From contig CM036632.1 of the NCBI GenBank assembly GCA_020746105.1, forward strand, positions 1,240,001-1,304,000: DNA of 64,000 nt, read 5' to 3'. Within the stretch, counting starts at the first letter, position 1. Each line of letters opens with the position of its first letter. The position numbers and the translations under genes are program-made. The notes beneath the pieces are model-generated. The model was not told where the DNA came from and searched no databases. It worked only from the letters and a program-made list of their open reading frames with translations. Below are positions 1 through 64,000 of the stretch, piece after piece. The stretch is from Trogon surrucura (taxonomy: Eukaryota; Chordata; Aves; Trogoniformes; Trogonidae).

Positions 1-490
1 TTAAAAGAGTGCAGCTCTCCACGTCGGTCTGTGAAATACACTTTGAATAAAGGGATTGCAAACCAAGAAAACAGCTGCCTCTCCTCTCTTTGCTCAGCCT
101 CTTCCCATCGTTTAGAAAGGCTGATTTTTGTATTTTCTTCTCCCCGCTTCGGGTTACAAGAACATCACAAAGCTGTCGGCAGCCGATGCCGCAGGGATTC
201 CTCCAGGTGAACCGTACCCAGCTCCCCTCGGCGGGACCGTGGCCCCCCCTTCCTGTTCCCTTTTGTCCAGGCAGCCTCCCGCAGAGGCCTCACGTGTTCC
301 CGTAACGGTCTGCTCGGAGCTGAAGCCTGGTCTCGCTCCAGGCAGGTGCAGCAGCTTCTGCCAGAGACCAGGCCCCCTCTGTCAGAGGAGGGGATGGTTA
401 CAGGCGCACGTCTCGGGCTCCAGGGAGGATGCTCGCCGCTGCAGAACGAGGGAAAACGAGCAGAGGTCCTCTCCTTCCCACAGGCGACCG
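1..490 (-). other. MLST8: MLST8 3' untranslated region (at least part)
   Basis: The sequence lies directly downstream of the MLST8 stop codon on the minus strand. I see no canonical minus-strand AATAAA or ATTAAA between the stop and the window edge, so the 3' UTR either runs off the window or uses a weak signal. The open frames here on either strand show no recognisable protein. Confidence 0.4.
46..51 (+). terminator. Candidate polyA signal of a convergent + strand gene
   Basis: An AATAAA hexamer lies on the + strand at the left edge, followed about 10 nt later by a CA dinucleotide that could be the cleavage site, then a C/T-rich stretch. MLST8 runs on the minus strand towards this edge, so this would be the 3' end of a tail-to-tail neighbour whose body is outside the window. 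In human, BRICD5 lies convergent to MLST8, so BRICD5 is the likeliest identity, but no coding sequence of it is visible here. Confidence 0.4.
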
Positions 491-3400
491 TTAGCCCAAC
501 ACGCTGTCGTTGAAAGCGAGGCAGACGACTGCTTTCTGGTGGCCGCTGTACTCCCTCTTGATCTCTCCCGTCTCCACACACCAAAGCCTGGCCAGGTTAT
601 CAGAGGAGGCTGGAACAGAAAGGGAAAAGAGGCACGGGAAAGACTGCATTACCCTTCACACCTTGTTTTGTTTGGGGTTTTTTTATTACGAGAAAGACTT
701 TTCTCTTGCGTCATTCAACAGTTGTCAGGGCTGGTGATGATCAGTGAGGGAGCTGTGCTGAGTAAGGAGCTTGGAGCTGTGCTGAGTAAGGAGCTTGGTG
801 TGTTTCTGTGTTACCTGGGGTTTTAACTATCTTGGAGAGAAGTCACTGTGGAAATGACAACACGTACGTTTTGAAGGGACTATTGTCCTGCAAGTGGCGT
901 CGCTACCAGGTGAAAAAAAACTGCACACACGAGGATCATCCCCCAGTTTTAGACAGACGCCCTGCTGCAGCACAGGCAGAACACTTTAGGGAGTTAACAG
1001 AGCACACCGTGGGCATCAGGCTGGGTGCTCTCCGTACAAACGCTGGTGCACAAGGGTTTGGCAACATCCCAGCTAGAGAAACTGAGAGTCCTGTGCTCAT
1101 GCAGGGCCTCACGGTGGCCAAACCGAGCAGCGGGCCGAGGAGCAGCAGCGCCTCACCTGTGACAATGTACTGAGAGTCCCCGGAGAAGGCGCAGTCCCAC
1201 ATCCAGCCCCGAGACGTTTCCCCTGGGTTATTGCTTTTAATGCTCAGCTCTGTCATCAGAGAGAAGTTTGAAGTCCTCCAGATCTTACACGTCTGATCTG
1301 CAGAACAAGTAGCCAAGAGCCTGCAAGGAAGAGACACACGAGGGCAACCTGATCAGTCACATCACGTGCCTGAGTGCCTCTCGTTAACATGGGGCTGGAA
1401 CAGGACTGAACCCGAGACCTGCGCTGGCCGTACTCAGATTTCTTTATGCCTGTATCATCTTGCCTTACGAGATTCAAGCTGAACAGACTCTGAGTTCACC
1501 ACTGTGCTCCCAGAGACCAGCTCGTGGCTGCAAAGCTCACCGACATCACTGAGTGCAACCAGCAACCCCACAACGGCCGGCACGTCCCGCTCCTCCCCGG
1601 GGACCTGCGGGGCAGTGGGGAGCCAGTGGCGCCCAACATCTGGAGGCACAGCTGGCCTCTGCCTGCCCGGGAAGGACCGTCTGCTCCCATCACGGGTAGG
1701 CGAGGGGCCGGCACGCACTCACGTGGAGTCGGGGCTGAACTTGCACTGAAGGGCGTAGCGGTTGTGCGCCGGGATCTTGGTCTTGGGGATCAGCTGGGTC
1801 ACCTCCTCGCCGATGCCGCCCGTCAGGTTCCACACGTAGCAGTTTCCCTGCGGCGAGACAAGGGGATCGGTGGTTGGGCCGGCGGTTGCCCACCCAAAAG
1901 CAGCTCAGACTTCCCAGAGCACCGTCAATCCCACCCGAGGCCCTCGGAGCTCACCGAGCTGTTCACAGCCGCCATGTAACTGGCATCAGGGTCGATGTGA
2001 ACCGAATTCACCGAGACTTCAGGCTCTGGAATCAGCTGCTCGTTGTGGTCGGTCTTCAGGTCCCAGATGTGAATGGCACCGCTCTGATCACCCACGATCA
2101 GCTCTGCCTGTGAGGAAAGAGCAGCCTCACCTCTCTGAGGAGAACCCCTCCAGCCGATGCCCGTGAATCACACGCGGAGCCTGGCTCTGCTTTGAAGCAC
2201 CAGGCTCCTGTTCTGCCTCATTATTGCCCAGCACTGGGCTGTGCCAGAGCTCCTGCAGCCTGCCCCTGTGTGCTGAGAGCAAGCAGAGCACTCGTCTCAC
2301 GTTACCCTCTGCACTTTTTTACCTTTACAGAAGCGTTTGCTAATTTTATAAACCTCATAGCAGACAGCAACTGCCTGGTTTCCAAAACTGAGCACCATAA
2401 ACAACATCCCCAGCAGCCAAATGATTTTCAGCACGTCTGAGGAGCGGGCATTAAGACGTGAGTTGGCCGGCGAACAACTGAAGCACTCAAGAGTGTACAG
2501 ATATCTGGAAAACACAAGCTTAAATGGATTTTTCTCTCTCTCTCTCCCCTTCTCCGGGGAAGGACAAGAGCCAGCTGAAGGGCAGGAGTCCTGGCTCCAA
2601 TCCCATGCTCAGACCAGAAGACAATGCTGGCGGCTCTCCACTAACCCAGGGCTTTTATCGACAGTCTTGCGCCGTCCGTAATTTTAGCAGAGTCCCTAGA
2701 GGAGATCAGGTCATCAGGCCCAGCTAATCCTGCACCTGCGAGCAGAGCCCTGTTTCTGCGGAAGGCAACCATCGCTCGATATATTTAGCACAGAAGCGTC
2801 TTCTGGACACCTCAGCCCCCTCTCAGCAGGTGTAAGTGCCACTGCGAAAGCCGCCGCGGCTTTACCCAGGCCGTGACAAATCTCTCTCGGATCACTGGAT
2901 CAGCATCACTGCAGCAGGGAATCGCAACGCCGCGAAGCTCTCCGAACAAACACTGCCACCTCTGGGCTGCCTAACTGCGTCCTGCTCACTAAGCAGCGCT
3001 CCTCCTGCAACTCAGCAGCATCTCGGTTAGTGATTATTTCACGTGTAAGATCTACGTACGACAAGATTGGTTTTCACCCAACACATTCTCACAGCGCCGA
3101 CACTACAGCAGCATCTGGGTAAAGTCTGGTCCCGATAACTGACCTCGAATCCGATCCCAAATTCCTGACTTGCAAAATTAAAACGCAAAGTAACGTTTCC
3201 ATTACTCAGCTTTTTGAAAAAAGGGCTCGCGCCGCCATGTCTGCAAACAAACCCTGCAGCACTGGGAACACAGAGCGGACCAGACGGGTCACAAACGCCG
3301 CAATGATAGCTATTGATTTCCCTGCCGTGCCCTCTAATGCACCGCGCTCCCTTTCACCCTCATTCCTCGATCCCCGGCCGTCCCTCTGATCATCAACAGC

Positions 3401-5190
3401 TTCTGAACCAACTGGTGAGCAAACCTCGAGCAAACCTGATCAAAGTCCTGAAGGTAACGGGGCCCACGGGCCCTGAGATGTTTTTTCTTGGCAGCGGTGC
3501 CACCCTCAGGCTTCCCAGCCCACCCCATGCCCACCAATCCCACTCCCATCACAGCCCTTTGGGTGTTCCTGGCCCCAAAGGAGCGTTCCCTCCTACAGGA
3601 TGTGAGACCCAGGGCAGCTGCTGTGCTGTCTCTTTGCGACAGCCACCAAGTAACCAGCACGAACAGAAATGAGCTCGAGGGACAAAAGCCCTGGGGCCAC
3701 GGCACAGCCACCTGCCGCAGGCACGATGTGAGCCCACGGTACCTCCTCACTCCCAGCAACACCGCCACAAGTTTGCGGGTCTGTGCCAGCAGGAAGGGCA
3801 CCCTCCTCTGCACCTGCCAGTATAAAACTCCGCAGCCCCTCTGGTTTGCCCGGAGGAGCCGCGGTGAGGCACGACCTGAGAAATCAGAGAGGAGCCAGCA
3901 CCCACCTGGTTGGGGTGCAGGCAGACGCAGTTAATTGGAGCGTTCACCTGGAAAATCCGCTGGCACTGGAGGTTACGAGACCTGCAACAGAGCAGCGAGG
4001 AAGCAGAGTGTTCAAGAGCACGCAACCAGCACCACTGCCTTTGGGGGGGCACTGCTGGAGGTGGGCACCCACCTCAGGTCCCAGATCCTGGCCATGCAGT
4101 CCTCCCCGCCCGTGTACATCCAGCGCCCATCCTCGTGGAAGCCCACGGAGGTGATGTTCTTGCTCACGCCGTCGTAGTTGATGACAGGGTTGGGGTTGTT
4201 GGAGTTGAGGTCGTACATACGGATGTGCTGGTAGCCTGCAACAACCGGGCAAGGGGTCACCGACGGCCCCCGCCCGCGGCCGGCATCGCCCGCACCGGGG
4301 CGGCGGGGCAGGCTCACCTGCGGCGGCGATCATGCTGCGGTCCGGCGTGATCTCCAGCGCGTTCACCTGCTGCGGATGCCCGTTAAGGTCAGTAAGAAGC
4401 GGCAGCTGGGACCTGGCCCGTGGGACCGAGTGCCCCCGAATGTGGGGAGTCAAACCCAGCTCACCGTGTCCGTCAGGGCGGGTGGAGTAGTCCCCCAGAC
4501 CCCTCCCGGCCTCCCCAGACCCCTCCCGGTCCCCCCTGGTCCCCCCTGGACCCCTTCTGGCTGCCCCAGATGCCTCCCGGTCCCCCCCAGACACCTCCCG
4601 GGTCCCCCCAGACCCCTCCCGGACCCCCCCAGACCCCTCCCGGTCCCCCCAGACCCCTCCCGGTCCCCCCCAGACCCCTCCTGGCCGCCCCAGACCCCTC
4701 CTGGCCGCCCCAGACCCCTCCCGGCTGCCCCAGATCCCTCCCGGTCCCCCTAGACCGCTCCTGGACCCCCCCCAGACCCCTCCCGAACCCCCCCAGACCC
4801 CTCCCGAACCCCCCCAGACCCCTCCCAGATCCCTCCCGGCCTCCCCAGACCGCTCCCGGCCGCCCCAGATCCCTCCCGGTCCCCCTAAACCCCTCCCGGA
4901 CCCCCCCAGACCCCTCCCAGATCCCTCCCGGCCTCCCCAGACCGCTCCCGGCCGCCCCAGACCCCTCCCGGTCCCTCCCCGGACCCCTCCCTGTCCCCCC
5001 CAGACCCCTCCCGGCCGCCCCAGGCCCCCCGGCGCCGGCGCGGTCTGGCGGTGAAGGATACCGAGTCCTGGTGCTGCACGGTGCGGGTGCAGATGCCGCT
5101 GTGCGCCTGCCAGAACCGCACCGTGTGGTCGTAGCCGGCCGTGGCCAGGATGACGGGGTCGCTGCCCACCGTGCCCTGCGCCGCGTTCAT
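491..5190 (-). CDS. MLST8: MLST8 (GbetaL), WD40 subunit of mTORC1 and mTORC2
   Basis: MLST8 is a seven-bladed WD40 propeller that binds the mTOR kinase domain in mTORC1 and mTORC2. Eight coding exons are readable on the minus strand, in gene order: 5190-5062, 4369-4318, 4235-4073, 3981-3906, 2107-1955, 1847-1723, 1320-1157 and 609-491. All introns are GT-AG and phases join, giving 981 nt (326 residues plus TAA), the same length as human. The protein starts [20 protein letters not shown] and ends [14 protein letters not shown], nearly identical to mammalian MLST8. WD motifs visible include HTVRFWQ, IRMYDLN, ARIWDLR, IHIWDLK, CYVWNL, CKIWRT and ARLWCVE. The ATG at 5188-5190 lies in a CpG island. 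Intron 1 carries a G-rich minisatellite and intron 4 (2108-3905) is the longest. The identity is secure; exon edges were assigned by eye. Confidence 0.97.
750..798. repeat. Two-copy 24-bp tandem duplication in MLST8 last intron
   Basis: A 24-bp unit beginning GAGCTGTGCTGAGTAAGG is repeated perfectly head to tail. It lies inside the last MLST8 intron (610-1156) and does not touch the splice sites. It is probably a recent slippage duplication. Confidence 0.8.
4490..5025. repeat. C/G-rich minisatellite in MLST8 intron 1
   Basis: About 25 imperfect copies of a ~20-bp unit resembling CCCCAGACCCCTCCCGGTCC fill most of MLST8 intron 1. On the MLST8-sense strand this is a long array of GGGG/GGGAGGGG tracts and so has dense G-quadruplex potential in the pre-mRNA. 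The array explains the long proline-rich (+) and glycine-rich (-) open frames here, which are not genes. Confidence 0.9.
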
Positions 5191-6000
5191 CTTCCCGCCG
5201 CCGGGCCCGGCTCACGAGCGGGCCCCACGTGGCCGCCCCGGGGCGCTCGTGCCGCGGCGCGGGGCCGCCCGGACCCGCCGTTCCCCCCCCCCCCCCGCGC
5301 TGTCCCCCGGTGCCGGCGGCCGGGCCCGGCGCGGGGCGGTGCCTCGCTCTGCGCATGCGCGGGCGGCCCGGGCGGCTGGCTGCGCCTGCGCGCGGCCCCT
5401 CGGGGCGCGGCCCGGGCGGAGAGCGCGCGCGCCAGAGCGCGGCGGCGGGAGATACCAAGTGCGGGGAGCGGAGCGGGGGGAGTGAGGCGAGACCATGGGA
5501 GAACGGGGCGGGGGGAGCCCCCGTCCCCAGCGGCGCCGCCAGGGAGCGCAGCGCCCGGCACGGCGGGGCGGGGCGGGGCGGGCACGCGGCGGTGCTTACC
5601 GGTACCCACCGGGCACTGCGACCCATCGGACACCCACCGGGCACCCTCCGGGTCGGCCGGGGGCACCGCGGTGCGGTCCCGGTCCCGGTCCCACCCTTTG
5701 CGCCCGTGCCGCCCGTCGCGGCTCCGCGCTGCGCCGGTGTTCCCCGGTCGCACCGGGGCGTGGGGCACGATCCCCGCCCTGCCGGCGCCGCCGCGGTGCG
5801 CACGGCAGGTGGCGGGAGCCGCAGCATCCCGCCCCGCTTGTCCGTCTGTCTCGGCCCCGCAGCGCCCGCCGCACCGGCGCCCACCGGGCCCTTTAAGAGC
5901 CGCGGCGGCGGCTCGTGCCCGCGCTCGCGCCCGCTCCCGGCGGTGCCCGCGGCGGCCCCGCACCTGCCGGTAAGGGCCGGGGAGGCCGGGGATGCTCGGG
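5040..6000. promoter_or_regulatory. CpG-island promoter of MLST8, probably bidirectional
   Basis: This stretch is extremely GC-rich with very frequent CpG. It covers the MLST8 start codon exon and the sequence just upstream of it. On the + strand, GCCCTTTAAGAG at about 5889 is followed by a good splice donor (CTGCCG|GTAAGG, GT at 5970-5971). That donor could close a non-coding first exon of the HEXD-like gene, whose coding exon begins after an acceptor at 9501. No TATA box is clear for MLST8. Transcription start sites cannot be placed from sequence. Confidence 0.6.
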
Positions 6001-6245
6001 GCCGCCGGGGGGGGGATGCAGGGATGCTGGGATGCTCGGGGCCGCAGGGATGCTCGGGGCCGCAGGGATGCTCGGGCGGATGCAGGGATGCTCGGTGCCG
6101 CAAGGATGCTCGGGCGGATGCAGGGATGCCCGGTGCCGCAGGGATGCCCGGAGGGATGCAGGGATGCCCAGTGCCACGGTGGGGACCGGGGCCACAGGGA
6201 TGCCCAGCAGAGCGCCGGAGGGTGCCGTGGGGTGCAGGGATGCTC
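5988..6245. repeat. GGGATGC minisatellite
   Basis: Imperfect tandem copies of an approximately 18-bp unit, GGGATGCTCGGGGCCGCA, with shorter variants (GGGATGCAGGGATGC) are packed here, just downstream of the putative + strand first-exon donor. The array produces open frames in several phases that are pure repeat translation. Confidence 0.85.
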
Positions 6246-6249
6246 GAGA

Positions 6250-9200
6250 GGTACCTGGGGCTGTAGGGGGATGTGGGGTGCGGGTGGTGCCCCAGCAGTG
6301 CAGGGGGTTGGCTGGGGTGTGGAAAGGACCCCCATGCCCAGGGGCTGCCCCGGGTGTGTCCCGTCGCTACCGGGGGGGCCGGGAAACAGCCCCCTTCTGC
6401 TGCCGTGGGGGCTGCGGCCGCACGGGGGGGTTCTGCAGCCTCCCCCTGCAGGAGCTCCCAGCTGTGGGGCTGCAGCTCTGGCAAGCCTGCGGGGGACACC
6501 CAGGCTGGGTGTGAGGGACAGCGATGACCTCGGCCGGGCTCACCGAGGAAGGCTCCAGAGGCGTGTGAGCGTGCGGCACGTGTGCGTGTGAGGTGCACGA
6601 GTGTGCAAGGAGCAGCGTCACCCTTCCCACCACCGTCGTGTCACCCTTCTCACCACCATCATGTCACCCTTCCCACCACCGTCATGGGCACTGACAGCAG
6701 TGAGAGTTTGGCACAGTGACGGCTGGGGAACACCAGAGCGGGGCGGGGGGTGGCCGGGGGGGCATCCAAACCCTGCGGTTGCACCTGCCAGCCTGGGGAC
6801 ACTCTGCCCCTCTCTCTCCAGGCTCAGGTTTGGGTTCGCTTCCATTTTCCTCTCCTCCGGGCTCAGGAAGGTAAAGCGGGGAGCTGGGCTGCTTTCAGGA
6901 GCTAGAAGCAAAACCCACGTGGGCTGCGTTGGATGCAGGGAGTGGGGGGGGCGAGGGTCCAGCCCCCTCCTTCTTCCCACGGCTGCCAAGAGCATTGAGC
7001 CAGGCTGGCCGGTTGCGAGGAGCCGTGGGCTCTTCCCAGCCTCCCGGGGACCGTGCCAAAGGGTTGGCAGAGGAAGATGTCACGTTAATAAATATACAGC
7101 GGGTGCTAGCGGTGAGGTGCGGGGTTGGAGGGGCGGCATCAATCAGCTGAGCCCTCGCAGCGAAGGGATCTCCTGCCGGCACGGGGCCACGGAGTCGTGG
7201 CCAACCCCCGTCACCCCTCGGTGCTGCCCCCGCCACCAGCCTGCACCCACCCCACCTGCCCTTGCCCGGGCTGTGCCGGGGAGGCTCAAACCCTGGAAAC
7301 CCGTTCCCTATTTAACTGAGACAACATATATTAAAAACGCCAAATCTTGGCGAGCTGACAGCGTCTGTCTAAATATTTATCCCTCTTCTGATCAGGCGCT
7401 GCGTTCCCATGACAGCGTGATTAGTGCTTTGCATATTTATGGCCTTGCTGGGTGCTGGGCTCCCCCTGCCCGCCTGCCCCATGCCCCGGGGGCTATGCAG
7501 CACCCCCCCCCCCTTTTCCTGTGCACCCCGCAGAGGTGAACCCTGGGCTGGCAACTGTCTCCAGGCTGGCGCATCCCCGCTGAGCTGCGGCGGAGCTGCC
7601 AGGAGCATCCAGGGCCCGGCGGGATGGAATTGCAGCAGGGATGGGCAGGGCAGGGAGCAGGGGCTACGTTTGTCCCCCACAGCACAGGAGGCATCTTGTC
7701 CTTGCAGGGACATGAGCACAGGGGACAGCATGAGCATGACCTGCCCCTAAAGCAGGCTCCTGCTTCGCATCCATGTGGGCAATGGGGATGGAGTGGGGAT
7801 GGGGGTGGTGCTGCTCTGCCCCGCGATGTGACCTCGTGCTCTGGGGACAGCATGTCCCAAGCTGGCTCTGCAGGACATGCCAGGGGTCCCGGTGGCTGTG
7901 CCCGCCCTGTAGCAGCATGCGGGAGGAGCGTGTCGGGAGGGATTAGGGCTGTGTCTAGAAAAAGGGCTAATTCCGAGCCGGAGCCGCGGGGCGGCTCAGT
8001 GTGGCTCTCCCTGGTGCCACTGCTCTGGCAGCGTGAACAAAAATGCTCCATCGGCTGAGCCGCTTGTGCGCCGGCAGCCGCCAAAATCAGCTTTTCGGTT
8101 CCCAAATCTGGCAACTCCAAGTTTAACCCTGAACTTTGGCAAGTTCAGGCGACCACTTACCGGTGCTCGCAGTGGCTGCCAGCCTGGGGGGCCAGGGGTG
8201 TTGGTGCACTGCCCCATCCCTGTCTCGTCGCACGCGCCAGAGGCGGCAAAAGAGGAGAGAAATGGGCAAAAACGATGTTAGCACTTCTCATGTGTGGCTT
8301 CCAGGAGGATTCATGCTTCCTCCTGCCTGCTGTGCTGCGGGGGCTGTGGGAGACATTCTGCCCACGTCAGGGAAGCTCTGGGCTCCTGGTGCAGGAGCAG
8401 GCGGCACTGCAGGTCCCGTGTCACCTGGGAGCAGAGCTGTGGGTGAGGAGGAGCCCCAAGGGAGCTGCAGGAGTGGGGGACACAGGGTGTGCTTCATGTT
8501 CCCCCTCCCAGCGCTTTCCCAGGGGGTTGTATTGGGGTTGCAGAGGTCAGTGCCTTGCTGGGGCTCATGGTACGGGTGCCCCCATCACAGCAGTGTCCCC
8601 AGTTGCAGTGGTGTCCCTGATCATGGCGTTGTCCCCAGGTGGGGTGCTGTCCAGTGTCTGACCTGGCTGAGCATCTCCCGCTGCTGTGGGTCATGGTGTT
8701 GGGGCTGGTGACACACCAGTGGGTCCAAATCTCTGTGAAATCCCTTGAGCTGTGGCTCGAGGAAGGGGCACCTGCTGCCTCCTGCTCCAGGGAAACTGCC
8801 TTTGGTTTGGGCTCACTTTCATCAAAACCAGTAGATCCCCATCTCAGGAGTTCTCAAAAAGTGGTTTAGGGAGGGGAAAAAAAAAAAAGACTTCAAATTG
8901 GTTTTGTTAATGTTAATTGTGGCAGCTCTTTGACACAAGCTCTTCTTGGCACCCCATAGGCAAAGCAAGCTCATGCTCCTTCCCCTCCGCGGTGTCAAGC
9001 GGGACTCACCTCTGTCCCAGCCATGGGGCTGCGTGTGGCGAGCGATGTCCCACCCCACAGGTGCTGGGGAGGTCCAGGCTGCTGCCCTTGCCCTGTGCCT
9101 GTGGCCACACCAGTGCCCACCCCTGGAGCAGCCCAGTGTTGGCACATGCCCGGGTGGTCCCCAGTCGCCTCTCCTCCATCCGCAGGGGCAGTGCCCTCCA

Positions 9201-9500
9201 CGCCTGGCCAGCCCTGGCTGCTCCGTGCCCCCTCCATGATGCCACCCCACCCAGCCGCCCGGTGACGCAGCAGCTTGAGGGGAACCCCGGCGGGGACCTG
9301 CCCTGCAGGCACCGCCTTGTTTGCTCCTGCCCTGGAAAGCTGCACCCTTGCAGACAGAGGAAAAGGCAGGTCTGGCCAGTGGCCCCCGTGCTGGGGCGGA
9401 TGAGGTAGGAAGGACACGGGGCACCTCTGTCCACGTTCTCATTGGGGACCAGGGTCCCTCAGGCTGCTGCTGCACCTCCAGACCCCGTGTGTGCCCCACA
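6250..9500. other. Non-coding stretch upstream of the HEXD-like coding exons
   Basis: No coding exon is recognisable here on either strand. If the HEXD-like gene starts at the CpG island, this is its first intron. It is GC-rich apart from an AT-rich island at about 7300-7442. A short A-run lies at about 8877-8889. The last bases before 9502 form a plausible acceptor (GTGTGTGCCCCACAG). Confidence 0.5.
7300..7442. promoter_or_regulatory. AT-rich candidate regulatory element
   Basis: This compact AT-rich block sits in otherwise GC-rich DNA. It contains CTAAATATTTATCC (MEF2/FOX-like), a TTTGCATA octamer-like core and a second TATTTAT. The contrast and the stacking of homeodomain/POU-like cores suggest a conserved enhancer, but conservation cannot be tested here. 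Confidence 0.3.
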
Positions 9501-9503
9501 GAG

Positions 9504-12500
9504 ATGGCCTTCCAGCGGAGCCACAGGCTGAATCTCTTGCGCCTCATCATCCTGCTTCTCGTGGCTTTGGCAGGCATCAAGTTCCTCTTCCGTGACAGGT
9601 AAGATGACAGGTAAGGTGACAGGTAAGGTGACAGCAGGACCCCAGACATGGATGGGGCCCCCAGTGGGGTTGAGGTCTGCAGGGAGACCCTGGGTCGTGC
9701 TCACACGGGGGCCCGGTGCTGGAGGGGCAGCTGGTGTCCCCGTGCCTCACGGCACCCCCACGCTCCTGCAGCTTTACCCTGGAGCTGCACAAGCACGTCA
9801 GCAAGGACAGCAAGTTCTGGGGGGATGCTAGTGACACCGGCCAGGATGCCGGCCCCAAGAGCCAGGCGCTGGAGCTCCCCATGGCAAAGATGACGGCCCT
9901 GAGGCAAGAGCAGCAGGTCCCCAGGGACACCAGTGCCACCAAGATGAGGCTGGTCCACCTGGACCTCAAGGGAGCTGCGCCCAGGGTCTCCTACCTGGAG
10001 CAGGTGAGGATGCCCAGGGACAGGGAGGAGGTGCCGAGGAGGCAGAGGCAAAGCAAGGCTCAATCTGCTGCTGGTTGTCCTTGCCGGCCCCCCAGAGCTC
10101 TGCCACCTGCGTCAGCTGAGCCCAGCCTGCCCATCCCACAGGTGTTCCCCGTCCTGTCCCAGCTGGGAGCCAACGGCATCCTCATCGAGTACGAGGACAT
10201 GTTCCCCTTCAAGGGGGAGCTGGAAATCCTCAAGTCCCCGTACGCTTACAGGTGAGCCAGGGCAGGGGGCTGAGCTGGTCGGGGGGGCTGCCGGCTCGGC
10301 GCGGTCCCGGCAGGTCCCGGTGTGCTCAGGGCTGGGTGTGACCTGCCCAAACCGTGCCCGCGATAACCACGGTCGGCGTTCTGGGCTGTGCTGCCACCAA
10401 ACCGAGCTTCCTGCCCGGCTGGGTCAATATTTGCATCCCCTCAGTAAAGTTCACACAGGCGTGGGGCGGCTGGGGCCGCGTGGGCAGGGTGCCAGAGGAG
10501 GAGGAGGAGGAGGAGGAAGGAGTGCCCTCACGCTCTGCCCTCTGCCCTGGCATCCCCTGGTGATGAACCTGTCCCTGCCCTCCCAGCGAGGAGGACATCG
10601 AGCGGATCCAGCAGCTGGCAGAGCTCCATAAGCTGGAGGTGGTTCCTCTGGTGCAGACCTTTGGGCACGTGGAGGTAGGAGGACCCAGTCCGGTTCCTGA
10701 TCCCACATCGCGGGGGGGCTCCCCGTGGAACGCCCCCCGACAGCTCCTCCTGCGCAGTTCATCCTCAAGCACGAGAAGTACCAGCACCTGCGGGAGGTCG
10801 AGCGCTTCCCCAACAGCTTCAACCCCCACGTCCCCGACACCCTGGCCGTGCTCAAGAGCATCTTGTCGCAGGTGATCGAGAAGCACCGGCGCTCCACCTG
10901 GATCCACATCGGCGCGGATGAGGTGGGTGGGGGGATTTGCAGGGACTCCAGCCCTCTCCCCAGGCACCAGGGCTGCTCCCAGGGGTGCTGAGCATCCCTC
11001 CCCTTCTCCCAGGTCTTCCATCTCGGTGAGGGGACAGACTCCAAGAACTGGATGAGCCGCAACAGGGGTGACACGGGGACCATGTTCCTGAATCACATCA
11101 AGGAGGTGCTGGGCTTCGTCGCTGCGCAGTACTGGGGGCTGCGGGTGCTCATGTGGGACGACATGCTGAGGAAGATCAGCGCGGGAGCCCTGCGGGGTGA
11201 GAGGATGGGGACGGCTGCGGTGGCACCCGAGCCATCGTGGTGGCCACCCCGGCAGGCGTGCCCGGTGCCCGGCAGGAGCCTGCGCCTGCAGCGTGGGTCT
11301 TGGGGGAGCACGAGGAGCCCCAGACATCGTCCTGCTGCTGGCACCAGCGCCCACGTCCCCATTCTTGCTCCCCTCACAGAGTCCGGGATAGCGAAGCACG
11401 TCTCGCCCGTGGTTTGGTTCTACGCGCCCGACTTCGAGGCTGAGCAGATCGGTGAGGTGACGTGCCAAGCTCCTGGAGCTCCAAACCCCCCTCCAAGCCT
11501 TCTCCGGCGGTGGTGGCACTGGTGGCTGTCCCATTGCAGAGCCCTTCCTCACCAAGTACGCCGAGAGCGGCTTCGAGGCCGTGTGGTTTGCCAGCGCCTT
11601 CAAGGGCACCACGGGACCGGCGCAGGCGTGGCCCCCCCTGAGCTACCACCTGAAAAACCACCTGAGCTGGCTGAAGGTGATGCAGGCGTTGCCACGGCTG
11701 GCCCCGCTGCGCTTCCAGGGCATCGTCCTCACCGGCTGGCAGAGGTGAGGGGCGGCGGGACCCCCATTCCTCCCCGGCGCCCGCGTGGCCTCACCGTGGT
11801 GGCAGGAGGTGACGGCGTGGCTGGCCCCGCTCCACAGGTACGATCACTACTCGGTGCTCTGCGAGCTGCTGCCCGTTGGCATCCCCTCCCTGGCCATCTG
11901 CCTGCAGACCCTGGTGAACGGTGAGCCGCCGTCCCACCGCCGGCACCGGGCAGCCACCGCCGGCAAGACCCTGTCCCGCGGGCAGGGGAGGGGACTGGGA
12001 AGTGGGTGGGAATTGGTAGAAGGAGACCTTCAGCCCCTCCAGTTTTGGGGCTGCGGTGAAGCCAGGAGTGAGAGGCTGAGGTGGCCCTGGACCTTCTGTC
12101 CCTCTCCTCACCCTCCTCAGGGGGCTTCACGGAAGAGACGAAGAGGAAGGTCCTGGAGACGTTGGGCTTCCAGAGCATGCAGCTGGAGCAGAGCACGTGG
12201 TGCGTGGCACAGCCCGGGCGTGGTGGGGCCACCCCGGTTGCATCAGAAGGGGCACACAGGGGGGGAGTGGGGGGTCAGTTGCCCAAATGCCCCAGTCGCA
12301 GACCCCCCTGGGGTGAGGGTGGGTGCCCTCCATCCACACAGGGTGCTGGGGTTCACCTGGAGCCCTGGCACCCCGCGCTTTGGGCTCTCACCTCCTCCTT
12401 TTCCGCAGCGAGGGCAGGGGAGCGTTCCCCGGTGCGGAGATCTACCACATGGTGGAGCAGGTTAACGGCCACCTGAAGGAGAGTGTCCTTAAGTTCCTGG

Positions 12501-13084
12501 AGGAGGAGAGGTAACGGGTGGTGGGAGGCAGCGGGGTTGGCCGGCTCTGGGTGCGGGGCTGGAGCACGGGAGTTGTGCATGGGAGGGGGCCTGCCCGGCA
12601 TGCAGCTCCCCATCGCTGGGTGCCCCCCACTCCCCTCGTGCCTCCCCAGTGCCATCAAGGGCTGGTTCAGCCCCTACCATCGGAAACGCCAGTTCGGCAA
12701 CCCCCGCAACATGGAGACCTTCGGCAGCAAGGTGCTCAAGTACGTGGTGCTGGGGGCCGGGAGCCCCTTCCCGGGTGTCTTATGTGGGGCTGGGAGGGGT
12801 CTGGAGCTCAGCTCTGGGGTCTCCTGACAAGGAGGGGCTGGATCTCCCACTCTTTCCTCACCAGGCTCCATGAGGACTGGGAGAACTTCGTCCGTGACCT
12901 GCGTGCCCACCTGGAGAGGGTGTACTTCCCCGACACGGTGGAGGAGTGGATGGAGGAGAACGTCAACCCCTACCTGGACCAGCTGCGGGACCTGGTGCGG
13001 GACTACCAGGCCATCATACGCCTCAACGCCAGGCCCAAGGTGACGCAGGGGCCGCAATCCCCCCAGATCCCACTGCCCTCCTAG
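9504..13084 (+). CDS. Hexosaminidase D-like, membrane-anchored GH20-family glycosidase
   Basis: This predicted GH20-type beta-N-acetylhexosaminidase is close to human HEXD. Thirteen coding exons: 9504-9598, 9772-10003, 10142-10251, 10587-10674, 10758-10922, 11013-11196, 11380-11451, 11540-11744, 11838-11920, 12121-12199, 12409-12510, 12650-12739 and 12865-13084. All phases join to give 574 residues and TAG. Residues ~10-29 form a hydrophobic helix after a basic start ([20 protein letters not shown]), suggesting a type II signal anchor, followed by a ~60-residue stem. The catalytic part begins near residue 89 ([12 protein letters not shown]) and holds [17 protein letters not shown], the GH20 Asp-Glu pair in WIHIGADE (D229, E230), SAFKG and [18 protein letters not shown]. 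Human HEXD is ~486 residues without this anchor and maps to 17q25, so this looks like a separate paralogue placed between MLST8 and CASKIN1. Substrate is unproven; HEXD prefers GalNAc. Confidence 0.93.
9595..9634 (+). repeat. Three tandem copies of a splice-donor motif
   Basis: The unit TGACAGGTAAGG is repeated at 12-bp spacing, giving possible donors at 9599, 9611 and 9623. Only the first keeps the HEXD-like frame open, because use of either later donor would add an immediate in-frame TAA. The exon list uses the first. Confidence 0.8.
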
Positions 13085-13178
13085 GGTGGGGGTGCCACCG
13101 TGACGCGTCTGTGCGCCGGTGATGGTGTCGCCGCCGTTGGTTTGGACTGTACAGAGCTCCTGCACATCCCACTTACAC

Positions 13179-13184
13179 AATAAA
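13179..13184 (+). terminator. PolyA signal of the HEXD-like gene
   Basis: A canonical AATAAA lies about 95 nt after the TAG stop, giving a very short 3' UTR. A G/T-rich stretch (TGCTGCTGGGTGCT) follows, as expected for a downstream element. Confidence 0.85.
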
Positions 13185-13199
13185 GTATTTTCGTAGATG

Positions 13200-14740
13200 C
13201 TGCTGGGTGCTAGGGGCGGGGAGCTGGGGCTGGTGCGAAGGGCTGGGGTCTCCCCTGAGCCCCTCGGTCCTGCGGCCCTGGGGCTGGAGGTTTGACAGAG
13301 GGTAGGGAGAGGATCCAGCCCAGCGCGGGTGCTGGGCCAGGCATAACGCTCCTTGCAGCCATGGTGGGGGGTTTGGGGGGACCCCTACGTGGGACAAGCC
13401 CTCCTGCTGCTCGTGGTGCCTCCGGCTCCTGCAGCTTGAGGGTTTCCATGTGCTTGCTCCTCTGCGGTGCCCATCCCTGCAGCAGGGGGAGGCGAAACCA
13501 ACACCCCCCCACCTCACCCTGTGCCTGGTTTCGGCTTGGTGTGTGCAAGGGCAGCAACGCAGACATTTCACTGCACATTCTTCTGCTCTGCAAAGACCAA
13601 CCCGACTTGGCAAGAGCCCGGAGGGAGCCGCAGAAATGCGAGGCAGGCTGGAGCTCCTTTCTGCAAAAGCCTGGCTCAGCCAGGGGAGGAGGGACGGCGG
13701 CTCTGTGCCCCACTCAGCCCCATGTCCTGGCTTGGTCATGAAGGTCTTGGTGCCCAGCGAAGCCACCCGGTGTCTGTGCTGGGTCCCCAGGTGCTGGCGC
13801 TGGGTGCGGGAGCCCAGCAGGAGAGAGCCATGGGGCACAAAGGGACCTTTGTTGAGGAGGTTGTTATCAAGCCATGGCAGATGTGAGGGAAGCCCCCGAC
13901 CCGCCTGGCCGCGCGGGCGCATGCGGAGCCCCAGCCCCCAGCCCGAGGAGCCCCGCAGCGGCTCAGGCCCCCCATGCAGCTGCGGGCAGCCGGGCTGCGG
14001 GATTAGAGGGCAGATTAGACGGCGTTTCGCGCCGGCAACCCAAATGTCCTGGATTGGAAAGTGGGGGTGGGGAGAGGAGATGGACCCCGTCGTCCCTAAG
14101 AGACGGGTCAGCCTGGAGCTGGGAGGGCGTCGGGGGCTGTGGAGGGGCACCCCTGGGTTCCAGCTCAGGGGGCGTGGGCCAGCACGGAGTGGGCAGGGGG
14201 GATCAAGGGGGAGCTTGGTTCATGTTTGTCTAGAGTTGGCTTGGTTCCCTCCATCTTTCCCTCCACCACAGACACTCGCCCAGGTTGGCAACTGCTGCCT
14301 CAGTGCCTGGTGCTGCGGTGGCCAGCTGGCTACGAGCTTCTTGGACCAACATGCCCCAATGTTGCTGGACCTGGGACCTCTGCAAGGCTTTTAGGCAGTA
14401 GCTCTTCTAGGAGAGCGGAAATTTGGGGGGTGATTTTGTGCGGGTGATGGCCGTTCTCTGCATTGACCAGGCACCATTAGCACATTAATGCCTCGTCCGA
14501 TGTTGGCCCCATTTCCCATCCGGTTCGTCAGCATCCCCAGCCCTCAGCACAGCCAGGCACCCTCGCCACACCTTTAATGTCTCAGCCGTTTAAGCCATAA
14601 AAAAGTGGAAGGGGACAAATGTCACTGGCCATTGTGTCTACAAAAGTGGAAAATTAGGCAGTAATAAGGGCTTTATTTAAAGAAATTGAAAAGCTGCTCC
14701 AGCCTGATTCTCGTTATCAGTCACCACAGGCTGAGGGTCG
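13200..14740. other. Intergenic stretch between the HEXD-like gene and CASKIN1
   Basis: No exon is supported here on either strand. The first 1.2 kb is GC-rich single-copy DNA. From about 14455 to 14715 the composition switches to AT-rich, with GCACATTAATGCC, CCTTTAATG, CATAAAAAAG and GGGCTTTATTTAAAG, just ahead of the CASKIN1 CpG island. That AT-rich block is a candidate proximal regulatory element. Confidence 0.4.
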
Positions 14741-15900
14741 GTGACTGCAACGGCCGGGCAGAGGACGGGGACCGGTGAAGGACATCCCGGAGCGGGGCTG
14801 CGGGAGCACGGGGCGCTCCGGGTGGGAGGTCCGCTGAGCCCGCCAGCCCCCAGCCCTCTCTCCCGGGACCTCGGGACCCTCCCCGAAGAGGAAAAGGCCC
14901 CGAGCAGCCTTGCTACCCGCTCTCCCCCGCGGCTGCCGGGGCCGCTGAGACCGGCCAGCTCATTACACGCCCCGGCGGCTCCCACCGGGACGTCCCCGGG
15001 GGCTTCGGCACCTTCCCCCGCGCCGGGGAGGGGGATCCCCGTGCCCCGCCCGTAGGCACCGGGACGGCCCCCGCCCCCTCCTCCTCCTCCTCCTTCTTCC
15101 TCCTCCTCCTTCCCTCCTCCCGCCGCCCCCCGCGCTCCCGGTGCGGCCCCCCCCGCCCCGCCGCGCCCCGCCCCGGGCGCCCGCCGCCGCCGCCGCCGCC
15201 CCCGCCTCCGGAGCGGGCTGGGCGGGGGGGGCCCGAGCCGTGCCGAGCCGAGCCGAGCCGCCCGCCCGGCCGCCTCTCGCCGCGCCGCGGAGGATGCTCG
15301 GGCCGTGAGCCCGCAGCCGGCAGCCCCGGCGCGGCGGAGCCATGGGCAAGGACCAGGAGCTGGTGCAGGCGGTGAAGGCGGAGGACGTCGCGGCCGTGCA
15401 GAAGCTGCTGCAGAGGCCCAAGCCCGGCAAAGCCAGTGAGTGCCGCCGCCGCGGCGGGGCCGGGCCGGGGGCGGCGGGGAGGCGGCGGGGTCGGGGGGGG
15501 GGACACACACCGGCGGCGCGGCTGGGGGCCCCCATCCCGCCCCGCAGCTCCCCGCCGGGATGCCGCCCTGCCCGGCTCCCCGGAGCATCCCCGGGCCTTC
15601 CCCGGTGCGGCGCGGGCGGGCGGGGGCCGGAGACGTGCCGGGGACCCCCGGCGGCGCCCCGGGGAGCGGGGGGTGCAGGGGGGGGGGCAGCAACCTGGCC
15701 GGGGGGAGCGGGGAGGGGACGGGGAGTGACGGCGGAGCAGCATCCCCGGGCGCTGCGCGGGTGCTCGGCGTTGCAGCGGATCGCCCCGCCGGTCCCGGTG
15801 CACCCGGCCGGGCTGCCCTTGCCCTGCGCACCGGAGGTGTTCCCGACCCCCCCGTACCAGCGCAGCCCGGGGGCGGGGGGGGGGGGCTGTTTGGCGTGGG
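14740..15900 (+). promoter_or_regulatory. CASKIN1: CpG-island promoter and 5' UTR of CASKIN1
   Basis: Dense CpG sequence surrounds the CASKIN1 start codon at 15342. Upstream lie a CTCCTCCTCC polypyrimidine tract (about 15077-15123), a run of GCC triplets (about 15181-15200) and repeated GCCGA pentamers (about 15236-15260). There is no clear TATA box. The transcription start is probably within 14.8-15.3 kb but cannot be placed exactly. Confidence 0.65.
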
Positions 15901-18900
15901 CACGGGCAGGGGGTAGCGGGGCAGGGCTGGGGGCATCTGCGTGTGTGCGGCGGGGCCGCCGGTGCCCGCACGCATCTGCGGGTGCCGCCGCGCTCGTGTA
16001 CGTGCGGGCAGGGGGTGCGAGGGTGCCGGTGTTTGGGTGCGCGGCGGTGTTTGTGTATCGATGTGTACCCTGGCATATGGGTGTTTGGCTGTGGCTCGGT
16101 TGGTGTTTCTGGCTGTGGGGGTGTTTGGATGGAGCTCCGCGGGGATCGCTCGTGTCCCCCCCTCGGGTGCATCTCTCTCCGGCGCGGGTGCCCGGGCGTG
16201 AGGCTGCGGGGGTGTGCGTGTGTCTGTACGTGTGTATCCGTGTGTGGACGTGTGTGTAGCTCCATGAGTATCCGCTCTCTGCACGATTTAACTGCTCTGT
16301 CGAGGCGTTCCGCCCGGGACTGAATTATTCATGGGGCTGATGCAGCCGCAGGTTTCAGGCCTGGTGCGCGCGGGGCCGACTCGGGGGGCCGGGGACTGGC
16401 CCTGGGCATGGGCAGGGACCGCGGGGAGCACTCACGGGGTGCCGGGTCTCTGGGCTTGCAGCCACTTCGCTGCTGCACCCCGTGTCCCTCCCTCCGGGGC
16501 CCAGCGCTCCCCGAATGTTGGCAGCCCCGTGCCCCTGGAGCCGTGCAGGGCTGGTACGATGTCCCTCATCCCTGGTCGTGCAGGGGTCAGGCAGGGCCAG
16601 TGTGGTGTCCCCCATGTCGTGTCACTGAGCAGGGCTGGCGTGGCATCCCCCATGTCCCTGATGTAGCGTGGGGGCAGCGTGGCGTCATAGAGTGCTGTGT
16701 GGGGCCGGTGTGTGGTCCCTGGTGCCGCGCAGGGCTGGCATGATGTCTCTTGTGTCCCGGTGCCATGCAGAGGTGGCGTGGCATCTCTTGTGTCCCCTGT
16801 GCCATCGTTGCTGTCGCTGCTGAAGGCCTTTGCAGGGGGAGAGGGGGCTCCAGCACAGACACCTCCTTCATCCCAACCTGTTCCAGGTGCTGTCACTTCA
16901 GTGGCGTCTCAGAGTAGTGGGGACAACGCCTGGCCTGTGCCCACTGCTGTCCCCCTCACACTCCTCTTCAGTCCCTGCTGGCCCAGGCGCACAGCTGGCG
17001 TTGCTGTGGCAACGACCAGCGGTGCCAGAGTGCCACCACCACCTCTTCCTGCATCCCTCTCCTTCCCAGCCCTGCTCTGCTGCGTCTCCCGCTGCAGAGC
17101 CCTCCGGCTGCTGGGCGCTGCCAGACAGGATGGCCATGGGAGCTCCCTGTGCTGGGCAAGGGACACCCAGCAAGGCCAACCCCGGCCAGCCTGGTGTCAT
17201 ATTGATTCCCGCTATGGGTTTGGATGCTTGCTCCGTGTCCCAACTGGGCTGCACGTCCCCAGCTCTGTGGGAGCCCCAGTGTCGGGCTGCTCTGGCACCG
17301 TTTCCCCACGGGACCCGCTCTCCTGGCCTGGGGTGCAAGCAGCAGGGCTGACGGAGTGTGCGTGGCGTGGGACAGCACTGAGCAGGGACTGTCCCCTCAC
17401 CGCGGCATCTCCACGTCACTGCGTCCCCTCTGTGCGTTGGTCCCACGCGTGCCTCCGGCGCTCCCCGCGCTGCGCAGCGCTGGGAAGATTTGTAACTTAG
17501 CTCCGTTATCTGGATAATATCCTATTCATGTGGGGGTTTAATAAATGAGATTTTAAAAATCCCTGCGTGAATTAACACGGGTTGCTATGGCGACGTGGGG
17601 CCCAATTTAGCGTGCGGAGTACGAGTTTGTGGGGCCCGGGCCGGCCGCAGCGCGCACCGCGCTCGCTTCCCGGGCATCCATAATTGATGAGGTTGTCTGA
17701 AAGTTACGCAAATCAGATGCAGGGATTTGGCAGCAAACTGTTTCCCTCCCTGTCCCCTCCTCCCCGGTGCTACCTCGAAGAATTGTAGTGACTTGGCGTT
17801 TTCCCCTCGGTCCCCCGGCTCGAGTGCTGTGGGATGGGACAGGGCCCTGGGGTGTCCCCAACAACATCTGTGCTTGCTGCACCGTCCCCCTGTCGGGCAC
17901 TCGGAACTTCAGGTGGCAGGAGATGGGGCTGCACGGTGCAGGGGACCCGCGGTCCCTTGGCTGTGCTGTGTTGGGATGGCAAGCTCCTTCCCTGGAATCC
18001 CAGTGCCACCAGCAGCTTGTCCACTTTGGAAACGGCTTCTGCACAGCCGGTGCCGTGTGAGGGACCCCAAGCCGAGGGTCAGACCCCTCTGCCCCAGCTT
18101 CTCTTCTTGCCAGGCCGACGGGCTTTGCAAAGTGCTTCCATCCGTGGTGGCTTCGTGCGGCAAAGGCTTCATCCTGGCGTGTGGTTCCAGTGCTGTCCTG
18201 GCCCCCCAGGCTGCCAGCGTGTCCTCGTGTGTGCTGCTGGAGCTCTGGGTACCTTGCTCTGGGTTTCCTGGGACCGGGCGAGCTGTGCTGCCTGGATGAG
18301 CTCGGGAGCTGGGCACTGAGCCCTGTACCCCCAGCACCCTGCTGTGTCTGGCCCCACGGATGCCTCTGGCCACGCTGCTTCCAGCTCTGGAGCCTGCTGT
18401 GGATGAAAAGACCAGGACAGGAGCCAGGCAGCTTCTCAGAGGCATATGCGTGGTGTGGGCAACTTGAGCAACCTGGGAGCAGGGGAGGGACTCCAAAGCT
18501 CAGTGAGCACCCCCAGGCTCATCACCCACCGGGGTGCTGCCATCCCGCAGGGAGCCATCCCGGGACGCGAGCAGAACTGCAGCAGCTGAGGCTGCGATCG
18601 CTACTTCGACAGCGCTCCAGAACGTGGGTTGCAGCAGGAGGCAGGAGCCAGACCCTGTCGGGACATGGGGGTCCCTGAGCAGGACCTCACCGGCTGCCTC
18701 CTGCCTTCCTCCTGCACGGTGGCCAGTTAATTCTGGGTTGTTTTTTTTTTTTGCCTGCATATGATTGCATTAATAATCTCCTCTGATAACAGTATTTAAT
18801 AAAACCGGGCTAATATGGCGCAGTTAGGAAATGTCTTTGACATTTTACAATTCAATTTCCATGCAGTAAAAGGCAGGGCAGCTGCAAATCCAATTGCGGT

Positions 18901-21900
18901 GCAGTGCCCAGGGCGTGTGTGGCCGGCAGCCGCCGGAGCTGCCCGGTTGCCCCTGGCTCTCCGGTAACGCAGGAAACTTCTCTGGGTGGCAGCTGCCCCT
19001 AGTGACTCCCATTCCCTGTCCGTGGGCACTGGGGCAGCCCCCTCCTTGCTGCCAGGGAAGCTCAGGCCAGAGGGAGCAGATGGTGGATATTGGAGTCCCC
19101 GGGTGCTACGGAAGGTGGCTGGAGTGGGAGGAAGGGGCTGTGGGGCTGGATCCTGTGGCAGCTTGGCCAGGCTGTGGCTGCAAAGGGATGCTGGGCCCCC
19201 CACACATCCCACCGCTGGGAGCTGCTCCTGTGGCCCCCCTGATTAAGGGGTGAAACACCAAGGGGGTGGGCTGGGGCACATGGCGTGGTGCCGGTACTGG
19301 GCGATGCTGGTGCAGGGTGATGCTGGTGCATCCCGACCGTGTCCCAGATGCAGGGTCTGGGGGCCCCCAGGGACACTGACAGGGGCCGAGCAGCTCCTGC
19401 CGCTGCTGCACTTAACGAACAGTGTGTCAGCGGGTCCCTTATAAACTTCTTCTTGGGGTTTCTAGCCCGCATGTGAAACCTCGCTCTCAGCAGGACTTGG
19501 CAGGCGGGCGCAGGCTGGCGTGTGCCAAGTTTCCTTCCAGAGGGGGATTATTGCTCAGCCCGGGGTGACAATCTTGTTATTTTGCATTTTCTTGCCTCTC
19601 TCTCCGTCTGGGCTGGAGTTGCGGGTATGAACCCTTCTCTGCCCCCGTGTAGCTCCCGTTTTGGGTCCCTGCCCACTGGGGGATGCTGCAGAGGACCTGG
19701 GGCTGTTGGCCACCGCCACTGAGGAGCTGTGGGCCGGCAGCTCCACTCTTAGCTTGAGGCTCCCTCGCTGGCCTGGATTTTCTTGCGGCAGTCCCGAATT
19801 CACTTGGCTTGACCCCAGCTAGCCCTTTGCTGGCGGCGAGTGGCCCCCTTACCCACTGGCTCCGGCTGTTTCCCACACGAGGACTTTGCTGCCGGGTGCC
19901 GCGGTGCTCCTGGCTGCCGGTGCGCTGTGGTGGGGCGATGCTCCCGGGGAGCAGCCAGGGACGTGGCAGAGCCGAGATGCACCCGAGGGTGCAGGTGCTG
20001 AGGGTGCTCAGGATGCGGGTGGTGCAGCAGGGCTGGGTGCCCTGAATCTGCTCTGTGCTCCCGTTAACCCTTCGTTTTCCGGAGAAAGGCTGCGATCAAC
20101 CCACTGCCCTGCTCGGCCCCACGGTGGTGATGCCCATGGGTGGCAGCTGCACGGCGCTGTGCCAGGGCCCGGGTGGGTGCTGAAGCCCTGGTGGGTCTTT
20201 GGTGCACATGGCCAGTGGGAGCTGTGGTGCTGCTGGCGGGCTGAGCAGTGGAGGGGACCGCCGGGCTCTGGGGCGATGCTTGGGGCCGTGTTTGCCACGG
20301 CGCTCTCCATCCTGCTGCCGGGGCTGGGCACCGAGGAGCTGGGGCTGGTGAGCCTGTGGCTGAGCGCCGGCTGTGAGCAGGCGGCTAAAAGTGCCTTTCA
20401 TGAGCACTGGAGAGCTGGTTTGCTGGTATTTGATGGTTGGTGCCGTTACTGCTGGGTCAGGCTCCTGCGGGTGAGGAAAAAACATCAGGAACCGAACCTG
20501 GCTCAGGAGCACCTGGGTTCATGCCAGCCTCCACGGATGCTGCTGCTCTGTCACCACTTTGTGGTGGCCGAGTGTGCCGTGAGGATGGGCTGTGCCGGAC
20601 TGGTCACCCAGCAGCAGCGACCACGGCCACCTCTGATCCACATTTTCATCTCATCCCAGAGCTGAGGTGGGTGGGACTCGCCTTCTTGGTCCTTCTCCCT
20701 GGAGGGATGAGGGTCAACACCTCTCACCTGGCACAGGGGCGATCCTGCCATCAGGCCGGTTCTTTATACTGGGCTGAGAGGGATCTTTAAGCTGTAATGA
20801 AATGTTAATAATATTTTTCAACTCAATACGGGAGTAGAAAATGAGGTGTTTAACGCTGGGCTCCGCAGCGACAGGAGCAATCAGCCTGAGAAATGGGAAG
20901 CCGGGGACGCAGCGCTGGCCTGACAGCCCTGCACTGCCGGGCACGCTGCGGTGACGGATGGATGCCGGAGCCTGGCATGAGCTGTCCGGCCAGGGAAGCG
21001 CGGTGCCGGGATGGCTGGCGAGGCAGCACCGGCTCTACCTGGGTCTCCTTGGGTCTCACCAACAAGGTCACTGCCTGGTGAGAGCCGGGCAGGTCAAGGT
21101 GGTTTTGGGGCCGGGGTACCCCAGGACGACGGGACCCTGGCTCGGTGCTGTGCCGTGGAGACAAGGCAGGCTGGGGAAGCTGCTCAAGTAGCTACTGCTC
21201 CTCTGAGCACCGTGGCCGGTGGCGGCTGGCCGCTCTGCCAGCTCTGCCAGCATGCCCCTGTGTCAGTGTGTGTGCATCTGCCCCGGTGCATCTGAGTGTG
21301 TTGCGTGTCCCCGTGCATCCGTGTGCGTGCGTGCGCATCGCGTGCCCACGTGCGGCTGCCCCGGAGTCCGTGTGCCCTCAGCTCCAGCGGCGCCTCCTGC
21401 CCGGCCTGGCGTGGGGCTCGGCGCTGGCGACGGCTCTGGGAGGCAGCGGCAGCCGCGGGCTGATCCCTTCCAGATGCGGCTGCCGGCAGCCCAGCTCTGT
21501 GTCGCCGCCTCCTCGCCGAGGCCCCCGTTGGTTTTGGGTCTGTGGCTGCCGGAGCCGTTGGAGCAGACAAAGCAGCCGCCTGCCCGGCTCCTGCATTGCA
21601 GCTGGGCTGTTTACGGCGTGCTCCTCGCTGCTGTGCGGCTCCGCAGCGGCTCCTCTCCCGCCTGTCTCCCCTCCTGCGTGCGTGGATCCCGGGGCTGCCT
21701 CCAACCGAGCCCTGGCAGGTGGTCATGCACCACCCGTGTCACCCCCCTCCTAGCACCCATCGTACTGGGGACGCTGGGACGGGTCACTGCAGAGACTCCT
21801 CCAGCCAGGCTCCCGGTGCTCAGGGCAGATGCCTGGCATCGCTCGGCCGTGCATCCCCACACTGCCCATCCCTCCAGCCAGCGACCCATGGCGGCATCCC

Positions 21901-24900
21901 TGAGCTGCCCGGTGCTGTGCCCATCCCACCCGCTGGCACTGCTGGGAGAGCCGCTGCGGTGCAGTGGCTGCATGGGTGGGCACGAGGCACCGGCACACGT
22001 GGACAAGGACAAATGATGGCACTAAAGGTGCCATGTTTAAAACAGAGCCCAGAGCCTGGCCAACGGCATGGGAGCTCTGAGCCCAGTGCTGCAGCAGCGC
22101 CTGTAGCCCTCGTGCTTATCTGGGACGCCTGCGTGCACACGCGTGCACATGTGTGCACAAACGCTCCGCGTGCACCGGGGAGTTCGCTGCTGCGTCACAG
22201 CGAAGTTGGATTGTGGCTGGGTTCATGGGAGGCCAGATGATAGCAACGGTTCATTAGTTAACGATGCTTTTAAGACGCACAAAGCTACTCCTCCCTCCTG
22301 GCAGGCCATCGTGGCTGGGGTTCGTCCTCCCATGGCTCCCTGGCCCTGCAGAGGAGGTGAGGATGAGGAGGAGATGAGGAGGACAGGGATGGGGCTGGGC
22401 AGGATCGTCTCTACCCTGGGCTGGAGGTGAGGGGGGCCAGCATCTGCCCCTCTCTACGTCCTTGGGCACCAAGGGCGTGCAGTGCCAGCCGTGCTGGGAT
22501 GCCCACACAGGGACAGACGGGCGTACGCAGGCTGGCGGTGGCCCTGAGCAGCCACATCTCGTTGCTTGCCGCGGCAGCCTCACCGTACCGGCGGTGACTC
22601 CTTCGAGCCAGGGCGATTACTGAAAATTACCTGTTTGCCGCCGCCCCGGCGCGGGGAGAGCAGGCTGCCAATTAAGGCTTCATGGAAGCAGCGCCAGCAC
22701 GAATTTCCGCGGAGACAAGGGTGGGCGTACGGCTGGCACTGGGCCGGCGGCGACGGGCGCAACGGGGCTGGCGCGACGCTCAGTGGGACAGAGCGCGGCA
22801 CCTCGTGTCCCACCTGCGGGGCTGGCACCGACGTGTCGCTGCAATGCCCACACCCCCACCCATCCCTGCTGCCGGCTTTCCTGCACCCCTGGTGCACAAG
22901 CAGCCTTTGCACGGCAGAGCAGCGTGTGTTATTCAGGGATCAGCGGGTTTGCCAGCAGCCCGGAGCGGGCAGGAGGCTGCTGCGACTTCTCAGGAAGCGA
23001 CCCCGAGCTGGGAGGGATTGTCCACAGATTTGGGGATGCTGAACACTAAAGTGGGACCAGGGATTGCCCCGTGGTGCTGAGGAGCTGGGGCTGCCCTGGG
23101 GAATCCAACTGATGCAGCGTGGCTTGGCTGGGCTCCGGTGCCACGCGGCAAAGGTCGGGTGAGGATACGGCTCGGCGATGCGGGGAGAGCGGGGATGCTC
23201 CTCGCAGGAGCCACTGGTGAGGACCGCTGGCATGGTGCTGGCAGGCACCGTGGGGGGTGCTGGGTCCCCTGACCAGCTTTCTAGGTTTTAGCATGTTGGC
23301 TCTGCTTGGGGTGCAGCCACATCCCCTATCCCCACCCGGCCCCGTGGCCCGCAGGGTCAGCCACTTGTCCTCCCTTGGGATAAAAAAGTTTCCTTTCTTC
23401 TTTTTTTTAAAAAAAAAATAATCACAGAGGAGTCCCCACTGCCTCTTGAAAACTGCTTTTAAGTTGGTTCATCCTGGCCCCGGGGGACAGCCCTGTGTTG
23501 CTGCAGCACCGTGACTCAGGCTGCCACAGCCTATTGATTTTGAAGTGCAGATTTCTCTGCTACCGGGGAAGACTCCGGGTGCAAGGGCTGGGCATCGGGA
23601 GCGGCAGCAGGTGTGCAGGGCCAGTGTTCCCCAAAAGTGCCCTGAAAGGGATTTTGGGAGTAGCTTGTGATGGGCACTGGGGCAACCAGCGGTGGGTATC
23701 CGGCTGTGATGGGGTGTCCAGCAGTGATAAGCGGTTGTTATCCAGCTGTGACAGGCACTGGAGTACCCAGCTGTGGTGGGCAGTGGGGTGTCCAACTGTG
23801 ATGGGCAGTTGTTATCCAGATGTGACAGGCGTTGGAGTATCCAGCTGTCGTGGGCAGAGGGTCTCTGGCAGTGGTGGGCATGGGGTGTCCAGCTGTGATG
23901 GGTGGTTGTTTTCCAACTGTGACAGGTAGTTGTTTTCCAGCTGTGTTTGGCACAAGAATGTCCATCTGGTGGATGTCCAGCTGTGGTGGCCAGTTGTGAT
24001 GCAGCTCTGGTGGGCACTGCGGCGGGTCCATCCCATCCCTGCCACTTCTTTGCCCCAGGCAATGCCTCCCGGTGCAGTGAGCAGCCCGCCAGCTTCCCGG
24101 TGCGTTATTTATACAGTCAAAATCGATCAGAAGATAACGGCTTCATTAGCATCTGAGCATGGCGCTTGACACGACCTTGGCTGCAGGAGTACAAGCCTTT
24201 CGCTGTCTGACAGCGGCAAGGACCCGCTCCCCGGCATCCCCATCGCCACCGGACCCAACCGAGGCTGCTCCAGCCACCTCGGTGGGGTCCCCAAGGGGAC
24301 CGGCTGCGAGGAAGAAGCCCACTCGTGCCAGGGCTCCTCGTGCAGGGAGCGGTTGCAGCGCCCGTTGTTTGCGTGGCGCTCGTCAGCAAGGATATAATTA
24401 AGAGCAGCTATTTTGGATGCTTCCTTTATCCGGCAGCTCGCAGCGATGCCGCTGCAGGGTCCTCCCCACCTCTGAAATAGGGGCTTGGCTTTGCCTTGAA
24501 TGTCTTCTCCCTGGGGATTCGATGTCGTCCTGCTCGTAGGGTCGTGGGCGTGACTGAGGATGGGGGGACAGCACGGGGGTTCGGCTGGGAAAAGGGAGTA
24601 GTGGCAGGGATGGTGGGGCTGGAGGGGAGAGGGGACCACTGCGGTGGGGCAACGGAAGGGATGGCAAGGAGGATTTGGTGGGGAGGGGTTGCGCCGGCTC
24701 ATTCACCGCTGCCGCCAAGCTGGGGGTGGGGGGTGGTGGTGGGCAGCGACGGCTTTCCCCTCCTTAAGTAGATGTTGATTTAGCGGAGGCTGGAGCCATC
24801 TGCTTGGAGCAGCCGCCCGCTCCCTTCGAGCTGGCGCGGCGCTGCCGGCGAGGGGGGAACTGGGTGAGGATGTGCTTTGTCAGCGGGGGCTTGGCCGGGA

Positions 24901-27900
24901 GCCCCCACGCCCCGGCTGGGCATCGATCGCTGCCGGCGCTGCGCTGGCTGCCGATGCAGGGGACTGGCGCACGGAGCGTGCTGACGGGAAGGGAGAGAAA
25001 CCCCCCCCCCCAGGCAGGGGCCATGGCACCAGGGTGTCCCACCTGGGTGTGAGAGGACAGGCTGGAGCAGCCGGGCACGGGGGTCTCCCCATGGTGTGCA
25101 CCGGGGTGCCCACGGCTGTGGTTGGGCGTGTGCACGGGGATGCTCGGAGCTGTGGTCGGGCATGGTGGTCTCCCCATGGTGCACACCAGGATTCTCAGAG
25201 CTGTGGTGGGGCACGGTGGTCTCCCCATGGTGCGCACTGGAATGCTTGGAGCAGCTGCCAGGCCCGGTGCAGGGGGTCAGGGTGATGCGTGGCTGGACCC
25301 CGGGGTCGGGCGTTGCTGCTGCCCCGTGCACCCCAGCCCCGCACGTGCAACCAGCTCGTGTGTCGCCAGCGTCGCGGTGCCTGCCCGGGGCTGGCCCTGC
25401 TGCGGGCAGCCGGCGCGTGGCAGGGGATGACGGGGCCGGCGAGGGGCTGGCTGAACACAGAGCGCCGGGCTGAATTCAAGCGTGCATTTAGCCGCTGCGA
25501 TCCTTGTGTTTAAGTGAAGGCATTTCTGGGAGCAGCGGCGGGGCTGAGCTCCCCTTGGCGGTGTTTATTCGTGGCAGACGCTGTTTATAGCCGGTGTCTA
25601 CGGTGGACGGATGCGGCTCCCGGCGTGCACAGGAGTTACGGGCTGGAGCTGCACCTGGCAGTGCCGGGGCTCGCTGGATCTCCCTCATGTGGGGCCGATG
25701 ATGTGGTCCTGCCCGACCCTGCTCAGCATCATCAGGCCCTTTGTGGTGCTCGCGGTGTGTGAGCTGCTCTGCGAGCCGTGGGGGGACTGTGCTGTGGGGC
25801 TGGCAAGGGTAGCCTTGAGCTCCCACGTGGCACAACCATCGCTTGAGCAGCCTGTAGGGGAGCAAAGAGGGGACGTCGGGGTGTCCCAAGGACAGCAGTG
25901 GGGCTTAGGTGATGCCACCATCCCTCTGAGCTGCGACGTCTGCCCCGGTGTGAGCAGGGCAGGATGGTGCTCGCGGGTGCTCGGTGGTCTCCATCACCCC
26001 TCCAGCGATCCCAGCAAGGAGGACAGGCAGGGACAAACTTGGTGCCTGCTGGCAGCGTGGCCGTGCGGTAGCCCTGCTCTCCTCCCCGCTGTGCCCGTCT
26101 CCTTTTGTGGCCGGTATTTTTTAATTGGCAGCGCTCTCAGCTCCCTTCCCTTCTCCCTCGTTAGCGGAGGAGTTCTCCTTGTGTTTCCCAGCCATTAACG
26201 AGCTCGCCCAGACACGTCGCCCGCACCTAAAGACCTTTTCCCGGCGAGGTTTAAAGCCACGCCGTGGCCGGAGCTCGCCGCAACCCGGGCGCGGGCACCG
26301 TCAGGCTCCAGAGCTTTAACGAAAAGTCAAACCGCTGCGTGGCTCGAAGTCCCTGACTAAGCACTTGGCACGGGCACCGATGGAAGTGCTAAACAGATTT
26401 TGGCAGCCGCAGCCTCTCCTGCAGGTGCAGGGAGGAGAGATTCGGTGCTGGGCTGAAACACACCCGGGGATCGGCGGCGCGGGGTGCAGCGGTGACGCCG
26501 TCGGCGTCACCGCTGCACCCCGCGCCGCCGATCCCCAGGCATTGCCCCATCCCAGCCCCTCGCTGGGAGCAACCCGTGGGAAAGGCCGGGCACTGCAGAC
26601 CCGCTGACATCCGTCCGTCCATCCGTCCGTCCGTGAGGGACCGCTTAACCGAAGCGGGGGCCCCGTCTCGGGGCCGGAGGTTGGAGCCAATTCCCCGGGC
26701 ACGTTGCCGCTCCTGCGCCCGACCCGGCTCCTTTTGTCTGCTGGCTTTTGCGTCCCTGGAGCTGGAGCGGGGGGGTGGCTCGGCTCCCCCATCTCCCAGG
26801 GGAATTGATTCTTGGCGCCGGGCAGCAGCGGAAGCGGTCCTGGGCTCCTCTCCACCGGCGCTGAATGGCACCTTTGTCGGCGAGCCTGGCGGCATCTCGA
26901 GCCTGGTGGGGACCCGCTCGGTCGGTCCCGGTGCCGGGGGGCTTCTGTGACAATGTCAAGTCCTTCCCTGGGGGAGGGATGGGGAGAGGGGGTTTGTTCT
27001 GGCCACCCCCAATGGGGATTTGTTGCTTGGGGTGGGTTTGTTAAATGAGCAGTGCGGGGTGCCGGGGCAAGGGAGGTTGCTCGTCACGTGGAGCTCGGCG
27101 CTGGTGGCGTTTTGTTTGCTGGAAGGGGAGAGAATGAAGCTGGCCGTGGGGACCCCGCAGTGCCCCTTCTTGTCCCTTGGCACCACATGCCAGGAGGACA
27201 GGCTGGGGACCTGGTGGGTGGGGGCTACTTGTCGCGGCTGTTCAGAAGCCGTCCTACCCGTTGGTGCTGGGCTGTGCCACCGTTAGCAAACGTCCCGTGG
27301 GTCGGGCTGCCGGGAGGCTGACGGAGCAGAGTTGGGTGCCAGAGCCTGGGAGCCTCCGTGCGACCAGCGAGAACCCTCTGCCACTGCCCCAGCCGCTCCT
27401 GGGACCATCGACCACGCATGGCCCAGGCACGGGCGGCTCAGCCCGGCACCGCTTCCCGGCACTGCCACCCTCCCCGCTGCCCAGAGCCCTTTGTGCCGAA
27501 TAGTTGCCCTGGGATGCTGACCAGGAGACACAGGACAGGGGGGAGAGCAAGGCAATGGCTGTGGTGCACAGAGAGCATCCCTCTGGCCCCACGTCTCTCT
27601 TCCCTGCCTGAAGTCACCTCTTCCAGCCGGCTTGTCCCCGACACGCTGCCTGCCGAGGTGCCGGGGTGAGGATGGCCACCCCTTCTCCCTGCCAGGCTGG
27701 GCACCGTTCAAGTTATTTCCTGTTCTATCGCTATATAAAGTTATAACCTCTGAGTTATTTCCCACAGGCTCGGGGCTGGGCCGGTGCTGGCTTTCTGCGA
27801 TGGGCACGGGGGCTGCGATGTGGGTCTCCAGCACGGTGCTGCAGCCACCCTCCTCTTCCTCCTCCTCCTGCTCCGGCTCTCCACTGGGTGGTGTGAGGAA

Positions 27901-30900
27901 GAACTGGAAAGCCTGAGTGGCATTTTTCGGTTAAATCTTATGTAAATCTGGCTCCATCCATCCTTCCTCGTGGTGCTAATTGGATTGCCCCGAGGCGGTT
28001 TATTTTCTCACGAGGGCAGGCGTGGGTGGGAGTGGACCAGTGCCGGGTGGAGGGCCATGAGGGGCACGGGGGGCATCGCCAAGCTCCCCGCTCTGCCGAA
28101 GCAGCTCAGCCTGGCATCTCGGGGCGATGTTGAGCTCCACAGGACTGTGCTGGAGCCCCAGCGAGGTGAAGTAGCCGGGGAGAGAACCGCAACCGGAGAC
28201 CCTGGTGCCCCAAGAGGCCCTTGGGCTCTGCCACCATCAGTGGGGACTCCTGCACCCCGAGCTCTCCTGTCCCCAGGCTCGGGCAGCCCCACACGGCACC
28301 GCACTGTGCCTTTGCCGCAGGGCTGCGGGGAACCGAGACTTGGGTGGAGAGTGAAACCTCCAACACGGGGCCTTGCTCCGGCCACCTCCGGCCACGCTCT
28401 AACCTGGTGTCCCCTTCCCTCCCTCCCAGAGCTCCTCGGATCGGCAAAGAAAGTCAACGTCAACTTCCAAGACACTGACGGGTGAGTGGGAGCCCGGACG
28501 CGCAGGCGGTAGGGCAAGGGCGCGTGTACCATGGGGTGCAAAAAGCAAAAAAGGGCACCTGTGCCGTGGGGTGTCATGAGCTCAGGGATGCGTCCACCGC
28601 AGGGTACAGCGAGCAGAAGGCTCCCGTGCCTGTGCAGGATGGAGCTGCCGGGGTCTGGAGGGGCGGAGGCTGAGTCCTGCACCCCCTGGAGCTGGTGGGC
28701 TCACGCGTGGCAGCCGCGGGCATCAGAGGAGGCGGGAGGGCTACGAGGCAGAGCCGTGCCCTGCGTCTCGCCAGCCTTTTCCCAGCTCTCGCTGCAGGCT
28801 TGGGGCTCTGCGGGTGCTGTGTGGGGACGCCGGGCGGGTGAGCAGTGACCTGGCCGGGCTGTGCCGCTGAAGCGCCGTGTCACACCCCCTGCTCATCACG
28901 CCATGGCCGCGGGCAGTGGGAGCCCCGCAGAGGGGCAGCAGCACATGGGGCTGAACGATGCCACTTGGTCCCCAGGGATGCCGTTGCTGTGAGTGGAGGG
29001 GCCAGATGGGGTCGGAACAGGAGAGCTTGCCTTGGGGACACGCAGCCAAAGCAGCCTGGGTGCCTCCTCATTCTCACCCCGGAGGAGGGCCCCAGTACTG
29101 GGACGGTGGCAGCGGGGATGCCCTGGTACCTGCCAGGGCACTGGGTCTGCCAGCCCGTGCACAGCCGCGCGGAAGCGTGTCGATGCGCGGTGGAGCTCAC
29201 GTGTGCGTGCAGGCGTGTCTGCGTGTGCCTGCACGGCGGCGGGAGAGCACGGGCATGTCGGGCTGGGGCTGGAGGGTGTGATGTGGGCACGGCAAAGGGG
29301 ATGCTGCACCCTGCGGGTGCCACATGCCACGGCGGGGCTGCGACCTGCGGATCCCGCCCAGGCAGCTCAGGGGGTGCGGGAGCAGCCCTGCCGGGGGAGA
29401 GCAACCTCAGGCCTCCTCAAGGAAAGGTTCTGACCTGGGAACGGACGGGGCAGACCCAGGCTGCAGCTCCCGCGTGCTGTGCCAGCTCAGCCAGCCTCAG
29501 TGCTGTGCCTCAGTTTCCCTGCGCTTGCTGATTCTCAGGCTGGTGGGCCCTATGGGCGAGCGCCGCGCTGGCATCCCCGTGCTCGCCTGGTGCCAGTGTC
29601 CTGCGCGGCGCTTGGCCTTTTCGGCCGGCTGGGCCCTGCTGGGGGAAGCCCCTGAGGCAGCCCCAGAGGGGGAGGGCTGCGATTTGCACCATCTTGAGCG
29701 GATTTGAGCCGGGCGCTGGAGCGGAAAATGTTGACATTTCCCAGGCAGACGTTGGGGATCGGCCTCCTGCGCGAGCTGTCGGCTCACATCGCCGCTCCCC
29801 ACCGGGGGATCGCGGGCGGCAGCTCTGCAGGCAATGTGGTGGCCACATCCCCAGTGGGGACGTGTGTGTCCCCTTTAGCTGGGGGTCCCGGTGATGGGGG
29901 GCACATGGAATGGCTGCCCCACCACCCGCCTCTCATGCACCGGGGGGGGCCGGCTGGTCCCACTGGGGGTGCACAGTCCGTTCGTGTGCTCCGGTGACAC
30001 CAAGGTGGCCCCAGGGATGGGACGGGGACGTTGTGCGTCAGCAGGGCCCGGAGCAGCGGGGTGGCGGGCGCGAGCGCAGCCGCGACGAGGATGCCGCCAC
30101 TGCCGCCGGGAACAGCAAGTAGGTCAGCTCCTGGCCTGCTTCTCAGCCGGGAGCCTCCCGGTTTGGCCGGTCCCACGCGCTGCGAAAGCGGAGTGGGGTG
30201 CAGGGCCGGGGGGCTTCTGCCCCACAGCAAAGCCCGGCACCAGACAGGGGTCACCCCCCAACCCCGGCCTCCTGTGCTGGTGCCCGTGGTCGTGCTGCCG
30301 GCGCCAGGCTGGCTGGGGAAGTGTGTCAGCAGGGAGGGCGGCTCCCTGGTACCCCCCACCTTCGGTGGGACCCCCGGCCCATTGCCTCCAGCCCCTGGGG
30401 TCTCAACATCCCCAGGGAGCATCTCCTCTGCATCCATCTCACTCCAGCATCCCCAGACCAGCTCTGTGGTGTCCCAGGGTGGGGTGGGGGTCTGTCCTGT
30501 GACTGCAGCACCCCAAGGGAAGCTAAATAAAGCAGTGGGCTGGAGAGCAAGCCCACCTCTGCCCGGGCACATCCCACCCTCCGGCCCTTGTTGCTCCTGG
30601 CTGGTCCCTGCGGCAATTCTTTCTTTGGGTGCCACGGAGGGATGTGAATGGAGGTGAGAGAGCTTGGGGACACGTAGGGGGCTCCGGGAGGCAGAGCGGT
30701 TGCCCTAGGGTTGCATGCTGGAGGCTGTGCTACTGGGCAGGGACTGGTGGGGCTGTGGGATGGGGGGGACACAGGGATGTAGGCCCCCTGACCCCATGGC
30801 TGGTCCCCAGGTTCTCGGCTCTGCACCATGCAGCGCTCAATGGCAACACGGAGCTCATCTCGCTGCTGCTGGAGGCTCAGGCTGCGGTGGACATCAAGGA

Positions 30901-33900
30901 CAACAAAGGTGAGTCTCAGGGTCCTGGATGGGCCCCCTCTCCGCCCCATCCCCCCCGCACTGGCGTGCCCGAGGGGCTCACGGCGTGCCTGTCCCCAGGC
31001 ATGCGGCCCCTGCACTACGCGGCGTGGCAAGGCAAGAAGGAGCCCATGAAAATGGTGCTGAAAGCGGGTTCCTCCGTGAACATCCCATCGGACGAGGGCC
31101 AGATCCCCCTGCACCTGGCGGCACAGCACGGGCACTACGACGTGGTACGGGGGGGCCGGCGGTGGGGAGCGGCGGTGCCGGTGGTGGAGGGTGGGGTCCG
31201 TGCCGCCCTCCTTGCCCTCGCCGAGCCGGGGTCTCGCTCCTCCGCAGTCGGAGATGCTCCTGCAGCACCAGTCCAACCCCTGCATCATGGACAATTCGGG
31301 GAAGACCCCCCTGGACCTGGCGTGCGAGTTTGGCCGGGTCGGGGTAAGTCCTCGCAGAGCCGGACCCCCCCACAGGAGGAAGGTTGGGAGGGGGCGGGGG
31401 CACAGCGAGGTCCTTGGGGTGCTGGCGCAGCGGGGAGGGGGACATGGGGCAGCTCTCAGGAGGGGTGACACCGGGGACCCGTGGTGGGGGCTCTCTGGCT
31501 GCTCAAGGGATGTCAGCAGCAGGGAGGGGAGGTGGGGGCCGGGGGTCCACAGCCCCGGCGGGCGGCTGAGCCGCCCTTGCAGCCCTGCTCCGTCTGTGTT
31601 TGCTGAACCAGGTGGTCCAACTGCTCCTGAACAGCAACATGTGCGCGGCGCTGCTGGAGCCCAAGCCGGGCGACGCCACCGACCCCAACGGCACCAGCCC
31701 CCTGCACCTCGCCGCCAAGAACGGCCACATCGACATCATCCGGTGCGTGCCGTGGGGTGGGGAGGGCAGCGCCGGGACCCCCCCCGCCAGCCCCGGGGCT
31801 GCGCTGACCCCGGTGTCTGCCCACAGGCTCCTTCTGCAGGCTGGCATCGACATCAACCGGCAAACCAAGGCGGGTACGGCGCTGCACGAGGCGGCCCTCT
31901 GCGGCAAAACGGACGTGGTGCGGCTGCTGCTGGATGTAAGGACCCCCCGACCTCCCCTCGATGGCCCCAGCCCAGGGAGCGGCTGCGGGAAGGGAGGGAC
32001 CCCCCAACTGGGGGCTGCAAAACAGCTTGGGCCCCTCCTAGGCCATGGGGGTGAGGGTCCCAGTGTGGGGACAAAGCAAGGCGAGCCACACCCTCCCAGT
32101 GCCGGTCTTGGGGTGGTTCTGGGGGTCCCGGCGGGTGATGGGTGGGTGTCAGCCTCCTCCCAAGCCCTCCCCTTGCTGTTGCAGAGCGGGATCAATGCCC
32201 ACGTCAGGAACACCTACAACCAGACGGCTCTGGACATCGTCAACCAGTTCACCACCAGCCAGGCCAGCAAGGAGATCAAGCAGATGCTGCGGGGTAGGGG
32301 GGGCGAGGGTGGGGTGGCTGTGCCGGCGCTGGGGGGATGCCAGGCAGGGGGGGACAGCACTTGTGGGGCTGGCTGGCCGGTGACGCTCCCGCTCTGTCCC
32401 TGCAGACGCCTCCGCCGCTCTGCAGGTCCGCGCCGTCAAGGATTATTGCAACAACTATGACCTGACCAGCCTCAACGTGAAAGCCGGGGACGTCATCACC
32501 GTGAGTGCGGCTGGGAGGGGGGTTCGGGTCCGGTCGGACCCTGCTGGCGGCACCATTCCCTGACCTGTCCCCACCCGCAGGTGCTGGAGCAGCACGCGGA
32601 CGGGCGCTGGAAGGGCTGCATTCACGACAACCGGACCGGCAACGACCGCGTGGGCTACTTCCCCTCCAGCCTCGTCGAGGCCATAAGCAAACGAACAGGC
32701 AAATAATTGCCCCCCCACCACCATCCATCCCTGCCTCCCCCCCGGGGCTGCTCCCAAACCTGCAGGCCCGGGGAGAGCCCTGTTTCGGTCTGGGGTGTCG
32801 GATGTTGCAGCTGGTGAAGCCAAGCCGGGGCGATGCCCCCGTTCTGCGTGTGTGCCAGCTGTGTGTGTGGGGTTGGTCCCCCGTGAATTGCACAGGGATG
32901 CTGTTCCCACCATGCCTGGGGGGCTGGTGTCCCCACTGAGTGTGCATGTGGGGTTGGTGCTGGCAGCCCCTGGGGGAGGCGTTTGTGATGTCGGTGCATG
33001 GAGCGAGCTGGGGGTGTCACTGCATTTTTTGAGGGACGACGGTGTAGCGGTGAGGCCATGGGACCCCATGCTCAGGGTCTGAGCAAGGAGAGTGGGCACC
33101 GGTGCCAAGGACCCAGCGCGGCCCCGTGGGGACGCGTTCCCTGGCCAGGGGCCAGCTCAGGGATCGGACCCTGCTCCCCTGCCCTGCGGCTGCCTGTCAC
33201 TGTCCCTGTCCCTGCAGGCTCCAGGTGGGGTGCGTGGCCCCCCAACATGGCTTATGGCAGCAGCGGTGCTGGTGCCCGTGGCCACCAGTTCACTTCTGCC
33301 CTGGCAGCCACGTGCTGCCCAGCCCTACGCAATCTGGGGGCAACCAGGTTGCCAGGACACGGGTGGGGAACGGTGGCACTGGAACAACATCCCGAGGGAA
33401 CCACGGCACGAGCTCCTACCGGGCACCGGCCGCGGGGGCTGCGGAGGTGCCGTGTGCCGGGGCAGAGCTTCCTCTGAGCGCGGGTCGTGTGCTGGTACCG
33501 CAGGGCTGAGGTAGCATTTGCCAGGGTGAGGAGTTCCTCAGCCATCCCCTCAGCTGGGGGGATCCCCAGGCAGCAGCGTGGGGAGCAAGTGGTGGCTCCA
33601 CCAGGCAGGTACGGGGGTGCTGTAGCCCCCCCTCGCCTCGTCCCAGGGAGCCGGAGCCCCAGCAGCCCGGCTGAGGGAGCCCCACGAGCTGCTGCTACCT
33701 CGCATGGGGGCTGCCCCAGTGCCCGTGCCCCAGTGGGGGTCCATGGCGGGTCTGGGGGATATTCCCACGGGCTGTATGCCGCCACCGGGCCCTGTGCTGA
33801 GCTCCCGCTGCTGCTCCTTGGCTCAGCTCCACATCGGTCGGGTCTCGATTCTGGCTTCTCCACGCTCCTTTGGTTGCTTTTTTTTTTTTATTTGCTACTT

Positions 33901-36900
33901 TTTTTTTTCCTTCTCCTTTCTTTTGTTCTTTTTCTCTTATCTTTTTTTTTTTTTTCTGGTGGCGCTGAGCGTGTCTCTATTATTTTGATTCTTTTCATTT
34001 TGTCTCTTGTTATGTTTTATTATCAGGTTCATGGGAGACTGTAACAATCCCCCAACAGTACCAAAAGATCCCGCTCCCGGCTTACGGGGCTGCTGTGCTA
34101 AACGGTGACGCCTCGTCCCATCCGTTCCATTCCCTGCCTCCACCTCCACCTCCACCACCACATTCCCATCAGACTCTTTTCAGTTCCTTTGGCTATCACA
34201 GGCTCTCCCCTAGCAGTGCCGACGAGCCGCGTTACGGACAAGGTAGTTCACCGCTCGCTTCGTGCTCTCGATGGATTTCTTTCTTTTCCTTTGACGTGTG
34301 TATCGAGTCTCTTCTTTCTGCTCGGCCTCTCCCCTCCCGCCCCAGCTCTTGCCGTGGTGTGTTTGCACGCGGGTGCGTGCGGGCGCGTGCGAGGGTGTGT
34401 GCATGCAGGTGTGTGTGTGTGCATGCGTGCGTGGGTGCATGCAGGAGTGTTACACGCGTGTGTGCCTGGGTGCATGCGGGTGTGTGCGTGCAGCCGTGCA
34501 TGCCGCCGGCCCCTTGCCCTGCACGCCCTCTCCAGCGCTGCTCTAGCACGGCTCCGCTGCCGCCACGTCCCACCCTCGCCACTGCGGCGTCCCCGGCTGC
34601 GGGGCAGGGATGGGGGCAGCCCACGGCTCCGTGCTCTCTCGCCCACCCTGCCCGGGTGCGTGGGGACCCCTAAATACGCTCTCCAGGCTCTGTGCCTGGG
34701 GGCAGGGCTGGGCGGTGAGCTACAGGTGTGGGGACCCTCTGCCAGCTGCAGCCTCCCTTGCGAGGTGTCGGGCACCCGGCACGATGCTCTGATGCGTCAG
34801 GGCTGGGCCCGGAGCAGGAAGCGGCTGCAGCGCTGGGGGTGCTTTCCTGGGGGATGCTCTCAGGGCTGGGTGAGCACAGGCAGTCCCAGCTAAACCCTGG
34901 TGCCCATCCCCACGGCACGGGCGAGTGATAGATGCCGCAGGTCTATGCGTCAGGAGTGCCCGGAGAGAGGATATTTGACGGGGAAGTTTGTAGGGATGCA
35001 GCCTGGGCCGTGCCCACGGGGGTGTCGGGGAACCGGGGGTCTTCGCATGTGTTCTGGTGGTGGCAGGTCGTGTTGGGAGGGCAGCGCGCTGGCCACGCTG
35101 GGGATGGGGAGAAGGGAGTGAGACTTTTCGCTGGGGCTTTCTCTCCATGCCCAGGCAGCGCGGGTTCCCCTCGGTGTGACGTATGGCACAGGAATGTCCC
35201 AGCCTGGTTGTGGCGTGGCCGTTTGTTCCCCCTCGAGCTCCTTTGGTGACTTTATCACCTTGTACCGTCCACCCCCTGCAATGGCCCAACTGTTAATGGG
35301 GAGAGCGGCTTAGGGAACGAGAACGGCCTGGGCAGCGGCGGGGTGGCAACGCCGGGCTCCTCGGTGGCCAGCGGTGGGGCTGCGGCAGTGCCGGGCTTCG
35401 CAGGGCTGGTGCCATCTCGTGATGCTGTTTAAAGCCCCAGGCTCAGCTCTGGGTGTCCCCAGCCAGCCCAGGGGCGAGCAGGACCCAGCAGATGCGGGCA
35501 GCACGGTGAACCAGCGAAGGAGCGATCCTGCAGGGATGACCCTTGAGCCGGCCGGGAGGGCTGGGTCCTCTCACCCACTGCAGGGTCACTCGCATGTCAC
35601 CGGCTGCCGTGGGGCACCCTGGGGAGCATGGGGGGTTTTGGCACCCAGTGCCTGGCCCCACATTGTCCCTGCCTCCTCCCTGAGATGGGTGCAGCAGCCG
35701 CAGGGGCACGGCCAGCAAGGTCTTGGCCAGGGGACAGTGGGGTGGGGACCCCGGTCCCCACTGCCCGAGTTTGCCCCGCTCCCTTTGCTCTCCCCGCACC
35801 AAGTCAGACGATGTCTCTGTCACCTGCCTGGGTGAGCTGGGTCACTGGGACACCCTCCCATGGGTCTGTCCCCAGCTGGTGGCAGGGAAGGGAGGCCCTG
35901 CAGGATGGGGTCCCAGGGCTGCTCACTGTCACCCTGCGCCAGCCGCCTGGGAAGGGGGGGACAGGCCCCTGGGGCAGCGCTGGCATCCCTGGGCACGGCT
36001 GGGGACTCCACACCTTTGCCACGGGGATCAACGGGCCACGGGTCGCCTCGCTCCGTGCCACGCCGACATGAGCCCGAGCATGCGGAGCCCCTTGGCCTGA
36101 TGGCTGCTCTCTCTGCTCTGCCCCGCCAAGGGTCCCGCGGGGCTGACATGAGCCCGTCCCACCTCTCACCGTCACCGGGAGGATCGACCGCGCCGGCTCC
36201 CGCCGAGGAGATCTGGGTGCTTCGGAAACCCTTCGCAGGTACGGCGGGTGCGCCGCTGTCACCTCCCCGTCCCCGCGGCGGGCACGTGCCGGGGTGTAGT
36301 GGTGGCTCTGGCGGGGCACGGCGGCATTTCCCAACCCGGTGCCCTGACAGCGACTCCTCTCTCTGCGCAGGTGCCGACCGCAGCAGCCTGGGCAGCACGG
36401 GCAGCGTGGCGTCCGCGCGCAGCTCGGGGAGCGGGCAGAGCGCGGGCAGCGGGGCGCACGCCTTGCACGCTGGCTCTGAAGGTGTCAAGGTAAGACGAGC
36501 CCCGAGGCGGCCGTGTCAGCCTGCCGCACCCAAACGGGGACGCGGGGCAGGCGTTTGCTGCCTTGGCGCATGTCCCCTGTCGGGACCGATGCTCGTCTGG
36601 GTGCCGTGAGGTCCTGCTGGCACCCAGCATCACCCGCAGTGACCACCAGCGTGTCCCCTGCTGGCTGGGCCTGGGTTCAGCCCGTGGCACGATGTCCTGC
36701 TGGGCAGGGCCTGCCGGCGCCTTCAGGGTCTGGCGGAGGCTGCGTGCGAGGGCTCTGCTCCCGCTCCGCTCGCGGGGTGCTTCTGCACCGCACCGCGCGC
36801 CGCTGCTGCCACTGGCACACTGCCCCTGCGCCGCGCCCCCCGCGCCCTCCAGCACCCCACGTACTGCTGCCAGCACACCCCTCCCTGCGCACCGCCCGGA

Positions 36901-39900
36901 GCAGCCCTGGGCGTCCCATCCCCAAGGCCGTGGCACCTGCAATCCCACCCACCCTGGCGCCCTGCCCACCCAACGCCGGCGCGAGGGTCTGCATGAACTG
37001 AGCCCCCGCGGCTTGTTGCGGGGGTCCCTGCCAGCCCCGCGACGGCAGCCCGGGCCGGGCTTGCGTCAGGCTGGATTCGGGGTGCCGTGGCGCCGCGGGC
37101 TCCCGCCAAGCACCATCTGTGCCGCTCTCGGCGCCGCCGCAGCCCGAAGCCGCCGCTCCCCTCCCTGCCCACCCGCGCCCGGGGCTGGCGGCGCCCGCAG
37201 CACCCTTGGGCGCGCGCCCGCCGCTCGCCCGCCTCACTCCTGCCTGCTGTCCCCGCTTCTTCCCGGGGTGTTTTTCAGCTGCTGGCAACGGTTCTTTCCC
37301 AGAAGGCTTCTGCGCAAGAGACTGCCGTGGGCGATGGGCCGGCCAAGGCGCAGGACATCCCCGCAGGTGCGTGCCGCCGGCCGCCCGGCTGCCGGGAGCA
37401 GGAGGAGCCCTGGCCCTGCCGCCGGCGTGCCGTGGATCCAGGGATCTGTCTCTTTTTTTATTGCCACGGCACCCGTCGCCAGAAGAAAAACGTGTGGGTA
37501 AAAAATGACTCTCTCGCCTTTCGGCTGCTGCCAGGCCTTCTCCTGCCTCGGTTAGTGGGGACCCCGCGGGGGGATGGGGGTGGGCAGGGGGGCGGCGGGG
37601 GCGAGCGGAGGGGGTAGAGCTCCTCCCCGACCCCTTCTCTACCCCGGTACCCCCGCCTGAGGCTGAGATGGGGTCCCCCCCAGCCAACGCCAGCACCGTC
37701 CGGGGGGGGCTGCGGGGAGGACGGCCACGCCGCAGGGGTGCCCACGCCGCGGGGGAGGCGCACGCTTTGGAGGGGTGGGGGGCAGGCGGGAGATGCAGGC
37801 GCGACGAGGATGCGCACGTGGGGGGTGAGCAGCGTGCGGGGGATGCCCGGGCTGCCGAGATGCACACGCGGCGGGGATAGAAACTCGGGAAGGGGGGACG
37901 TGCCCGCGGAGTGGGGGGGATGCAGACGCAAAGAGGGGGTGCACACGCTGCCGGGGAGGGGGGGGGGAATCAAAGGGAGAGAGATGCAGAGGCGAGTGGG
38001 CTGTAGACGTGAGGGAGACACACACGGCAGAGGGATGCACATGGGAGGGGGATGCCCACGCAAGTGGGATGCGGATGCCAGGAGGATGCACATGCAGTGA
38101 GGATGCGCACACAGACACACACGGGGAGGGGGGAGGGAAAAACACACGCACAGACACACAGATACAGGCACACAGACACACAGACACACAGACACACAGG
38201 CACACAGACACAGCCATGGAGGATGCAGTTGCCAGCAGCGGGAAGGGACTGCTCTTTCTGGTCCTGCTCAGAAATATGAGGCAGAAATTTCTGGGCAGCC
38301 CTCGTCCCCCCCAGGGCTGGCGAAGAAACCAGCTGGAGGGTGGGCACCGAGGGGCTGTAGAGGGGGGGTCCAGGCTGCCCTCCCCAGCCAGGCCCCTTTC
38401 TGCAGAGCACAGAGAGCCCCATCCAGGGATGGTGGCATGGCTGGAGGAGCAGGGCTGGGGGGGCTCTGAGTAGCAGGACCCCTCCAGCTGCTGCCTGGGG
38501 GAGAAGGGCGACCGAGGAGCCCGCTCCGGAGGAGGGTTCCGGCTGGGTCCCCCCTGCTCGGGGTCGTACTGGGGGCTTGCATGGCTCTGAGCAGGTGGGC
38601 AAGGGCAGCAGCATGGTGCCCTCCACCACCCCTGTGCCCCCACGGGAGCAAAGCTTGTGCCCAGGGCACCCTGGGGAGCTCTGGGCTGCCGTGCTGGGGC
38701 AGGGGTTGCTCTCCCACACTTACCTTGGCTCTGCCAACATGGGCGGGCTGCGGCTGTGCCACCACACCCGCGGCAGGGGCTCGGCTGCCCGCCTCGCTCA
38801 GCCAGAGCTGAGGGGTGCACAGCCCTGACCCCGCTGACCGCTGCCTCTCCAGCAGGTTCGTCCCGGTCGCAGAGCATGGCCAGCTCCCCGTACGCCCCCC
38901 CAGCCGCCCGCCGAGCCCCAGCTGAAGAAGATGGAGCCGCCGTCGGAGGGGAAGGTGAGTGGGGAGCGCTGGGGTGGAAGCTTCGCGTTGGGAGGGGGGA
39001 GCATGGGCACTGCCACCCCCCCCTGCACCCCCAGCCGCGGGTGCCTGGCAACCCTGTGGTGCGACCGCCGGTGCGGCGCTGGGTGCTGGCCGCCATGGCG
39101 GTGCCCGGGGGTGCTGTGCCGTGAGCCAGCACCGTGAGTCATCCCTGCGGCTGCCGCCCCCCTCCAGCTCCACGACAGCAGCCCCCCGCACGCCCTGGGG
39201 ACAACCATGGGGCCACGGAGCCCCTCTGTGGCGTTGGTGCCCAACCGGGGTGTCCTGCTGGGTGTGGGAACTGCCCGGGGGACCCCCCGGCCCCGGGGCT
39301 GCCCCATCCCTCTCGCCCCAGAGCTCGGAGGCCGTGTACCAGTGGCTCTGCAAGTTCCAGCTGCAGCTCTACGCGCCCAACTTCATCAACGCGGGCTACG
39401 ACATCACCACCATTAGCCGGATGACGCCGGAGGTGAGGCCGCTTGGACGGCACCGTGGGGAGGGAAGCATGACCGAGGAGGGGCAGTGTGGCTCTGACCC
39501 CCACCCCGTTTTCTGCCCCAGGACCTCACGGCCATCGGTGTCACCAAGCCAGGGCACAGGAAGAAGATCGCCTCCGAGATCAACAACCTCAACATTCCGG
39601 AGTGGCTGCCGGAGTACAAGCCGGTGAGGGCTGCGCGGGGCCGGGGACGCCGAAGCCACGTCCAGGGTGGCAACTAGTCTCCTCCAGGGAGGGGCTGGCA
39701 CAGGGGGATGAGGGTGGGAACTGGCTCACTGCTGCCAGATGATGCCTGCATCCCAGTCCCCTCCTGACAGCTTGGGGACCATCAGACTGGTGCCAGTTGT
39801 CACCACGTGGACTTGACACCATGGGACATGGTGTCACATCCACGTGGTGACAGCTGGCACCAGTCTGATGGCCCTGGGTGCTCATGGAGCACGGGGACAA

Positions 39901-42900
39901 AGGAGAGTCCCCTGGGGTTGTCCCCCAGCAGGATGGGATCACCTGCGTGGCGTGGGGGGTGCTGTCAGCCAGCGCTGAGCCGTGTCCCATGTCCCCTTCC
40001 GCAGGCCAACCTGGCGCTGTGGCTCTCCATGATCGGCCTGTCCCAGTACTACAAGGTGCTGGTGGAGAACGGCTACGAGAACATCGACTTCATCACCGAC
40101 ATCACCTGGGAGGACCTGCAGGAGATCGGCATCACCAAGCTGGGTAAGGTCCCGCGCCGCGGTGCTGAGAGCAGCGGCCCCAGCCCCCAGCGGTGGCACT
40201 GATGTCACCGTGCTGTCCCCAGGCCACCAGAAGAAGCTGATGCTGGCGGTGAAGAAGCTGGCAGAGCTGCAGCGCGCCGAGCTGGGCAAGTACGAGCCGG
40301 GCACGCTCAAGAGGAAGGCGACGGCGGCGGCGTGCCCGGAGGTGCTGACCATCGAGTCCCCCCCGCCGGAGCCTCCCGAGTGCCAGTCGCCCAAGATGAC
40401 CACCTTCCAGGACAGCGAGCTCAGCAGCGAGCTGCAGGTGGCCATGACAGGCGAAGGCCCCGAGGAGCCCCCCGAGAAGGCGGCGAACCCCGCGGCCCCC
40501 GGCTACCGCTCGCCCCCCGGGCTGGGCGGCCGCGCCAGGCTGATGAGCAGCTCCCAGGAGCTGCTGGGGGACGGCCCGCGGGCTCCCCCGGCCTCCGCCA
40601 TCTCCAAGAGCCAGGAGTACCTGGCAGAGGGGGCTGGTGAGGGTCCCGCCGCGCCCCCCAAGGAGAGTCGACCGCCCCGGCACGGCCACCCTGTCAAGCG
40701 TGCCAGCGTGCCACCGGTGCCTGGCAAGCCCCGGCAGCCCTTCCCGCCCTCCGGCGGGCAGCTGACGCCGCCACAGACCCCCGGCAAGCCGCGGCCCCCC
40801 TCCCCGCAAGGCCCGTCGGCGCCCCACGCCACCGCCAAGGTGAAGCCCACCCCCCAGCTGCTGCCTCCCGGCGAGCGCCCGGCGTCGCCCCGATCCCTGC
40901 CCCAGTCGCCCACCCACCGCGGCTTCGCCTACGTCCTGCCACAGCCCGCCGAGGGCGAGGGGGGGGCCCCCGGGGGTGCCCGTCCTGCCCGTCTCGGTGC
41001 CGGTGCTGTGCCTGCCGCCGGCGGGCGAGGGCGAGGAGGAGCCGGGGAGGCCGAAGAAGCGGGCGCACAGCCTGAACCGCTACGCCGCCTCCGACAGCGA
41101 GCAGGAGCGGGACGAGCTGCTGGTGCCGGACGCGGGGCCCTACGCCACGGTGCAGCGGCGCGTGGGGCGCAGCCACTCGGTGCGGGCGCCCGCCGGCAGC
41201 GACAAGAACGTCAACCGCAGCCAGTCCTTCGCCGTCCGCCCCAAGAAGAAAGGGCCCCCGCCACCACCCCCCAAGCGCTCCAGCTCCGCCATCTCCAGCG
41301 CCGGCATGGCCGAGGACTTCCCCAAGGAGGGCGAGGGCGAGGGGGCTGCCGGGAGCCCCCGCCGGCACCGCCGAGGGGGAGAGCCACCGGGAACAGCGTC
41401 GGGCCAGCGACCTGGGCGGCAGTGTGGACACGGGCAGCGCCGGCAGCGTGCGCAGCATCGCGGCCATGCTGGAGATGTCCTCCATCGGCGGCGGGGCCCG
41501 GGCGCTGGCCCTGCAGAAGCCACCCGGGGCCGGCGGGACGGGGCCGGCCAAGGCGCCCGAGGGCTACTACCTGCAACCGGGAGCCCCGGTGGGCAGCCCT
41601 GAGCGTGCTCGCGTGGCCACCGTCCTGGCCACCGTCAAGCACAAGGAGGCCATCGGGCTGGACGGGGAGGTGGTGAACCGGCGCCGGACCATCAGCGGTC
41701 CTGTCACCGGGCTGGTGGCAGCCGCCCGCCGCGAGCGCGCCGACAGCGTGCGGTCGGAGGCGGGTGTTGACGGCCCCGGCGAACGGCTGCGGGTCGAGCG
41801 CGGCGGCTCCCCGGACGCCATCCCCTTTGCTGAGGAGGGCAACCTCACCATCAAGCAGCGGCCGCGGCCCCTGGGGCCGGCCCGGGGGGAGGCAGGTGAG
41901 GGGCTGTCCCCAGCCCACCGCCACGGGGACCTGGCCAAGGTGGAAGCCAGCGCCACGCTCAAGCGACGGATCCGGGCCCGGCAGAGCCAGCAGGACGGCG
42001 TCCGCTTCGTCCTCACCGAGTCCGACACCGTCAAGCGCCGGCCCAAGGCCAAGGACAAGGAGCCGGCGCTCGAGCCGGCCCAGCTCGCCGTCTACCAGAA
42101 CGGCACCGGCACCGTCAAGCGGCGGCCGGCCTCCGAGCTGAGCGGGGCTGAGCCACCCCCCACACCGCCGGCCACCGTCCGCCCCGACGGCCCTGACTAC
42201 GCCCCGCCGCCCGCCGAGCCCAAGAAGCCCTTCAAGCCGCCGGTGTCCCCCAAGCCCGTGCTGACGCAGCCGCCCCAGAAGATGCCTGGACCGCCGGCAC
42301 CCGTCCCCAAGAAGGTGCCCATCCCCAGCCCCGGCAGCCCAGGTAGGTGCCCCGCCAGCCCCCCGCCCCCAGAACGGGACACTGGGGGTCCCGGCTGCCC
42401 TCCTGCCCTTTCTCTCCGCAGAGGTGAAGCGGATCCACGGCACGCCGCCCCCGGTGTCCCCCAAGCCCACGCCGCCCCCCACGGCTCCCAAGCCCCCCAA
42501 GCCCCACGCCGCCATCCAGTCGGTGAGCGCCGGCTCCACGCCGACCCCGTCGCCCGCCCGGCAGCTGGGCGCCGCCACCGGTGCCACCGCCAAGCCGTCC
42601 AGCACGCCGCCGTCGCTCTGCTCCAGCCCTGCCAAGCCCCTGTCGCCCGGCGCCCAGCCCCAGCAGGTGCCGGTGAAGCCCCCCCGCTCCGCCATCGCCG
42701 GCCCCTCCGTCGACACCGCCGGCCCCGAGCTGGCGCAGCAGAAGCTGGAGGAGACGAGCGCGTCCCTGGCCGCGGCGCTGCAGGCTGTGGAGGAGAAGAT
42801 CAAGCAGGAGGACAGTCAAGCGGCAGAGTAAGGGGGTGTGGGGTCAGGGTGGGGCTGGCTGGGGGGGGGTCTCTGGGGAGGGTGGGCAGTGTCCAGAGGC

Positions 42901-43311
42901 CACCAGTGTGGGCAGGGGGTCAGGCTGGGATGGTGGGATTGGGGCTGCGCTGGAGGAAGGTGGTGTTGGGGAGGGGACACGGTGCCGGAGCAGAGTGGGC
43001 AGAGGGGATGCGGGTGCTTGGGGGCACCAAGGGGGCTGTTGTGGTGAGGGGATGCCAAGCTGGAGCATCGCGGGGCTGGGCTGGCTGCCACCGTGCAGGG
43101 AGGGGACACTGGAGGGGGACACAGGGTGCGGGGCAGGAGAGCGGTGGCTCGGGGCAGGGGGGGTCAGCGTGGTGCCGCCATCTGACCCGTCCCCTCCGCT
43201 CGGCGTCTCTCCAGCTCGGCCGTGGAGTCGAAGAGCACCGTGAGCATCCTGGACGACATCGGCAGCATGTTCGACGACCTGGCGGACCAGCTGGACGCCA
43301 TGCTGGAGTGA
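15342..43311 (+). CDS. CASKIN1: CASKIN1, CASK-interacting synaptic scaffold protein
   Basis: CASKIN1 is a neuronal multidomain scaffold that binds CASK. Coding exons: 15342-15435, 28430-28481, 30811-30908, 30999-31144, 31248-31343, 31612-31742, 31827-31935, 32185-32293, 32406-32500, 32581-32698, 34027-34242 (cassette), 36131-36238, 36371-36489, 37279-37366, 38856-38954, 39322-39432, 39522-39623, 40005-40143, 40223-42342, 42422-42827 and 43215-43311. Domains in order: six ankyrin repeats (~49-278), SH3 (~283-345), CASK-binding motif [12 protein letters not shown], two SAM domains (~560-700), a long proline-rich tail, and the conserved end [20 protein letters not shown]. Allowing for three 1-nt excess bases (in exon 38856-38954 and twice in 40223-42342) the product is 1549 residues with the cassette or 1477 without; human is 1431. 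The intron after exon 10 has a GC donor. Identity is certain; the assembled reading frame is not intact. Confidence 0.96.
17000..17013. promoter_or_regulatory. RFX X-box-like palindrome in CASKIN1 intron 1
   Basis: GTTGCTGTGGCAAC matches the imperfect-palindrome X-box (model GTTGCCATGGCAAC) with intact outer half-sites GTTGC and GCAAC and changes only in the centre. RFX factors bind such sites in neural and ciliary genes. It lies about 1.6 kb into intron 1. Confidence 0.4.
17485..17720. promoter_or_regulatory. AT-rich element with X-box and GATA-like motifs, CASKIN1 intron 1
   Basis: This compact AT-rich block in GC-rich intron contains GTTATCTGGATAATATCC (paired GATA-like cores), TTTAATAAATGAG, GAATTAAC and, at 17581-17594, GTTGCTATGGCGAC, a close match to an RFX X-box. 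Later it holds CATAATTGATGAGG. The density of recognisable cores suggests an enhancer; sequence conservation was not tested. Confidence 0.4.
18720..18905. promoter_or_regulatory. AT-rich candidate enhancer in CASKIN1 intron 1
   Basis: The block contains CATATGATTGCATTAATAATC, CTCTGATAACAG, TATTTAATAAAAC, GGCTAATATGGC and CAATTCAATTTCC, all in a region otherwise over 60% GC. Homeodomain-like ATTA cores and a GATA-like core are visible. There is no open frame or polyA context that would make it a gene end. It is a regulatory candidate by composition only. Confidence 0.3.
20755..20905. promoter_or_regulatory. AT-rich candidate enhancer in CASKIN1 intron 1
   Basis: AT-rich island with GCTGTAATGAAATGTTAATAA, TTTTTCAACTCAATACGG and GGTGTTTAACG, flanked on both sides by GC-rich DNA. 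It resembles the islands at 17.5, 18.8, 22.2, 24.1 and 24.4 kb in spacing and composition. No coding potential is seen. Confidence 0.25.
22195..22310. promoter_or_regulatory. Short AT-rich candidate element in CASKIN1 intron 1
   Basis: Contains GGTTCATTAGTTAACGATGC, with adjoining ATTA and GTTAAC cores, and CAGATGATAGC. It is preceded by a GTGCACACGCGTGCACATGTG alternating stretch. Regulatory by composition only. Confidence 0.2.
23640..24030. repeat. Minisatellite of CCAGCTGTGATGGGCA units in CASKIN1 intron 1
   Basis: Roughly a dozen diverged copies of a ~27-33 bp unit built on CCAGCTGTGATGGGCAGTGG and TTGTTATCCAGCTGTGACAG. Translated on the minus strand it gives a periodic Thr-Ala-Gly-rich peptide, which explains the open frames there. 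No gene is implied. The unit contains the E-box CAGCTG many times. Confidence 0.85.
24095..24440. promoter_or_regulatory. Pair of AT-rich candidate elements in CASKIN1 intron 1
   Basis: Two AT-rich pieces, about 24100-24165 (TTATTTATACAGTCAAAATC, GAAGATAACGGCTTCATTAGC) and about 24385-24430 (GATATAATTAAGAGCAGC, TATTTTGGATGC), flank a GC-rich middle. Homeodomain-like TAATTA and GATA-like cores are present. This is inference from composition only. Confidence 0.25.
25084..25262. repeat. Three diverged copies of a TCTCCCCATGGTG repeat
   Basis: Copies begin at about 25084, 25169 and 25220. Each starts TCTCCCCATGGTG followed by a GCTGTGGTGGGGCA-like segment. The spacing of 85 and 51 bp suggests one unit carries an internal extra part. 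It lies in CASKIN1 intron 1 without coding content. Confidence 0.7.
26466..26536. repeat. Perfect 71-bp palindrome (35-bp arms, 1-nt spacer)
   Basis: The left arm 26466-26500 (starts GGGGATCGGCGGCG) is the exact reverse complement of the right arm 26502-26536, with a single T at 26501 between them. There are no mismatches. It lies in CASKIN1 intron 1 about 1.9 kb upstream of exon 2. Such a perfect GC-rich hairpin may be a real fold-back mutation or a sequencing/assembly artefact. Confidence 0.95.
32699..32706 (+). promoter_or_regulatory. CASKIN1: Non-canonical GC splice donor after CASKIN1 SH3 exon, with immediate stop
   Basis: The SH3 exon ends AACAG and is followed by GCAAATAA. No GT lies nearby that keeps the frame, while a GC donor with a good CAG|GCAAAT context joins in phase to both the cassette exon at 34027 and the exon at 36131. 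If the intron is retained, TAA at 32704-32706 ends the protein after 351 residues (ankyrin plus SH3 only). GC donors are weak and often mark alternatively spliced introns. A GT-to-GC base error is the alternative. Confidence 0.7.
33874..34026 (+). promoter_or_regulatory. CASKIN1: Exceptional T/C-rich tract before the CASKIN1 cassette exon
   Basis: About 150 nt of nearly uninterrupted T/C, with several T-runs of 9-13 and motifs such as TTCTCCTTTCTTTTG, TTCTTTTTCTCTTATC and TGTCTCTTG, lead into the acceptor TTTTATTATCAG. PTBP1 binds UCUU and CUUUCU in such tracts and represses neural exons outside neurons. The tract is far longer than at any other acceptor in this window. Confidence 0.55.
34027..34242 (+). 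other. CASKIN1: Candidate neural cassette exon of CASKIN1 (72 codons)
   Basis: This 216-nt stretch is open in the phase set by exon 10 (a split Gly codon) and ends in the same phase at CAAG|GTAGTT, so it can be included or skipped without breaking the frame. It reads [16 protein letters not shown], then [12 protein letters not shown], a run of eight prolines, and [12 protein letters not shown]. Codon use and composition differ sharply from the flanking intron. Skipping joins KRTG directly to SRGADMSPS, matching human KRAG-SRAGTEPS, so the canonical human protein corresponds to the skipped form. The segment would sit between SH3 and the CASK-binding motif and add a proline-rich SH3/WW ligand. 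Confidence 0.7.
34400..34502 (+). promoter_or_regulatory. CASKIN1: Cluster of five TGCATG (RBFOX) hexamers downstream of the cassette exon
   Basis: TGCATG occurs at 34400-34405, 34420-34425, 34436-34441, 34471-34476 and 34497-34502, that is 158-260 nt after the cassette donor. RBFOX proteins bind (U)GCAUG downstream of neural exons to promote inclusion. The stretch is also a GT/GC-rich alternating sequence with Z-DNA potential, so part of the cluster could be simple-repeat coincidence. Further CU-rich motifs lie nearer, at about 34270-34325. Confidence 0.5.
37483..37497 (+). other. CASKIN1: Possible 15-nt microexon in CASKIN1
   Basis: A T-rich tract and ...GTCGCCAG are followed by AAGAAAAACGTGTGG and then GTAAAA. 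In the phase of the preceding exon (ends 37366) the 15 nt add Glu-Glu-Lys-Arg-Val and restore phase. The local AT-rich character is unusual for this intron. The donor is mediocre and no homologous microexon is known to me, so this is tentative and is not in the exon list above. Confidence 0.25.
37660..38215. repeat. GGGGGATGCACACG minisatellite grading into a CACAGA microsatellite
   Basis: About 37700-38105 holds diverged repeats of GGGGATGCACACG-type units. About 38105-38215 is dominated by CACACAGA units. Both lie in the CASKIN1 intron between exons 37279-37366 and 38856-38954. The open frames across it on both strands are repeat translation. Confidence 0.85.
38851..38855 (+). promoter_or_regulatory. 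CASKIN1: NAGNAG tandem acceptor of CASKIN1 exon 15
   Basis: The acceptor reads CTCTCCAGCAG, so splicing can use the AG at 38851-38852 or the AG at 38854-38855. The choice adds or removes one residue and keeps the phase. The listed exon start (38856) uses the downstream AG. Confidence 0.6.
39779..39871. repeat. Near-perfect 93-bp palindrome in CASKIN1 intron
   Basis: Arms 39779-39811 and 39839-39871 (33 bp, starting CCATCAGACTGGTGCCAG) pair with one mismatch. An inner 10-bp pair, TGACACCATG/CATGGTGTCA, is separated by a 3-nt loop, and two 2-bp mismatched steps lie between. Each outer arm contains CACGTG. The hairpin lies in the intron between the two SAM-domain exons (39624-40004). Confidence 0.93.
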
Positions 43312-45426
43312 GGGGCGCCGGGGGGCCCCCGAACCTCAGGGCTTACGTGGGCACAAGGGCACAACGATCCACGACCCCCACCCCCTCGCCCCAACCTCCC
43401 CGGCCCCGCCGCCCTCCCCTTTGTACAGCCGTCCCCTCCCGGCCATCCCGTCCCTCGGGGTTTGCACAAAGAAGAAGATACCTCAGGATTGTGCTCACGG
43501 ACTCGGCGCCCGGCTCCGGCAGGACTCCCTTTTGCAGAAGCAAAAAAAACAAACCGTACAAAAAAAAAACAAACCCCAACCCAACAAACCAACCAACGAC
43601 AGAAGAAACAAAGCAACAAGCTCCGGACCGACACGGCCCCCGCTGGCTGCTGGGGCTCCGGGGGGGCTCTACCCGTCCGGTGCCGGCCCCGGTGCCGCGC
43701 GTCGCCGCGGCCCGAATGTAGCACAAGCCCCTGCCCGGCGCGGTGGCCCCGGCGGTGGCCGCGCGTCGCCGATGGCGTTCGCTGGTGGCGTGTCCGGGTG
43801 GGCAAATGCACTTGGGTTTCTTTTCTCCTCTTTATTTTTTTTTTTTTACTTTCTTTTCTAATTTTCCTTTTAAAATTTTCTTTTTTTTTTCCCCGTCGTC
43901 CGTCGTTCTCGGGGCGCCGCTGCGGCGTCGCGGCGGGCTGGGGGCTGCCCGAGGGGCGCGGGGTCCCGGCCGCGGGGCTCCTCTTGGCGTGGGACGAGCG
44001 TACGTTCCGGGGGGGGGGTTTGGTTGCCTCGGTTACGAATCGGGGAGCGGACGCCCCATCTCGGGGTCCTGGGTGGCGCAGGCGGGCGGGGGGGGGGGGG
44101 GCAGCGGGACGTGCCCCACCCGCTGGGGGGAGAGGACAGTGATAAGCTATAAAGAAGTATTAATTTATTGGAGGGGGGAAAAAGAAAAAAAGATATAAAC
44201 CAGATTTCCCCCACCCCCCCAAAAATAATAAAAAGAATAAACTTTAACAAATATATATTTAAAAGATTTAAAAAAAAAAAAAATATTAGCAATTATATAT
44301 AAAGCAGTTTAAAAGGAATCAAGAGAAAACTGGATTTTAGCTTGAGAAAAACCTATTAGATTATACTAAGCTGTGTGTCTTGTGGCAAACTCATTCTCAG
44401 AGTAGCACAATATTTACCTTGTCTCCGGGTGGAAGGTACGTGCGAGCAGTTCTGTCCGGGTCTTTCCGTTGGGGTTCGGTGTCGCGTCTTTCTTTTTTTA
44501 CGCCGTTAAGAACTCAAAGGATGTGCCTTGTTTTACGGAGGTTTTTTTTTTTTTTCAGTTGGGTTTTTTTTTTTTCTTTTTTCCCCGATAACCGGAGGTG
44601 TTTCATTTCTTCTGGAGTGTCTTCAGGTTTGGGTTCCGTTCGTTAATTAATCTTTTTTTGGTTTTTTTTTTTTTCTTCCTGGGCATCCGTTGGGTGTGCG
44701 CGTGCGTGGGTGTGTGCGTGGGGGGGCGCCCGCCGGGGTGCGTGCGCTCGCGGGCGTCCTGCGGGACGCGCCGCTGTACATTCGTGTATAAACTGGAGTT
44801 GGAGTCTGGTTCAGTCGCTTGAGTCCTGATGAATGCAGTTTAGTTTTTTTTTTTTTTGGCTCGTGGTTTTTTTCCAAACGGACGTGTTGCTGTTCCTTTC
44901 TTTTCTCCAGACGTACAGAGTGGTCTCTCCCTCCTTCCCTCTCCCCCTCCCCACTCCTTTCTCCCTCTCCCCGTCGCTCCCGTTGTGGTCGCTGATCCAG
45001 ATGTGTTTGGCACAACTTTGAAATTTCTTTAAAAAAAACAGACGAACAAAAGACTTTAAAAATCACAAAAAAAAAAAAAAAAAAAAAGTATCACCCGCCT
45101 GAAAATATCTGTTGGAAAGAAAAAAAACAAACCATATGTATCTAAAAAAAAAAAAAAAAAAAAATCCATAAAGTTCTACATGATGGATATATACATATAT
45201 ATATTTTTTATGATTAAGTTATGGACTCTGTATCGTATCCCATCTGTCAAGCTATGCATCTTGGTGCTTCTCCCTGCTCTTCTGTGCTTAGATTTCACCT
45301 CTACTCGTCTTATTCTTCCTATTCTGAATAGTAGATGGCTCGTGGTGCTGTGAAGAAGTTTGCTCCTATACGAAGTCTGGCAACAAATATTTAAAGAAAA
45401 ATAATAAAAAAAAAATAATAATAAAA
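43312..45426 (+). other. CASKIN1: CASKIN1 3' UTR with clustered polyA signals
   Basis: The long 3' UTR starts after TGA at 43309-43311. It is GC-rich at first, then AT-rich with T-runs, A-runs (about 45070-45090 and 45145-45162), a CAAACAAACC-type A-rich stretch at about 43540-43620, and a GTGTGCGTG patch at about 44695-44720. AATAAA occurs at 45403-45408 and 45420-45425 and probably marks the 3' end. Earlier AATAAA copies near 44225-44240 may give a shorter form. The open frames here are not coding. Confidence 0.75.
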
Positions 45427-45724
45427 TCCTTGCCGGGCTGCCACCGCTCTTTGTGTCCCCGAACCGCCCGCCACCGCGTGCGATGGCTCCCGCTGCACGG
45501 CCGGGGCTGGCGGGCAGGCCCTGGGGGGGTCTCGGGCCGTGGGTGTTTGTGACACGGCCACGATCAGCTCTCCCCGCCGGGGTTGCCGGTTTTTTGCCCC
45601 GTTTTTCGCCGCGGGGGCCGTGGCTGCGCCCACCCCTCGCCGGCTGGAGGAGGCAGGAGCTGCGGCGGGGCGCCGGCGCTGGCCCGGCAATAACTCACGC
45701 TGGCCAGGAACAACTCTTTCCACT

Positions 45725-45730
45725 TTTATT
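45725..45730 (-). terminator. TRAF7: PolyA signal of TRAF7
   Basis: TTTATT on the + strand reads AATAAA on the minus strand, about 780 nt beyond the TRAF7 stop codon. It faces the CASKIN1 polyA signals about 300 nt away, so the two genes are tail to tail. The 3' UTR is 45.7-46.5 kb, with its stop-proximal half GC-rich. Confidence 0.75.
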
Positions 45731-46504
45731 GTCAATGAAGAAATAATCAAATCTATATTACAATCTTAAAAACAGTAGAAAATGTGAGTAAAAATGCAAC
45801 GGAGGCTTTTTCTCTTTAATGTGGAGACCATTATTACAGGGTGGCGAACGATGGGCTTGTGTTACTTGATTTGAGAACTAACTGTGGCGTAAAAATCGTA
45901 CCTGGCTACTCAAGAAAACAGCTCTTCCCACATGGATCAGCCTGACATCTTGGCAGTAAAATTAAATACTAGAGACTGGAAGGGGTCGGGGTCCCAACGC
46001 AGGGCGAGGCCTAATGCTCAGTTCTACCATTTACAAGGGGACCGGCGCTGCCGCGCCAGCGCCCGCCTGCGACAAACACACCGAGCGAACCCTTCCGTCC
46101 CATCGCTGGCCAGTGGCTCTGCTGCCTCTGCACGGGGGGGGCTGCCCCGGCCGGGAGACCCCAGCCCCAGAGGATGCTCCCCGGCCAGGGAGGGGGCACA
46201 CGGCAGGAGGAGGGCACCCCGAAGGTGCCGGCAGGGCGACGGCTTCCTCCGCATCTCCAACGGCGCGCGGCGGGGCCAGGGGAGCGTCGGGAGCGCCTGC
46301 GGCCGGAGCCGTCCTGAGAGCTGCCAGCCGGGTGCCGGCGGGCGGGGGGACCAGCTGGCAGGGGGGCGGCAGGCAGTGGTCGGTGCGGAGAGGAGCAGCA
46401 GCGGTTCTTTCGGTTCTTTCGTAGCGGCGTGGGGTCGCCCCGGCGGGCTGACGGAGGAGAGGAGTTTTGGTCTTTCGGCGTGCGGGACCGGCGCGGTGCT
46501 CTCG

Positions 46505-60701
<14,197 letters not shown>

Positions 60702-63700
60702 CTTCAAAGAGAGAAAAAAACAGTTCTTGTTACTGTAAATAATTCCAAAACCCCATGAATAGAGACTTTGAGTTCAGTCCCACCCTTCCACAAAACTCAG
60801 CTGCTCCATTTGTTCACCCGCTCTGCCAAGCTGCGCGGAGCGGCCCCAGAAGCGCCGCGTCTCGCCGCCGCGCGCCCTCCCCAGCAACAGGCAGGCACTG
60901 GGCAGGTTTAACTCGCTAAAACCGAGCCAACGCCTCGATTCCAAGCACGTAACTTTCTCAAAGGTGCATTCGTTTGCATACTTACTGCGTGCACCGGGGA
61001 GGCGATCGTTTGGAAGAATTAATCCTTCAGAGCAAGCTTTGTAAATCTCCCCCAGAGACAGCTACCAGCTCCTGCAGTTTCTATAATCTCTGTGGCAGCG
61101 CTTGTTGTTTCGCTCGCTATCTAACTTCTGCCAAATTTCTTTGCGTAAGTGTGGAGACTTCCTTCTATTCAATTCAGTAACAGACCGGCTTTGTCGCTTC
61201 CTGCTCGGGAGGGGAGAGCTCGGTGGACACCGCGCGCACCAATCAAGAAAAATGCCCCTGGTTACGGCGGCCTTGGGATTGGCTTTGAGGGAATGCCGAG
61301 GCTGGAATATTAACCAGCGGCGCATCTCTGAGGGTGGGATACGCAACCAGAAGCGTGAAGCCGAGATGCAATTTGGCATCGAAGCGAAACTGGAGACTTT
61401 TCAGAGCAGGGGGTGATTGGACTCGTCCGTCTGCCGCTGCTGGGTGACTCCAGAGGAGGTGCTGCTGGCAGACTGGGAAGAGTGCGGAGAGAAGCAATAA
61501 AAAGTCTTCAAGGAGCGGGACGGGCTGACAAAGACGCAGGAGAATGAAGCCATAAGCCTCAGGCACTTGGCATCAAGAGGTGACCAGTGCCCAGGCTGCC
61601 TGCTCCCGCACATATCACACCTACACACGGCTTCACTGCAGCCTACGTGAATCACAAACTCCTAGAAGCACTGGCTTGGAAGGAGCTCTGGAGATGGGCT
61701 GGCCACTCAAAGAGAGATGGGTCAGCCCCGATCCTGCCCAGCTGGAAGGGGGAAAACTGCACAGATGAGACTTTGTCACCCCAGGTTCCTGTCCTGTGCC
61801 ACCTCGTGAGCAAAACGTTTTTTTCCTTGTGTTTAATCTGAATCTCCCGAGCTGTATTTTGCGTGCTGGCCCTGAGCGAAAGCGTGCGATGTGAAACCCA
61901 AGGAGAGACAAAAGCAATGCAGGAGGCCAGTGGGGCAGTCGGGAAATACATCAATGGAAGATGTAAGATGAGGTTCAGGGACTGCTGTGCTCCCCAGAGA
62001 CAGACTGTGCTGCAGTCTGAGCGCAGTCCTTGCTGGGCTGCAGAAGAGGAGCCGACCAGGATTGTCCTGGTTCTTCACGCCGCTCCTCTCCTTAATTTTT
62101 ATGGTACTGGGATCCTAGGAACTCAGAAATGCTGCATCTGCTTAGAAGGCAAAGCATAAAGCTCTTCTTCTTAAAGACGGCACATTTATTGGCTAAATCT
62201 GTAAACCTCGAGGAGGAACGGTTATAACGAGGTAAATCAATTTTATGCGTCTCCATTAATTTTATCATTTTCCTCCGCTAGTAACAGAAATTATTAAAGT
62301 GACAAGAATGACTGTGCACAGTGCCCATTGTGGAGGTGACACAGCAATCGGGGCAGCAAAGGCAGGCTCTGCAGAGAGGCAGCTTCATCAAAAGCAACAT
62401 CCTGTGTGGGTCACTGACGGAGACGGGGGAACTGCAGCCCAAGAGCACTTCCAGGGGGCAGAGGTGTAAGCCACAGCCTTGCTAGGCTTGTGCAGCACCG
62501 AGGGCTCAGCTCCCCGCATCCTGGCTGGGCTAACACTGGTGTTAACCATGCCGGAAAGAAGTCGATGCGCTGAGAGAGATCCCTCCACGTGGAGACAAGG
62601 CTGAGAGGTGTGTGCTGGCATTTGCTGCCCCTGTAGGCATCTGCAGCCTTCGTTTTTGCCAAGCAAACGAGGCTGAGACCCACGAGACCTCACCTCTGCA
62701 GGGTGAGCCACAGCACCACTTCCCGCTCTTAGCCTGGCGATTTAGACCGAGCTTTGCAGCACCAGCCGGGCACAGAGCTGCCAGCACAGGCTCCAGAGAG
62801 AATAAGAGGGAGTGAGGACCACAGGGCATCTGCCCAGGCTGGAGGACAACCCCTCTGCCCCAAAGCAAGGAGCACCAGCCCCCGCCACAGGGTTTGCAGT
62901 TCAGGACCTGCAGAGTTCAGGGAAGAGGTGGCACAGCTTCAGCCAGGCTTGGGTTTGGGAGGATCCGTCAGAAGGGTCCCACGTCCCTGCAGCAGCACCA
63001 GGGCTATTTCTGCGCTAAGCATCAAGTCCTTCTTCAAACAGCCCAAGGATGGAGCATTGAAAGATGTTCTAATGGGAAATGGATGGCTTGTGGCTGCCAG
63101 TACCTCAGCCCCAGCTCCATGTAAACAGCCAAGACTCTGGACGGGCAGTCAGCGTACATTTGGCCCAAATACTCAGCTGTAATTTTTAGGTGCAGTTCTC
63201 ATCATGTCAGTTACAAAAGTCAGCCTCCATATGAAGGCTCTAGCACAGTCCTCAACTCTGCTCCCTGTAGGCACAGTGAGGCTGGAAACCCGTGTTTTCA
63301 AGGAAAGATGGCAGCGGCTGCTCAATAATTCCTGCCTTGCTCACGGAACACGCTGCTCCGCTTTCAGTTTCATTAACAGAAGCTTTAAAAAGAAAGAAAA
63401 AGGGATGGTGGAGGTCACAGGAGGGCTCTGACTCGTCTCCAGCTGTCTCTCTGATGGCTGACAAGCCCTTGGCAGCTTCTGGAGAAGGGAAAACTTAGCA
63501 ATGAGGAAGGGAAATCCCTGATTATTTCTTGACAAAGCGATGGAAGCTTCCGAAAAGGGTTAGTCAGAGTCAGGCAGAGCAGGGCTGCGGTGCTTCTGGC
63601 TTGTTAACACCTCACGCTGCAGGCTGCTTCCCAAACCACTCGATGAATCCTCTTGCTATTTTTGCGTACGAATATTTAGCACTGCAGGGAAGGTGGGCTG

Positions 63701-64000
63701 AGACTGTCCGAGAGGACTGAGGTCAGGTCCTAGCAGAGATCTCTCCTGCTCTTTGTCACACACCTCAGTGCACGATACTGGGGTTTTCAAAAGAGTCATG
63801 GAGCTCCTCTGTTAGATGTGGCTAAATGTCCCCAGCAGCCCTCACACCTCTGGAAAAACTCCCACCTACGCCCTACAAGAACTACAGAGCTGATGGGAAG
63901 GGTGCAGCAGGCGCAGCACTCTGCCTCAGGATCAGCACCGAGAGCCAGGGGCTTCCTGAACAGCAGCCCAGCACCACGGGGCCAGTGATGCGACGGAGCG
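60702..64000. other. Upstream part of TRAF7, presumably an intron
   Basis: No TRAF7 N-terminal exon and no other recognisable exon is seen on either strand. A decayed CR1-like segment may lie at about 61650-61720. Two CCAAT-type motifs (ACCAATC at about 61239 and GATTGGC at about 61276) sit in a mildly GC-rich patch at 61200-61330. The rest is single-copy DNA with short shadow frames. Confidence 0.45.

Follow-up and report, generated by a model that had tools for sequence, protein, structure and literature searches.

Between the SH3 exon of bird CASKIN1 and the exon in which its CASK-interaction domain starts lies a 216-nt segment (34027–34242) that we lean slightly towards reading as a regulated cassette exon under joint PTB/RBFOX control. 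The segment has phase 1-1, is flanked by AG and GT and is open in the CASKIN1 frame, and that frame is kept whether the segment is included or skipped. A cluster of TGCATG hexamers follows it. An initial annotation had placed a 72-codon, phase-symmetric exon here, downstream of the SH3 exon and ahead of the one carrying EEIWVLRK; it is present in the sequence, with splice sites and frame as described there. As a candidate optional exon it is plausible, if rather ordinary, and its splicing is probably regulated in neurons; its use in RNA and its regulators we infer from the DNA. Coordinates refer to the window, the whole stretch of 64,000 nucleotides of Trogon surrucura DNA that was analysed. 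The features are:

32581–32698, + strand: CASKIN1 exon, second half of the SH3 domain (118 nt; 7aty match)
32699–32704, + strand: GC-type 5′ splice site GCAAAT, common to both isoforms (from sequence; score 2.8)
33876–34025, + strand: T-rich polypyrimidine tract preceding the cassette (65% T, 81% pyrimidine)
34027–34242, + strand: putative 72-codon cassette exon of phase 1-1 (in-frame and open between AG and GT)
34395–34502, + strand: GT-rich stretch with five TGCATG, RBFOX-type (shuffle tests, tandem array)
36131–36238, + strand: exon with the CASK-binding motif EEIWVLRK (Pfam Caskin1-CID)
36371–36489, + strand: next CASKIN1 exon (GADRSSLGS...EGVK), within the Caskin1-CID match

Gene context and exon anatomy

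A query containing both SH3 exons matched the human Caskin-1 SH3 domain (PDB 7aty) with E 3.5e-34. Pfam Caskin1-CID was matched by the skipped form (E 3.3e-26) and by the included form (E 8.9e-26), beginning at EEIWV in both. Among 20 chosen ORFs, ankyrin was found in two and SAM in two, and SAM1 matches Caskin-1 3sei. For 20 ORFs chosen outside CASKIN1 there was no Pfam match, which leaves the neighbouring genes unnamed. Skipping would give the standard domain order; inclusion would separate the SH3 domain from the CASK-binding motif by a further 72 residues with the frame unchanged.

The open frame through the cassette begins at 33969 and ends with a stop at 34671. It is weak evidence, because 365 of 2000 shuffles of the exon are also open; the same holds for 545 of 2626 segments from the window with similar GC. 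GC at the three codon positions is 0.64, 0.56 and 0.53, indicating little periodicity, and GC3 is far below that of other CASKIN1 coding sequence (0.90; 150 codons from 40402).

Splice-site scores were computed using textbook weights. The cassette acceptor (TTATCAG/G) scores 10.8 against 5.7 for that of the next exon. The cassette donor (AAG/GTAGTT) scores 6.4 and is without G at +5; it can be called weak only in relative terms, because the donor of the SH3 exon preceding 32581–32698, which we take to be constitutive, scores lower (5.0). The SH3 exon 32581–32698 itself ends in CAG/GCAAAT, a weak GC rather than GT donor that the initial annotation did not mention. An enrichment of GC donors in alternatively spliced genes is reported in PMC2490688. 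A simple scan of the intron returned eight exon-like candidates, of which 34027–34242 ranks third by score with the highest-scoring acceptor; its splice scores are not exceptional. An alternative terminal exon was rejected, as neither AATAAA nor ATTAAA occurs across 34243–36130.

Flanking sequences and putative regulatory motifs

The upstream tract of about 150 nt had been described as T/C-rich with PTB motifs. Its composition is indeed extreme, the stretch starting at 33871 being the most T-rich among 6385 150-nt stretches of the window (10-nt steps). The five PTB tetramers, however, are no denser than composition predicts: in 33847–34026 the counts lie near or below the dinucleotide-shuffle means for TTCT (8 vs 8.7 expected), TCTT (6 vs 8.7), CTCT (3 vs 2.7), CTTT (8 vs 9.1) and TTTC (5 vs 7.9). 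What remains of the PTB claim is the T/C richness. AG dinucleotides occur in the tract region only at 33968 and 34025, and a branch-point-like A could be that at 33988 or that at 33997, respectively 39 and 30 nt upstream. In PMC4317164, alternative micro-exons are reported to have raised T content beyond 20 nt upstream, and lower T immediately upstream, the latter unlike the present cassette. The strong acceptor together with the long U-rich tract would leave the exon open to PTB-type repression in progenitors or immature neurons.

Downstream, TGCATG is found at 34400, 34420, 34436, 34471 and 34497, the first bases lying 158–255 nt past the exon end. The five hexamers noted initially form a real cluster: 0.48 are expected in the 300 nt 34243–34542, and none of 2000 shuffles reached five. 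The excess persists within the GT-rich segment 34360–34510 (1.25 expected; 2/2000 shuffles), within 34395–34510 (1.52; 1/2000) and across the whole downstream intron (1.14; 18/2000). Elsewhere the maximum is two per 300-nt window (+ strand, 50-nt steps, windows overlapping the cluster excluded), and counting both strands of the whole window gives fewer TGCATG than expected (32 vs 45.7). Three of the five are not independent because they sit inside one period-20 GT-rich tandem array (34395–34450). Across 1.17 Gb, likewise-spaced TGCATG triples number 257 on one strand and 270 on the other, compared to 34 on each for the reversed control. At this rate the sense strand of the 1.9-kb downstream intron would be expected to contain about 4e-4, for a pattern picked after the cluster had been seen. 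The cluster supports RBFOX-type control of the cassette, with the imperfect donor and the downstream UGCAUG elements making inclusion dependent, we would propose, on RBFOX in maturing neurons. TGTGTG is also abundant in 34243–34542 (7 vs 1.5 expected; 0/300 shuffles), and CELF-type binding to this GU-rich tract is possible. No enrichment was observed for YCAY, ACTAAY, YGCY, CTCTCT or GGGG in the 300 nt on either side (lowest 65/300 shuffles), YCAY occurring once downstream vs 4.3 expected.

The predicted peptide

The 72 inserted residues are cysteine-free, proline-rich and probably disordered. Pfam gave sub-threshold matches only (best VIR_N, E 0.013, 15.4 bits vs a cut-off of 27.7) and the best PDB match with the peptide had E 7.8. 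The core of an EVH1 class 1 ligand is [FWYL]PxPP, and LPPPP at residue 37 fits it as a motif match only. Class I and II SH3 ligands consist of a PxxP motif with a basic residue at the defining position; there are no matches to either in the 72-residue peptide plus the next Gly. The eight-proline ligand proposed beside the CASK site is thus retained as an EVH1-type core in LPPPPPPPP but not as a standard SH3 motif. The Caskin1 SH3 domain is itself described in PMC7830187 as without a typical peptide groove, which together with the missing SH3 class motifs disfavours an intramolecular SH3 latch. Regarding binding partners, we infer that the insert would provide a longer linker to the CASK site and a ligand of EVH1/profilin type.

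Relatives in the genome

A DNA search that skipped simple repeats found no second copy of the cassette exon in the genome. Four further places were matched, all by query positions 30–171 of 520, the T-rich part only, and a repeat-derived exon is therefore not supported. Prokaryote and viral contigs that were scanned held no relative and no contaminating vertebrate sequence. In CASKIN2 of the same genome the SH3 exon also has 118 nt and the same phase; it is followed, before the next shared exon, by a single 183-nt exon of phase 1-1. This exon contains no tryptophan and hence no IWV-type CASK motif. Of 18 matches at E up to 10, none lay on the CASKIN2 contig. Homology of the two exons was rejected since their alignment scores fall within those of shuffles, which equalled or exceeded the observed value in 1111/2000 local and 765/2000 global alignments, and in 276/2000 when only the C-terminal parts were compared.

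Alternative explanations

The eight candidates in the one intron, the roughly one in five like-GC segments that are open and the low periodicity would all suit a pseudo-exon that never enters mature RNA, its frame open and its splice-like sites arising by chance where the intron is locally AT-rich. Chance would then have to bring together the top acceptor, the fitting phase at either end, a peptide free of cysteine and TGCATG clustering that is uncommon, and we regard this as unlikely. Slightly less probable still is a genuine exon that birds include always or almost always, and whose omission gives the mammalian or reference form. The lack of G at +5 and the RBFOX-type cluster speak against constitutive use, although the acceptor far outscores the one at the next exon; CASKIN2 likewise has one phase 1-1 exon after its SH3 exon, but this is no more similar to the cassette than shuffles are. 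We consider it very improbable that a real cassette exon is run mainly by other factors, for example CELF-type proteins binding the GU-rich tract, leaving RBFOX and PTB a minor part. The TGTGTG excess and the unremarkable PTB motif counts would be consistent with such control; TGCATG is nevertheless itself enriched inside the GT-rich segment.

For the regulated cassette exon we would count its anatomy and phase, domain context, acceptor, TGCATG cluster and the upstream GC donor, as well as the T content raised far upstream and the DNA search, in which only the T-rich part of the query matched away from the locus. Against it would stand the ordinary frame and splice scores, PTB motifs and low periodicity with low GC3, the T content just upstream, which differs from that reported for micro-exons, the lack of a CASKIN2 counterpart and the array-bound TGCATG. 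The earlier proposal thus stands as the best reading with respect to the cassette exon and, backed by the cluster, RBFOX-type control, but its PTB motifs do not exceed composition. Caskin1 expression is stated to be brain-restricted in PMC11166458, which would make the regulation a matter of neuronal development and not of brain versus non-brain. A bolder version appears doubtful to us: an unreported, neuron-stage-switched CASKIN1 isoform of birds, perhaps of all amniotes, in which EVH1/profilin-type polyproline beside the CASK motif would couple neurexin–CASK to actin assembly in maturing neurons, with the upstream GC donor tuning the switch.

Comparison with known systems

The exon had been called undescribed. 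No description of this exon was found among the matches listed in the literature searched, and peptide strings gave no literature match; support for novelty is limited to that literature. A search by isoform and splicing terms showed no Caskin1 splice form in PMC6202847, PMC6856520, PMC3549760, PMC9859343, PMC11166458, PMC4994250 and PMC7830187. Where 'isoform' was shown in these papers, it referred to Caskin2. Caskin1, Mint1, Tiam1 and liprin-alpha are reported in PMC10136522 as competitive binders of the CASK CaMK domain. If our reading is correct, splicing control of a spacer and polyproline by the Caskin1 motif would offer a simple means of altering the partners brought to neurexin during neuron maturation.

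The canonical CASKIN1 form (human Q8WXD9, rat Q8VHK2) is presumably without these 72 residues. Its Ank, SH3 and CASK-interaction domains and SAM pair have the same order as in the bird gene. CASKIN2 of the same genome differs in that the next exon (183 nt) is dissimilar to the cassette and the SH3-exon donor is GT (GTCAGT) rather than GC. Compared with neural exons under joint PTBP1 and RBFOX regulation, which PMC4317164 describes for micro-exons, the candidate cassette is longer (216 nt, not a micro-exon) and has PTB motifs no denser than composition; it shares with them the extended upstream T-rich tract, downstream TGCATG, a preserved frame and a synaptic scaffold gene. Within splicing biology, the exon would add another instance of an arrangement that is already well known.

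Gene identity and domain layout

The window spans 1240001-1304000 of contig C19. The gene under study is CASKIN1, as judged from its predicted domains. Among 20 open reading frames chosen in and around the gene, Pfam located ankyrin repeats in two and SAM domains in two; one of the SAM matches falls under the Pfam cut-off, yet it matches Caskin-1 (3sei) at E 5.4e-14. Both SH3 exons, used as a query, retrieved human Caskin-1 (7aty) at E 3.5e-34, and the Pfam Caskin1-CID profile was matched at E 3.3e-26. The following exons of the gene are considered here:

32581-32698, SH3 exon (second half of the SH3 domain)
34027-34242, + strand, candidate cassette exon (216 nt, phase 1-1)
36131-36238, CASK exon

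Whether the cassette is included or skipped, the CASK-interaction domain starts in Pfam at EEIWV in the CASK exon. At 41291-41470 the coding frame seems to switch (..PKEGEGEG passing into another frame) with no intron visible; a short indel, a G-rich assembly error or an unrecognised splice is possible. Further frame changes were noted, from translations only, at about 40.9-41.1 kb and 42.3-42.5 kb in the large proline-rich region; these could be normal introns that end ahead of GEGEEEPG and EVKRIHG. The window also holds a C-rich minisatellite (4492-5028; overlapping periods of 20, 41, 135 and 175) and a tandem duplication (51353-51491; 72-base unit, 1.9 copies, 92% matches).

The candidate cassette exon

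The initial annotation had proposed a frame-preserving exon at 34027-34242, and reading of the sequence bears this out. It is probably a well-formed cassette exon, moderately strong on sequence alone. A 72-codon open frame is not unusual here. The required frame stays free of stops in 365 of 2000 dinucleotide-shuffled versions of the cassette, and among segments of the window with 53-62% GC, 545 of 2626 are open. The open frame extends well beyond the exon, from 33969 to a stop at 34671. An intron scan using general-knowledge splice weights, which required a score of 4 or more at each site and a length of 60-300 nt and counted overlapping candidates, gave eight frame-compatible candidates; on the sum of both scores the cassette comes third, and its acceptor scores highest. 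Its donor (6.4, general-knowledge weights) scores below that of the next exon (8.4) and above that of the earlier of the two SH3 exons (5.0). GC by codon position (0.64, 0.56, 0.53) is without clear periodicity, and GC3 is well under the 0.90 measured over 150 codons elsewhere in the CASKIN1 coding sequence (from 40402); both may reflect constraint from regulation, a recently arisen exon or the absence of an exon. No description of the cassette turned up in the papers searched; predicted gene models may well annotate it already.

Flanking sequence

GC content drops to 31% in 33850-34026, compared with 68% in 32699-33850 and 34510-36130 and 55% in 34243-34360, and no 150-nt stretch in the window is richer in T than the one that begins at 33871. 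Elsewhere, GC is 0.72 in 40001-44000 and falls to 0.53-0.55 across the subsequent 4-kb blocks (44001-64000). The claimed T/C tract upstream of the cassette is present; its PTB-type tetramers occur as composition predicts and are therefore not separate evidence.

The five TGCATG hexamers 3′ of the cassette (34400-34502) do exceed chance. None of 2000 shuffles of 300 nt reached five; 2/2000 did so for the GT-rich 151 nt and 18/2000 for the whole downstream intron. Across the window the hexamer is otherwise under expectation (32 versus 45.7, both strands). Genome-wide, in searches covering 1.17 Gb in 164 contigs, three TGCATG with cluster-like spacing were matched 257 and 270 times on the two strands, overlapping matches within one cluster each being counted, against 34 and 34 in the reversed control. 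Several of the matches listed, which come from contigs ahead of that of the window, are GT-rich arrays resembling the one downstream of the cassette, in which three of the five sites sit. TGTGTG is enriched as well (7 versus 1.5 expected, 0/300 shuffles), and CELF-type control of the cassette is therefore an alternative. An RBFOX-type enhancer cluster is a credible reading of the TGCATG sites.

The predicted insert

The cassette peptide (73 residues including the next Gly) contains 14 prolines and no cysteine, and Pfam found no domain over threshold in it. By general-knowledge motif definitions, LPPPPPPPP fits the EVH1 class 1 core as a predicted ligand, and class I and II SH3 motifs are absent. 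The Abi1 site of Caskin2 is given in PMC11166458 as PxxPxR, so the cassette polyproline would suit another partner; the SH3 domain of Caskin1 itself is described in PMC7830187 as without a typical peptide groove. Four coding-like pieces of the CASKIN1 C-terminal region, chosen by eye (190, 106, 314 and 129 residues), contain no EVH1-type core, six consecutive prolines in one piece, and ten class II and five class I SH3-type matches.

Comparison with CASKIN2 and the donor of the SH3 exon

The SH3 exon gave two matches, CASKIN1 itself and CASKIN2 on contig C22 (74% identity, 39 residues). After its SH3 exon, CASKIN2 has a single 183-nt, phase 1-1 exon before the next exon common with CASKIN1:

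L009 (CASKIN2 locus) 2995-3177, 61-codon exon, rich in proline, placed where CASKIN1 has the cassette and the CASK exon

Its boundaries were read by eye and 60 whole codons translated. The CASK motif was not found in this exon, in agreement with statements in PMC4994250 that CASKIN2 is without a CASK-interaction domain. Alignments were no better than shuffles (those reaching the observed score, of 2000) against the cassette (local 1111, global 765), the CASK exon (926, 129) or both joined (1246, 495), nor when C-terminal parts were compared (276). A translated genome search with the cassette returned, at E ≤10, itself and 17 weak matches; the best of these, on contig C1, has E 9.2e-4 and an internal stop, and none of the 18 falls on C22. 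The paralog therefore neither supports nor refutes the cassette.

The SH3 exon ends in a GC donor with non-consensus +5, CAG/GCAAAT, absent from the initial annotation; GCAAAT scores 2.8 with general-knowledge weights. Since both isoforms would use this donor, it cannot alone choose between them, but it might delay excision of the upstream intron. The cassette may be regulated and conserved; it belongs to a familiar class. Alternatively spliced genes are reported in PMC2490688 to be enriched for GC donors, and CASKIN2 of the same genome differs in having CAG/GTCAGT at the end of its SH3 exon.
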